From: Bryobacterales bacterium
GTDB taxonomy: Bacteria > Acidobacteriota > Terriglobia > Bryobacterales > Bryobacteraceae
Reading direction: 5' to 3'
Length of the DNA stretch: 48,780 bases
NCBI GenBank assembly: GCA_020851655.1
Contig: JADZCI010000040.1
Coordinates: forward strand, 1-48,780
The stretch's first letter is position 1. Every line of letters starts with the position of its first letter. Of this stretch, positions 1 through 48,780 are shown piece after piece. Made by a program: the position numbers and the translations under genes. The notes below the pieces were generated by a model. That model saw nothing but the letters and a program-made list of their open reading frames with translations. It ran no database searches and was not told the DNA's origin.

Positions 1-44
1 ACCAGCTTGTTGGCGGACTGCCCGATGGCGCGCGTAATGGTCAT
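1..44 (-). CDS. 5' fragment of an unidentified gene
   Basis: An ATG at 42-44 (minus strand) opens a frame that runs off the left edge after about 14 codons (reads MTITRAIGQSANKLV). It lies 10 nt after the greA-like stop codon, so it is probably the next gene of the same operon. A weak GGTAG sits just before the start. Too little sequence is present to assign a family. Confidence 0.35.
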   Translation of the reverse strand, partial: MTITRAIGQSANKL

Positions 45-54
45 TCGCTACCTG

Positions 55-525
55 CTATTCTGCCGCATCGTGAATCGTCGTGAGTTGCAGGATCTCCATC
101 TTGCGCAGCCCCCCGGGAATCGGAATCGAGACCTCGTCGCCGACTTTCTTGCCCAACAGTCCTTTGCCGATGGGAGAACTGGTTGAAATCAACCCTTGCG
201 CGACGTTCGATTCCTCGCTCGCGACCAGTTTGTAGCTGATTTCCTCGTCCTTCGTCAGGTCCAGAACCACCACGCGCGATCCCAGCCCAACCCGGTCGCG
301 CGGAATCCTGGTCACGTCCACCATGGAGAGTTCGGCCAGCCTCAACTTAAGTTGGGAAACCCGGGCATCGACGTAGCGCTGCCTTTCCTTGGCGGCATGG
401 AATTCCGCGTTCTCGCGCAGGTCGCCGTGCGCGCGAGCCTTCAGGATTTCCTTCGGCAACTCGTTGCGCAACTCATACTCGAGAGTCGCGATCTCTTCCT
501 GAAGTTTCTTTTTCAGATCTTCCAT
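55..525 (-). CDS. greA: GreA/GreB-family transcription elongation factor
   Basis: Binds in the RNA polymerase secondary channel and stimulates cleavage of backtracked transcripts. The 156-residue length is typical. Residues 1-75 form the N-terminal coiled coil, with the tip motif GDLRENAEFHAAKERQ (about residues 34-49) that carries the conserved acidic pair. Residues 80-155 fit the FKBP-like C-terminal domain, including SPIGKGLLGKKVGDEV. The ATG at 525 has a weak AGG about 6 nt upstream, and a TATAAT box lies at 552-557. GreA and GreB cannot be fully separated by eye; the length and the tip sequence favour GreA. The only odd feature is the downstream gene starting almost at once. Confidence 0.93.
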   Translation of the reverse strand: MEDLKKKLQEEIATLEYELRNELPKEILKARAHGDLRENAEFHAAKERQRYVDARVSQLKLRLAELSMVDVTRIPRDRVGLGSRVVVLDLTKDEEISYKLVASEESNVAQGLISTSSPIGKGLLGKKVGDEVSIPIPGGLRKMEILQLTTIHDAAE

Positions 526-551
526 CGTGACCTAACAGCCCCTATCCGGAA

Positions 552-557
552 ATTATA
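552..557 (-). promoter_or_regulatory. greA: -10 box (TATAAT) for the greA-like gene
   Basis: A perfect TATAAT reads on the minus strand 26 nt before the greA start. No good -35 hexamer is visible at 16-18 nt spacing. The predicted leader is about 20 nt. Confidence 0.5.
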
Positions 558-592
558 GTGCACGCCCTTTCCACACCCCTCCGCGGAATGTT

Positions 593-2887
593 CTACCGCC
601 GGCCTCGAATCCAGACCTCAGTCGAAGCGTCTCCAGCGGTCAGACGATACACATTATCGGCCGGAAGTGGTCCCAAACGCACCGTCGCGGCCCAGGTTCC
701 CGGTGACAGCGGGTCCTGAAGGATGGAGTCGATGCTCCCGTCGCCCTGTTCGACAACACCGGCCGGTTCAGGCCGGTCCATGGGCAAGCCTGAAGCGTCC
801 TGAACCCGAAACCGGAGAATCACAACGTCTCCCGGCCGTCCGGCCGAGGGCGCAGCCGGAACCGAGACTCGAACCGGCGTCTGGCCCCGCACCCCAAGCC
901 AGTAGACCACACGGGCCGGTACGGTCGAACCGGTGGACTCGACTTGGATGCTGCCTTGATAGGCGCCAGCTTCCAACGCGGCTTCTGGCAGCGAAAAGCT
1001 GACTTGCGCGGTTCCGCCAGGTTCCAGGCTGAATGAGGGATTGGACACCACCGGCGCTACGGCATCCTGGGTCTTCACCGTTACTGTGAAAGCTTCCGTG
1101 TTCGCGCCGAGGTTCTTTACCGCGAGCGTGCGCGCACCGCCGGTGGTTTCCGAAGACGCACCAAAGCTCAGCGAGACTGGCGAGACCGTCGTCGTGGAGT
1201 TCAACGAGGCGGCCACATTTAGCCGTCCAGTACCAGCACGCTGGGCGCCGCCCGCAAACTCGGACGCGGCGTTGACAAGAAGTGACCGATAGTCGGATTC
1301 AGCTAGTCCCGGGCGAGCCGCTTTTAACAGAGCGACCGCCCCCGACACGACCGGAGCCGAAAAGCTAGTCCCGGAGGTCACCAGAAAGCCAGTGGGACTG
1401 TAGAGCGGGCCTGCGGGGTTGTTGGTCTGACCGGCAGTCAGAAATCGTGACCCCACTGCCAGCAGATCCGGTTTCACGTTGAAATCCACGGTCGGCCCCC
1501 GCCCGGAAAACGAGGCCAGGACGTTCGGATTCAGGGGGGCTTGCCAGGCTCGCAACGTGACCATCGCCTCCTCGCTTCCGGCGATAGCCTGTAGGGCCAA
1601 GCCGTCGTTGTAAGACACCGTCCAGGCGGGTAAGGTGGAAGCGCCAGCATCCCAAAAACTCAACGCAGGCTGGTCCGGCGCATTGACAATTACGGCCGCC
1701 AGCGCGCCCGCGGCCTGCGCAAAATCCAGCTTGGTTTCGAACGGACAACCGCCGCTGACGACCAGGGCCACCTGTTCTGTAAGGCTGCCTTCGGGTAGCG
1801 CGGTGCAAGCCGTTCCAGCAGGGTCCAGCGACTTCAACGAAATGAGTTGCCCCTGGACGGGCGGCAACGAGTAGGTGTTCGAGCCCGGCATGGCGGTGAC
1901 GGACCCGCCCGAAAGCAGCAGGATCGACGGATTGAAAAGCACGCGGTCGCTGTCGCTGGCGCCGACGGCCAGAACTTCCGGCAGGGAGGCGGTCCAATCC
2001 ACCGTCATCGGGTCCGGTCCGCTGTTTCCCGCCGCGCACACCACCACGACTCCACGCGCCCGCGCCGCCGCAATGGCTTCGCGGAAGACGCTGTCGGCCG
2101 GCAGCGCGAAGCCCACCTGGCCAAAGCTCATATTGATTACATCCATGCCATCACTCACGGCGTCATCCAGGGCCCTGAGCACGTAGTCCGAGGGGATTGA
2201 ACCGGATGAGCCGATACTGACACGGTAAACCCCAATCCACGCTTTTGGCGCAACTCCCATGACCGGACCTCGCGGCCCCCACACCCAGGCGCCCGCCGCC
2301 GCCATGGCCACCGCCGTGCCATGACCGTAACGGTCCAGCCCACTGGGGTCGCCCGATTCATAGCCACGCACGACGATAACCTTGCCGTTGGTCAGGCTCC
2401 GGTTGGACTCGTGGCTGATTTGCGGGTAGCCGTCAGGGGCCCGCATGGACTCGCCGCTAAAGGCCGGATGCGAGACGTCGATGCCCGTGTCGAGGATGGC
2501 GATTTTGACCCCGGCGCCGGCATTGTCCGAGCCGCCGATCGTCTCGTATGCCTGAGGGACTTGGCTTAAGGCGGCCGCCCGGTCGAGGTAAAGATGCAGC
2601 ATCTCAACCGGTTCGATGGCCCTTACCCCGGGAATGGAGAGAGCGGCGACGGTTTGCGACGGCTCCATTTCAACGATCAGGGCGTTGGCAACTGTCGTAA
2701 CGGAGGCGCTGACTCGGATGCCCTGCCCGCTCATGAGCGCGCGCACCCGCGCCTGCTGGTCCGCGGCCCGGCTACCTCGCCCGGCATCCGGCGGATTGGT
2801 CAGCCGGACAATATACCGGCCCGGGACGACTTCTCCCGCCCATACCGCCGGCAAAAGAAGAAGTCCCGCAAAGCGAACCCACCGCAT
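593..2887 (-). CDS. Secreted subtilisin-like serine protease (S8) with PA domain
   Basis: Extracellular or periplasmic protease of 764 residues. A signal peptide covers residues 1-17 and an I9-type propeptide about 20-95. The S8 catalytic domain follows, with Asp133 (AILDTGID), His189 (GHGTAVA), oxyanion Asn288 (AAGNSG) and Ser508 (GTSFSAP). A PA domain (about 345-440) is inserted between the Asn and Ser blocks, as in fungal and plant subtilases. The C-terminal 200 residues look like beta-sandwich domains (Fn3 or choice-of-anchor type). It lies 22 nt after the upstream subtilase on the same strand, so both are probably co-transcribed. All catalytic residues are present and it should be active. 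It lacks the Solibacter-type C-terminal domain of its neighbour. Confidence 0.93.
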   Translation of the reverse strand: MRWVRFAGLLLLPAVWAGEVVPGRYIVRLTNPPDAGRGSRAADQQARVRALMSGQGIRVSASVTTVANALIVEMEPSQTVAALSIPGVRAIEPVEMLHLYLDRAAALSQVPQAYETIGGSDNAGAGVKIAILDTGIDVSHPAFSGESMRAPDGYPQISHESNRSLTNGKVIVVRGYESGDPSGLDRYGHGTAVAMAAAGAWVWGPRGPVMGVAPKAWIGVYRVSIGSSGSIPSDYVLRALDDAVSDGMDVINMSFGQVGFALPADSVFREAIAAARARGVVVVCAAGNSGPDPMTVDWTASLPEVLAVGASDSDRVLFNPSILLLSGGSVTAMPGSNTYSLPPVQGQLISLKSLDPAGTACTALPEGSLTEQVALVVSGGCPFETKLDFAQAAGALAAVIVNAPDQPALSFWDAGASTLPAWTVSYNDGLALQAIAGSEEAMVTLRAWQAPLNPNVLASFSGRGPTVDFNVKPDLLAVGSRFLTAGQTNNPAGPLYSPTGFLVTSGTSFSAPVVSGAVALLKAARPGLAESDYRSLLVNAASEFAGGAQRAGTGRLNVAASLNSTTTVSPVSLSFGASSETTGGARTLAVKNLGANTEAFTVTVKTQDAVAPVVSNPSFSLEPGGTAQVSFSLPEAALEAGAYQGSIQVESTGSTVPARVVYWLGVRGQTPVRVSVPAAPSAGRPGDVVILRFRVQDASGLPMDRPEPAGVVEQGDGSIDSILQDPLSPGTWAATVRLGPLPADNVYRLTAGDASTEVWIRGRR

Positions 2888-2909
2888 ACCTACATTGTGG
2901 CGCAGCGGC

Positions 2910-5900
2910 CTACTGAATCGCCATTTTCACCGGTGCGGATGAAACACCGTTAACGCTCATGATCAAATCCTGCACTCCGGTGGGTGCGTCGTTCGGCACC
3001 TGAACATTCACCTGGTGCAAGCCCGCGAAAGTCGGCGCCAAACCGCAGAAACTGACGGCGCCCGGCCGCCCTCCGAAGGTGACTTCCGCGTTCCCTTTGC
3101 AATAGGACAGCGGGTCGATCTTGGCGGCTTCACCCGTGGCGGGCTGGTTGGTGACCGGACCTAAACCATTGGCGTAAATGGTGATGTACTCGCCGCGTTT
3201 GGCTGGCAGCGACGAACCGATGACGTTCGCCGAATTGGCCTGCGTCGCCACGACCATGTTGACGCCGCTCGAATCCCGGTACTGGAAGGGCGCCGGCGAA
3301 TAGTCGGCGATATTGAAAGACATCACGGCGCTGGAATAGTTACCGATGCTCACCTTGAGTTGGGCGGAGGTCAACCCCTGCAACTCATAAGGGAGCTGAA
3401 TGTTGACCTGACCGTCGCTGACGTAGGAAATTCGCGCGGGGTAACTCTGGCGCACGCCTCCGGGCACGTCCACGCCGACGCTGACGTTGCCCAAAGATAA
3501 GGGAATGAAGGGTGTTCCAAGCTGATCGAATCTCAGTGTGGCGGTGGACAGGGCTTGGCCGAAAATGGTGACCCAGGACCCTGGAGCGACAGCACGGGCA
3601 GTCTCAAAACTGGCGCCGTTGACGATGCCGCCGGGGCTACGCAGCGTGGACCGCACGCGGGCCGTGCCAACAAAGGACACCGGCTCGGAGAAACCCGCAA
3701 TGGTGGCCTCAAAAACCTGGGCGCCGGAACTGGGCCCCAGAACTACGGTGGCATCGGCGATGCCGAGCTCATCGGTGGCCCGGAGCGCCTGAATCTGGCT
3801 CGGGTCCGCACCCCCGGACACGACACGCCATGTGACGTTGCGGCCCGGCACCGGCAAGCCGTACTTATCGACGACCTTGAAAGCAAAGTACATGCTGCCC
3901 AGCGTGAGGCCTTCAAAGTTTTCGTTTCGCAGCGGGACTACGTTGGCCGGCACGCCATCGGTGACCAGGTAGAGGTAGGGAATACGCAGAGACACCGCCG
4001 CGCCGTCAGCCTGCACATAGCCCTCGTAGACTCCCGGATTCGGAGTCGCACCCTCGAGGCGGACGGTCACCGGAGTGGAGGCGGCGCCGGGCTGTAGCGA
4101 GAACGAACTGGTGGAGAGGGTGACCCGCGCGCGGCTATCGGTCTGGCGAGGTACAACGGTCAGACGCAATCCGGCGGTCTGGTTCGAGCCGTTCCGGAAG
4201 GTCAATCCGGCAGACGGCAGGTTTCCGCCCGCCGTGACTGCGCCGAAGGAAATGGTGGCCGGTTCGACGGTCACGTTGGCCTGCACCGCCAAGTCGGCCT
4301 GGAGCTTGCCTCCGCCGATGGCCTGAACCCCGGCTGGGATGACCTTGCCCGTGTTGTCGAAGTCGTCGATCGCGTTCGTCGCCGTGTTGACCAGAGCGGA
4401 CTTGATCTGCGCTGGGGTCCACGCGGGGTTGCGCTGCTTGACCAGCGCCGCGGCGCCCGCCACCATGGGAACGCTGAAACTCGTCCCGTCGATCACGGTA
4501 TAGCGCGAGGCCGACCACATGTCGCTGTTCGGGTCGTAGTTCTGCGTGCCAACCACCATGTCCGTACCGGGAGCGACCAGGTCCGGCTTGATGGCGCTGG
4601 TCCGGATGTTGGGACCGTAGGAGGTGAACACGGCGGTGTAATCCGCATACTTTTGCGGGTCATTGACCTCCCGCAGCGCCGGGTCAATCGTGACTGGACG
4701 GTTGGGGTTGTTCTGTAGAAAGCTGCGCAGTGCGGCGCCGTTGGTGTTGCCAACGACGACCAACGGAATGCCGGTAAAGGCCAGGCCCGAGGGCGCGAAG
4801 ACCGAGTCGCTGCCGGTCGCGCGAATGTAGATGACGCCGTCCGCGCCGGCGCTTTGCGAGTTGCCGACCTTGGTGCGCAGCGAACAGCCGCCGGCTTGAA
4901 CCACGGCGAAGGCGCCGCTGAGAGAACCGGTGGCCATGGCGCCGCAAGCCTGGCCATTATCGTTCACGGCCGTAACGTCGCGAGCGGGCCGGGTGAGCGG
5001 ACCGGAGGGCAATGGTCCGTCGCCAAAACGCGCATCGACCTGCTTCAGGTTTGCCGGAGCGTCGTCCCCGGTCACAATGAGGGTCTGAAGAATGATGTGT
5101 GAATTGGTGGTGGCGCCGGCGGTAATCGCGCTGGCCTCGGTTCCGGGTGTGGCGATGGAGTTGTACGCCGGAATCGTCACGCCGGAATCCCCATCATTGC
5201 CGGCCGCGGCCACGACAACCATCCCTTTGCTGACCGCGTTCCGGATCGCGGCAGTCCACGGGTCGCATGGAACCGTACCCGAGTTGTCGCACGTCGATCC
5301 CTGATCGGCGGCGCCCCAAAGCGCCCGGAAGCCCAGCGAGAGGGTCACCGCGTCCATGCCATCGTTGAACGCGTCGTTCAGCGCGGTAATCAGGACATCG
5401 GAAAACGTCACGTCGTTCACGCCCGGAGATCCAAACACTTTGTAATTGCCCAGGTATGCTTTGGGCGCCACACCTGTCGCCGCACCGACCGGAGTCGTGT
5501 TCTTCACTCCCGCCGCAATCATGGCGACCGCTGTTCCGTGGCCCACGCGGTCGCGCGGCGAGTTATCGTCGGGGCGCGTATCGTCGGCAAACTCGTAGGC
5601 CAGCATGTCCACGTAGCTCCGCGCGGCGATCACCTTGCGATTGGTGTAATCGCACGCCGGTCCGCTACAGAATGGGCCACCGGGGACCGCCGGCAGCGAG
5701 CTGTCCTGAAACGCGGGATGCGTCTGGTCAATCCCGGTATCGATCACGCCGATTCGGCGGCCCAGGCCGGCGTTGCCGTCGCCGCCCACAAACTGCCACG
5801 CCTTGGTTCCGTTGACGAGATCCAAAGCCCGGTTCAGCGTCCGTTTGTAGGCTTGCAGGCGGACCACGCCTTCGACGCCCGGCCAAGTGCGGATTTCCGC

Positions 5901-6212
5901 CGCTTGCTCATCTGATCCCGAAATGAACACCGCATTCAGCAAATCCTGAACGGCGCCGAGACGGTGCACTTTCCGCTCAGCCAGGCGCGCCGACAGATCG
6001 GACTGCGCCAACTCGATTTGCCGCCTCTGCGCGGCGGCCTGAACGCCGGCCATTTCGACACGGTTCGAAAAGCGTTCCGCAACCGGCGAGTCTTTCAAAA
6101 TGATGGCCCATCGCGGCGCCCGTCCCATGACATCCGGCTGGATGGTCCGCTGGGTCTGTCCCAGCAGTAACAACGATGCGGAGAAGATGAAACCAAACGC
6201 GTTCGCTTTCAC
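2910..6212 (-). CDS. Secreted subtilisin-like serine protease (S8) with PA and Solibacter-type C-terminal domain
   Basis: Secreted protease of 1100 residues. A signal peptide covers residues 1-20 and a propeptide-like region about 30-125. The S8 triad is Asp158 (GVIDTGID), His225 (GHGTAVA) and Ser578 (GTSFSVP), with oxyanion Asn339 (AAAGNDG). A PA-like insert covers about 415-510. A beta-sandwich region and an Ig-like region (about 650-860) follow. Residues 875-1100 match the Solibacter uncharacterised C-terminal domain, shown by NGASF, PGSWVTIFGQ, ARISYVSDGQVNIQLP and YANGLGP. That domain is typical of secreted proteins of Solibacter relatives and may help surface retention (inference). The start is a GTG at 6212 that gives a good signal peptide; no strong Shine-Dalgarno is seen. 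The neighbouring subtilase is a paralogue. Confidence 0.93.
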   Translation of the reverse strand: MKANAFGFIFSASLLLLGQTQRTIQPDVMGRAPRWAIILKDSPVAERFSNRVEMAGVQAAAQRRQIELAQSDLSARLAERKVHRLGAVQDLLNAVFISGSDEQAAEIRTWPGVEGVVRLQAYKRTLNRALDLVNGTKAWQFVGGDGNAGLGRRIGVIDTGIDQTHPAFQDSSLPAVPGGPFCSGPACDYTNRKVIAARSYVDMLAYEFADDTRPDDNSPRDRVGHGTAVAMIAAGVKNTTPVGAATGVAPKAYLGNYKVFGSPGVNDVTFSDVLITALNDAFNDGMDAVTLSLGFRALWGAADQGSTCDNSGTVPCDPWTAAIRNAVSKGMVVVAAAGNDGDSGVTIPAYNSIATPGTEASAITAGATTNSHIILQTLIVTGDDAPANLKQVDARFGDGPLPSGPLTRPARDVTAVNDNGQACGAMATGSLSGAFAVVQAGGCSLRTKVGNSQSAGADGVIYIRATGSDSVFAPSGLAFTGIPLVVVGNTNGAALRSFLQNNPNRPVTIDPALREVNDPQKYADYTAVFTSYGPNIRTSAIKPDLVAPGTDMVVGTQNYDPNSDMWSASRYTVIDGTSFSVPMVAGAAALVKQRNPAWTPAQIKSALVNTATNAIDDFDNTGKVIPAGVQAIGGGKLQADLAVQANVTVEPATISFGAVTAGGNLPSAGLTFRNGSNQTAGLRLTVVPRQTDSRARVTLSTSSFSLQPGAASTPVTVRLEGATPNPGVYEGYVQADGAAVSLRIPYLYLVTDGVPANVVPLRNENFEGLTLGSMYFAFKVVDKYGLPVPGRNVTWRVVSGGADPSQIQALRATDELGIADATVVLGPSSGAQVFEATIAGFSEPVSFVGTARVRSTLRSPGGIVNGASFETARAVAPGSWVTIFGQALSTATLRFDQLGTPFIPLSLGNVSVGVDVPGGVRQSYPARISYVSDGQVNIQLPYELQGLTSAQLKVSIGNYSSAVMSFNIADYSPAPFQYRDSSGVNMVVATQANSANVIGSSLPAKRGEYITIYANGLGPVTNQPATGEAAKIDPLSYCKGNAEVTFGGRPGAVSFCGLAPTFAGLHQVNVQVPNDAPTGVQDLIMSVNGVSSAPVKMAIQ

Positions 6213-6317
6213 AGATCTTTGGATGTGTCCCTTCGGAATTCAGTTTCCCATTATTGGAAACCGTGATCGTTCCACGCGGATGTAAACCCTGAATGCGCGG
6301 CACGGGCGCGCCAATTC

Positions 6318-6347
6318 TTGTCCCCCAAACCGGAATTCCCGTATAAT
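6318..6347 (+). promoter_or_regulatory. Sigma-70 type promoter for a leaderless transcript
   Basis: TTGTCC (6318-6323), an 18-nt spacer and a perfect TATAAT (6342-6347). The GTG start of the next gene is only 7 nt after the -10 box, so transcription would begin at or next to the first codon. Confidence 0.6.
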
Positions 6348-6354
6348 TCCCTCT

Positions 6355-6741
6355 GTGAAACTCAAACTCCTCCTCGCATGTATTCTCTTAGCGCTGCCCG
6401 CGGCGGCCAACGTTCTCAGCTTTGAAGACGTGGAGTACCATGACAAGGACATCGAGAACGGTAAGGTGAAGAACCGCGACGGCATGTTCCATCTCGACCG
6501 CGACACCGGCGTGATCGTTTTCACGTCGGAAAACCGGGTTTACCTTACGATTTTGGGCCGTACGATCTCGAGCGCCACTTACGACGACAAGAAGGATCGC
6601 AACCTCGTTCTCGTCTACACCGATGCCCGCGACCGGCGCCGTGAGGCGTCGTTCAAGTTGAAGGGTGGCAACCGGGAGAACATACTCAATGCCATCAACT
6701 CTGAAACCGATAACAAACTCGTCCGCGTCACAAAGAAGTAA
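6355..6741 (+). CDS. Small secreted hypothetical protein
   Basis: Protein of 128 residues that I do not recognise as a named family. Residues 1-18 form a signal peptide (hydrophobic run, then AAANVLS), giving a mature exported protein of about 110 residues. The mature part is rich in charged residues and beta-prone segments, and its later half reads like a PH-like or small beta-barrel fold (inference only). The GTG start lacks a Shine-Dalgarno and lies directly behind a consensus -10 box, which points to a leaderless mRNA. It is divergent from the subtilase pair and followed by a GC-rich hairpin region. Confidence 0.7.
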   Translation: MKLKLLLACILLALPAAANVLSFEDVEYHDKDIENGKVKNRDGMFHLDRDTGVIVFTSENRVYLTILGRTISSATYDDKKDRNLVLVYTDARDRRREASFKLKGGNRENILNAINSETDNKLVRVTKK

Positions 6742-6762
6742 CACGCCGCCTTTGAAGCAAGA

Positions 6763-6808
6763 CGGCCTCCGGCCGGGGAAACTGCCGGAGTCCGGCTAAC
6801 GCCGGCAG
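6763..6808. repeat. GC-rich inverted repeats after the small secreted gene
   Basis: Two hairpins: CGGCC/GGCCG (6763-6767 with 6771-6775, loop 3) and CTGCCGG/CCGGCAG (6782-6788 with 6802-6808, loop 13). No U-tract follows, so a classical Rho-independent terminator is unlikely. It may slow polymerase or protect the 3' end of the mRNA. Confidence 0.4.
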
Positions 6809-6857
6809 GCGCGGCCGGCGCCCGGAGGCGAGCCATTCCCCAATATGGAGGCCGTGG

Positions 6858-9278
6858 TTGTTGCGACATTGGTCCCTCAAACACACCGGAGCCGCCGCCG
6901 CGGTCCTTTGCTCCGCAGCCGTTTGGCTGTGGTTCCACCCGCTGAAGCCCGGCGGGATCGATCTCGACAAGACCTACCGTATCGGTTTCGGGATCGACCG
7001 GCCGTTTCATTTTCCCACGGCGGCGAGCAAGCCAACCGGCCTCGCGGTCGAAATTGTTGACAAGGCAGCCCAGCGCCGCGGCGTCAAGCTGGACTGGATT
7101 CCGGTGGGGTCCGGAGTCCCGGCTCTGCGCGCGGGCGAAATCGACTTGTACATTCTGCTGACTATCCGCCCGGCGCGCCGTGCGCTGGTCCACATGACCG
7201 ATCCCTACTTGATCACGGAGACCAGCTTTCTTGTGCGCTCCGATTCGCCGGTTCAGCAGACGGCCCATCTGTTGTCGTCGAGGATCAGCTTCATTGACGT
7301 CGAGGTTCACCGGATGGACCTGGGCAAGTACTTTCCCCAGGCCGTCCTGATGCCTCAGACATCGACAAAGGAGGCCATTGTCGCCGTGCGTGAGGGCCGC
7401 GCCGACGCCGCGTACGTCGATCAGTTTGCGGCGATCACGGCGCTGCTGGACAACCAGGTCCAGACGCCGGTCCGCATTGTCGGAGCGGGCGGGACCAAGG
7501 GCTTGATGGCCTTGGCCTCGACCTTTGAACATGCTCCAGTAGCCGACGCCGTGCGTGAGGAAATGCGGGCCATGACTGCCGACGGAACCACGTCGCAAAT
7601 TCTGGGGCGCTGGGGATTCTTTTCCAGCTTGACGACAGAAGCAACCGACGCGCTGGAGGCCGAACAGCGCCGCGTGCGGCGCCTGCGCGCGGGGCTGGCC
7701 GTGGCCGGCGGACTGCTCCTGGCGGTCGCGTGGCTGGCGTGGCGCTTACGAGGCGAATCCGCCGCGTTGAAACAGGCCCAGATCGCATTGAGCGACAGCG
7801 AGCGCCACCACCGCATGCTGGTCGATTCCCTGCCCGATGTTCTCTACATGGCGAACCCGGAAGGGAACATCAGCCTCAACGCCAGGAACGGAGAAACCGG
7901 CGGGCAGGAGGAACTGATCCGCACGCTGCAACAGAGCGCCGCGCATACCCAGAGCGTGCGCGAGTCCATCGAGACCGGCCGGACGATCATTGGCGAAGAG
8001 TCGACGAGCGACGACCGGTTTGTTGAATACCGCCTGTTTCCGATGGATAACCGGAAAAGACGGACGCCCGCGGTCATGGGGATACTGCGCGATGTCACGG
8101 ACAGGAAAAGGTCAGAGCGGGCCCGCGCGGAGTTGGAGGAACAGCTTCGCCAATCGCAAACTTTGGAAGGAATTGGCCGCCTGGCCGGAGGCGTCGCACA
8201 CGATTTCAACAACCTTCTGACGGTCATCAACGGCTACAGTGAATCAGTCCTGGAGTCACCAGGGCTTGACGCGGCGATCCGCAGGCAGGTGGAAGGCATC
8301 CACATAGCCGGCGCCGCGGCCGCCGAGTTGACGCAGCAACTGCTCGCATTTGGACGGAAACAAGTTGCCCTGGTGCGCCGGTTGGATTTGAACGCTTTGA
8401 TTCGCGAGATGGAGGGGTTGATCCGGCGCGTCCTGGACGCCAAGGTCAGTCTGATCCACGCTCTCCGGCCATCTAACGGTTCGATCGTTGCCGATCCCGC
8501 ACAGATCAGCCAGATCCTGTTGAATCTGGCATCCAATGCGCGCGACGCGATGCCGCGCGGCGGCTCCTTGCTCATCGAAACCGCCGACGTCGAGCTTGTC
8601 CCGGGCGACGGCGCCGGGTTGGGACTGGTTGACGGCAGCTATGTGCGTTTGTCGGTGACCGACACAGGAATGGGCATGAACGAGGAAACCAAAGCCCGGC
8701 TGTTCGAGCCTTTCTTCACCACGAAGGAAATGGGCCAGGGCACGGGCTTAGGGTTGGCGACCGTTTACGGCATTGTCAAACAGCTTGGCGGGCACATCAG
8801 GGTCGAGAGCGAACCGAGCCACGGCACAACCTTCGAGATCCTGCTGCCGCGCAACCTGGATCCGCCGCCGGTTTCCGCTGAACGGCCATTGCAACCGGCT
8901 GTTCCGTCGGGAACCGAAACGATTCTGGTGGTCGAAGACCAGAACGACGTTCGAACGCTCGTCCGCGACATGCTGAAACGCCTCGGCTATCGCGTGCTGG
9001 ATGTCGGCGAACCCGGCGAGGCGCTGGCGATCGTCGCCAAGGTGAGTGGCCCGATCGACTTATTGGTGACAGATGTCGTGTTGCCGGGAATGTCCGGAAC
9101 CGAACTGGCGCAACGTCTGGCGGGCTCGAATCCCTCGCTGAAAGTCCTGTTCATGTCCGGCTACACCCAGAATGCGATCGGCGGCGAATTGCCTCGAGGA
9201 GCTGCGTTCCTCCAGAAGCCGTTCACACTGAGTTCGCTGGGAACGAAAGTGCGCGCACTCCTCGATCAGCCCAAATAG
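6858..9278 (+). CDS. Hybrid sensor histidine kinase with periplasmic solute-binding sensor domain
   Basis: Inner-membrane kinase of 806 residues. After a signal anchor (about 10-27) comes a family 3 solute-binding domain (about 38-255), the fold used for amino-acid-like ligands. A transmembrane helix covers about 270-290, then a PAS-like domain (about 310-425), HisKA with His446 (AHDFNN), HATPase_c with N-box (LLNLASNARDAMP) and G boxes (DTGMGMN, GTGLGL), and a C-terminal receiver with phospho-acceptor Asp738 (VTDVVLPG) and Lys in QKPF. The TTG start has GGAGG 6 nt upstream (6847-6851). No DNA-binding output gene is adjacent, so signalling probably passes through a distant phosphotransfer partner. 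Ligand unknown. Confidence 0.9.
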   Translation: MLRHWSLKHTGAAAAVLCSAAVWLWFHPLKPGGIDLDKTYRIGFGIDRPFHFPTAASKPTGLAVEIVDKAAQRRGVKLDWIPVGSGVPALRAGEIDLYILLTIRPARRALVHMTDPYLITETSFLVRSDSPVQQTAHLLSSRISFIDVEVHRMDLGKYFPQAVLMPQTSTKEAIVAVREGRADAAYVDQFAAITALLDNQVQTPVRIVGAGGTKGLMALASTFEHAPVADAVREEMRAMTADGTTSQILGRWGFFSSLTTEATDALEAEQRRVRRLRAGLAVAGGLLLAVAWLAWRLRGESAALKQAQIALSDSERHHRMLVDSLPDVLYMANPEGNISLNARNGETGGQEELIRTLQQSAAHTQSVRESIETGRTIIGEESTSDDRFVEYRLFPMDNRKRRTPAVMGILRDVTDRKRSERARAELEEQLRQSQTLEGIGRLAGGVAHDFNNLLTVINGYSESVLESPGLDAAIRRQVEGIHIAGAAAAELTQQLLAFGRKQVALVRRLDLNALIREMEGLIRRVLDAKVSLIHALRPSNGSIVADPAQISQILLNLASNARDAMPRGGSLLIETADVELVPGDGAGLGLVDGSYVRLSVTDTGMGMNEETKARLFEPFFTTKEMGQGTGLGLATVYGIVKQLGGHIRVESEPSHGTTFEILLPRNLDPPPVSAERPLQPAVPSGTETILVVEDQNDVRTLVRDMLKRLGYRVLDVGEPGEALAIVAKVSGPIDLLVTDVVLPGMSGTELAQRLAGSNPSLKVLFMSGYTQNAIGGELPRGAAFLQKPFTLSSLGTKVRALLDQPK

Positions 9279-9301
9279 GGCGCGATCCACAGCGTAAGGC
9301 C

Positions 9302-9330
9302 GACGGGGGATTCCCGTACCGGAACCCGTC
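9302..9330 (+). terminator. Possible weak terminator hairpin
   Basis: GACGGG (9302-9307) pairs with CCCGTC (9325-9330), followed by TATTT. The stem is short and the U-tract poor, so this is a candidate only. Confidence 0.25.
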
Positions 9331-9354
9331 TATTTGGGTCATACTGACAGGGAC

Positions 9355-10170
9355 ATGCGGTGGCGGCTGGTTGTCGTTCTGGCGCTCGCGCCCGGCGCGC
9401 CGCGCGCGTGTGCGGAAATGCCGACGCTTCTCGACCGAAGCTACGCTCAGATGTACAACCTCGACTTCTCTGGGGCGCACAGGACCCTGGCCGAGTGGAT
9501 GCGGCAAAACCCCGGCGACCCGTTGGGGCCGGTCTCCGATGCCGCCGCTCACTTATTCGAGCAACTCGACCGTTTGAGGATCCTGCAGTCGGAGCTTTTC
9601 ACCAACGACGACGCCTTTCAGTTGGCGCGCCGGCCCAATCCCGACCCCGCCGCGATCCGGACGTTCGAGGATCAGCTTAAGAAAGCCGATGCGCTGGCAA
9701 ATGAGGCCTTGTCCAGAAATCCGCGCGACACCAATGCGCTGTTTGCACAGGTCCTCTCCCACGGCCTGCGGTCCGACATGAAAGGGCTGATCGAGAAAAA
9801 CTACTTGACCTCTCTGTCCCTGGCCAAGGCCGGCCGGGTTAAGGCGGAGCAACTGCTGTCGATTGACCCGTCGTTTCAGGATGCGTGGATCGCGGTCGGC
9901 GTTGAAAATTACATGCTGAGCCTGAAACCACTTCCGTTAAGATGGTTGCTTCAACTCGGTGGCAACCAGACTGATCGGGACGTTGGCGTGGCGCGGCTCC
10001 GCATGACAGCCGAGCGGGGCCGATACCTCAAGCCGTTTGCCAGGCTACTGCTTGCCGTGGCCGCCTTGCGCGACCGCGACAAGAACACTGCGCGCACCAT
10101 CCTCAGCGACCTGAAAGCGCAGTTTCCGGGCAACCGGCTCTACGCCGAAGAACTTGCGAGAATTCAATAA
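9355..10170 (+). CDS. Secreted TPR-like solenoid protein
   Basis: Protein of 271 residues from the ATG at 9355; an in-frame TTG 21 nt earlier is possible but would spoil the signal peptide. A signal peptide (about 1-20, cleavage near RACAEM) is followed by an all-helical region with TPR-like periodicity, for example around YNLDFSGAHRTLAEW and ALSRNPRDTNALFAQ. I do not recognise a specific family. It stops 4 nt before the type III polyketide synthase gene and is therefore the first gene of that unit. A scaffold or envelope role linked to the product is inference. Confidence 0.7.
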   Translation: MRWRLVVVLALAPGAPRACAEMPTLLDRSYAQMYNLDFSGAHRTLAEWMRQNPGDPLGPVSDAAAHLFEQLDRLRILQSELFTNDDAFQLARRPNPDPAAIRTFEDQLKKADALANEALSRNPRDTNALFAQVLSHGLRSDMKGLIEKNYLTSLSLAKAGRVKAEQLLSIDPSFQDAWIAVGVENYMLSLKPLPLRWLLQLGGNQTDRDVGVARLRMTAERGRYLKPFARLLLAVAALRDRDKNTARTILSDLKAQFPGNRLYAEELARIQ

Positions 10171-10174
10171 CGTC

Positions 10175-11224
10175 ATGCGAATCGCCAGCGCATCCGGTGC
10201 GCTTCCCGATCATCAATACGACCAGCGCGCGCTGCTGGCCGCTCTACGCGACCATTGGGGTCCCAAGCTCGACAACCCGCTTTTCCTGGACCGCCTGCAT
10301 GCGCGGGTGGGCGTCGATACGCGCTACCTGGCGCTTCCGATGGCGGACTACTACGGGATCGAGACCTGGGGGCAGGCCAACAACCACTGGATTGAGGCAG
10401 CCGTCGATCTCGGAGAAAGGGCGCTCAACAGCGCGCTGGAGCAGGCGGGGATCGCCAAGGAGCGCCTTGGCGCGATCTTCTTCGTCTCCGTTACCGGAAT
10501 CTGTAGTCCATCGATCGACGCCCGCCTTGTCAACCGGATGAACTTGCCGGCGCGGATCAAGAGGGTTCCGATTTTCGGACTCGGCTGCGTGGCGGGCGCC
10601 GCGGGCATCGCTCGGGCCGCCGATTATGTCCGCGCCTATCCCGACGAAGCCGCCGCGCTGGTCAGCGTCGAGTTGTGTTCTCTCACCCTCCAGCGTGAGG
10701 ACCTCTCCATCGCCAACCTGATCTCATCGGGGCTGTTCGGCGATGGCGCGGCCGCGGCGCTGGTTGCCGGGCAGAATGTCGAGTGCGACGGACCGCGCAT
10801 CCTCGCCACGCGCTCGGTCTTCTATCCGGGTACGGAAGACGTGATGGGGTGGGACATTTCCGAGAAAGGCTTCCGCATCGTTCTGTCACGCGAGGTTCCC
10901 GTCGTTGTCGAAAAGAACCTGGCGGGCGATGTCGATGCGTTTCTCCGGGACCACGGGTTGACCCGCGGCGGGATTGGATCCTGGATTCTGCACACCGGCG
11001 GTCCGCGCGTGCTGGAAGCCACCTCGGCGGCGTTGGGTCTCAAGAATGGAGACCTGGACGCATCGTGGCACTGCCTGCGGCGGACGGGCAATCTGTCGTC
11101 GGCTTCGGTGCTTTTTGTGCTGGAGGAAGTGATGCGGCGGAGACGGCCCGCGCCCGGCGTTTACAGCGTCATGGCCGCCATGGGTCCCGGATTTTGTTCG
11201 GAACTGCTCTTGTTGAAGTGGTAA
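10175..11224 (+). CDS. Type III polyketide synthase (chalcone/stilbene synthase family)
   Basis: Homodimeric enzyme that extends an acyl starter with malonyl-CoA units and cyclises the product to a pyrone, resorcinol or similar ring. 349 residues from the ATG at 10175. The triad is visible: Cys138 (GLGCVAGAAG), His273 (WILHTGGP) and Asn306 (TGNLSSAS). PSIDARL, GDGAAAA and GGPRVLEA are further family motifs. Fatty-acid KAS III enzymes share the fold, but the Cys context and GGPRV motif fit the plant-like type III group. It is followed by genes for an ACP and a KAS II, which suggests the starter may be an acyl-ACP made locally rather than a free acyl-CoA (inference). Bacterial relatives make alkylresorcinols and alkylpyrones. 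Confidence 0.87.
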   Translation: MRIASASGALPDHQYDQRALLAALRDHWGPKLDNPLFLDRLHARVGVDTRYLALPMADYYGIETWGQANNHWIEAAVDLGERALNSALEQAGIAKERLGAIFFVSVTGICSPSIDARLVNRMNLPARIKRVPIFGLGCVAGAAGIARAADYVRAYPDEAAALVSVELCSLTLQREDLSIANLISSGLFGDGAAAALVAGQNVECDGPRILATRSVFYPGTEDVMGWDISEKGFRIVLSREVPVVVEKNLAGDVDAFLRDHGLTRGGIGSWILHTGGPRVLEATSAALGLKNGDLDASWHCLRRTGNLSSASVLFVLEEVMRRRRPAPGVYSVMAAMGPGFCSELLLLKW

Positions 11225-11236
11225 GGAGCGAGCTAC

Positions 11237-11512
11237 ATGGAATCGACGAGCGAGACGGACCTGCTTTCCCGGGTCATTCGCGTGGTGGCGAAATCGCAGC
11301 ACATGGACGCCTCCGCGATCAAGCCGGAGAGCACTTTTGCCGAACTGGGCATCGACTCTCTGGACGGCTTGCAGATCCTCTTCGCCCTCGAGGAGGAGTT
11401 TGGCGTCAGCATCCCCGATGATGCCGGCAAGGAATTCAACTCCATTGCCCGGGTGAGCGGCGGCATTCAGATGTTGCTGAAAGCGAAGAGCGAACCGGCG
11501 CCGGCTTCATGA
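11237..11512 (+). CDS. Acyl carrier protein
   Basis: 91-residue carrier protein. Ser41 in ELGIDSLDGLQ is the 4'-phosphopantetheine site, and the four-helix layout (LEEEFGVSIPDD after the Ser) is standard. AAGGAG at 11222-11227 gives a strong ribosome binding site. Its 3' end overlaps the next start (ATGA). It is probably a dedicated ACP for the adjacent KAS II and type III PKS rather than the housekeeping AcpP, because no fab genes flank it. Confidence 0.92.
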   Translation: MESTSETDLLSRVIRVVAKSQHMDASAIKPESTFAELGIDSLDGLQILFALEEEFGVSIPDDAGKEFNSIARVSGGIQMLLKAKSEPAPAS

Positions 11513-12699
11513 GAAGGGTCGCGGTCACCGGCCTGGGGGTGATTTCGCCGATTGGCCTCAACAGTCAGGAGTTCTGGCAATCGCTGCTGCGCGGCAGATC
11601 GGGAATCGGCCCCATCGAGTCGGTGAACTGCGACGGCCTGAGGTTTGCCAATGCGGCTGAAGTCCGCGGCTTTGATCCGCTGCTCTGGCTCGACGCCAAG
11701 CAGGCTTCGCAGATGGATCGCAGCGCGCAGATGGCCGTCGCCGCCGCCGTCCAAGCCGTGGAGTCTTCCGCCATCGCCTTCGACCCGCTGCGCAGCGCGG
11801 TGGTGACCGGATGCTCCGTGGGTGGGCAGCCCACTGAAGACAGCGTGTACCGGCAGTTGTATGAGGAGAAGAAGACGCGCTTCGATCCGCTGACGATTCC
11901 ACGCATCATGGGGAACGCCGCGGCGAGTTGGATTTCGATGCGCTTCGGAATTCAAGGGCCTTGTTTCAACGTGTCGACGGCGTGCGCCTCAGCCGCGCAC
12001 GCCATGGGCCACGCGTTTTGGATGATCCGGAGCGGGTCGGTGGATACCGCCCTGACCGGCGGCACGGAAGCGCCCATCACGTTCAGCATGCTGCGCGGCT
12101 GGGAAGCGATGCGTGTGGTGGCCCCGGATACATGCCGGCCGTTTTCCCGGGACCGGCGCGGCATGATCCTGGCGGAAGGCGCGGCGTTCTTCGTGCTCGA
12201 AGACATGGGGGCGGCGCGTGCGCGCGGCGCCAACATCATCGCCGAAATTTGCGGGTTCGGCATGTCGGCCGATGCCAGCCACCTGACGCTGCCCTCCTCA
12301 TCGGGCGCAGCCCTCGCCATGCGGCAGGCGCTGGAGGATGCGCGCATGCCCGCCGCCGACGTCGGCTACATCAACGCGCACGGGACCGGCACTCCCGCCA
12401 ACGATCCTGCCGAGGTTCGTTCGATCCGCTCCGTGTTTGCGGCGCCACCGCCCATCAGTTCGACCAAATCCATGCACGGGCATGCCCTCGGCGCGGGGCC
12501 CGCACTCGAAGCTCTGGCCACCGTGCTCGCGCTCCAACACGGTGTGCTCCCCCCAACGGCGAATTTCAACGAACCAGACCCGGATTGCGATGTCGATGTG
12601 ATTCCCAACGCGGTACGCGAGCAGAAGGCGCGCGCGGCGCTGTCCAACTCTTTCGCATTCGGCGGGCTGAATGCGGTGCTGGCGTTCCGCGCGTTCTGA
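11509..12699 (+). CDS. Beta-ketoacyl-ACP synthase II (FabF-like)
   Basis: Condenses malonyl-ACP with an acyl-ACP. 396 residues, thiolase fold. Catalytic Cys159 (STACASA), His291 (NAHGTGTPAND) and His325 (KSMHGHALGAG) are all present, so this is not a chain-length factor. It overlaps the ACP stop by 4 nt. It is slightly shorter than housekeeping FabF (about 410) and sits in a type III PKS unit, so a specialised chain-building role is likely. It could also act in secondary lipid synthesis; its end faces the PQQ dehydrogenase gene. Confidence 0.9.
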   Translation: MRRVAVTGLGVISPIGLNSQEFWQSLLRGRSGIGPIESVNCDGLRFANAAEVRGFDPLLWLDAKQASQMDRSAQMAVAAAVQAVESSAIAFDPLRSAVVTGCSVGGQPTEDSVYRQLYEEKKTRFDPLTIPRIMGNAAASWISMRFGIQGPCFNVSTACASAAHAMGHAFWMIRSGSVDTALTGGTEAPITFSMLRGWEAMRVVAPDTCRPFSRDRRGMILAEGAAFFVLEDMGAARARGANIIAEICGFGMSADASHLTLPSSSGAALAMRQALEDARMPAADVGYINAHGTGTPANDPAEVRSIRSVFAAPPPISSTKSMHGHALGAGPALEALATVLALQHGVLPPTANFNEPDPDCDVDVIPNAVREQKARAALSNSFAFGGLNAVLAFRAF

Positions 12700-12708
12700 G
12701 ACTCGTGT

Positions 12709-14556
12709 TTATTCGGCCCGTGGAAGAGCGAAGGCGACATAGGCGCCGCGGATGGGTGTCTGCGTCGCTTGAGTCAACCCAGCTTGCGCCGAGGCGCAGA
12801 AGACAATGTACTGGCGTCCGGCCACTTCGTACACGGCGGGGATTCCTTCCATCGCGGCATCGACTTCCCGCTCCCACAGCACTTTGCCGGAATCGACGTC
12901 GAAAGCGCGGGCCTTACGGTCACGCGTGCCGGTGAAGATCAAGCCGCCGGAGGTGACTACCGGCCCGGCTTTTGGATAATGAGTGCCGGTGTTCTTGATC
13001 CCTTTTGCGGCGAGTTCCGGAACCTCTCCGAGCGGGATCTGCCACTTGATGATCCCTTCGTTCAGGTCGTACACGGTGAGTGAAGTCCAGGGAGGCTTGA
13101 TGGCCGATAGCCCGTCGCTGGCGATCATGAAACCGAATCCGCTCAGATAACGCGCGTCGTCCGTGTCCGCCGCCGGGGCGCCCGGCTTGGTGTCGGCTTC
13201 CAGCTTGAGAAGGCATGGCAAGTCTTTGGAGACCACGACGAGTGTCCCGTTGGCCGGATTGACGGCGGCGCCTCCCCAATTCGCTCCACCATTGTTGCCC
13301 GGCATCTGAATGGTGGGGCGGCGTCCTGGAGGAGTAAACAGCCCTTCGTTCCGCGCGCTGAGAATGTCGTCCCGGAACTTGGCCCGGTCCTCCGCGCTCA
13401 GAAATGGACTCAAGTCGTCCACCGTGAATGTCTGGCGCGCAAAGGGCGGAGGCTTGGTTGGGAAGGGCTGTGTCTTCCATGTGGTCTCGTGCGGCATGTC
13501 GGTCGCCGGAACGGGACGCTCCTCAATGGGCCAGATTGGCTCCCCGGTTTCCCGGTTGAAGACCCAAACAAACGCCTGCTTGCTCACCTGCGCTACGGCA
13601 TCCACCTTCTTGCCGTTGTGGCGAATGGTCAGGAGCTTTGGCGCGGTGGCATCGTCGTAATCCCAGATGTCGTGATGCACCATCTGGTAGTGCCAGATGC
13701 GCTTGCCGGTGCGCGCGTCGAGGGCCAGCAGGCAGTCGGCAAACAGGTTGTGGCCGTCTCGGTCCGCGCCATAGAAGTTGTACTTTGCGCTGGCGGTGGG
13801 CGCAAACAGGATCCCTCGTTTTTCATCAAGGGACATCTCGCCCCACACGTTTGCGCCACCCACGCGCCGCCAGGCGTCACGCGGCCAACCGTCATAGCCG
13901 AACTCGCCGGGACGCGGAATCGTGTGAAACGTCCACACCAGTTTCCCGGTCCTGACGTTGAATGCGCGGATGTCGCCCGGGGCGGAACCGTACCCTTGAT
14001 TGGTCGCCGATCCGAGGATGATCAAATCTTCGAAAATGCGTCCCGGAGTGGTGGACTGCGCCAGGGCAATCGACTTGGGGTCGCGGTCCAGCCCTTCCTT
14101 GAGATCAACAGAACCGTTGACCCCGAATGAGGGGATGGCCTCGCCGGTACGCGCGTCGATGGCTCGCAGCGCGTGGTTGCTCGCGTACAAGAGGCGGCGT
14201 TCGGAACCGTCTTTGCTTTCCCAATAATTGATGCCCCGGTTAGTGATGATCTTCGTGGCCGGCGGCGGCGTGTGCGACCAGATCTCCTTGCCCGTGGCGG
14301 CGTTCAGGCAGACGATCGTCGAATTCTTGCCCATGACGAACATCCGGTCTCCCGCGACGACCGGGTTGAACGCATACTTCTTGCCATCGCCAATCGGGTA
14401 GCTCCACGCCAGTTCGAGGCGGCTGACGTTGTCGCGATTGATTTGGGACAGCGACGAGAACTGGGCTGAATCCGCGCCGCCACCATAGTCCCGCCAGGTT
14501 TTGTGATCCTGCGCCGGCAGCGCCGCGGCGCATAAGAGCAAGAGAGCGGTTCGCAT
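12709..14556 (-). CDS. PQQ-dependent dehydrogenase (quinoprotein, periplasmic)
   Basis: Periplasmic eight-bladed propeller dehydrogenase of 615 residues with a signal peptide at 1-15 (cleavage after ALPAQ). Propeller repeats are visible as LNAATGKEIWSH, IDARTGEAIPSFG, FNVRTGKLVW, LDARTGKRIWHYQ, FNRETGEPIWPIEERPVP and FDVDSGKVLWERE. HDIWDYD and GANWGGAAVNP are typical of the glucose/alcohol dehydrogenase-like subgroup. No cytochrome c domain is present, so electrons must pass to a separate acceptor. The substrate cannot be predicted. It starts 1 nt after the arginine decarboxylase stop, so both probably share one mRNA. Confidence 0.9.
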   Translation of the reverse strand: MRTALLLLCAAALPAQDHKTWRDYGGGADSAQFSSLSQINRDNVSRLELAWSYPIGDGKKYAFNPVVAGDRMFVMGKNSTIVCLNAATGKEIWSHTPPPATKIITNRGINYWESKDGSERRLLYASNHALRAIDARTGEAIPSFGVNGSVDLKEGLDRDPKSIALAQSTTPGRIFEDLIILGSATNQGYGSAPGDIRAFNVRTGKLVWTFHTIPRPGEFGYDGWPRDAWRRVGGANVWGEMSLDEKRGILFAPTASAKYNFYGADRDGHNLFADCLLALDARTGKRIWHYQMVHHDIWDYDDATAPKLLTIRHNGKKVDAVAQVSKQAFVWVFNRETGEPIWPIEERPVPATDMPHETTWKTQPFPTKPPPFARQTFTVDDLSPFLSAEDRAKFRDDILSARNEGLFTPPGRRPTIQMPGNNGGANWGGAAVNPANGTLVVVSKDLPCLLKLEADTKPGAPAADTDDARYLSGFGFMIASDGLSAIKPPWTSLTVYDLNEGIIKWQIPLGEVPELAAKGIKNTGTHYPKAGPVVTSGGLIFTGTRDRKARAFDVDSGKVLWEREVDAAMEGIPAVYEVAGRQYIVFCASAQAGLTQATQTPIRGAYVAFALPRAE

Positions 14557-14557
14557 G

Positions 14558-16495
14558 CTAGCCGCGGTGGGTGTCCTCGAGGTAGGTGTAGCCGTGTATG
14601 CCTTCCTCGTAAAACTTCAGCAGCCGCCCGGATTCCTCGTAGCCGATCTTGCCATCCATGACCGCGGCTTCCACGTCCTGGCGGAACTGTTCCATCAGGC
14701 TCGACGGATGAAACTCGACGTAATCCAACACCTCGCGGCAGGTATCGCCGCGAATCACGGTTTCCAGCACCACGCCTCCGTTTTCGTTCAGCTTCACGTG
14801 CACGGCGTGGGTGTCGCCGAGAAGGTTGTGCAGGTCGCCCAGAATCTCCTGGTAGGCGCCGACCAGGAAAGCGCCCAGGTAGTATGGTTCGCCGTTGAAG
14901 GCATGCAGCGGCAGGGTCTTCTTGACATCGCGGCGGTCGATGAACTGGTCCACCTTGCCGTCGCTATCGCAGGAAATGTCGCCCAGCACCGCCATGCGCG
15001 TCGGCTGCTGTTTCAGGCGGTGAATGGGCATGATGGGAAACAACTGCTTGACCGCCCAACTGTCCGGCATGCTCTGGAACAGCGAGAAGTTGCAGAAATA
15101 GGTATCCGAGAGCATGGCTTCAAGGCCTTCGAGTTCCTCGGGAAACACGTCGAGTTGCTTGGCCATGGCCAGAACGCGGCGGCAAATCAGCCAGTAGAGG
15201 TTTTCGGCGAGGCTGCGCTGGGCCAGCGGAAGGTATCCGAGGCTGAACAGGTTGAGCGCGGAATCGAGCGCCTGCTGCGCATCGTGAAACGCCTCCAGCA
15301 AATTCTTCACGCTGAGGTTCTTGTACGTTTCCAGCAGGTCGATGAGCGGCTGTTCGGCGTCGTCACCGAGTTTCTCGGGAACCTGCTCCTCTCCGAAGCC
15401 GCTCACGCCGAGGACGTTAAACACCAGAATGCTGTGATAGGCGGCGATGGCCCGGCCGCTTTCGGTGACAATCGCCGGATGCGGCACGTCGGCCTCGTCG
15501 CAAATGTTCTGGATGTGATAGACCACGTCAGCGGCGTACTCCTGAAGCGAGTAGTTGACGCTCGATTCAAAGTCCGTCTGCGAACCGTCGTAGTCAATGC
15601 CCAAGCCCCCGCCCACATCCAGGAATTCGAGTCCGGCGCCGTGCTTATACAGGTCCACGTACACCCGCGCCGCCTCGATGACGGCGGCCTTGATGTGACG
15701 GATATTCGTTATCTGGCTGCCGAGGTGGAAGTGCAGAAGCTTGACGCAATCGGCCATTCCACGATCACGGAGCAGGTCCAGCGCTCGAATCGCCTCGGTC
15801 ACCGTCAACCCGAACTTGGAGCGATAACCACCCGAGGACTTCCAGCGTCCCGCGCCGCGCGCCGCCAGTTTCACCCGAAGTCCGATGGCTGGCCTGACGC
15901 CGGCCTCTTTCGAGTGCTTCAGGATCAAGTCGAGTTCGGTGAACTTTTCGACCACCGGCGTAATGTTGCGCCCGATCTTGCGGGCGAGCATCACCATGGC
16001 GATATATTCGTCGTCTTTGAAGCCGTTGCAAATGATGGGGGTGTCGTTGTCGGCGATCGCAGCCACCGCCAGCAGCTCAGGTTTCGAACCCGCCTCCAAC
16101 CCATAGCCGAACTGCCGCCCGTAACGGAAGATCTCCTCCACCACGTGGCGCTGCTGGTTGACCTTGATCGGATACACACAGCAAAACTTGCCCTGGTAGT
16201 TGTGTTCCTGGATGGCGTTTTGGAAGACCTGGTGCATCTCGGCAAGCTGGCGGCCGAGGATTTCCGGCACACGCACCAGCACCGGAGGAGTGATGCCGCG
16301 CAACACCAGCGTATCGACAAGCGCCTTGAGATCGATGGAGCGAGCCGGGTCTTTGCTGGGATGGATCAGAACATGGCCTTGGTCGCTGATTGAAAAATAG
16401 CCCTTGCCCCACCGCTCAATGTCGTACAACTCACGTGCATCGGTGACCGTCCATCGATCCGTCGGTTCCCAAGTAGTCGGCAGGGTTTCGGCCAT
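14558..16495 (-). CDS. speA: Biosynthetic arginine decarboxylase
   Basis: PLP enzyme that converts arginine to agmatine, the first step of the agmatine route to putrescine. About 645 residues, the normal SpeA length. CVYPIKVNQQ (about residue 100) carries the PLP lysine, GLEAGSKPEL follows, and FLDVGGGLGIDYDGS binds phosphate. VTESGRA and the C-terminal motif GAYQEILGDLHNLLGD are diagnostic for SpeA. The ATG at 16495 is preferred because it starts near the conserved WTVTDARELYDIERWG block; a TTG at 16534 would add 13 residues. The PQQ dehydrogenase is directly downstream. No other polyamine gene is in view. Confidence 0.95.
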   Translation of the reverse strand: MAETLPTTWEPTDRWTVTDARELYDIERWGKGYFSISDQGHVLIHPSKDPARSIDLKALVDTLVLRGITPPVLVRVPEILGRQLAEMHQVFQNAIQEHNYQGKFCCVYPIKVNQQRHVVEEIFRYGRQFGYGLEAGSKPELLAVAAIADNDTPIICNGFKDDEYIAMVMLARKIGRNITPVVEKFTELDLILKHSKEAGVRPAIGLRVKLAARGAGRWKSSGGYRSKFGLTVTEAIRALDLLRDRGMADCVKLLHFHLGSQITNIRHIKAAVIEAARVYVDLYKHGAGLEFLDVGGGLGIDYDGSQTDFESSVNYSLQEYAADVVYHIQNICDEADVPHPAIVTESGRAIAAYHSILVFNVLGVSGFGEEQVPEKLGDDAEQPLIDLLETYKNLSVKNLLEAFHDAQQALDSALNLFSLGYLPLAQRSLAENLYWLICRRVLAMAKQLDVFPEELEGLEAMLSDTYFCNFSLFQSMPDSWAVKQLFPIMPIHRLKQQPTRMAVLGDISCDSDGKVDQFIDRRDVKKTLPLHAFNGEPYYLGAFLVGAYQEILGDLHNLLGDTHAVHVKLNENGGVVLETVIRGDTCREVLDYVEFHPSSLMEQFRQDVEAAVMDGKIGYEESGRLLKFYEEGIHGYTYLEDTHRG

Positions 16496-16627
16496 CTTCA
16501 AGCTCAAGTTTCGTAATTGCTCCCGGAAATTCAAGTGTCGTCAAAATCGGACAGGACGGCAACCGATATTTTGCTACCCGGAAATGGCCTTCCATGAGAT
16601 GCAAGGCTTACGCATTAAGCCGCGCCG

Positions 16628-16633
16628 TAGAAT
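16628..16633 (+). promoter_or_regulatory. -10-like box close to the SDR start
   Basis: TAGAAT ends 7 nt before the ATG at 16641, with no Shine-Dalgarno between. Fits a leaderless transcript; no clear -35 box. Confidence 0.45.
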
Positions 16634-16640
16634 AGACGCT

Positions 16641-17417
16641 ATGTCGAAAATGCTGGAAGGACGGACTGCCCTGGTCACGGGTGCGAGCAAGGGCGTGGGG
16701 CGGGGCATCGCATTGGAATTGGGACGCCAGGGTTGCCGGGTTGCGGTGAACTACAACTCCGATCCGGCCGGCGCCGACGACACCGTGGAGCAGATTCGCC
16801 AGGATGGAGGATCCGCCTTCCCGGTTCGCGCCAATGTCGGCGTGGCGGCCGAAGTGGATCGCATGTTTGCTTCGCTGACCGTCGAGTTTTCCAGGCTGAA
16901 CATCCTGGTTAATAACGCGGGCGTTCAGACGTGGTCGAGTCTGCTGGAATTGACCGAAGGAGATTGGGACCGCGTGATCGACACCAACCTCAAGGGCTGC
17001 TTTCTTTGCACGCAACGCGCGGCGCGGCTCATGAAGGAAACCGGCGGCGGCAGCATCATCAACATTGGATCGGGCTGTAACAAGATCGCGTTCCCGAACC
17101 TGGTCGACTATACGTCGAGCAAGGGCGGCATCGAGCAGCTCACCAAGGTCTCAGCCGTCGAGTTGGGTAAGTACCAGATCCGGGTCAACTGCGTGGCGCC
17201 GGGGGCGGTCGAGATCGAGCGGACCAAGTCGACCGAAGCCGGCGGCGACTACGCGGGTACCTGGTCCAAGTTGACGCCGCTGGGCCGCGTGGGTATACCG
17301 CTCGACGTAGCGCACGCCGTCGTTTTTTTTGCCGGCGACTCGAGCAGCTTTGTCACCGGCCAAACACTGTGGGTGGACGGTGGCTTGTTCACCAAACCGG
17401 CCTGGCCCTACGAGTGA
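16641..17417 (+). CDS. Short-chain dehydrogenase/reductase (FabG-like SDR)
   Basis: NAD(P)-dependent oxidoreductase of 258 residues. TGASKGVGRGIA near residue 12 is the Rossmann TGxxxGxG motif, NNAGV is the structural motif, and the Ser (INIGSG) and YTSSK supply the catalytic Ser-Tyr-Lys set. The end, FVTGQTLWVDGGL, is classical for FabG and glucose dehydrogenase-like SDRs. The substrate (3-oxoacyl-ACP, sugar or other) cannot be decided. The ATG at 16641 gives the usual short N-terminus; upstream codons only overlap the opposite strand of speA. It converges with the peptidase gene, with 5 nt between stops. Confidence 0.88.
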   Translation: MSKMLEGRTALVTGASKGVGRGIALELGRQGCRVAVNYNSDPAGADDTVEQIRQDGGSAFPVRANVGVAAEVDRMFASLTVEFSRLNILVNNAGVQTWSSLLELTEGDWDRVIDTNLKGCFLCTQRAARLMKETGGGSIINIGSGCNKIAFPNLVDYTSSKGGIEQLTKVSAVELGKYQIRVNCVAPGAVEIERTKSTEAGGDYAGTWSKLTPLGRVGIPLDVAHAVVFFAGDSSSFVTGQTLWVDGGLFTKPAWPYE

Positions 17418-17422
17418 GCCTA

Positions 17423-18370
17423 TCAGCCCGCGAGCCCGGGAACACCTCCCAGGGTTTTCGCCTTTTTCACAGCGCGCAGAATGGCCTGGGAGACCGCTTC
17501 GGCCGCGGCGACGCCGAGAGCGTCGACGCGCGCCTTCTCGCGGCCGAGCGACAGCGCGAACGCAATGTCGCCATCCATCATCGTCCAGACAGGCGAAATG
17601 GTGCGAGCGGCGCCCAACTGCGAAAGCTGAGCGAGTTTGGTGGCTTCGACTTTGCTGAGCAGCGCGTTGGTGGCGACCACCACCAGCGTGGTGTTCGATA
17701 TCAGCCCGCCGGAGACGCCTGCTTTCATCGCCGCCGCCGTACCGGCGAATTCCTGTGAGCCGGGCGCCTTTCTCGCCCCCGCGATGATCTTGCCGGTAGC
17801 CGGATCGATCACGTCTCCTAATGGGTTGGCGGCGACCAGGGCGGAGACCAGGACGCCGCCATCGAGTTCCACGGTGAACGTGCCCACGCCCGACTTCATG
17901 GCGCGCGGCATTCCAAAAATCTTACCGGCGGTTGCGCCCGTCCCCGCGCCGGCCGAGCCTTCCTCCACCGCGCCGGCGGTGGCGGCCGCCGCGGCGGCTT
18001 CGCCCATTTCGCGCGTGGGCCTGACATTGGCTTTGCCGATGCCCAAATCATAGAGGATTGCGCTGGGAACGATGGGCACGCGGGCGGCGCCGGTCTCGAA
18101 ACCAACACCTTGCTGCTCCAGGAACTTGCGGACGCCGGATGCGGCCTCCAACCCGAAGGCGCTGCCTCCGCTGAGGACGATGGCGTGCACACGGCCGGCA
18201 ATGTGCAAGGGGCTCAGCACGTCGAGTTCCTGGGCGCCGCTGGCCCCACCACGAAGATCGTATCCCGCCACCGCCCCGCCCGCGCACAGGATCACGGTGC
18301 AACCGGTGATCGCGTCCAAGTCGGAAGCGTGCCCCACGCGAATGCCGGGGATATCGGTTAGTCCTTTCAT
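17423..18370 (-). CDS. P1-family (S58/DmpA-like) aminopeptidase
   Basis: Ntn-like self-cleaving peptidase of 315 residues. GIRVGHASDL at the N-terminus, YDLRGGASGAQELDVL, VLSGGSAFGLEAASGV, and the cleavage region SNTTLVVVATN with the likely nucleophile Thr227 all fit the family. Members remove N-terminal D- or beta-amino acids; the true substrate is unknown. The start at 18370 is chosen because the family begins MxGLTDIxGIxVGH, and the longer reading would run into the divergent permease gene. Only 38 bp separate the two divergent starts. Confidence 0.88.
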   Translation of the reverse strand: MKGLTDIPGIRVGHASDLDAITGCTVILCAGGAVAGYDLRGGASGAQELDVLSPLHIAGRVHAIVLSGGSAFGLEAASGVRKFLEQQGVGFETGAARVPIVPSAILYDLGIGKANVRPTREMGEAAAAAATAGAVEEGSAGAGTGATAGKIFGMPRAMKSGVGTFTVELDGGVLVSALVAANPLGDVIDPATGKIIAGARKAPGSQEFAGTAAAMKAGVSGGLISNTTLVVVATNALLSKVEATKLAQLSQLGAARTISPVWTMMDGDIAFALSLGREKARVDALGVAAAEAVSQAILRAVKKAKTLGGVPGLAG

Positions 18371-18394
18371 ACGACAGGGTTTTCGGGCAGCTTG

Positions 18395-18400
18395 TATGGT
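18395..18400 (+). promoter_or_regulatory. -10-like box close to the Mla permease start
   Basis: TATGGT ends 8 nt before the ATG at 18409. ACGACA (18371-18376) lies 18 nt upstream as a weak -35. No Shine-Dalgarno is present. Fits a leaderless transcript from a 38-bp divergent promoter. Confidence 0.45.
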
Positions 18401-18408
18401 AGCATCGG

Positions 18409-19191
18409 ATGTCTTGGGAGACACGCGTCCGGTTGCTGGATCTTCTTAAAGCCCCAGTCGTCTCGTTTCAAGAGTTCATTCTCCTCGGCGTGCGCGCTTT
18501 TCGGAGCTTGACCCGCCGTCCGCACTACTGGGACGACTTCTCCATCCAGATGGACATCATCGGCGTCGGGAGTCTGCCGGTGGTGATCCTCACCGGTTTC
18601 TTCAGCGGCGCGGTCATGGCGCTGCAGATGTCGCGCGCCCTTCAGACTTACGGGGCGACCAGCCAGGTGGGCAGCATTGTCGCCATCACCCTGGTCCGGG
18701 AAATGGGACCGGTCCTGACGGCGCTGATGGTTGCCGGGCGCAACGCTTCCGGCATGGCGAGCGAGTTGGGATCGATGAAGGTAACCGAGCAGATCGACGC
18801 CATGCGGGCGCTCGGCACCGACCCGGTTCAAAAGCTGGTCAAGCCCCGCCTGATGGCGACCGCCTTCGTTTTGCCGCTGCTCACGATCCTGGCTGACTTC
18901 CTCGGCTTGGTGGGCGGGTGGCTGGTGGCTTGCCAGTTGCTTTTCCTCACCACCACGGAGCAATACTGGAACACCGCCTGGCGCGCCCTCGAATACGACG
19001 ACATCGCCCAAGGCTTGATCAAACCATTTGTTTTCGCCATCGTTATCGCGCTGGTGGGGTGCTTCTACGGAATCCAAACCACCGGCGGGACACAGGGTGT
19101 CGGACGCTCGACGACACAGGCGGTGGTCGTCGCCTCCGTCTGGGTGGTCATGCTGACGTTTGTGATCGGGCGCGTGTTTGTCTCGATGTAG
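18409..19191 (+). CDS. mlaE: MlaE-family ABC transporter permease
   Basis: Inner-membrane permease of 260 residues for a retrograde or anterograde phospholipid transporter. Five to six transmembrane segments are visible, starting with an amphipathic N-terminal helix. The family signature ITLVREMGPVLTALMVAGRNASGMASELGSMKVTEQIDAM spans about residues 102-141. It heads the operon mlaE-mlaF-mlaD-like, followed by a deacetylase gene. The exact lipid is not known, and no MlaA, MlaB or MlaC gene follows in this window. Confidence 0.92.
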   Translation: MSWETRVRLLDLLKAPVVSFQEFILLGVRAFRSLTRRPHYWDDFSIQMDIIGVGSLPVVILTGFFSGAVMALQMSRALQTYGATSQVGSIVAITLVREMGPVLTALMVAGRNASGMASELGSMKVTEQIDAMRALGTDPVQKLVKPRLMATAFVLPLLTILADFLGLVGGWLVACQLLFLTTTEQYWNTAWRALEYDDIAQGLIKPFVFAIVIALVGCFYGIQTTGGTQGVGRSTTQAVVVASVWVVMLTFVIGRVFVSM

Positions 19192-19209
19192 GGCGTGGCG
19201 AGCGGCGGA

Positions 19210-20019
19210 ATGGACCAACCTGAAATCGCTCTTGAGTTTGAACGCGTATCGCTGCACTTTGGAGGCGTCCCCGCATTGAAGGATGTCTCGTTTTCGGTTA
19301 CGCCGGGTGAGACGCTGATTCTTCTGGGCGCCGCCGGCAGCGGCAAGACGGTCTTGCTCAAACTCTCTTTGGGGCTGCTGCGAGCCGATGGCGGGCGCAT
19401 CATTCTGTTTGGACGGGATGTGACTGCGCTGGACGAAGCCGAATGGTTCGACGTGCGCAGCAAGATCGGCGTTCTTTTTCAGGAAGGCGGCCTCTTCGAC
19501 TCCCTCACAATTGAGGAGAACGTCGCCTACCCCTTGAGAAATCAGCGCCTTTTGAGCTGCCCGGAAGACGAGATCCAGGCCCGGGTGGAGCGGTCGCTTC
19601 AGTTCGTGGAACTCGGCCACACGCTCGAAAAAGTACCGAGCGAGCTGTCCGGAGGTATGCGCCGCCGCGTCGGTATCGCCCGGGCGATCGTCAGCGAACC
19701 CGCCTTGCTGCTGTACGACTCGCCGACCGCGGGGCTGGACCCGATTACCGCCACCAACATCATCACGCTGATCGTTAAGGGCCGGGATGTCCGTAACACG
19801 ACAACAGTGATGGCGACTCATCGCTTCCAGGACGGCGAGGTCCTGGCGCGATATGAGTTCGACCCATCCACCGGAGGACTGAAAGCCGCCGATGGGGCGA
19901 GCCGCGCCGCTCGCACGCGCTACCTCGTACTCCAAGACGGAGAAGTCGCCTTCCTCGGCAGCCCGGCCGAGTTGCAGCAATCGCGGGATCCGTATGTATC
20001 GAAATTCGTTCCACGCTAA
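19210..20019 (+). CDS. mlaF: MlaF-family ABC transporter ATPase
   Basis: ATPase subunit that powers MlaE, 269 residues from the ATG at 19210 (a GTG at 19195 is an alternative). Walker A is GAAGSGKTV, the Q-loop FQEGGLFDSLT, the signature LSGGMRRRVGIARA and the H-loop ATHRF. Walker B reads LLLYDSPTAGLDP, so the usual catalytic Glu after Asp is Ser171. A segment of about 20 extra residues lies between the H-loop and the final beta strands. Both traits may be normal for acidobacterial MlaF proteins (from memory, unverified). It sits 18 nt after mlaE. Confidence 0.9.
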   Translation: MDQPEIALEFERVSLHFGGVPALKDVSFSVTPGETLILLGAAGSGKTVLLKLSLGLLRADGGRIILFGRDVTALDEAEWFDVRSKIGVLFQEGGLFDSLTIEENVAYPLRNQRLLSCPEDEIQARVERSLQFVELGHTLEKVPSELSGGMRRRVGIARAIVSEPALLLYDSPTAGLDPITATNIITLIVKGRDVRNTTTVMATHRFQDGEVLARYEFDPSTGGLKAADGASRAARTRYLVLQDGEVAFLGSPAELQQSRDPYVSKFVPR

Positions 20020-20049
20020 GTTCATGGGAAGCTAATAAGGAACCGGAAA

Positions 20050-21123
20050 ATGCCGTCGCCTCAAAAAGTTCACTGGGCCCAACTCCGGGTCGGCATCATG
20101 GCCATCGTCTCGCTGGTGGTGCTGGCCGTCTTGATCGTCCTGCTCACGGGCAGCGAGAATCCGTTCGCGCGGAAGAGCGTCGTCTACACCTTCCTCGGTG
20201 ATTCCGCGGCGATGACCGAAGGAGCGGCGGTCCGCCTCAACGGAATCCTGGTTGGAAAAGTGAAATCGATTGGCCTGTCCGGAGAGACCGCGCCGGAGCG
20301 GGTCATCAAGATGGAGTTGGAAATCGAAGACCAGTACCTGAACAAGATTCCCGTGGACTCCATCATCGGGCTGAGCGCCGAAAACGTTCTGGGCACAAAG
20401 TTCCTGAACATTAAGCGCGGCCAGGCGGCTCAGACCATCCAGCCTGGAGGAGAGCTTAAGGCGCGGGACGACAAGGACTTTCTCGAGGTTGTGCAGTCGG
20501 CCCTACCCCTGTTGGATGCCATGAAAATCATCCTGGGGCGGATCGACAACATCGTCGCAGCCGTCGAAAAGGGTGAGGGGAGCATAGGGCGGCTGCTGTC
20601 TTCGGACGAAATCTACAACCGCTTGAACGCGACCCTCAAAGATGTCCAAGGACTGACCAGCACGGTCGTGGCCGGTAGGGGCACGATCGGAAAGCTCTTC
20701 ACCGACGAGCAAGTCTACGACGACGTCCGTAGAACTCTGGGCCGCCTGGATGCCGTCGTCGCCGACTTGCAGCAAGGCAACGGCACCGCCGGCAAGCTGC
20801 TGAAGGACCCTGCGCTGTACGACGAACTGCGTAAATCCGCTTCCGAGATTCGTGTGTTGGTCGCCGATTTGAACAGTGGCAAGGGGACCGCGGGCAAACT
20901 GCTGAAAGATTCCACGCTGCACGACCGCATCGTGCTCACGCTGGACAAAGTCAACAAAACGATCGATACCGTCAATTCCGGGCAAGGCACAATCGGCCAA
21001 TTGCTGGTGAATCCCAGCTTGTACGAGTCGTTGAACGGCACCTCGGACGAGGTGCGCGCCCTGCTCAAGGACTTCCGCGCCAACCCGAAGAAGTTCCTGA
21101 CCATTCAGTTGAAGCTGTTCTGA
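20050..21123 (+). CDS. mlaD: MlaD/MCE-family lipid-binding protein
   Basis: Periplasmic substrate-binding partner of the MlaEF transporter, 357 residues. An N-terminal transmembrane anchor covers about 13-35 and the MCE beta-barrel domain about 38-120 (FLGDSAAMTEGAAVRLNGILVG). The C-terminal half carries five copies of a helical repeat with exact 34-residue spacing; each begins with a GxGTxGKLL-type motif at residues 175, 209, 243, 277 and 311. Such repeats may lengthen a tunnel or needle across the periplasm, as long helices do in other MCE proteins (inference). AAGGAAC precedes the ATG. Confidence 0.9.
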   Translation: MPSPQKVHWAQLRVGIMAIVSLVVLAVLIVLLTGSENPFARKSVVYTFLGDSAAMTEGAAVRLNGILVGKVKSIGLSGETAPERVIKMELEIEDQYLNKIPVDSIIGLSAENVLGTKFLNIKRGQAAQTIQPGGELKARDDKDFLEVVQSALPLLDAMKIILGRIDNIVAAVEKGEGSIGRLLSSDEIYNRLNATLKDVQGLTSTVVAGRGTIGKLFTDEQVYDDVRRTLGRLDAVVADLQQGNGTAGKLLKDPALYDELRKSASEIRVLVADLNSGKGTAGKLLKDSTLHDRIVLTLDKVNKTIDTVNSGQGTIGQLLVNPSLYESLNGTSDEVRALLKDFRANPKKFLTIQLKLF

Positions 21124-21129
21124 ACTCTG

Positions 21130-21957
21130 ATGGACCTCGCCACCCGGCGCCTGGCGGTGAATGCCGACGATTTTGGTTTCGCCAGGGACGTCAATCGTGG
21201 AATCGTGGACGCGCACCTGAGCGGAATCCTGACTTCCACAACTCTCATGGCCAATGGAGGGGCATTCGATGACGCGGTGGAACTCGCCTCCCGCCACCCC
21301 GCGCTGGACATCGGCGTGCACGGCGTTCTGATTGGTGGAAATTCCCTGCTGGATGGCCGGCCGTTTCCCCTGTCCGTGGCGGAACTGGCCTATGCGCTCT
21401 TCAACCGCTCCATACGGCCGTACGAGGAGTTGCGCGCGCAGGTCGATCGCATCCTGCGGGCAGGATTGAGGCCGACGCATCTCGATACACACAAACACAC
21501 CCATCTCCTCCCGCCGGTGCTCCGGGCTGTGGCGCGGCTGAGCGAGGAGTTTCAGATTCGCTGGGTGCGCAGACCTTTCGATCTACCCCTGACCGGCGCG
21601 CCCGCCGAAATTCCGTTCAGCAAGCGGCTGGTGAGCCGGAGCTTCCACTTGGTTCGCGGGCACTTTCACACCGTGCTCACTCGCCACCATTGCCTCATGA
21701 CCGACTATTTCGCCGGGTTCCAAATCACAGGACGCCTGGGGTCATCCGACCTGGTTCACCTGTTCCGGAACCTTCCCGCGGGGACCACGGAATTCATGTG
21801 CCACCCGGGCTACTGTACAACTGAATTAAGGTCCATGCGAACCCGTTTGAAAGATAGCCGGGAGAGCGAATTACGCGCCTTGCTCCACAAGGACGTGAGA
21901 CAGGCGATTCAGGAGAGCGGTGTGGAACTGGCGCCGTTTCCCCGGCTCAAGAGTTAA
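21130..21957 (+). CDS. YdjC/ChbG-like deacetylase (HpnK-type candidate)
   Basis: Metal-dependent polysaccharide-deacetylase-like hydrolase of 275 residues. NADDFG (about residues 12-17), GVHGVL and THLDTHKHTHLLP supply the Asp-His-His metal site of the YdjC fold. ChbG acts on chitobiose, and HpnK is the hopanoid-linked relative; this protein resembles both. It begins 6 nt after the MCE gene, so a link with the exported lipid, for example deacetylation of a glycolipid or hopanoid head group, is plausible (inference). No other hopanoid gene is in view. Confidence 0.78.
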   Translation: MDLATRRLAVNADDFGFARDVNRGIVDAHLSGILTSTTLMANGGAFDDAVELASRHPALDIGVHGVLIGGNSLLDGRPFPLSVAELAYALFNRSIRPYEELRAQVDRILRAGLRPTHLDTHKHTHLLPPVLRAVARLSEEFQIRWVRRPFDLPLTGAPAEIPFSKRLVSRSFHLVRGHFHTVLTRHHCLMTDYFAGFQITGRLGSSDLVHLFRNLPAGTTEFMCHPGYCTTELRSMRTRLKDSRESELRALLHKDVRQAIQESGVELAPFPRLKS

Positions 21958-22000
21958 GTTTTTCTTGCGACAGGCGAGACGAACTGGGCCGGATGGGCAC

Positions 22001-22006
22001 TATACT
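22001..22006 (+). promoter_or_regulatory. -10 box candidate (TATACT)
   Basis: TATACT 43 nt before the GTG start of the next gene; no good -35 box. The predicted leader is about 35 nt. Confidence 0.35.
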
Positions 22007-22049
22007 CCCGGTAAAAATCGGTTAATCTGAGGACAGCAGCAGGCAACCA

Positions 22050-22673
22050 GTGGGAATCTTGACAACTGGACAGCTCGCCGGTGAACGCGAGCGGCTATCT
22101 CCCCGGATCTGTCACGAACTGAACAATCTTTTGACAGCTATCCTCGGCAATGCGGAACTGGCATTGATGGAGACCGAGCCGAGCAGTTCGGTGTATCGGA
22201 GTCTGGACCACATCTACAAGTCAGCCGAGCGGGCGGCTCAACTGCTCGGAAACCCTCCTACGCAAAACCCCGAATTCGCGCCGCGCCAGAACCCGCCCCG
22301 CTCGATTCTCATTGCCGACAGCGACGAGGCGATTCGAGAATCCGCGCAAAGGCTCCTGGAGCATGCGGGCTACAGAGTCGTACTAGCCAAAACTGGTGAG
22401 GAAACTGTAGACGCTCTTCGGACGCATGCGGACCGGATCGCGGTTCTCGTCCTCGACCCGGCCCTACCCGGTGCGGACGGACTCGACCTGCTTCGCCAGG
22501 CACATTCCACTCAACCCGGCATAAAGATGTTCGTCTGGAGTACCCAGCGGCCTTCAAGCCTTGACGAAATGATCAACAGTCTTGCGGATATCGAGTACGT
22601 AGACAGGCCCTCCCAATCCCACGGAATCGCCAAAATACTGTCCCGCATCGTTGAACCGCTCCTCGAAAACTAA
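22050..22673 (+). CDS. Histidine-dimerisation/receiver fusion lacking a kinase domain
   Basis: Two-component signalling protein of 207 residues. Residues 14-70 match a HisKA dimerisation domain with His22 in CHELNNLLTAILGNAEL, the same H-box type as the hybrid kinases here. There is no ATP-binding domain. Residues 86-205 form a receiver with Asp136 (VLDPALPG) and an acidic pocket (ADSDEA), but the conserved Lys is Arg (VDRPSQ). It may act as a phosphotransfer protein, with a distant kinase donating the phosphate, or as a decoy (inference). The start is a GTG with a weak AGG 6 nt upstream. A variant receiver gene follows on the same strand. Confidence 0.72.
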   Translation: MGILTTGQLAGERERLSPRICHELNNLLTAILGNAELALMETEPSSSVYRSLDHIYKSAERAAQLLGNPPTQNPEFAPRQNPPRSILIADSDEAIRESAQRLLEHAGYRVVLAKTGEETVDALRTHADRIAVLVLDPALPGADGLDLLRQAHSTQPGIKMFVWSTQRPSSLDEMINSLADIEYVDRPSQSHGIAKILSRIVEPLLEN

Positions 22674-22700
22674 CAAGAGAGAAACATTTTCCCGTACCAC

Positions 22701-22729
22701 TTGACACGGTAGCGGTGTGAGCGCATTAT
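22701..22729 (+). promoter_or_regulatory. Sigma-70 promoter for the variant receiver gene
   Basis: Perfect TTGACA (22701-22706), 17-nt spacer and CATTAT (22724-22729). The predicted leader is about 43 nt and includes a strong AGGAGGT. Confidence 0.6.
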
Positions 22730-22779
22730 CTTGGCAGAGGCTGAATTAGCCTGTGCCCTCGCACGCAGGAGGTGTCGAA

Positions 22780-23253
22780 TTGAGTCCAGGACTACAGTTG
22801 GACGCGGACGCCAAGCGTGGCGATTCCGTGGTAAACGTCCTGGCGGTGAGTCCCAACAGGGATGATCTCGCTGCGCTCCACGAAATTCTCAATCATTCGA
22901 ACTGGGTACTTCGCGAGGCCAGGAGTTGCCGTCAGGCAGTTGATGAACTACGAAACGAACCGGCCGGCGTGATTGTGTGCGAGCACAGTCTTCCGGACGG
23001 GTCTTGGCGGGATGTGCACCGCGCCGCCTCCGGCCTGGAACCGCCACCCCCGGTGGTGGTGAGTTCGTTGCACGCCGATGACCGGATGTGGGCTGAAGTG
23101 TTGAACCTGGGTGGCTACGATGTACTGCCGGAACCCTTCGACCGGAATGAAGTGGTCCGGATCCTTAGTCTCGCGTGGCTTCATTGGAAAGATCATTGCC
23201 GGCGCACGCGGCGCCCTCAAGGGCGCGTCATGGCAATGGCCGCTACCGCATAG
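22780..23253 (+). CDS. Variant receiver-domain protein (phosphorylation residues lost)
   Basis: Receiver-like protein of 157 residues. The TTG at 22780 is chosen because AGGAGGT (22767-22773) lies 6 nt upstream, which rules out the GTG at 22753. The fold pattern (about residues 10-140) is a receiver, but the phospho-acceptor is Glu68 (VCEHSLPDG), the acidic pair is replaced (VSPNRDD), and the Lys is Glu (LPEPFD). It should therefore not be phosphorylated in the usual way. The D-to-E change may mimic the active state. Its partner is unknown; the kinase gene at 23260-23901 ends 6 nt away on the other strand. Confidence 0.75.
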   Translation: MSPGLQLDADAKRGDSVVNVLAVSPNRDDLAALHEILNHSNWVLREARSCRQAVDELRNEPAGVIVCEHSLPDGSWRDVHRAASGLEPPPPVVVSSLHADDRMWAEVLNLGGYDVLPEPFDRNEVVRILSLAWLHWKDHCRRTRRPQGRVMAMAATA

Positions 23254-23259
23254 CTGAAA

Positions 23260-23901
23260 CTACTCAGAATCAGGCAGATTAATCAGAAACCGCGCGCCCG
23301 GAGTGTCTTCGCGGTTCGCGGCTGTCACTTTTCCTCCATACTTCTGGACCATGGTGGCGACGATGTGCAGCCCCATCCCGGAGTGCTTGGATCGTGTCGA
23401 AAAACGCGCTTTGAAAATGTCCTTGAGTATCGTCGTGGGGATCCCGGGACCGTTGTCCATCACGGCGATATGCAGCATCTTGCTCTCGCGCCATGCTTCG
23501 ACTTCCACGGCTCCGCCGTCAGGCATGGCTTGAGCCGCATTCAGCAGCAGGTTCATAAAGACGCGCTCCCAGTCTGAAGCCTGGCCCGGAATGAGGGTCC
23601 CTGACTCGATCCGCCGCCTGATCTTTACCGGAGCGTGTTTGATCAAAGTGAGCGAGTCCTGCACAAATAACTCAATCCGTTCGACCACCGGTTCAAGTTC
23701 CTGCGATGCCCGGCTCTGCTCCGCCAGGCTGCCGGCGATTCCGCGTCCACGGTCCACGCTCCTCCGGATGGTGGCCGCGAGTTTCGCCCACCGGTCATCT
23801 TCGGCGAGCAACTCCGCGGCTTCGGAAATGGTCTCAAAAACGTTGTTCAGATCGTGAACGAGACCGGCCAGCGTCAGGTCCGGACTCTGAGGGTTTTCCA
23901 T
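23260..23901 (-). CDS. Small soluble histidine kinase
   Basis: Cytoplasmic kinase of 213 residues with no sensor or membrane segment. HisKA with His16 (GLVHDLNNVFETISEA) is followed by HATPase_c, with N-box (MNLLLNAAQAMPDGG), G1 (DNGPGIP) and G2 (SGMGLHIV). The ATG at 23901 follows the aroA stop by 7 nt. A longer start within aroA adds residues with no kinase match. It is the last gene of the FxLYD-aroA-kinase operon and lies next to two receiver genes on the opposite strand, which are likely partners (inference). Confidence 0.82.
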   Translation of the reverse strand: MENPQSPDLTLAGLVHDLNNVFETISEAAELLAEDDRWAKLAATIRRSVDRGRGIAGSLAEQSRASQELEPVVERIELFVQDSLTLIKHAPVKIRRRIESGTLIPGQASDWERVFMNLLLNAAQAMPDGGAVEVEAWRESKMLHIAVMDNGPGIPTTILKDIFKARFSTRSKHSGMGLHIVATMVQKYGGKVTAANREDTPGARFLINLPDSE

Positions 23902-23908
23902 GACTCGC

Positions 23909-25195
23909 CTAGCGGGAGATCTGCCGTAGTGTATCCCAGAACTCGGGGAATGAAACAGAGGCGGCCTCGGAATTTTGAATCGTGCAGGGGCCATCCGCGC
24001 TGAGGGCCGCGACCGCAAAAGCCATCGCGATTCTGTGGTCGCCGAAGGAATCCGTTTCGGCGGCGTGAAAGGTCTGTTTACCGGGGATTCGGAACCCGTC
24101 CGGCGCCACCTCGATCACGGCGCCCATCCGCCGCAGATTCTCCGCCAGCGTCTCGATGCGATCGGTTTCCTTGATACGCAGTTCGGCGGCATCCCGGACC
24201 AGCAATCCATTTTCTGAGACCGCGCCCAGAACCGCCAGAACGGGAATCTCATCGATCAGCGCGGCAGCCTGCTGGCCCTCAATGACGCCGCCCTTGATCT
24301 TCGAGCCCCGGACCAGCAGCGTACCCACGGGTTCGCCGTGCTTCATCCCCATGTCCACGACCTTGACGCTGGCGCCGGCGCCTACAAGAAAATCGATCAA
24401 CGTGGCTCGTGTGGGATTCAGTCCGACGCCCGCGATCAGCAGGTTCGACTCGGGCGCCATGGCGCCGGCGGCGAGGAAGAACGCCGCCGATGAGAGATCG
24501 CCGGGAACGGCCAGATCTTTGGCGGCGAAATTCCGGCCGCCCCGGATGGTCACCGTTCCGCGTCCCGCGCGGACGTCCACTCCCAATTCCCGTAGCGCGA
24601 CCTCGGTGTGGTCCCGCGTCTTGGCTGGCTCACGAACCGTCGTATCGGCATCCACGTGAAGACCAGCCAGCAGTACGCAGCTCTTTACCTGCGCACTCGC
24701 AACCGGCATGGTGTAATCGATGGCCCGGAGACCGGTTCCCGCTCCGTGGATTTCAACCGGCGGGTACTTTCCGTCTCGCGCGCTGAACGTGGCGCCCATT
24801 TCGGTCAAGGGGCGCATGATGCGTTCCATCGGCCTCTTGGATAGCGATTCGTCACCCGCGATGCGCGTGGTGAAATCCTGTGCCGCCAGGATGCCCGCCA
24901 ACATGCGGATGGTCGAGCCGGAATTGCCGGCGTCGAGACCCGCAGCGGCGGGAGTGTAGGAGCGAAGACCCTTACCCTCGATCGTCACCTCGCGTCCCTG
25001 AACCGTTACCGGCACACCAAGAGTCCGCAAGCAACCCAAAGTCGAATGGCAGTCCGCGCCAGAGGAGTAGTTGGAAATCCGGGTGACGCCTTCGGCGAGC
25101 GATGCCAGCATCGCATAGCGGTGTGAGATCGACTTATCTCCGGGCAGGATGACCGTGCCTTCCAGCGCGCGGCTGGGGTGTATGACTTCTTTCAT
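23909..25195 (-). CDS. aroA: 3-phosphoshikimate 1-carboxyvinyltransferase (EPSP synthase)
   Basis: Shikimate-pathway enzyme that joins PEP and shikimate-3-phosphate. 428 residues, the usual length. LPGDKSISHRYAMLASLAEG (about 17-36), GNSGSTIRMLAG and the C-terminal ETDSFGDHRIAM motif are clear. It is preceded 6 nt upstream by a small secreted protein gene and followed by a kinase gene. Standard housekeeping enzyme; nothing looks broken. Confidence 0.96.
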   Translation of the reverse strand: MKEVIHPSRALEGTVILPGDKSISHRYAMLASLAEGVTRISNYSSGADCHSTLGCLRTLGVPVTVQGREVTIEGKGLRSYTPAAAGLDAGNSGSTIRMLAGILAAQDFTTRIAGDESLSKRPMERIMRPLTEMGATFSARDGKYPPVEIHGAGTGLRAIDYTMPVASAQVKSCVLLAGLHVDADTTVREPAKTRDHTEVALRELGVDVRAGRGTVTIRGGRNFAAKDLAVPGDLSSAAFFLAAGAMAPESNLLIAGVGLNPTRATLIDFLVGAGASVKVVDMGMKHGEPVGTLLVRGSKIKGGVIEGQQAAALIDEIPVLAVLGAVSENGLLVRDAAELRIKETDRIETLAENLRRMGAVIEVAPDGFRIPGKQTFHAAETDSFGDHRIAMAFAVAALSADGPCTIQNSEAASVSFPEFWDTLRQISR

Positions 25196-25201
25196 TTCTT
25201 T

Positions 25202-25594
25202 TTACTCGATGGCGTAAGGGCCAATATTGGTGATCTTGATGTCCCGCCCCGACTTGTCCTGCCCGTCGAGCCGGATCACCACCGCCCGCGCGGGCGCCGC
25301 CGCTTCCAGCCGGAAATCCGACTCCTCATCCGGCTCCAGAACGGGCGATTCGATCGGACCTTTCAGAGTGGTGATCGGCTCTCCGTCGGGACCGTCGAAG
25401 TAAATCACCAACAGCAGCCCTTTGATGGTTTGCTCGCCGTCGTTGCGCACTTTGCCCTCGATGGCGACGCGAGACTCAAGACGCTGAACTTTCATCTCCA
25501 CTACGGCGACTTCGACCTTCGACTTGCGTTTCTCCTGTGCCGCGCACAAGAATAGGGAACACGACATGACCAGTGTCAGGCTGGCGCGGAGCAT
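25202..25594 (-). CDS. Small secreted FxLYD-like domain protein
   Basis: 130 residues. A signal peptide covers residues 1-18 (CSLFLCAAQ), with Cys16 a weak lipoprotein candidate. The mature part has the beta-sandwich pattern of the FxLYD domain: RVAIEGKVRNDGEQTIKGL, then YFDG, and PVLEPDEESDFRLE. The function is unknown; similar proteins are small envelope proteins. The ATG at 25594 has TAAACT 8 nt before it and no Shine-Dalgarno, which suggests a leaderless transcript for the operon with aroA. Confidence 0.65.
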   Translation of the reverse strand: MLRASLTLVMSCSLFLCAAQEKRKSKVEVAVVEMKVQRLESRVAIEGKVRNDGEQTIKGLLLVIYFDGPDGEPITTLKGPIESPVLEPDEESDFRLEAAAPARAVVIRLDGQDKSGRDIKITNIGPYAIE

Positions 25595-25602
25595 CAGGTT
25601 TC

Positions 25603-25608
25603 AGTTTA
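25603..25608 (-). promoter_or_regulatory. -10-like box close to the FxLYD gene start
   Basis: TAAACT on the minus strand ends 8 nt before the start codon at 25594. No Shine-Dalgarno. Part of the recurring TANNNT pattern. Confidence 0.4.
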
Positions 25609-25638
25609 GCGGACCGGCGGAAAGGGGTTGTTTGCTTC

Positions 25639-26739
25639 ATGCGTAGACGCGATTGGATCTGGACGGCCGCCTCGGCCGGAGCTTTGGGCGCCGCCCAGCA
25701 GCCGGGGCCGAAAAACATCGTCATCTCGAGCGCCAACGGCTTGAAAGCTTGCCGGCGGGCCATGGAAATCATCAGCTCGGGTGGCGACACCCTGGACGCG
25801 GTTGTCTCGGGCGTCAACATCGTCGAGGAGGACCCTGAAGACGACTCGGTCGGATACGGCGGCCTGCCAAACGAACTGGGCATTGTCGAGCTCGATGCCA
25901 GCGTGATGCACGGTCCCACGCGGCGCGCCGGCGCCGTGGCCGCGATTCGCGGCATCAAGACGCCGTCCAAGATCGCGAAACTGGTGATGGAGCAGACCGA
26001 CCACGTGATGCTGGTGGGCCAGGGCGCGCTCGATTTCGCCAAGGCGTGGGGCCACAAGGAAGAGAACCTGCTCACCGAACGTTCGCGGCTGGCGTGGATG
26101 GTCTGGAAGCAATCCCTGCGCGACGCGGGAGGACACAACAATTGGATCGACGGCCTGGACGCCCCGGACAAGAAATCCACCGCGTATTGGAAGCAGATCT
26201 TCCCGGAAGCGGACGAAGCGGCGCTGGCGTATGCGATTGACCGCGCCACCCGCCCCATCACCGGCACGATCAACTGCCTCTCGCTGAACGCCAAGGGTGA
26301 GATGTCGGGCGTCACCACCACCAGCGGGCTGTCGTGGAAGATTCCAGGGCGCGTGGGCGATTCCCCCATCATCGGCGCCGGGCTGTATGTCGACCAGGAC
26401 ATCGGCTCGGCGGGTTCCACCGGACGCGGCGAGGAGAACATTCGCATCGCGGGCGCGCACACCATCGTTGAAAACATGCGCCATGGCATGAGTCCGAAAG
26501 AAGCGGGCCTGGACGCCCTCAAGCGTATCGCCCGCAACTTCAACAACGATGCGAAGAAGCTCGCGCAGTTCGACATCAACTTCTACGTGCTGCGCAAGGA
26601 TGGCGCCTATGCCGGCGTCGGGTTATGGAGCGGAAGGACCCGCCGCAACGGCTACTGGGCCGCCCCCAAGTTTGCCGTCAACGACGGTGGCGAGAGCCGG
26701 TTGGAAGACTGCGCCTGGTTGCTCGAGCGGAAGCCTTAA
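25639..26739 (+). CDS. N4-(beta-N-acetylglucosaminyl)-L-asparaginase-like Ntn hydrolase
   Basis: Family T2 asparaginase/glycosylasparaginase of 366 residues. An RRRDW twin-arginine-like N-terminus suggests export. ANGLKACRRAMEIISSGGDTLDAVVSGVNIVEEDP is the family N-terminal block (about 31-65). Self-cleavage is expected before Thr210 (ITGTINCL), and GRVGDSPIIGAGLYVD and GSTGRGEENIR shape the active site. It may cleave GlcNAc from asparagine or hydrolyse asparaginyl peptides. AAAGGGG at 25621 lies 11 nt before the ATG. It is divergent from the FxLYD gene with 44 bp between. Confidence 0.9.
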   Translation: MRRRDWIWTAASAGALGAAQQPGPKNIVISSANGLKACRRAMEIISSGGDTLDAVVSGVNIVEEDPEDDSVGYGGLPNELGIVELDASVMHGPTRRAGAVAAIRGIKTPSKIAKLVMEQTDHVMLVGQGALDFAKAWGHKEENLLTERSRLAWMVWKQSLRDAGGHNNWIDGLDAPDKKSTAYWKQIFPEADEAALAYAIDRATRPITGTINCLSLNAKGEMSGVTTTSGLSWKIPGRVGDSPIIGAGLYVDQDIGSAGSTGRGEENIRIAGAHTIVENMRHGMSPKEAGLDALKRIARNFNNDAKKLAQFDINFYVLRKDGAYAGVGLWSGRTRRNGYWAAPKFAVNDGGESRLEDCAWLLERKP

Positions 26740-26749
26740 CTCCTCCTGA

Positions 26750-26755
26750 TAGTCT
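26750..26755 (+). promoter_or_regulatory. -10-like box close to the MFS start
   Basis: TAGTCT ends 6 nt before the ATG at 26762 with no Shine-Dalgarno. Weak evidence by itself, but it fits the recurring pattern. Confidence 0.35.
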
Positions 26756-26761
26756 CAACAT

Positions 26762-28045
26762 ATGGCCGGCTTTCGGGAGCTACTTGGCGCGAACTCTCAC
26801 TACCGCCGGCTGTGGCTGGCGCAAATCGTCAGCGAAGTTGGCGATCACTTCAACACCATCGCGGTAGTCACCCTCACTCTCCACATCACCGACTCCGGAC
26901 TGGCTGTCGGCGGCGTGATGCTGTCCCGCGTGCTGCCGGCCATGGTCGCCGGACCCATCGCCGGGGTGATCCTGGACCGGTTCGACCGCAAGCGGGTGAT
27001 GGTGGCCAGCGACCTGGTGCGCGCCCTCGTCGCGGCGGGCTTCGTCCTGGCTGAAAGGTACAATAGCCCGCCCCTGCTGTACATACTCAGCGCGCTGTTG
27101 ATGTTCGCTTCCCCGTTTTTCACCGCCGGCAGAATGGCCATCCTGCCACGCATCACGACCCCCGGCGAACTTCACACCGCCAACGCGCTGACTCAAACCA
27201 CGGCATGGCTCACCCTGACGATCGGGACCATGCTCGGCGGCGTGAGCACCATGAAGTTCGGCTATGGGTGGGCGTTCCTCGCCAACGCGATCTCTTTCCT
27301 GGTGAGCGCCATGTTCATCCAGGGGGTCCGTTCGCCGGAAGGACACTTTCGCGCCCTCGGCAAGACACAGCAACATGGCGGCTGGGCGGATTTTGCCGCC
27401 AGCGTCCGCTACATCACCGCAACGCCTCTGGTCCTGGCGATTGGCCTCACGGGAGTGGGATGGGCAAGCGGCGGCGGGGCGGCGCAGGTGCTTTTCACCA
27501 TGTACGGTGAGCGCGTCTTCAACGCGGGTGCGGCCGGCGTGGGCTTTATCTGGGGATTCGCCGGGGTCGGACTGGTGCTGGGCGGCCTGCTGGGTCATCA
27601 AGCCGGTCCGCGATTGCGCTACAAGCAGTACAAGCGTTTCATCGGGTGGGCCTTTCTCATTCACGGCCTGAGTTACGTGGCGTTCAGCCAGGCGCCGGTT
27701 ATCGGCTGGGCGATGGTAGCCATCGCTCTGTCGCGCGCCTGCGTGGGCATGATCAATGTAATTAACCGGACGATTCTGCTGACACATGTGCCCGACGCCT
27801 TCCGGGGACGCGTATTCGCCAATTTCGAGATGCTGACCAACACCGCCATGATGGCGTCGCTCATGGGCGCCGGGGCGGCTTCCAAGTCGTTCGGCCTGCG
27901 GCAGATTGGGTTCGTGGCGGGCTGCCTGAGCGCCTCGACGGCCGTATTCTGGCTCTGGGCCAACTGGACCGGCCGCCTTCCCGAACCCCGCCGGACTTTG
28001 CCCGAAACCGAGGAAGAGCCTACTTCGACAGTCCAGCCTGCCTGA
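26762..28045 (+). CDS. MFS transporter (EntS/MFS_3-type exporter)
   Basis: Twelve-helix major facilitator protein of 427 residues. LPAMVAGPIAGVILDRFDRKRVMVASDLVRA (about residues 60-90) is the loop 2-3 motif of the EntS-like exporter group. It probably exports a small molecule or drug. Its 3' end overlaps the convergent glycosyltransferase-thioesterase gene by 26 bp. It could export the product of that unit (inference), but it is on the other strand and may be unrelated. Confidence 0.88.
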   Translation: MAGFRELLGANSHYRRLWLAQIVSEVGDHFNTIAVVTLTLHITDSGLAVGGVMLSRVLPAMVAGPIAGVILDRFDRKRVMVASDLVRALVAAGFVLAERYNSPPLLYILSALLMFASPFFTAGRMAILPRITTPGELHTANALTQTTAWLTLTIGTMLGGVSTMKFGYGWAFLANAISFLVSAMFIQGVRSPEGHFRALGKTQQHGGWADFAASVRYITATPLVLAIGLTGVGWASGGGAAQVLFTMYGERVFNAGAAGVGFIWGFAGVGLVLGGLLGHQAGPRLRYKQYKRFIGWAFLIHGLSYVAFSQAPVIGWAMVAIALSRACVGMINVINRTILLTHVPDAFRGRVFANFEMLTNTAMMASLMGAGAASKSFGLRQIGFVAGCLSASTAVFWLWANWTGRLPEPRRTLPETEEEPTSTVQPA

Positions 28046-30002
28046 GCCGCAGGCTGAGTTCCCGCAAAAACTCGTCGCGCGCCGTATCGATAAAGAAATG
28101 CCCACCCGCAAAGATCCGCGCCTCAAACCCTCCGGTTGTATGTTCTCTCCATGCCTCGACATGGCCGGGCGCAACATTCGGGTCGGACACGCCTCCGTAG
28201 GCGAATATCCTCACTGGCAGAGGCGCGTCTTCGGCGTAGACATAGTTGCGATAGAGGCGCGCATCGGCGCGGAGCGCGGGCAGGGCAAGCCGCAACAGTT
28301 CGGGATTGTCCAGGACCTTCAAGGAAAGCCCTTCGAGGCGCCGCAATTCGTCCAGAAACTCCTGCTCGCTGGGCTCCGGCGGAGGAGTCCAATTGCGGCG
28401 GAAGTGCGGTGCGCGCGCCCCAGCGGCGAAGAGCGCCACAGGCATCGGAAGGCCGCGCCGCCGCAGTTCCCGCGCCGTTTCATAAGCCACGACGGCGCCC
28501 ATGCTGTGGCCAAAGAATGCGAAGGGCTCCCGCACCAGCGGTTCGATCGCGGCGGTAATGGAGGAGACAAGCGAGGCCATGTCCTCGATGGGAGGTTCAC
28601 CCTGCCGCGTCTCGCGCCCCGGCAACAGCAGAGGAACGGTGGATACCGGAAGCGTCCATTGCCGGAACGGACCGGTCCCCGCGCCGGCAAACGGAAAGCA
28701 GACCAGCCGGGGTGGAGCGCCGGTCACAGGCAGCCATGGGTTCGACGCCGCCTGCCGCTGCTTCAGCATCAATGCCAGCAACTTCTTCCGGTCTCCAGCG
28801 GCGGCCGAAATGGCCGGCTTCTTGGGGCGCTTGAGCAGGTCGAACATCAGCGCTTCAAATGGTTCCGCGGTCAAGTGCCGCATGTAGTCAAGCGCGGCGA
28901 GCAGCGACCGGTCCGAGAGTGCGTTCCAGAGTGGCTCGCTGGCGCAGAGTGTGCGTACCGTCTCGACCCACGGTTCCACGTTTTGAGGCGGCACCTGGGC
29001 CACCGGCACCATATGTTCATCCACCGACGGCTGATAGTGCTCGATGGCGTTGACGGGCAACAGGTAGTCCACACCCATCATGGCTTCGTGGATCCCTCCG
29101 ACGTCGCTGGCGACGACCGGGACGCCGCGCGACATCGATTCGACGATCATGCGCGAGCGCGCTTCGTGCCAGACGGAGGGCACCAGCATCACCCGCGTCA
29201 GCGCCAGAAGGTCATCGATGTTGTCGAAGAGTTCCAGGAGCCTGACGTTGGGGCGCCTGAGGAGTTGTGCGCGGTCGGTCGTCGTCGTGCCCCACATGGG
29301 TACGGCGGCGAACCGCACTTCCGGCAAACGGTCCGCAACTCCCAGAAAGATGTCGATCCCTTTAACGGCGCACGGATTGGCCATGGTGACGTAGGGGTTT
29401 TCGAAGCGTCCCACACGGTTGGGCGTTCCCGGCTCCAGGAGGGAAATTGGAACGTGGACCGCGTCCAGACCTCCGTGCGTGCGGCAGTAGTTCGCCACGT
29501 ACTGGCTCACGCCGACGGCCGCGTCCGCCTGCCGGAGTTTGGCTGTCCGCTCCGCGCTGACCGAAGAACTCTCAGGACCGAAGGGGACGGCGATCGTGGC
29601 GCGCACCAGGTACATAACACGCGCCTGGCTCTTGACCGCGAGATCAAACAGCAACTGCGCGGGATCGTCGGTCGAGGTGATGATGACTTCCGGCTGAAAA
29701 GCATCGAGTTGGGCGGAGAAGAACGCCCGCCAGTGCGTGTCCAGCGTCAGCGTGCGAACATCGACGCCGTTCCGGCTGAACCGCACCGCCCCCGGTTCGA
29801 TGACTTCATGCCGGACCGAGCGTGCCGCCAGGTCCCGCAAGAATTGCGCATGGCCGGACTCGCCGAACCTCTCGACGCGCGCCACCACGCGGACATCATG
29901 ACCCCGCGCCGCGAGCGCTTCCATCAGCAGGCGGTTGGACTTGTCACCCCCGCCCGACGAGGGGTAGTAGGTGGAGTTGTGCGCCAGCAGGACACGGCTC
30001 AC
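28020..30002 (-). CDS. Glycosyltransferase fused to a type II thioesterase
   Basis: 660 residues from the GTG at 30002, which overlaps the upstream gene stop by 4 nt (GTGA). Residues 1-400 are a family 4 glycosyltransferase (AHNSTYYPSSGGGDKSN, VTMANPCAVKGIDIF, SRGVPVVASDVGGIHEAM) and a paralogue of the preceding gene. A linker (about 405-440, with KKLLALMLKQRQ) resembles NRPS linkers. Residues 440-655 are a type II thioesterase: CFPFAGAGTGPF, Ser500 in GHSMGAV, and AGGHFFID with the catalytic His. Such thioesterases release acyl groups from carrier proteins; the carrier is most likely the ACP of the first gene in this operon. I do not know this fusion from any described pathway. Confidence 0.85.
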   Translation of the reverse strand: MSRVLLAHNSTYYPSSGGGDKSNRLLMEALAARGHDVRVVARVERFGESGHAQFLRDLAARSVRHEVIEPGAVRFSRNGVDVRTLTLDTHWRAFFSAQLDAFQPEVIITSTDDPAQLLFDLAVKSQARVMYLVRATIAVPFGPESSSVSAERTAKLRQADAAVGVSQYVANYCRTHGGLDAVHVPISLLEPGTPNRVGRFENPYVTMANPCAVKGIDIFLGVADRLPEVRFAAVPMWGTTTTDRAQLLRRPNVRLLELFDNIDDLLALTRVMLVPSVWHEARSRMIVESMSRGVPVVASDVGGIHEAMMGVDYLLPVNAIEHYQPSVDEHMVPVAQVPPQNVEPWVETVRTLCASEPLWNALSDRSLLAALDYMRHLTAEPFEALMFDLLKRPKKPAISAAAGDRKKLLALMLKQRQAASNPWLPVTGAPPRLVCFPFAGAGTGPFRQWTLPVSTVPLLLPGRETRQGEPPIEDMASLVSSITAAIEPLVREPFAFFGHSMGAVVAYETARELRRRGLPMPVALFAAGARAPHFRRNWTPPPEPSEQEFLDELRRLEGLSLKVLDNPELLRLALPALRADARLYRNYVYAEDAPLPVRIFAYGGVSDPNVAPGHVEAWREHTTGGFEARIFAGGHFFIDTARDEFLRELSLRLRQAGLSK

Positions 30003-31195
30003 ACGCGGCCCGCCTTGCTCTTGGCCCGGGCCAGCAGCAGCGCCCGCTGCGCCGGCGTCAGGCGTTCCCACCTCGAGGATGGCGCGGGCGCCTCCGCGGA
30101 GGGCGAAAGGCCGAGCAGAAATTCCTCGAACTGTTCGACGCGCAGTCTCGATACAAATCCCAACGCCGCCGCACGGCTGCGGTGGGATTCCTCGTTGTAC
30201 GCCTCCCGGTCCTCAGTCAGCCGCCGCACCGCGTCCGCCCACGGTTGAATATCCTGCTCCGCCAGGACCGGCACGGGCATGTGTGTCTCGTCGAATTCCG
30301 GCCGGTATCCGCGAATCGGGCGCACCGGGATGACATATCCGGTTCCGGCCTTGGCTTCGATGAGCCCGCCGGAATCGCTCGCCACAACGGGCAGGCCGCG
30401 CAACATGGCCTCCATGGCGATCAGTCCGAAGCCCTCGTACCAGAGTGACGGCATCAGCAGCATGCGAGCCTTACTGAGCGCCTCATCAATTCCCGCTACA
30501 GTCTTCCACAGCGCCACGTTGTGGATCGCGGCCAAACTGCTGCGATCAGCGGCGGTCGTTCCCCATCCATCCAGCGCGGCAAAGGGCAGGCGTGGAAACG
30601 CCTGCGCCAGGGAACGGAAAATGCTGATGCCCTTCACGGCGCAAGGATTGACCATGAGCAGGGCGCCGCGGTCGAAGCACGAGAAATCCGGATACGGCGG
30701 CTGCCCGTACATGGGAGGGTGGATGACCGTGGCCCGGCATCCCGCATGCTCCTCGATATAGGAAGCCGTGTGAGTTCCGATTGCCACCACGCCCGCGGCC
30801 CGCCGGATCATCGAGGTTGCCTGCTCGTCGCGATACCAACTTGCCGGACCGAACGGAAACCACTGCGGAGTGTGCGCCAGGTAAACCAACCGGCTGGGAG
30901 CCGAGTGCGCGGCCTGGCGGAGCAGCGTGTGGCTGAGATCCTCGCTCGAGACCAGCACCCAATCGGGCCCGAAGGTCTCGATCTCGTGGGCCAGGACATC
31001 GGTATGGCGGGGGAGATCGGCGACACTCAAAACCTCGATGCCGCCCGGGACGGTCCGGCCACTCAAGCTCGAACCGCACACCACCCGGCAGATGTGACCC
31101 TGCGAGGCCAGGTGCCGCAGCCAGATCAGATTACTCCGGGTCGAACCGCCCTTGGGCGGATCATACGACGCGTTGGCCGCTAGCAGAATCCGCAT
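29999..31195 (-). CDS. Family 4 glycosyltransferase with NRPS-like tail
   Basis: 398-residue GT4 enzyme with GT-B fold. The N-terminal motif ANASYDPPKGGSTRSN matches the paralogue downstream. LLMVNPCAVKGISIF, GWGTTAADRSSL and EGFGLIAMEAMLRGLPVVASDSGG form the donor site (E-x7-E). The last 25 residues, RLTPAQRALLLARAKSKAG, look like the helical linker found in NRPS proteins. The gene starts 2 nt after the FkbH-ACP stop and ends in a 4-nt overlap, so the three proteins are made together. Donor sugar unknown. Confidence 0.85.
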   Translation of the reverse strand: MRILLAANASYDPPKGGSTRSNLIWLRHLASQGHICRVVCGSSLSGRTVPGGIEVLSVADLPRHTDVLAHEIETFGPDWVLVSSEDLSHTLLRQAAHSAPSRLVYLAHTPQWFPFGPASWYRDEQATSMIRRAAGVVAIGTHTASYIEEHAGCRATVIHPPMYGQPPYPDFSCFDRGALLMVNPCAVKGISIFRSLAQAFPRLPFAALDGWGTTAADRSSLAAIHNVALWKTVAGIDEALSKARMLLMPSLWYEGFGLIAMEAMLRGLPVVASDSGGLIEAKAGTGYVIPVRPIRGYRPEFDETHMPVPVLAEQDIQPWADAVRRLTEDREAYNEESHRSRAAALGFVSRLRVEQFEEFLLGLSPSAEAPAPSSRWERLTPAQRALLLARAKSKAGRV

Positions 31196-31197
31196 GT

Positions 31198-33282
31198 CTA
31201 GTCTCCAGGGGGAGAACTGCGTTCCTGTTCGGCGAGCAATGCCTGGACCTCTTCATCGCTTAACTGCTCGATCTCGGCAAGCAAGCTGGCGTACTTCTCC
31301 GGATCGGACGCCTCCATCTGCCGGGCCTCGATGAGAGCGGCGATCGAGGACAGCGTCGCCGTACCGGAGTACACGTCGTCGATCCCCAGTTCGACACCAA
31401 ACTGCTCCTTGATCCGCAACAGCAGGAGAACCGCCTGAAGCGAGTGTCCGCCCAGGTCGAAAAAGTTGTCCGCGGCGTGAATCGCCGGCTTATCCAGAAG
31501 TTCACGCCAGACCGCGGCCAGTTGCTGCTCGGTGTTGCCGCCGGCGTGCGTGTCGCCGCCGGACCTTTCCCGGACACGGTCCAGGACGGCGCCGGCGGTC
31601 GACAGTTCGAGCGCAATGCGGGCGTAATCGATGGAGCGGCGGCGCTCCTGCCTGGCGGGCTTGGGTGACTTGGACGCGGGCGCGGCGCTGGCCGTGATGC
31701 GGGCTTGTTTCAATTCCGCCGGAGAGAACCGGTAGCCGCTTGCCGGCGCCGCGGAGCCTCGAAGCGATTCCAGAAACAGCCGGGCCGGCGCATTCTTCGA
31801 GGTTGGCTCGAAGCCGATGCGAATTGTGGCCAGACCGGCGCTCTCGGCTACCGCCGCGGCATGGCGCACCATCTGGTGTTCAACGCCCCTGCCCAGGGCG
31901 CGGCAACTGAGCAGCAGCGTCTCCACGGCAAGTTCATCCCGGCCGGCAACCAGAATCAACACTCCAACCTGCCCGTAGTCGCCGAACCGGTCCGCCGCAT
32001 CCACCGTCCAAATCGACGTACCCGGCTGCGCCGCAAGCACGCGAAGTTCCGCTTCCGTTCGCCGCACCGTCGAGCAGTTGAACTGATTGGTGCGCTGCGT
32101 CAATTGCGCGGTTCGCGACAGCCGCGCCTCCGCCAGCGGGGAAATGGCCACTTTGAGTTGGAGGGTTTCAAGAAAATGCGTCAGGCTCTCCGCGCTCTTC
32201 AAGGCTTTCCCGAACTCCTGGCTCTGTTGATAGAGGGTGCTGCGCTGCCGGTCCTCTTCGGTCACGACCGGATGATCGAAAGCCCAGATGTGGTTGAGAA
32301 ACCCCGGTATCGCGTCCGGGCCGGCCGGCAGGTTCAAGGTCAAGACCTCGGGCAGCGTTTCCTCGACTTCGGCGCACTCCCGCGCGTTGTCGTCCAGAAA
32401 AATGAAGCTGGCGGCGCCCAGGTTCAATTCCTGAGCGATGCTTGCCAGGTTGCCCGCCTTGTCTTCCCAGTTGATGCGCGTGGTCACGAAATGGCGCAGG
32501 CCCATGGGAAACTGCGGATTCCGTTGAAACGTTTCCAGGACCTCGGCCTCGTTGTTCTTGCTGACGATGGCAAGCAGCATGCCATCCTCTCGCTGGTCGA
32601 GCATGAAACGCTGCAAGTACTCGCGGCCGCGGTCGAGAACCACGCCATTGGGTCCGTCCTCGCCGCAGATGCCCTGCCAGAGCGTGTTGTCGCAATCGAG
32701 GGCGATGAGCTTGAACGGCGGGGCGGTCAACGCGTGGGCGTGACGGAACAACGCGGTTCCTAATGCGGCAAAGAAACGGTCTGTGTAAGGTATGCCGCCG
32801 AGTTTTTCGCCAAGCGGGTCGCGGAAGTTCTCGACCGGATATAACCGGACAATGTCGCGCCAGCCCAGGAAACCGACGCCCGGCGTTTCGCCGAGACTCG
32901 CTGCCAGCAGGAGATGCTCGTCATCCGGAGAAGGGTGGGAGGGCGGACAGAGGACGACCAGCAAGGGCGCCGCAAGTTGAGCCGCCGAAGAACGCACCAC
33001 GGCCGCCAATTGCGTGGTGTTTTCCTTTAAGCGCTCCGCCCCGTGCAGGGCGCCCAGATCCTCAAAGCGCACCAGGAGTACATTCAGCCCATCTTGATTT
33101 CGCGCAAACACGCTCGATGGATCAAGCAGAGTCTGCAGCGGCTGGTTGAACGGCGCAAACTCGATCTCCAGCGCGGTGTTCAACTCCTCCCCCCAGAAAC
33201 GCAGAAAGGGCGTCAGTGGTTCAGCGTTGAACGTGGCGCTGACGGCAAATCGGTACGGTCTCGCTGTGGCTGGCGATTCCAT
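31198..33282 (-). CDS. FkbH-like HAD protein with C-terminal carrier domain
   Basis: 694 residues. Residues 1-165 form the N-terminal FkbH-type domain. Residues 170-330 are a HAD domain (IALDCDNTLWQGICGEDG, and FLDDNARECAEV). Residues 340-505 form the GNAT-like end of FkbH proteins. Residues 590-665 are a carrier domain with Ser614 in DLGGHSLQAV. A helical tail follows (LSDEEVQALLAEQ). Known FkbH-like enzymes take 1,3-bisphosphoglycerate to glyceryl-S-ACP. Carrier and enzyme are fused here, and no PKS module is present. An extended -10 (33350-33358) and AGGAG 12 nt from the ATG support the start. Confidence 0.88.
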   Translation of the reverse strand: MESPATARPYRFAVSATFNAEPLTPFLRFWGEELNTALEIEFAPFNQPLQTLLDPSSVFARNQDGLNVLLVRFEDLGALHGAERLKENTTQLAAVVRSSAAQLAAPLLVVLCPPSHPSPDDEHLLLAASLGETPGVGFLGWRDIVRLYPVENFRDPLGEKLGGIPYTDRFFAALGTALFRHAHALTAPPFKLIALDCDNTLWQGICGEDGPNGVVLDRGREYLQRFMLDQREDGMLLAIVSKNNEAEVLETFQRNPQFPMGLRHFVTTRINWEDKAGNLASIAQELNLGAASFIFLDDNARECAEVEETLPEVLTLNLPAGPDAIPGFLNHIWAFDHPVVTEEDRQRSTLYQQSQEFGKALKSAESLTHFLETLQLKVAISPLAEARLSRTAQLTQRTNQFNCSTVRRTEAELRVLAAQPGTSIWTVDAADRFGDYGQVGVLILVAGRDELAVETLLLSCRALGRGVEHQMVRHAAAVAESAGLATIRIGFEPTSKNAPARLFLESLRGSAAPASGYRFSPAELKQARITASAAPASKSPKPARQERRRSIDYARIALELSTAGAVLDRVRERSGGDTHAGGNTEQQLAAVWRELLDKPAIHAADNFFDLGGHSLQAVLLLLRIKEQFGVELGIDDVYSGTATLSSIAALIEARQMEASDPEKYASLLAEIEQLSDEEVQALLAEQERSSPPGD

Positions 33283-33349
33283 CGGCGACGAGAACTCCTA
33301 GTGTATGAATTCGACGGGCGCGCTTCACGACCCTGGTTCCTGGACAGCG

Positions 33350-33358
33350 AGTATATCA
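33350..33358 (-). promoter_or_regulatory. Extended -10 promoter for the FkbH-glycosyltransferase operon
   Basis: TGATATACT reads on the minus strand, an extended -10 (TGn plus TATACT). The predicted leader is about 60 nt. Confidence 0.5.
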
Positions 33359-33375
33359 ACCGGATCACGCACGCC

Positions 33376-33750
33376 TTAGCTCTTCCTTCGCGCCTTCAAC
33401 TCCTGCGTCACCAATTGCCCGTCCAAGTCCGCCTTCGTCGTGCCGTTGATCTTGTCGCCTTCGACTTTGCCCTCCATCTCGTAAGTCATCGTCCCGCCTT
33501 GAGGACGGTTCCTCTTGACGGTCAACTTGAGGACGTTGCCTTCGATGGAGCCTTTCTCGACGGGGAGCTTTCGGTCTCCCATATCGAATACTCCGGTGAC
33601 GTTGGAGCCTTCCTGCTTCAAGTTGACGTTGATGTCAATGTCTTCGCCCTGCGGTCCTTGAATCGTCCAGATCCAGTCGCCTGAGACATTGGCGTCCTGA
33701 CCCAAGACCGTCCCCGCACATAATAGCCACCCGAACCATCTCCGCGTCAT
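33376..33750 (-). CDS. Small secreted hypothetical protein
   Basis: 124 residues. A signal peptide covers 1-17 (LCAGTVLGQ), then a beta-rich mature domain of about 105 residues with alternating strands such as GDWIWTIQG, VTGVFDMGDRKLPVEKG and GTMTYEMEGKVEG, suggesting a small lipocalin-like barrel. No named family recognised. GAGGAGGG lies 8 nt before the ATG. It is on the same strand as and upstream of the FkbH unit, but a separate promoter lies between them. Confidence 0.65.
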   Translation of the reverse strand: MTRRWFGWLLCAGTVLGQDANVSGDWIWTIQGPQGEDIDINVNLKQEGSNVTGVFDMGDRKLPVEKGSIEGNVLKLTVKRNRPQGGTMTYEMEGKVEGDKINGTTKADLDGQLVTQELKARRKS

Positions 33751-34054
33751 CGCAAAAACCCTCCTCTTTCGCCTGAAGAAAAAGATTAGACGAATCGGAC
33801 CGGCGATGCAATTGCGGAATAAGCAAGGAGAGGAAGGGACACGCCGGAGAACCCGGCCTGAGTTCCGGAGCGGACCCGTTGGGCTCGGAGGATTGTACCC
33901 TTAGCGGGTCCGCGCTACCGGATGAATTGGTCAGCAGTCGGAGGAGACTCACCCGTGGCAGGGTGAGAGAACCGCTGACCTCAGTTGCCCTCAATATATC
34001 ACCAAATAACCCTGGTAGTAGCCAGATTGTCCGGAAGTGAAAAAGGTTTAATAT
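33751..34054. other. Noncoding stretch with three hairpins
   Basis: No gene is recognised in these 304 bases. Three perfect stems lie within 111 nt: GCGGACCCG/CGGGTCCGC (33870-33878 with 33905-33913), GGTCAGC/GCTGACC (33929-33935 with 33974-33980), and inside the latter CTCACCC/GGGTGAG (33948-33954 with 33961-33967, loop 6). A structured RNA or a REP-like element is possible; no family match is known to me. Confidence 0.4.
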
Positions 34055-34543
34055 CTATGACTTGGAAACCAGGGGATACGTACGGGGGCGGTCATAGTTC
34101 CTTCCCGGCCTAGGCCATACAACACCTTGGTCCCGCTTCGTGACGGCGGCCAGTCCCCGGTACACGAACTTCTGCACCCTTTGGTCACGGTACGTTTCGG
34201 TGGTGTAGATGTTGCCTTTGGAGCCGGTGGCGATGCTGTGCACGGCATAGAACTGGCCAGGCTGCCATCCTCCGCCGCCGAAACTGGTCAGTATCCAAAC
34301 GTTGTCATTGCCGTCGACCGCCACGCCAATGACCGCGCCAATGACCCAGTGGTTGGGGAGGGGCTTGGGCCAGAAGGGATCGACTTCGAATCGAGGCGCC
34401 TCAACCAGTGCGGCTTCCACGTGGCGCAACCGGATTCCCCATCCCATTGAAAATACCGCGGCCGCGATACCGGCGGCAACCAAGACAGGAACCTTGCGTT
34501 TCACTGGCCTCCTCTGCCCAACCCGGGTTTCGTTATGATACAC
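34055..34543 (-). pseudogene. Internally deleted beta-propeller (NHL-type) gene
   Basis: Reads 162 residues. The N-terminal 85 residues carry a membrane anchor (VPVLVAAGIAAAVF) and the conserved opening FEVDPFWPKPLPNHWVIG and GVAVDGNDNVWIL of a six-bladed NHL-type propeller. The next residues are the usual C-terminal part, GQFYAVHSIATGSKGNIYTTETY and RVQKFVYRG. In intact relatives these parts are separated by a further 150 or more residues, so an in-frame deletion seems to join them. The tail after VVWPR is unusual and suggests loss of the original stop. The GTG start is divergent from the GH5-like gene. It may still be translated. Confidence 0.6.
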
Positions 34544-34564
34544 GGTTTAGCGGGAGGGCAACCG

Positions 34565-35674
34565 ATGCGGCAACGAATGCAGATTTTCCTGGCGGGCGCG
34601 CTATGCGCCGCACTCACCTATGCGCAGCCTTGGCCGGAAGACCAGGCGCGGAGTTGGTACGCCCGCCAACCCTGGCTCGTTGGGGCGAACTATCTCCCCG
34701 CCACCGCCATCAATGAACTGGAAATGTGGCAGGCGGCCACCTTCGATCCGAAGCGGATCGATCTGGAGCTGGGTTGGGCCGCGAGCATCGGCATGAACAC
34801 GATGAGGGTGTTCCTGCATGACTTGCTCTGGCAGGATGACCCCAAGGGCTTCCAGCGGCGGATCGACACGTTCCTGAACATCGCGAAAAAACATAAGATC
34901 CGGCCGATGTTTGTGCTCTTCGACTCCTGCTGGGATCCGTTTCCGAAACTCGGGCCGCAGCGCGCTCCGAAACCCGGGGTCCACAACTCGGGCTGGGTGC
35001 AAAGTCCCGGTGCGGCGGCGCTCCAGGATCCCGCCCAGTACGCGCGGCTGGAGAGTTACGTGAAAGGCGTGGTGGGCGCATTCGGCAAAGACTCGAGAGT
35101 GCTCGCCTGGGACATCTGGAATGAGCCAGATAACATGAACCACAGCAGCTACGGCAAGAGCGAACCTGCCAATAAGATCGACCTGGTGCTGGCGCTCCTG
35201 CCCAAAGCGTTCGCCTGGGCGCGGGCGGCGGGTCCGGCGCAACCACTCACCAGCGGGGTGTGGCAGGGCGACTGGTCAGACGATTCCAAGCTGAGCCCGA
35301 TGGACAAAGCGCAGTTGCGATTATCCGACGTCATCTCATTTCACAACTATGACCCGGCCGCAGAGTTTGAGAAACGAATCGTCTGGCTGCAGCGATTCCA
35401 CCGGCCGCTGATCTGTACCGAGTACATGGCCAGGGGCAACGGCAGCACGTTCGAAAGCTCGCTTCCGGTTGCCAAGAAGCACCGGGTGGGGGCCATCAAT
35501 TGGGGCTTGGTGGAAGGCAAGGCTCAGACCCACCTGCCGTGGGATTCCTGGCAAAAACCCTATGTTGGGCGTGAGCCCGCGGTTTGGTTTCACGAGGTGT
35601 TCCGCAACGATGGGACGCCTTACCGTCCCGAGGAGACCGCCCTTATTCGCAAGCTGACCGAACGAGGCAAGTAG
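34565..35674 (+). CDS. GH5-like glycoside hydrolase (clan GH-A), secreted
   Basis: 369 residues. A signal peptide covers 1-20 (GALCAALTYAQ). TIM-barrel clan A motifs: acid/base Glu187 (WDIWNEPD) and nucleophile Glu286 (ICTEYMA), plus VFLHDLLWQDDPKGFQRRID and HNYDPAAEFEK. It likely hydrolyses a beta-linked plant or fungal polysaccharide. The start is set by GGGAGGG 6 nt before the ATG at 34565. It is intact although two decayed genes flank it. Confidence 0.86.
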   Translation: MRQRMQIFLAGALCAALTYAQPWPEDQARSWYARQPWLVGANYLPATAINELEMWQAATFDPKRIDLELGWAASIGMNTMRVFLHDLLWQDDPKGFQRRIDTFLNIAKKHKIRPMFVLFDSCWDPFPKLGPQRAPKPGVHNSGWVQSPGAAALQDPAQYARLESYVKGVVGAFGKDSRVLAWDIWNEPDNMNHSSYGKSEPANKIDLVLALLPKAFAWARAAGPAQPLTSGVWQGDWSDDSKLSPMDKAQLRLSDVISFHNYDPAAEFEKRIVWLQRFHRPLICTEYMARGNGSTFESSLPVAKKHRVGAINWGLVEGKAQTHLPWDSWQKPYVGREPAVWFHEVFRNDGTPYRPEETALIRKLTERGK

Positions 35675-35680
35675 GACCGC

Positions 35681-36200
35681 ATGCGGTGACCCGGGGCATT
35701 TTCCTTTCTCGCGGTCTCGCTCGCCGCGCTGAGCGCCGGCGCTCACGACATCCCTGCCAGTGTCGCCGTCCAGGTTTGGGTCAAGCCCGGCGGCAGCTAT
35801 TCGATCCGCCCCGGATTTCAAGGTCTCGGAGCCAGCGTGCTCACCGTAGTCCGCTATGGCCCGCCGGATGGCCAGGTTCGCGCCTACGAACTCACCAGCG
35901 ATCCCGGAGTGATACCGCTGGACCCGCGATGGCGCCAGGCCGCCGCACGGTTTGTGAAGCTCGGTTTTGAGCATATTCTCGATGGCGCCGACCGCTGTGT
36001 TGTTCATCATGTGTCTCGTGATTCCGTTCCGCCGCATTACGGCCCTTGCCGGCATCGTGACCTCGTTCACCGCGGCTCACTCCATCACACTGATTTCGGC
36101 GGCCTATGGCTTGGGACCCGAGGCGCTCTGGTTTCCGCCCTTGATTGAAACCCTGATCGCTGCTTCCATTGTCTGGATGGCCCTGGAAAACAATGCCGGC
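35681..36200 (+). pseudogene. Broken HupE/UreJ-family gene
   Basis: The ATG at 35681 is followed by a TGA at codon 3, then an otherwise open frame reading FLAVSLAALSAGAHDIPASV (signal peptide and start of the ectodomain), and later PLDPRWRQAAARFVKLGFEHILDGAD, which leads into the first membrane helix. Near 35990-36003 a +1 frameshift moves to CLVIPFRR, SFTAAHSITLI, LWFPPLIETLIAAS and VWMALEN, the classical HupE/UreJ helices. The frame then loses similarity, so the last helices are missing. The ectodomain also seems shortened. These four faults show a dead gene (a putative metal or hydrogenase/urease accessory transporter). Confidence 0.72.
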
Positions 36201-36264
36201 GGCATCACATGCGCGGGCAAGTTTCCGATCCTGCGTCATAATCAAACAAAAGAGGCGCTGAGAG

Positions 36265-37731
36265 GTGCAAGAGCCGTCAGAATATCGCGAGCCGCCGGAG
36301 GGCTTGGCCGGTCCGGGTGACGCGCTACGGTTCTCCGAGGCGCGTTTTGCCGGCATCGTGCGTCTTTCCGAAGACGCGATCATCTCCATCGACGAGGATC
36401 AGAGAATTACTCTATTTAGCGCCGGCGCCGAGCGAATCTTCGGTTACCGGGCCGGTGAGGCGCTGGGCCAACCGGTCGACATGCTGATTCCGGAACGGTA
36501 TCGCCAGGCCCATCGCCAACATGTCGCCGGGTTCAAGAGCGCCGGTGATGCTCTCCGCCCGATGAATGAACGCGGCGAGATTCATGGCATCCGGAAGGAC
36601 GGAACCGAGTTTCCCGCGCAGGCTTCGATCTCGAAGTTCGCCGTGGGCAAGGAAACGATCCTGACCGTCCGGCTCAGGGACATGACCGACATGTTGCAGA
36701 CGGCCGGCGCGCTGCGAAAGAGCGAGGCTACCACCGGCGCGCTTCTCGAATCGGTGGCGCACGGAGTGGTGGGCGTAGATCAAAGCGGCGTGATTCGCGT
36801 GGTGAACGCCAAGACCGAGCAAATGTTCGGGTACACACGCGAGGAACTACTTGGAGAGCCGGTTGAAACGCTGCTTCCGGAACGCTTCCGCAATGCCCAC
36901 GTTTCCCACCTTAGGCAGTACTTGGAACACCCGCGCAGCAGACCGATGGGTCTCGGCATGGACCTCGGCGCACGCCGCAAAGACGGCAGCGAGTTTCCGG
37001 CCGAAATCAGCCTCAGCTATATCAAGGTGGAAGACAGCACAATCGTTCTGAGCTTCATCAGCGACATTACCGAAAGAAAGCGCATCGAGGAACAGATCCG
37101 GCGATCGCTGGCTGAGAAGGACGTGCTCTTGCGGGAGGTTCACCACCGCGTGAAAAACAATTTGCAGGTCATTTCGAGCCTGCTCAGCTTGCGCGCGAGC
37201 ATGTGTAAGGACCCGGTGAGCGGACAAGTACTCCGCGACAGCCGCGACCGCGTAAACGCCATGGCGCTGATCCACGAACGGCTGTTTCAGGCCGATGACT
37301 TGTCGGCGATCGACTTCTCGCGCTATATCGACTCACTCGCGCAGGCGCTTCTGCACAGCTATGGCGCCGACCGCAAGGGGGTTCGCATCCAGACGGGCAT
37401 CTCCGTTTCTCCCGTGGCCGATCAGGCCATCCCTTGCGGCTTGATCATCAACGAACTGTTGTCGAACGCGTTGAAGCATGCCTACCCCGATGGAAGAGGC
37501 GGTGTGATTCACGTGGACATGCACAGCGACGGAGATTGGTGCTCGCTGCGGGTCTCCGATGACGGCATAGGATTGCCGGAAGACGGTGAAATCGAGAACT
37601 CGGAAACGTTGGGATTGAAACTGGTTGGCGCTTTGGCAGCGCAACTGGGAGCCACGCTGGACCGGCACAGCGAGGGCGGAACGGCCTTTCAGGTGCGTTT
37701 CCGCCTCGAAACAGCGCCAAGTCGGAGGTAG
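36265..37731 (+). CDS. PAS-PAS histidine kinase of the HWE/HisKA_2 group
   Basis: Soluble sensor kinase of 488 residues. Two PAS domains cover about 20-145 and 150-275, each ending in a RDMTD or ISDITERK segment. HisKA_2 carries His293 (REVHHRVKNNLQVISSLL), and HATPase_c follows with NELLSNALKHAYPDG and DDGIGLPED. The GTG start lies 10 nt after AGAGG. CATAAT at 36237-36242 may be its -10. It is directly followed by a hybrid kinase gene (5 nt gap), and both may share one phosphorelay. No transmembrane segment, so the signal is cytoplasmic. Confidence 0.9.
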   Translation: MQEPSEYREPPEGLAGPGDALRFSEARFAGIVRLSEDAIISIDEDQRITLFSAGAERIFGYRAGEALGQPVDMLIPERYRQAHRQHVAGFKSAGDALRPMNERGEIHGIRKDGTEFPAQASISKFAVGKETILTVRLRDMTDMLQTAGALRKSEATTGALLESVAHGVVGVDQSGVIRVVNAKTEQMFGYTREELLGEPVETLLPERFRNAHVSHLRQYLEHPRSRPMGLGMDLGARRKDGSEFPAEISLSYIKVEDSTIVLSFISDITERKRIEEQIRRSLAEKDVLLREVHHRVKNNLQVISSLLSLRASMCKDPVSGQVLRDSRDRVNAMALIHERLFQADDLSAIDFSRYIDSLAQALLHSYGADRKGVRIQTGISVSPVADQAIPCGLIINELLSNALKHAYPDGRGGVIHVDMHSDGDWCSLRVSDDGIGLPEDGEIENSETLGLKLVGALAAQLGATLDRHSEGGTAFQVRFRLETAPSRR

Positions 37732-37736
37732 AGTTG

Positions 37737-40025
37737 ATGGGCAAAGGACGGATCCTGGTTGTCGAGGACGAAGGCGTGGTCGCGCTCGACCTCCAGCACA
37801 GGCTGAAAAGCCTTGGCTACGATGTGCCCGTCACCGTCCCAACCGGCGAGGAAGCCGTGACTGAGTCCAAGAGGCTCAAGCCGGACCTCATCCTGATGGA
37901 TGTCCGGTTGAAGGGTGCGAAAGACGGCGTCGAAGCAGCCGAGGAGATTCGCGGGGTAACGGATGTTCCCGTCGTCTTTCTCACTGCCTACGCCGATGAG
38001 CAAACCGTGGCGCGCGCCAAGAACGCCGAGCCGTTCGGCTACATTGTGAAGCCGTTCCAGGAGCGCGAGATCTCCGCCACGATCGAAATCGCCCTGTTCA
38101 AACACCGCATCCAGCGGGAACTGCGTCATCGCGAAAGGTGGTTCTCCGCCATCCTGCGCGGCATTGGAGACGCCGTGATTGCGGCGGACACGAATGAGAA
38201 GATAGCGTTTATCAATCCGGTCGCCGAACAGCTCACAGGCTGGCGCGCCAGTGAGGCGCTGGGCCGGAATGCGACAGAAGTATTCCGAATTATTGACGAG
38301 CCTTCAGGAAAACCGCTGGAGAATCCGATCTCGGCCTCATTACGCAATGGCAGGGATGCCCGGCTTCCACGCAACGTCCTGCTGGTGGCCAGACATGGCG
38401 GAACCACACCGATTGACGACAGCGCCGCGCTGATTCGCGATGAGCATGGTAACAACTGGGGCGTGGTTCTGACGTTTCGCGACATCGCCGAACGGCGGCA
38501 GCATGAGCGCCGGCTGCTGGAGAGCGAGCAGCGCTTTCGGGCGATTTTCGACTCGGTGCACGACGCCGTGCTGGTGTACGGTCTCGGCGGTGGCGACACC
38601 CTGGATGCCAACCTGCGTGCCTGCGAATTGCTGGGGCACAGCAGGGATGAGTTCCGGCAACTCGGCGTAGAGGCTTGGGGACTCGGCGCTCCGCCGTATG
38701 CCCGCGCCGATGCGATGCGCTGGCTTCAAAAAGTCGCCAGCGGCAATCCGCAGTCGTTCGAGTGGCGGACCTATCAGCCCAATGGCCAACCCATGCTGCT
38801 CGAAGTCAGTTTGAAGCTGGCGCGGATTGGCGGCGAGGCGCGGATTCTCACCACGATGCGCGACATCACGCAACGGCGCCTGTTGCAGGATCAGGTTTCC
38901 AGGTCTCAGAAGCTCGAAGCGATCGGACAACTCGCCGGTGGCGTGGCGCATGATTTCAACAACCTCCTGACGGTCATCAACGGTTACACTTCGCTCCTGT
39001 TGGCCCAGCTCAAAGACGACGCGGAGATGACCGCGCGCGCCATGCAAATCCTGAGCGCCGGAGAGCGCGCCGCGGCCTTGACGCGGCAATTGCTCACGCT
39101 GGCGCGCCGCCAGTTGGTGCACCTGGAGCAACTGGACGTCAACGGCTTGGTCACGGAACTGAGCCCAATGCTCCGGCGTACGATTCGAGAGGATATCGAC
39201 TTCGAGTTCAATACGGCCAAGGACGCTCTGTATGTTATCGGCGACCGGACACAGTTTGAACAGGTGGTGCTGAACCTGGTCTTCAATGCTCGCGACGCCA
39301 TGCCCGCGGGGGGCAGGCTGACGGTCGAAACCCGGGATGCCGTGCTGGACGAGAGTTCCGGCGAAGGTCTTATCCCGCCCGGCCATTACGTGGCCCTTAC
39401 CGTAAGAGATACCGGCACGGGAATGGATGAACAGACGCGTTCACGGCTGTTCGAACCCTTCTTCACGACCAAGCCGCCGGGCCAAGGTACCGGCTTAGGC
39501 CTCTCGACCGTTTACGGCATCGTGAAACGCAGCGGTGGATTCATCCTGGTGGACAGCCAGGTGAACCGCGGCACGACATTCACCATCTACTTGCCGGCCA
39601 GCCCAGGCCGCCCACAAGAGCAGGCGAGCGAACAGAAGGGAAGGGCCACCAGCGAAGGGTCCGAGAAGATCCTGCTCGTCGAAGACGATGCCGGAGTTCG
39701 CAATCTTGTGAGCGATACCCTGACAGGCCTTGGCTACTCGGCGATCGTGGCGCGTAATGCCGAGGAAGCCCTCGAGTTGTTCGCCAAGCATAAGGACTCG
39801 ATCGACCTGCTGCTGACCGACATCGTCATGCCGCGGATGAACGGCCGTGACCTCGCGTACCACCTCCAGTCCCAGCGCCCCGGCCTCAAGGTCCTGTTCA
39901 TGTCGGGCTACGCCGATTCCGGCCTCTCTCGCGGCGGGCCTGTCGAAGCGGGGTCGCGCCTGCTCCGCAAACCGTTCACCGGCGAAGCGCTCGGCGCCAC
40001 GGTGCGCGAGGTTCTGGACCAGTAA
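37737..40025 (+). CDS. Hybrid histidine kinase, REC-PAS-PAS-HisKA-HATPase-REC
   Basis: 762 residues, cytoplasmic. The N-terminal receiver (1-120) has Asp55 (LMDVRLKG) and Lys in VKPFQ. Two PAS domains (about 130-255, 258-380) come next. HisKA follows with a His near residue 405 (AHDFNNLLTVINGY), then HATPase_c (NLVFNARDAMPAGG, DTGTGMDE, GTGLGLS) and a second receiver with an Asp near 695 (LTDIVMPRMNG) and RKPF. The kinase core is closely similar to that of the 6858-9278 kinase. Start: ATG at 37737; a TTG one codon earlier is possible. Likely co-transcribed with the kinase before it. No DNA-binding output is seen. Confidence 0.9.
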   Translation: MGKGRILVVEDEGVVALDLQHRLKSLGYDVPVTVPTGEEAVTESKRLKPDLILMDVRLKGAKDGVEAAEEIRGVTDVPVVFLTAYADEQTVARAKNAEPFGYIVKPFQEREISATIEIALFKHRIQRELRHRERWFSAILRGIGDAVIAADTNEKIAFINPVAEQLTGWRASEALGRNATEVFRIIDEPSGKPLENPISASLRNGRDARLPRNVLLVARHGGTTPIDDSAALIRDEHGNNWGVVLTFRDIAERRQHERRLLESEQRFRAIFDSVHDAVLVYGLGGGDTLDANLRACELLGHSRDEFRQLGVEAWGLGAPPYARADAMRWLQKVASGNPQSFEWRTYQPNGQPMLLEVSLKLARIGGEARILTTMRDITQRRLLQDQVSRSQKLEAIGQLAGGVAHDFNNLLTVINGYTSLLLAQLKDDAEMTARAMQILSAGERAAALTRQLLTLARRQLVHLEQLDVNGLVTELSPMLRRTIREDIDFEFNTAKDALYVIGDRTQFEQVVLNLVFNARDAMPAGGRLTVETRDAVLDESSGEGLIPPGHYVALTVRDTGTGMDEQTRSRLFEPFFTTKPPGQGTGLGLSTVYGIVKRSGGFILVDSQVNRGTTFTIYLPASPGRPQEQASEQKGRATSEGSEKILLVEDDAGVRNLVSDTLTGLGYSAIVARNAEEALELFAKHKDSIDLLLTDIVMPRMNGRDLAYHLQSQRPGLKVLFMSGYADSGLSRGGPVEAGSRLLRKPFTGEALGATVREVLDQ

Positions 40026-40052
40026 TGTATCCGGCGTGAGCGACGCCTTTTT

Positions 40053-40495
40053 TCAGGGGGTGCTCGCTCCGCCGGCCGGGGCTACGGCTACATGGCGCGG
40101 CTTGTCCGGATTGCGGACCACGTACAGCGCCCGGATGACAGCGCCTTCAATCTCAAACGCCGCGGACTGCACCGGTCCGCGGCGTTCGGCGCCGTCAATC
40201 ACGTTCAAAGCCGCCGCCACTTTACCCCCACCGTCCGTCTTACGGCATGCGGCCTCGCTCCGCCCCAGAATCATGGCCACTTCCGCAAACGGGAAATCGA
40301 AGACGTCGTGCAGCAGAAAAGCAGCCCGTTCGAGGGGTGACAGCAGGTCCAGAGTGAGCAGCAGCACTATGGACAGATCTTCGGCTAGCCCGGCGCGGTA
40401 GCCGGGCGCGAGCGCCGAGGTGTCGACGGCCGGCGCCGTAGTTCCATTCCCGCTTGAACCTGTCTATCGCTTTTTCGAAGTATCCACTTGATCAT
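40053..40495 (-). pseudogene. Composite remnant: start of a CMD-like gene joined to a deleted sigJ (ECF41) gene
   Basis: The ATG at 40495 reads MIKW, then a single extra A shifts the frame, after which YFEKAIDRFKREWNY continues. From memory this is the opening of a small carboxymuconolactone decarboxylase-like protein often beside sigJ (unverified). In another frame from about 40430 the sequence reads DLLSPLERAAFLLHDVF, FAEVAMILGRSEAACRK (sigma-4 region of SigJ), then at once TDGGGKVAAALNVIDGAER and IRALYVVRNPDKPRHV (its SnoaL-like C-terminal domain). The parts between are missing, and there is no sigma-2 region. Two genes have thus been reduced to one 440-bp scar. Confidence 0.6.
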
Positions 40496-40548
40496 GTTGT
40501 TTTCCTGCCTTCAACGGTGAGACGGAACAGGGGCGCCCAATGTGACAT
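40492..40548 (-). pseudogene. Possible 3' remnant of the gene upstream of the CMD-like gene
   Basis: A frame ending SHWAPLFRLTVEGRKTT with TGA at 40492 overlaps the next ATG by 4 nt, the pattern of operon genes. Nothing earlier in the frame resembles a protein. Family unknown. Confidence 0.3.
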
Positions 40549-40611
40549 CGCACCTGCCCGCTTACCGCGCTCGTCGCGCAGGCAAGTGAGCGTGACGGCT
40601 CGGGATTCGCC

Positions 40612-40617
40612 TAGGAT
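40612..40617 (+). promoter_or_regulatory. -10-like box close to the OFA-type MFS start
   Basis: TAGGAT ends 7 nt before the ATG at 40625; no properly spaced Shine-Dalgarno. Part of the recurring TANNNT pattern. Confidence 0.4.
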
Positions 40618-40624
40618 ATTGAGG

Positions 40625-41845
40625 ATGCGATCGAACACGCGACGCGAGATGAATCGCTGGTGGAGGGTGGCCGGCGGGCTCCTGATGAACATTGCGCTTG
40701 GCACATTGTACGGCTGGAGCGTATTTGTCGCTCCACTCGAAGAGCGTTTCGGCTGGAAGCGCGCCGACACCTCGATGGTGTTCACGATCGCGGTAATCGT
40801 GTTCGCCATCGCATTCGTTGTGGCCGGCCGCATTCAGGACAAACTCGGGCCGCTGCCGTGTTCGCTCGCCGGCGGAATTCTCGTCAGCCTCGGTTTCTTC
40901 CTCTGCGCCTACACCAGCAGCCTCGTCTACCTCTACATTTGCTTTGGCGTGATCGGCGGGTTGGGGAACGGGTTCGGGTACGCGACGCCGATTCCAGTGA
41001 TGGCGAAGTGGTTTCCGGACAAGCGCGGACTCGCCGTGGGATTGGCTGTGGGGGGCTACGGTGCGGGTTCAGCGATCTTCGGCCCACTGGCTCATCTCAA
41101 ACTCATACCGGACTACGGATTGCCCGCCACGTTTCAGATCCTCGGAGTCATCTTTCTGGTCATGACGCTGACTGGCGCGTTCCTGCTACGAAACCCGCCC
41201 GCGGGATACCGGCCGCCGGGTTGGTCGCCGGCCGCGGCACAGCGCGCCGCGTCACGAGACTTCACCCCCGGTGAGATGCTACGCACGTCGACCTTCTACC
41301 TGATGTGGGTGGGATATGCGCTGGGCTGCTCCGCGGGATTGATGGTCATTAGCCAACTCGTGCCTTTCGCCAGGAGCGTAGGAATCACAGCGGCGGCGCT
41401 GTCCACCATGACGCTGGTCGTCGGCGCGGTGGGCAATGCTTCGGGAAGGATCCTTTCCGGCTGGATGTCGGACCGGTTGGGGCGCATCAACGTCCTCAGA
41501 GCCATGATCGGCATTTCGATGCTCGCAATGCCGGCGTTGTACGCGGCGGGCAACCACGTCGCGCTGTTATACGCGGCGGTGTTTGTCGTCTACTGGTGCT
41601 ACGGCACCCAACTTTCGGTGAATGGCGTCGCGGCAGCCGACTTCTGGGGGACGAAGAACGCCGGTATCAACTACGGCTTGCTGTTCACCGCCTGGGGCGT
41701 CGCGGGAATCATCGGCCCCCGCATTGGCGGCGTTCTGTTCGACCGCTATCACAACTATCAGGCCGCCTCCTACGCCGCTGCCGCCCTGGCTGGCGTGGCT
41801 TTGATTTGCGAACTCGGAGCCCGGCGCCCCACCGCGCAGCCTTGA
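40625..41845 (+). CDS. OFA-family MFS transporter (oxalate/formate antiporter-like)
   Basis: Twelve-helix inner-membrane carrier of 406 residues. GLLMNIALGTLYGWSVF (about residues 17-33) and GNGFGYATPIPVMAKWFPDKRGLAVG (about 117-142) are OFA hallmarks. Likely substrates are small carboxylates such as oxalate, formate or lactate. The ATG at 40625 is chosen because it opens the first helix 17 residues on; the upstream codons lie in decayed sequence. It ends 2 nt before the convergent ABC permease gene. Confidence 0.88.
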   Translation: MRSNTRREMNRWWRVAGGLLMNIALGTLYGWSVFVAPLEERFGWKRADTSMVFTIAVIVFAIAFVVAGRIQDKLGPLPCSLAGGILVSLGFFLCAYTSSLVYLYICFGVIGGLGNGFGYATPIPVMAKWFPDKRGLAVGLAVGGYGAGSAIFGPLAHLKLIPDYGLPATFQILGVIFLVMTLTGAFLLRNPPAGYRPPGWSPAAAQRAASRDFTPGEMLRTSTFYLMWVGYALGCSAGLMVISQLVPFARSVGITAAALSTMTLVVGAVGNASGRILSGWMSDRLGRINVLRAMIGISMLAMPALYAAGNHVALLYAAVFVVYWCYGTQLSVNGVAAADFWGTKNAGINYGLLFTAWGVAGIIGPRIGGVLFDRYHNYQAASYAAAALAGVALICELGARRPTAQP

Positions 41846-41847
41846 CC

Positions 41848-42654
41848 TCAGACGATGTCTGCGAAAGCAGGCCGGAGCCGCTGGAAGACGAAATAACCGG
41901 CGAGCGCGGTCAGGCAGGCGGCGGCCCACAGGGCAAGCGCCGGCAATGCGTCCGGCAATCGAGACTCCAGGAGGATGGCGCGATAGCCCCGGACAAGCTG
42001 GTAAATGGGGCTGTAGCTGAGCGGGCGAACGGCCCATTGGGGAAGCGACGCCTCGGGGTAACAAATCGGCGTGAGGAAAAACCAGAGAGTCAGCAGGAAA
42101 CCAATCATCTGGCCGAGGTCCCTCAGGAAAAGCCCGAGCGCCGCCAGCAGCCAGCACAGCCCCAGGGTAAACAGGATCTGGGGAACCAGAAGAACCGGCA
42201 GACACAGCACGGTAATGGGCAGGCCGCCACGAATCGCCGCCAGCGCTATGAGGTAAATGACCGTCGCAATCGCCTGCGTGAGAAGCCCCGCGAACACGGG
42301 ATTCGCGGGCAGAATCTCCATGGGAAAGCGGATCTTCTTGATGAGCGTGCGGCCCTCCAGCAGAACGAAGGGCGCCCTGCCGACCGCCTCCGAAAAAGCC
42401 AGCCATGGCAACATGCCGGCAAAAAAGTACAGCACAAAGCCCGCCGGGCTGGGGTCCGCCTCAAAACGCGCGCGCAGCACGATGCCAAAAACAAAGAAAT
42501 AGACCGCCATCAGGAGTAGCGGATGCAACACGGTCCAAAGCATGTCGGCCAGCGAGCCGCGGTAACGGGCTTGAATCTCGCGGAAAACCATCGTGCGGAT
42601 GAGGCCGCGGTTCCTCCAAAGACTCCAAACCGGCTGGGTCACTGGCAATGCCAT
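41848..42654 (-). CDS. wzm: Polysaccharide ABC transporter permease (Wzm/KpsM type)
   Basis: ABC-2 permease of 268 residues with six membrane segments. LWRNRGLIRTMVFREIQARYRGS, LWTVLHPLL and FPMEILP are typical of O-antigen and teichoic-acid exporters. It lies at the end of the glycosyltransferase operon, 6 nt after a GT-methyltransferase gene, so it probably flips the finished glycan. The matching ATPase (Wzt) is not in this window; it may lie upstream, beyond 48780. Confidence 0.88.
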   Translation of the reverse strand: MALPVTQPVWSLWRNRGLIRTMVFREIQARYRGSLADMLWTVLHPLLLMAVYFFVFGIVLRARFEADPSPAGFVLYFFAGMLPWLAFSEAVGRAPFVLLEGRTLIKKIRFPMEILPANPVFAGLLTQAIATVIYLIALAAIRGGLPITVLCLPVLLVPQILFTLGLCWLLAALGLFLRDLGQMIGFLLTLWFFLTPICYPEASLPQWAVRPLSYSPIYQLVRGYRAILLESRLPDALPALALWAAACLTALAGYFVFQRLRPAFADIV

Positions 42655-42660
42655 ATCGTC

Positions 42661-44616
42661 CTACCCGTAGAGGAACGCCGGGAACCGCTCGCGCACCGCG
42701 GCCACCTTCTTGCCCACCGCATAGATTCCGTCGCCACGCCACTCGGCGGGAAGTTGGTAGCGCTCCAGCAGGTGTTCAATCCAAATGTGATGCGGACGCG
42801 GGTCGTCCCGAAACTCACCGGTTTCCAGGTTCATCATCTCAAAGCCCGCGTAATAGAACAGTTGCCAGATCTCCTTGGGTGTGTACTCGCGGTTGTGGCG
42901 CGCATCGTTGGTTTCGCCGGGCTTCAGGTACGCGGGAAAGAATCCCGGATGATAACCCTGCAAGATGGCGTGGAGCGCGCGCATCGAAGCGATATTGGGC
43001 GTGGTCAGCACCAGGGTTCCGCCGGGGCGCAGGACGCGATTGATCTCCGCCATCATGTGCATCGGATCGGAGAACAGATGCTCGATGAGTTCTCCGCAGA
43101 TAACGGCCGCAAAATAGCCGTCCGCATAGGGGTAGATGTCCTTCTCGGCATCGAAATGATCGATGTCGCAGGCGAACTCCTCGCCGCCTTGTGAGGCCGC
43201 CTGACGGTGATCGATTCGCCCCAGCGGACCGTAGTAGCAACCGTGTACGTGACCGTAGCCGAGCTTTGTCTTGAGGGCCGGCGTGATCTGGAGGTAGGAC
43301 CCCATTTCGAGGATATGGTCATCCGGTCCCCCGGGCGGCGTTAGCTCGAGGGTGCGGACCAACCTATCCTTGTGAATATCTACATAGTTGCGAGCCTCGT
43401 CATCGGCAGCCCAACCGATGATGTACTCAGCAGTGATCTCCGGCGGCGGGGCAGCGGCTTCGGGCGTTTCCGGCAAGGCGAGCGATGGTTCCTGATGTCT
43501 TCCAGCGTGGACTGCTTCGGCGAATTGAACGTAACGTTCCGCCACCTTGGGCCAACTGCATTCGCGCCGCACCCACGCCCGCGCTTCCTCGCCCAGGACC
43601 CGCGCAAGCCTGGGCCGGGTCACTAAGAGGTTGAGGTATTCAAACAGCGTGTCCTCTTCGGCGGCTCCAACCGGAACTTTGAGGCACACGCTATCCGGCA
43701 GCTCAGCAAATGAACCCACGCCGGAAACGACGCACGCCCGTCCCAGTCCGAGCGCCCGGAGCAGGCTGCCGCTACTTTCGCCAACCGTCGGGAAGCGGAG
43801 ATTGAGGACAATGTCACACGCCGCCATGTAGCCGGTGAAATCCTCTTCCGTGGTGAACCCAAGCAAGCGCACAAATGGGCCGAGGTTGAGGCCGCGAATC
43901 ATCTCCTTCAGCGGAAAATCGGGGTGCGTTTCACCCACCAGGATCATGCGCGCCCGGGGTTCGAAGCGCAGCAGGCGGCGAAAGGCCCGCAGGCTTTCGG
44001 CAATTCGCTTGTAGGGCTTCAGAAAGCCGAAGACGCCGATGAGCGGGGTCGTCTCGTTCAGTCCGAGCCGGTAACGCCAGGGCATGGCCGGAGTGTCGGG
44101 AATCCAGGCGCCGTGAGGGATCACCGACACAGGACCCAGGTACCGCCCCGCCCGCACCGCGCCGGCGCAAAACCGGCTGTGCACGATGACGCCGCGCGAG
44201 CGCTCCAACAACCGGCGAAGCATCGGCACACCGTCGTAATCAGGTCCAACTTCCAAGCGCTGGACCCTCTTGGCGAATTCGAGCGCGGCGGGGCCACCGT
44301 CGTACTCACACTCGGCCAGGTACAGGTCCCAGCGATTTCTGCGAATCGTGAGGTCGGTGATCAGGTGGTGCAGATTGGCTTCGTGCAGCACCACGAGGCC
44401 GGGATGCTCCAACGCCATTTCAAAGGCGCCCGCGTGGAAACCGTTGTTTCCAATCTGGTAGATGATCTCGTCGTAGGCGGAGGCGCGAAACCCTGGAGGT
44501 TGTTGCTCGAACACGTCGACCGCCGCCAGGTCGCGGAGCGGCGCAACCAATGCGGCCGAATAATCGGCGATGCCGCTCTTGGCGGGTGGCATTGGCGAGA
44601 CAAAGGCGATGCGCAT
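42661..44616 (-). CDS. Glycosyltransferase fused to an SAM-dependent methyltransferase
   Basis: 651 residues. Residues 1-385 are a GT4 glycosyltransferase (RIAFVSPMPPAKSGIADYS, PHGAWIPDTPAMP, GVFGFLKPYKRI, VGESSGSLLRALGLGRACVVS). Residues 400-650 are a class I methyltransferase (DHILEMGSYLQIT as the SAM loop, ICGELIEHLFSDP, LRPGGTLVLTTPN). Placed directly before the Wzm permease, it may add and methylate the terminal sugar, as methyl caps control chain length in ABC-exported O-antigens (inference). The gaps to both neighbours are 6 nt. Confidence 0.87.
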   Translation of the reverse strand: MRIAFVSPMPPAKSGIADYSAALVAPLRDLAAVDVFEQQPPGFRASAYDEIIYQIGNNGFHAGAFEMALEHPGLVVLHEANLHHLITDLTIRRNRWDLYLAECEYDGGPAALEFAKRVQRLEVGPDYDGVPMLRRLLERSRGVIVHSRFCAGAVRAGRYLGPVSVIPHGAWIPDTPAMPWRYRLGLNETTPLIGVFGFLKPYKRIAESLRAFRRLLRFEPRARMILVGETHPDFPLKEMIRGLNLGPFVRLLGFTTEEDFTGYMAACDIVLNLRFPTVGESSGSLLRALGLGRACVVSGVGSFAELPDSVCLKVPVGAAEEDTLFEYLNLLVTRPRLARVLGEEARAWVRRECSWPKVAERYVQFAEAVHAGRHQEPSLALPETPEAAAPPPEITAEYIIGWAADDEARNYVDIHKDRLVRTLELTPPGGPDDHILEMGSYLQITPALKTKLGYGHVHGCYYGPLGRIDHRQAASQGGEEFACDIDHFDAEKDIYPYADGYFAAVICGELIEHLFSDPMHMMAEINRVLRPGGTLVLTTPNIASMRALHAILQGYHPGFFPAYLKPGETNDARHNREYTPKEIWQLFYYAGFEMMNLETGEFRDDPRPHHIWIEHLLERYQLPAEWRGDGIYAVGKKVAAVRERFPAFLYG

Positions 44617-44622
44617 CGGGTT

Positions 44623-45318
44623 TTAGGGAACCAATTCGAGGGTCAACGTACCGATGGGCAGCGGCACCCGCGCCGACAAGGGCGTTCGCGCGGCATCGCT
44701 GGACAAGAACAGTTCGAACCGGGTTTGCGAGGCCGGGCCTTTGATGCTTCCCAGCAGACGGTCGGCCGGAACGTTTCGGCCTGCGATGGAAACGGCGGCC
44801 GCGCCGCCGTATTGAAGCGTCAACTCGTAGGGCGCGCCGAAGTAGACGGTCTGCGGCGGCGGGACACGGCCGTGCGCCAGCTCGGTCCGAATCAAGTTCA
44901 AGAAGGTGAGCGCATCGCGCGGGCACCCCGATGTACGGACCTCCGTCTTGCCGCCGCCCTTGGTCTGCCGCACGGCGGTGCGCTTGGCGCGGTCGAAGGA
45001 CGTGGCTTCTTGCGTGCGCTTTTGTCCATGGCGGACTTCCTTTTCGGCCTTGACCGAGCAGAGGTCCCGGTCCGCCGTTGACCGGAACACGTCGCGAATC
45101 GGGAATGCGGGAACGGCCGCTTCGAGCACGAATTCAGAACTCCAGCCGGAGCCCGGCGCATCACCCGGCCGCGCTGTCGACCACGTGACTTCACCGAGTG
45201 AAAGGCCGCTGGGCCAGTTGAGCGAATACCGGAGCACTTCGTTTTGCGGCAGCCCGTGAACCTGACCTGCCAGCGAGAGTGCAACCACAAGTCCCAACCG
45301 GGACGCCTTGGCTTTCAC
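44623..45318 (-). CDS. DUF3108-type secreted protein
   Basis: 231 residues from the GTG at 45318, which overlaps the upstream glycosyltransferase stop by 4 nt (GTGA). A signal peptide covers about 1-22 (VVALSLAGQVHGL). LRYSLNWPSGLSLGEVTW and VFRSTADRDLCSVKAEKEV match the DUF3108 beta fold, a periplasmic or outer-membrane family with no fixed function. Its place inside a glycan operon suggests a role in export or chain attachment (inference). Confidence 0.75.
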   Translation of the reverse strand: MKAKASRLGLVVALSLAGQVHGLPQNEVLRYSLNWPSGLSLGEVTWSTARPGDAPGSGWSSEFVLEAAVPAFPIRDVFRSTADRDLCSVKAEKEVRHGQKRTQEATSFDRAKRTAVRQTKGGGKTEVRTSGCPRDALTFLNLIRTELAHGRVPPPQTVYFGAPYELTLQYGGAAAVSIAGRNVPADRLLGSIKGPASQTRFELFLSSDAARTPLSARVPLPIGTLTLELVP

Positions 45319-46463
45319 AGCACCTTGGGTCCGTCCACCAGCGCCGGCGCGCGCACCTGTTCCCGGACCACGTCGTAATACACATCCAAGGTCTTGGAGG
45401 CGGTGTTCTGCCAGGTGAACTGAGCGGCTCGCTGCAGACCCATCCGCTCCAGCCGCGCGCGCAGGTCGCCGTCCAGCAACAGATCGCGAATCGCGCGAAC
45501 GACCTCTCCGCGCGACTCGGGATTGAAAAGAATCGCCGTCCCATTGGCCACCTCCGCCATGGCGGATGTGTGGGAGCAGGCGACCGCGCATCCACAAGCC
45601 ATCGCCTCCAGAATCGGAATGCCGAAGCCCTCGTAGTAGGACGGAAACACGAACAGGTCGCAGGCGTTGTAGAAGTTCACCAGATCCTCGTCGGGCACAA
45701 AGCCGGCGAAATGCAGCCGGTCCGCGACGCCGCTGGCTTTGGCGGCTTGCCTGATCTGATCTGAGTACCACGAGTCTTTGCCCACCATCACCAAGTGGTG
45801 CGGGAAATTTGGAAACGACCGAATCAAGCTGGCATACGCCGCAATCAGCCCCAGATGGTTCTTGCGAGGCTGCAACTCGCCCACATGCAGCAGGAATGGT
45901 TGAGTCAAGCCGTAACTTCGAGCGATCCTGGCGGCGGCGATTTCCTTTTGGATTGGACGAAAAACGGGCGAAACCGCCATCGGAATCGTAACGACTTTTT
46001 CCTCAGGCAAGCCGTAGTGGTGGATAACTCGTTCCCGCGAGTATTCGCTGGGAGTCAGTACTCGCGCGGCGCGCCGGACCGTCTGCCCGACGGTCATCGA
46101 AAGTTGAAGAGCCCGCGACTTGCGAAAGTATTCAGGGCGCTCCAGAAAGCTGACATCGTGAACACTCACGACTGTCCGAGCGTCACAGAAAAGCGGCGCG
46201 GTGTACTGCACATGGAGCAGGTCCGGACGTCCTTGAAGAACCCGGCGAGGCAAATCAAAGCCGAGGCGGACGAACGGGTTGGACGAAACACGGCAAGCCT
46301 TAAACCGGTCAGGAATTGCGTGCGCTGCCTCCGGCACGCTGTAAAAGGCGGTGAATGTCGAAACCTTGTCCAGAAGAGCAAGATTGCTCAACAGGTTTCG
46401 AACATAGACCTCGTTCCCAGTTAGTTTCCTGCCGATGGCATGTGCATCGACGGCAAAGTGCAT
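45315..46463 (-). CDS. Family 4 glycosyltransferase
   Basis: 382 residues, GT-B fold of the mannosyltransferase-like GT4 type. DAHAIGRKLTGNEVYVRNLL opens the acceptor domain; LHVGELQPRKNHLGLI and PSYYEGFGIPILEAMACGCAVACS form the donor site (E-x7-E). TATACT at 46475-46480 is a possible internal promoter, and GGAAG 6 nt before the ATG serves as ribosome binding site. A 60-nt gap separates it from the preceding glycosyltransferase gene, and the DUF3108 gene overlaps its end. Confidence 0.9.
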   Translation of the reverse strand: MHFAVDAHAIGRKLTGNEVYVRNLLSNLALLDKVSTFTAFYSVPEAAHAIPDRFKACRVSSNPFVRLGFDLPRRVLQGRPDLLHVQYTAPLFCDARTVVSVHDVSFLERPEYFRKSRALQLSMTVGQTVRRAARVLTPSEYSRERVIHHYGLPEEKVVTIPMAVSPVFRPIQKEIAAARIARSYGLTQPFLLHVGELQPRKNHLGLIAAYASLIRSFPNFPHHLVMVGKDSWYSDQIRQAAKASGVADRLHFAGFVPDEDLVNFYNACDLFVFPSYYEGFGIPILEAMACGCAVACSHTSAMAEVANGTAILFNPESRGEVVRAIRDLLLDGDLRARLERMGLQRAAQFTWQNTASKTLDVYYDVVREQVRAPALVDGPKVL

Positions 46464-46523
46464 TCGAATCTTCCAGTATATAGCGGCTGCGCCACCCGCG
46501 TGGCGTTCTTCACAGCTTCAACT

Positions 46524-47699
46524 CTAGAACCCGGCCCGGGCCAAGGTCTCCCACGCCGCGGGCCAGGAGTAGGAGGACTCAAACCGGCTCCTTCCAGCCT
46601 CGGCGATGCGGTTGGCGACTTCCGGCGACTCGAGCAGGCGTGAGACCGCCGCCGCGAAGCCTTCAGGTGAATCTTCAATGAGTAAGTCTGTACCCGCCGT
46701 GGCCGTCAAACCTTCGGCGCCAATCGACGTGGCGACGACTGGCGCCTTGGCCGCCCATGCCTCGACAATCTTCAGCCGCGTGCCGGACCCCGCCAGCAGA
46801 GGTGCGATCGCCACTCGCGCGCGGGCGATCCAAGGGAGCGCCTCGGGCACTCCGCCCGTGCACTGAACCCCTTCGGCAATCGCGAGCAGCGGCCGGATAA
46901 GTTCCGGATTCCGCCCGATCAGCAGTAACTCGAGATTGGGATGCCGCCGGCGTAAGCCGGGCCACACCCTGCCAAGAAACCAGCGCAAGCCGGATTGATT
47001 CGGCGGATAGGCCCAATTCGCGGAAAACGCGATGATGTCTTGCTTGTCAACAACCGGAGGCGGCGCGGCCGGCAACGAGTTTGGATAAACGGTCACCGGA
47101 ACGCCGGAGGTCCGCACCTGCGCGGCATCGGAATCGGAAGTCACCCACAAGCCATCGAACCTGGGCAGCAGTTCGCGCTCCGCTTCTTCGGCAATCGAGG
47201 CAAAGCGGCGCAGCGCCAAAGAGGCGCCGCGCGATTGCGCCGCCGTACGGCTCAACAAGACGGATTCGACGTTGTGCAGATCCAGGACGACGTGACGGGC
47301 ATGACGGCGGATGGCGGACTCGTAAGGCGCCAGCCAAAAGTGCTCCAACACCGCCAAATCATATTCCTGGCCATCGAGCCAGGCCGAGAGTTCGGACTGC
47401 CGCCCGTGGAAGCGGTCGCACAACGGAACTACGCCGCGAAACAGCCGGTTCAGGTTGCGCAACGCCCTGGCGGGAGCGCTCCGCGAGTGCCGGGGCAAGG
47501 TCAAGACCGTGGTCCGGCAAGAAAGGCCGTTGGGAATGTGGCTCGCCGGGCACTCGGCGCCTTCCTCCTGGAACAGCGCCAGATCGACCTGAAAATTCCG
47601 GTTCAAGTAATTGAGGATTGAGGCCGTCCGCATGGCTCCGCCGCCGTGCATCGGGTACGGCGCCTCGGGACAGAGTAGGAGCGCTCTCCTGAGACCCAT
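46524..47699 (-). CDS. Family 4-like glycosyltransferase
   Basis: 391 residues from the ATG at 47699, which shares its A with the TGA of the gene before. LLLCPEAPYPMHGGGAMRTASIL (about 6-28) opens the GT-B fold; FSANWAYPPNQSGLRWFL, LLIGRNPELIR and LLAGSGTRLKIVEAWAAKAPVVATSIGAEGL cover the donor side. A member of the GT4/GT1_4 group of hexosyl transferases in surface-glycan operons. Donor and acceptor unknown. Confidence 0.88.
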   Translation of the reverse strand: MGLRRALLLCPEAPYPMHGGGAMRTASILNYLNRNFQVDLALFQEEGAECPASHIPNGLSCRTTVLTLPRHSRSAPARALRNLNRLFRGVVPLCDRFHGRQSELSAWLDGQEYDLAVLEHFWLAPYESAIRRHARHVVLDLHNVESVLLSRTAAQSRGASLALRRFASIAEEAERELLPRFDGLWVTSDSDAAQVRTSGVPVTVYPNSLPAAPPPVVDKQDIIAFSANWAYPPNQSGLRWFLGRVWPGLRRRHPNLELLLIGRNPELIRPLLAIAEGVQCTGGVPEALPWIARARVAIAPLLAGSGTRLKIVEAWAAKAPVVATSIGAEGLTATAGTDLLIEDSPEGFAAAVSRLLESPEVANRIAEAGRSRFESSYSWPAAWETLARAGF

Positions 47700-48745
47700 C
47701 ACCGCTCGCCCAGCGCCTGCTGGTAGACAGAGTAGGTCTTGCGCGCCGTGGCCGGCCAACTGAATTGTCGCGCCCGAGCCAGGGATTGTTCGCTCAACCG
47801 GGCGCGAAGACCGGCGTTGCCCAGTAGCGCACGGAGGGCTTCACTCCAATCGCCATCGACCCGCAGGGCCGCCCCGCCACTCACTTCGCCGAGCGCCGCG
47901 GCCGCCGACACGGCCACCGGCGCGCCGCACTGCATTGCCTCCAGGACCGGCAACCCGAAGCCTTCGTACACGGATGGCATCAGAACGGCGAGCGCGCCGG
48001 AGTAGAGCCGCACTAACTCATCATCACTCACCGCGCCGAGGAACTCGAGCCCGTCAGCCGGCGCAAACACAGGACTATCGGACCTCGACCGGCCCACGAT
48101 CTTGAGCCCCACCGCGTGGTCGTGGCGCAGGCTTCGCCACGCATCCACCACAATGCCGAGATTCTTGCGCGGTTCAATAGTGCCGACGGCCAGCAGGAAC
48201 GGCGTTCCCTGGGATTCAGGCGGAAGGGGCCGGAACACAGACGCCGCGGCGAGCGGGACTGCGACGACACGGTCTTCAGCAAGCCCGAAGTACGAAATCA
48301 CCTCCTTGCGAACCGCCTCGCTAGGAGTGATGACCGCTTTGGCAAACCCAAGACGCAGTAGCCAGGGTGTTCGCCGGACAATGCGGCTGCTGCGATTCCA
48401 GGCGCCGGGCATCCAGGGCGAAAGATCATGCAGCGTCATAACACTCGGAGGGCTCCAACGATAGGGGACAGCGAAATCGGTCCCGTGGAACAGGTTCAGA
48501 CCCAAACCGCGGATCGCCTTGGGCAATCCCGTGGACCACCACCGTCGAGTCACTCGCGAAATCGCGGCCTCCAGGCAATGGAGATTGGCAGGGGCCGCTG
48601 AGGGATGCTGGAACGGCCGGTCGGAGAGCAGGAAAAAGTTGTCACACGGGTACTCGCGCGCCAGCGCCAGGCTCAATTCACACGTGTACCTGGCAATTCC
48701 ACCGGTGGCTTCCGTCAGCGGCGTGGCGTCGAGTCCAACGTTCAT
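47699..48745 (-). CDS. Family 4 glycosyltransferase
   Basis: 348 residues. GLDATPLTEATGGIARYTCEL opens the fold, LFHGTDFAVPY and VMTLHDLSPW follow, and AVGTIEPRKNLGIVVDAW and PSVYEGFGLPVLEAMQCGAPVAVS make the donor site. It resembles mannosyltransferases of O-antigen operons and the GT at 45315-46463. The start overlaps the upstream gene by 4 nt (ATGA), so it is translationally coupled. Confidence 0.9.
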   Translation of the reverse strand: MNVGLDATPLTEATGGIARYTCELSLALAREYPCDNFFLLSDRPFQHPSAAPANLHCLEAAISRVTRRWWSTGLPKAIRGLGLNLFHGTDFAVPYRWSPPSVMTLHDLSPWMPGAWNRSSRIVRRTPWLLRLGFAKAVITPSEAVRKEVISYFGLAEDRVVAVPLAAASVFRPLPPESQGTPFLLAVGTIEPRKNLGIVVDAWRSLRHDHAVGLKIVGRSRSDSPVFAPADGLEFLGAVSDDELVRLYSGALAVLMPSVYEGFGLPVLEAMQCGAPVAVSAAAALGEVSGGAALRVDGDWSEALRALLGNAGLRARLSEQSLARARQFSWPATARKTYSVYQQALGER

Positions 48746-48780
48746 TTCACAGAAACGTTTACGCCGGGCCGGCTGTAGGT
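48742..48780 (-). CDS. 3' end of an upstream polysaccharide-operon gene
   Basis: Twelve codons (TYSRPGVNVSVK) and a TGA run in from the right edge and overlap the next ATG by 4 nt. The family cannot be told; Wzt or another glycan gene is possible. Confidence 0.4.
   Translation of the reverse strand, partial: TYSRPGVNVSVK

Follow-up and report, generated by a model that had tools for sequence, protein, structure and literature searches.

A conserved triad of FkbH–carrier, glycosyltransferase and glycosyltransferase–thioesterase genes in Bryobacteraceae may assemble a glycosylated glycerate without condensation

Introduction

FkbH-like domains load lactyl units in bryostatin biosynthesis, and malate, a small hydroxy acid, is the acceptor of the glycosyltransferase BshA. 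FkbH domains of NRPS modules load 1,3-bisphosphoglycerate and dephosphorylate it to glyceryl (reviewed in PMC8949500). The FkbH domain of vioprolide biosynthesis activates 3-phosphoglycerate (PMC10099666), and a fatty acid recruited by a FAAL is joined to the glyceryl by an ester-forming C domain (PMC8949500). Glycerate is incorporated as an ester in this way by the FAAL-ACP-C-HAD-T start of both vioprolide and corramycin (PMC8949500, PMC10099666). FkbH/glyceryl-ACP enzymes of the Mad7/Mad8 type are known from tetronate and methoxymalonyl systems (PMC7489565). Partners in assembly lines are brought together by several classes of docking element, including one in which a single carrier tail recruits more than one partner (reviewed in PMC9113145).

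Here we analyse three coupled genes of a Bryobacterales bacterium that combine an FkbH–carrier protein with two GT4 glycosyltransferases (GT1 and GT2), the second of which is fused to a type II thioesterase (TE). As in the Mad7/Mad8-type systems, a member of the FkbH family is paired with a carrier protein. Unlike in those systems, the carrier is fused to FkbH, the partners are glycosyltransferases and a thioesterase, and there is no adjacent FabH-like enzyme, dehydrogenase or PKS. A sequence-only reading of this DNA had regarded the three genes as one functional unit and had known of no described pathway with this set; nor did we find a pathway that brings FkbH, glycosyltransferase, thioesterase and glyceryl together in the open-licence literature, which was covered partly by titles and abstracts.

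Three coupled genes and their domains

The window is the whole contig (JADZCI010000040.1; 48,780 nucleotides) of a 5.73-Mb draft genome that is 97% complete; genome-wide statements about this source genome come from family searches. Direct reading of the sequence reproduced, to the base, the coordinates first proposed for the triad (Table 1), together with a 2-nt spacing between genes 1 and 2 (31198/31195) and a GTGA overlap between genes 2 and 3 (GTG 30002-30000, TGA 30001-29999). The start of gene 3 called at 30071 in the list of open reading frames is 23 codons too early, and the starts of its relatives align with 30002.

Table 1 Features of the triad and the adjoining transporter gene, in window coordinates or protein residues
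Feature	Position	Strand	Remarks
Gene 1, FkbH–carrier protein	31198..33282	-	694 aa
Gene 1, N-terminal FkbH-associated domain	residues about 10-188		
Gene 1, FkbH/HAD-IIIC domain	residues 190-507		TIGR01686
Gene 1, PCP-like carrier domain	residues 586-651		PF00550
Gene 1, phosphopantetheine Ser614	31443-31441	-	
Acidic C-terminal helix of the carrier protein (LSDEEVQALLAEQ...)	31201..31263	-	putative docking tail
Gene 2, GT4 glycosyltransferase (GT1)	29999..31195	-	398 aa; Pfam GT4
Basic C-terminal helix of GT1 (RLTPAQRALLLARAKSKAGRV)	30002..30064	-	putative docking helix
Gene 3, GT4–type II thioesterase fusion (GT2-TE)	28020..30002	-	660 aa from GTG 30002
Basic helix in the GT-TE linker of gene 3 (DRKKLLALMLKQRQ)	28749..28802	-	putative docking helix
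Type II thioesterase domain, RifR/RedJ/BorB-like	28023..28727	-	PDB structure matches
MFS transporter, EntS/TIGR00900-like, convergent	26762..28045	+	putative exporter; overlaps the end of gene 3 by 26 nt

Profile scores agreed with the domains assigned earlier (FkbH, carrier, two GT4 enzymes and thioesterase). Gene 1 scored 288.5 bits against TIGR01686 (cut-off 146.65 bits) and carries the HAD motif DxDxT next to its carrier partner, which scored 52.5 bits against PF00550 and provides the phosphopantetheine serine of an assembly line. The thioesterase of gene 3 scored 138 bits against PF00975 and has the GxSxG serine and the histidine of a type II enzyme. Catalytic residues are invariant in FkbH, carrier, both glycosyltransferases and thioesterase (22-28 relatives for FkbH/carrier and thioesterase): D196, D198, T200, C206 and S614 of gene 1 are unchanged in 22 relatives, E254 and E262 of GT1 among its relatives, and Ser500 (GHSMG; 28505-28503, counted from GTG 30002) and His635 of the thioesterase in 28. 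Both serines had been correctly picked out from the sequence. The one PPTase found in the source genome is AcpS-type, so activation of the PCP-like carrier is not guaranteed, which counts against the assembly line that we propose below.

The triad is conserved within one bacterial family

We searched 299 genomes of the class and found, by hand count, glycosyltransferase–thioesterase fusions in 30 of the 67 genomes of the same family (Bryobacteraceae). The other 232 had none; there, matches span the thioesterase part or the glycosyltransferase part alone. Within up to 20 kb around the triad in 29 relatives and the source locus (30 loci), FkbH-ACP is a separate gene beside the glycosyltransferases in 27 and lies inside a larger protein in two more. 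An MFS gene is found near the triad in 15 of the 30, every other neighbour gene cluster in at most six, and flanking genes mostly turn over from locus to locus.

A scan of 84,980 species yielded 80 triad loci. Almost all of them are assigned to Acidobacteriota (Bryobacterales and similar), and the handful of exceptions may come from contigs that were misbinned or mislabelled. The order FkbHN-FkbH-ACP, GT1, GT2-TE is constant across about 80 independent loci, and about 25 distinct loci encode GT1-GT2-TE as a single protein. GT1 and GT2 each form one clade, which indicates an early duplication as the origin of the pair. To judge from these sequences, the order is conserved far beyond chance and the triad is evidently a real functional unit, as had been proposed; the constant order, the changing flanking genes and the confinement of the fusions to the family among the 299 genomes bear this out.

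Acidic and basic helices suggest docking

The tail of the carrier protein is an acidic helix (consensus IExLSDEEVRALLERE) whose motif occurs in 72 of 75 distinct tails, with a mean net charge of -8.5. A basic helix, typically LSPEKRALLLRRLKKR, ends GT1 where this is a separate protein (47/56 by a loose pattern; mean +4.3) and is found in none of the 25 cases in which GT1 is fused to GT2. The same kind of helix lies in the linker between GT2 and thioesterase, with the motif in 73 of the 78 distinct sequences and a net charge that averages +4.7. Among 785,641 aa of unrelated open reading frames from the same loci, a stricter basic pattern occurred six times and the acidic pattern did not occur, a rough background because this set includes spurious frames and the patterns were written after the sequences had been seen.

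Charge and position suggest that these are docking helices that would bring the glycosyltransferases to the carrier, and glycosylation would then probably take place on the carrier. A single helix could serve both enzymes in the GT1-GT2 fusions. The pair has no clear match among the docking classes reviewed in PMC9113145. One NRPS locus (L185) contains a carrier-ending subunit with the acidic motif and another subunit in which the basic motif immediately precedes the C domain, and the NRPS subunits of L081 have a weaker acidic/basic pair.

Most triads lack a condensation domain

We found no condensation domain in 23 of 31 triad genomes, the source genome included. Three of the other eight have fused FAAL-ACP-C forms, and the rest have NRPS-type domains on other contigs. 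The condensing domain of an NRPS or PKS line (C or modular KS) is absent from the source locus and is joined to the triad only in four FAAL-C loci. The ketosynthase-family hits of the source genome are short and single-domain, none in an open frame longer than 429 aa. We therefore rejected a hidden NRPS/PKS partner elsewhere in that draft genome. A large upstream frame of one relative (L096), considered as a synthase, proved to encode an Ig-repeat protein and was rejected.

The same contig carries two genes of PKS type 15-20 kb from the triad, one type III PKS-like (10154-11224) and the other a single-domain ketosynthase (11509-12699); we saw no link between either of them and the triad. The statement that no PKS or NRPS is near consequently holds for modular systems and has to be amended for these two genes.

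Could the triad be a split-off piece of an NRPS or PKS pathway encoded elsewhere in the genome? The FkbH-ACPs nearest to, but outside, the triad belong mostly to NRPS/PKS lines (L183-L188; another, L182, is fused to a thioesterase), a FAAL-ACP-C module is fused in four loci, and PKS-type genes share the contig. These observations would fit a split-off piece, yet the 23 triad genomes without condensation domains and the short ketosynthase hits of the source genome make it extremely improbable. NRPS or PKS genes as usual partners of the triad, which would have spoken against the sequence-only reading, are not what its relatives show. The condensation-free form that it described is that of most triads and is not universal.

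Fused FAAL-ACP-C modules point to glyceryl

In L051, L054 and L190, gene 1 encodes an N-terminally extended FAAL-ACP-C-FkbH-ACP protein and precedes GT1 and GT2-TE; a partial fourth case is L165. This is the domain order of the vioprolide and corramycin loading modules; the FAAL-type triads differ in that they continue with two GT4 enzymes and a thioesterase rather than peptide-forming modules, and most triads, the source locus included, differ in having no FAAL-ACP-C. A FAAL-ACP-C query gave no match elsewhere in the source genome at E 1e-20. The fused C domains lack an exact HHxxxDG and read HHIISDL or HHLIGDL, so their activity is likely and not certain. Trees conflict on whether FAAL-ACP-C was gained or lost: in the FkbH tree a supported split places the FAAL forms with the outgroup, whereas in mutually rooted GT1/GT2 trees they are nested within FAAL-less forms for GT1 and split for GT2.

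By analogy with vioprolide, the FAAL forms are the strongest argument that the loaded unit is glyceryl and predict an acyl-glycerate glycolipid as the product of the four loci, which suits the small glycolipid that had been raised as an option. FkbH might instead load lactyl, phospho-lactyl or some other C3 acid, with all remaining steps as we propose them. FkbH specificity is not readable from sequence, and the lactyl-loading domains of bryostatin set a precedent for such a unit. We nevertheless consider this highly unlikely, given that the vioprolide FkbH, which sits in the same FAAL-ACP-C-FkbH-ACP setting as the four loci, activates 3-phosphoglycerate (PMC10099666).

Glycosyltransferase and thioesterase folds

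The triad glycosyltransferases have the GT-B fold and E-x7-E motif of GT4 enzymes. An AF2 model of GT1 (pLDDT 92) best matched BshA, MshA, PimA and other GT4 enzymes, which share this fold and motif; the triad enzymes are only about 15-18% identical to them and differ in their conserved basic helix and carrier-protein partner. The resemblance of the GT1 model to BshA counts weakly towards glycosylation on the carrier, being a generic GT4 likeness.

The best PDB matches of the thioesterase domain were 6vap (BorB), 3fla (RifR) and 3qmw (RedJ), which share its fold, its serine and histidine and the GHSMG motif and are about 32-39% identical to it where the structures match. Their nearness in the AF2 model of GT2-TE (pLDDT 90) likewise comes through the thioesterase part. 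Unlike these enzymes, the triad thioesterase is covalently joined to a GT4 domain through the linker with the basic helix, which the model places at residues 400-417, within a low-confidence linker between two well-predicted domains. A type II thioesterase would be expected as a separate protein acting in trans, whereas here it is fused to GT2 in nearly all loci.

That the closest relatives are editing enzymes counts against hydrolytic release of a finished product. The thioesterase might merely edit mis-loaded carriers, the glycosylated unit being passed to an unlinked acceptor or enzyme, and the match to the editing-type RifR, BorB and RedJ is what one would then expect. We regard this as clearly unlikely: almost every locus has the thioesterase as the covalently attached final domain of the line, and no other release or acceptor enzyme is among its conserved neighbours.

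Relatives outside the family

Plasmids of Streptomyces sp. NBC_00441 and NBC_00209 hold strong matches to the glycosyltransferase (38%) and to FkbH-ACP (37% over 91%) in one cluster, where FkbH-ACP, an ACP, the related GT4 enzyme and a thioesterase lie within 6 kb. With an MFS gene, the set shared with the triad falls within about 13 kb. The cluster differs from the triad in that these are separate genes, with one GT4 enzyme of the triad family only, unrelated glycosyltransferases, sugar-nucleotide genes and a stand-alone condensation protein. An Aquisphaera plasmid encodes FkbH-ACP-TE inside an exopolysaccharide locus, and another FkbH-ACP-TE adjoins an acyltransferase gene, both without triad-type glycosyltransferases. 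These sequences suggest that FkbH-ACP, GT4 and thioesterase belong together beyond Bryobacteraceae.

The same relatives also feed a rival reading, in which the glycosyltransferases build a separate glycoside or envelope glycan, as GT4 enzymes often do, and the thioesterase moves glyceryl to a sugar hydroxyl to give a glycerate ester. The two FkbH-ACP-TE settings are suggestive of such acyl transfer. For the triad we think it rather unlikely, since both glycosyltransferases bear docking-like helices, the thioesterase domain resembles hydrolytic type II enzymes and genes for polysaccharide export or a polymerase are not among the conserved neighbours of the triad in the 30 loci.

A transporter linked to the triad

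The MFS gene next to gene 3 is a probable partner of the triad. About one locus in three has MFS genes of the same cluster near the triad, and their orientation varies. A second copy of this MFS subfamily (at least 48% identity) is present in 10 of 30 triad genomes and in none of 37 others (hand count; Fisher P = 1.2e-4, an optimistic value because the genomes are related and some second copies lie away from the triad). The linkage and the second-copy pattern suggest that the product is exported. We rejected the MFS as a strict partner: its linkage is real, but the subfamily occurs throughout the whole bacterial family.

Discussion

We propose that the triad is a condensation-free carrier assembly line that makes a diglycosyl-glycerate, or an acyl-glycerate glycolipid in the FAAL forms, possibly exported by the MFS, and we give this proposal an even chance. 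FkbH would load a C3 hydroxy-acyl unit onto its own carrier; the family and the vioprolide precedent make D-glyceryl the likeliest unit, formed from 1,3-bisphosphoglycerate as phosphate is lost. GT1 and then GT2 would dock by their basic helices to the acidic carrier tail and, with nucleotide sugars as donors, glycosylate the hydroxyls of the unit held there as a thioester. Hydrolysis by the thioesterase domain of GT2-TE would free the finished glycoside from the carrier, and the linked MFS would probably export the diglycosyl-glycerate, or its fatty-acylated form where FAAL-ACP-C is fused in front. Gene order, the order of domain fusions and the proposed order of reactions are the same. We infer the glycosylation and release of a carrier-bound glyceryl, as the sequence-only reading did, from a fit to all of the anatomy, including the docking-like helices that this reading had not noticed. 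A more pointed claim, that sugars serve as extension units, with two docking-helix glycosyltransferases extending a carrier-held glyceryl and a fused thioesterase releasing it without any condensation, we put forward tentatively, at somewhat less than an even chance.

If this is true, docking helices can recruit glycosyltransferases to a carrier protein, and glycosyltransferases can be the elongating enzymes of an assembly line. Such lines would probably escape genome mining that is keyed on condensation or ketosynthase domains. With its three proteins, the triad is a small, self-contained system for direct tests of glycosylation on a carrier. It uses parts of antibiotic synthases without an antibiotic synthase. 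The triad is widespread in Bryobacteraceae, soil bacteria about which little is known, so what it makes may be a common metabolite in soil.

Other genes in the window and genome

Within the window, the type III PKS-like gene and the ketosynthase downstream of it (10154-12699) lie approximately 15-20 kb away from the triad and perhaps form a separate small polyketide locus. Elsewhere in the window are two neighbouring subtilases and a glycosyltransferase-methyltransferase gene accompanied by a further GT4 gene. Across the whole genome, the single phosphopantetheinyl transferase found was of the AcpS type, although the genome encodes a PCP-like carrier.

Features of the window and of related loci
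Feature	Locus	Position	Strand
Pair of large PA-domain subtilases, 764 and 1100 aa	window	593-6212	-
Type III PKS-like gene	window	10154-11224	+
Single-domain FabF-like ketosynthase	window	11509-12699	+
Glycosyltransferase group 1 and methyltransferase domains, single chain	window	42661-44616	-
Further GT4 gene	window	46524-47759	
FkbH-ACP-thioesterase, one protein	L182	9054-12035	-
FkbH-ACP-thioesterase, one protein	L197	11387-14398	+
GT2 without thioesterase	L163	290-6254	
GT2 without thioesterase	L166	502-2602	
Probable natural-product cluster	L198, on a plasmid of Streptomyces sp. NBC_00441	62-103 kb	

Relatives of the triad

FkbH-ACP-thioesterase proteins occur without the triad glycosyltransferases in two relatives: beside an acyltransferase in L182, from a different family of the same class as the window's organism, and inside a planctomycete exopolysaccharide locus containing exosortase genes in L197. 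Triad-type sequences labelled Phycisphaerales, Arcobacter and Nevskia (L152, L104 and L169) are possibly misbinned or mislabelled acidobacterial contigs. Two loci (L108 and L134) contain the GT2-thioesterase fusion with neither FkbH-ACP nor GT1 on the retrieved DNA. A GT2 side branch (L163, L166 and L171) lacks the thioesterase; in L163 and L166 this GT2 adjoins an FkbM methyltransferase in place of FkbH, with an MFS gene also beside it in L163. The branch perhaps represents a second use for this glycosyltransferase family. The Streptomyces plasmid region, in which the triad's relatives are discrete genes, encodes FkbH-ACP, an ACP, a thioesterase, a stand-alone condensation protein and three glycosyltransferases, together with GH38, an FGE-like enzyme, a MoaD/ThiS-like protein and ScbA/ScbR regulators, and is probably a natural-product cluster.
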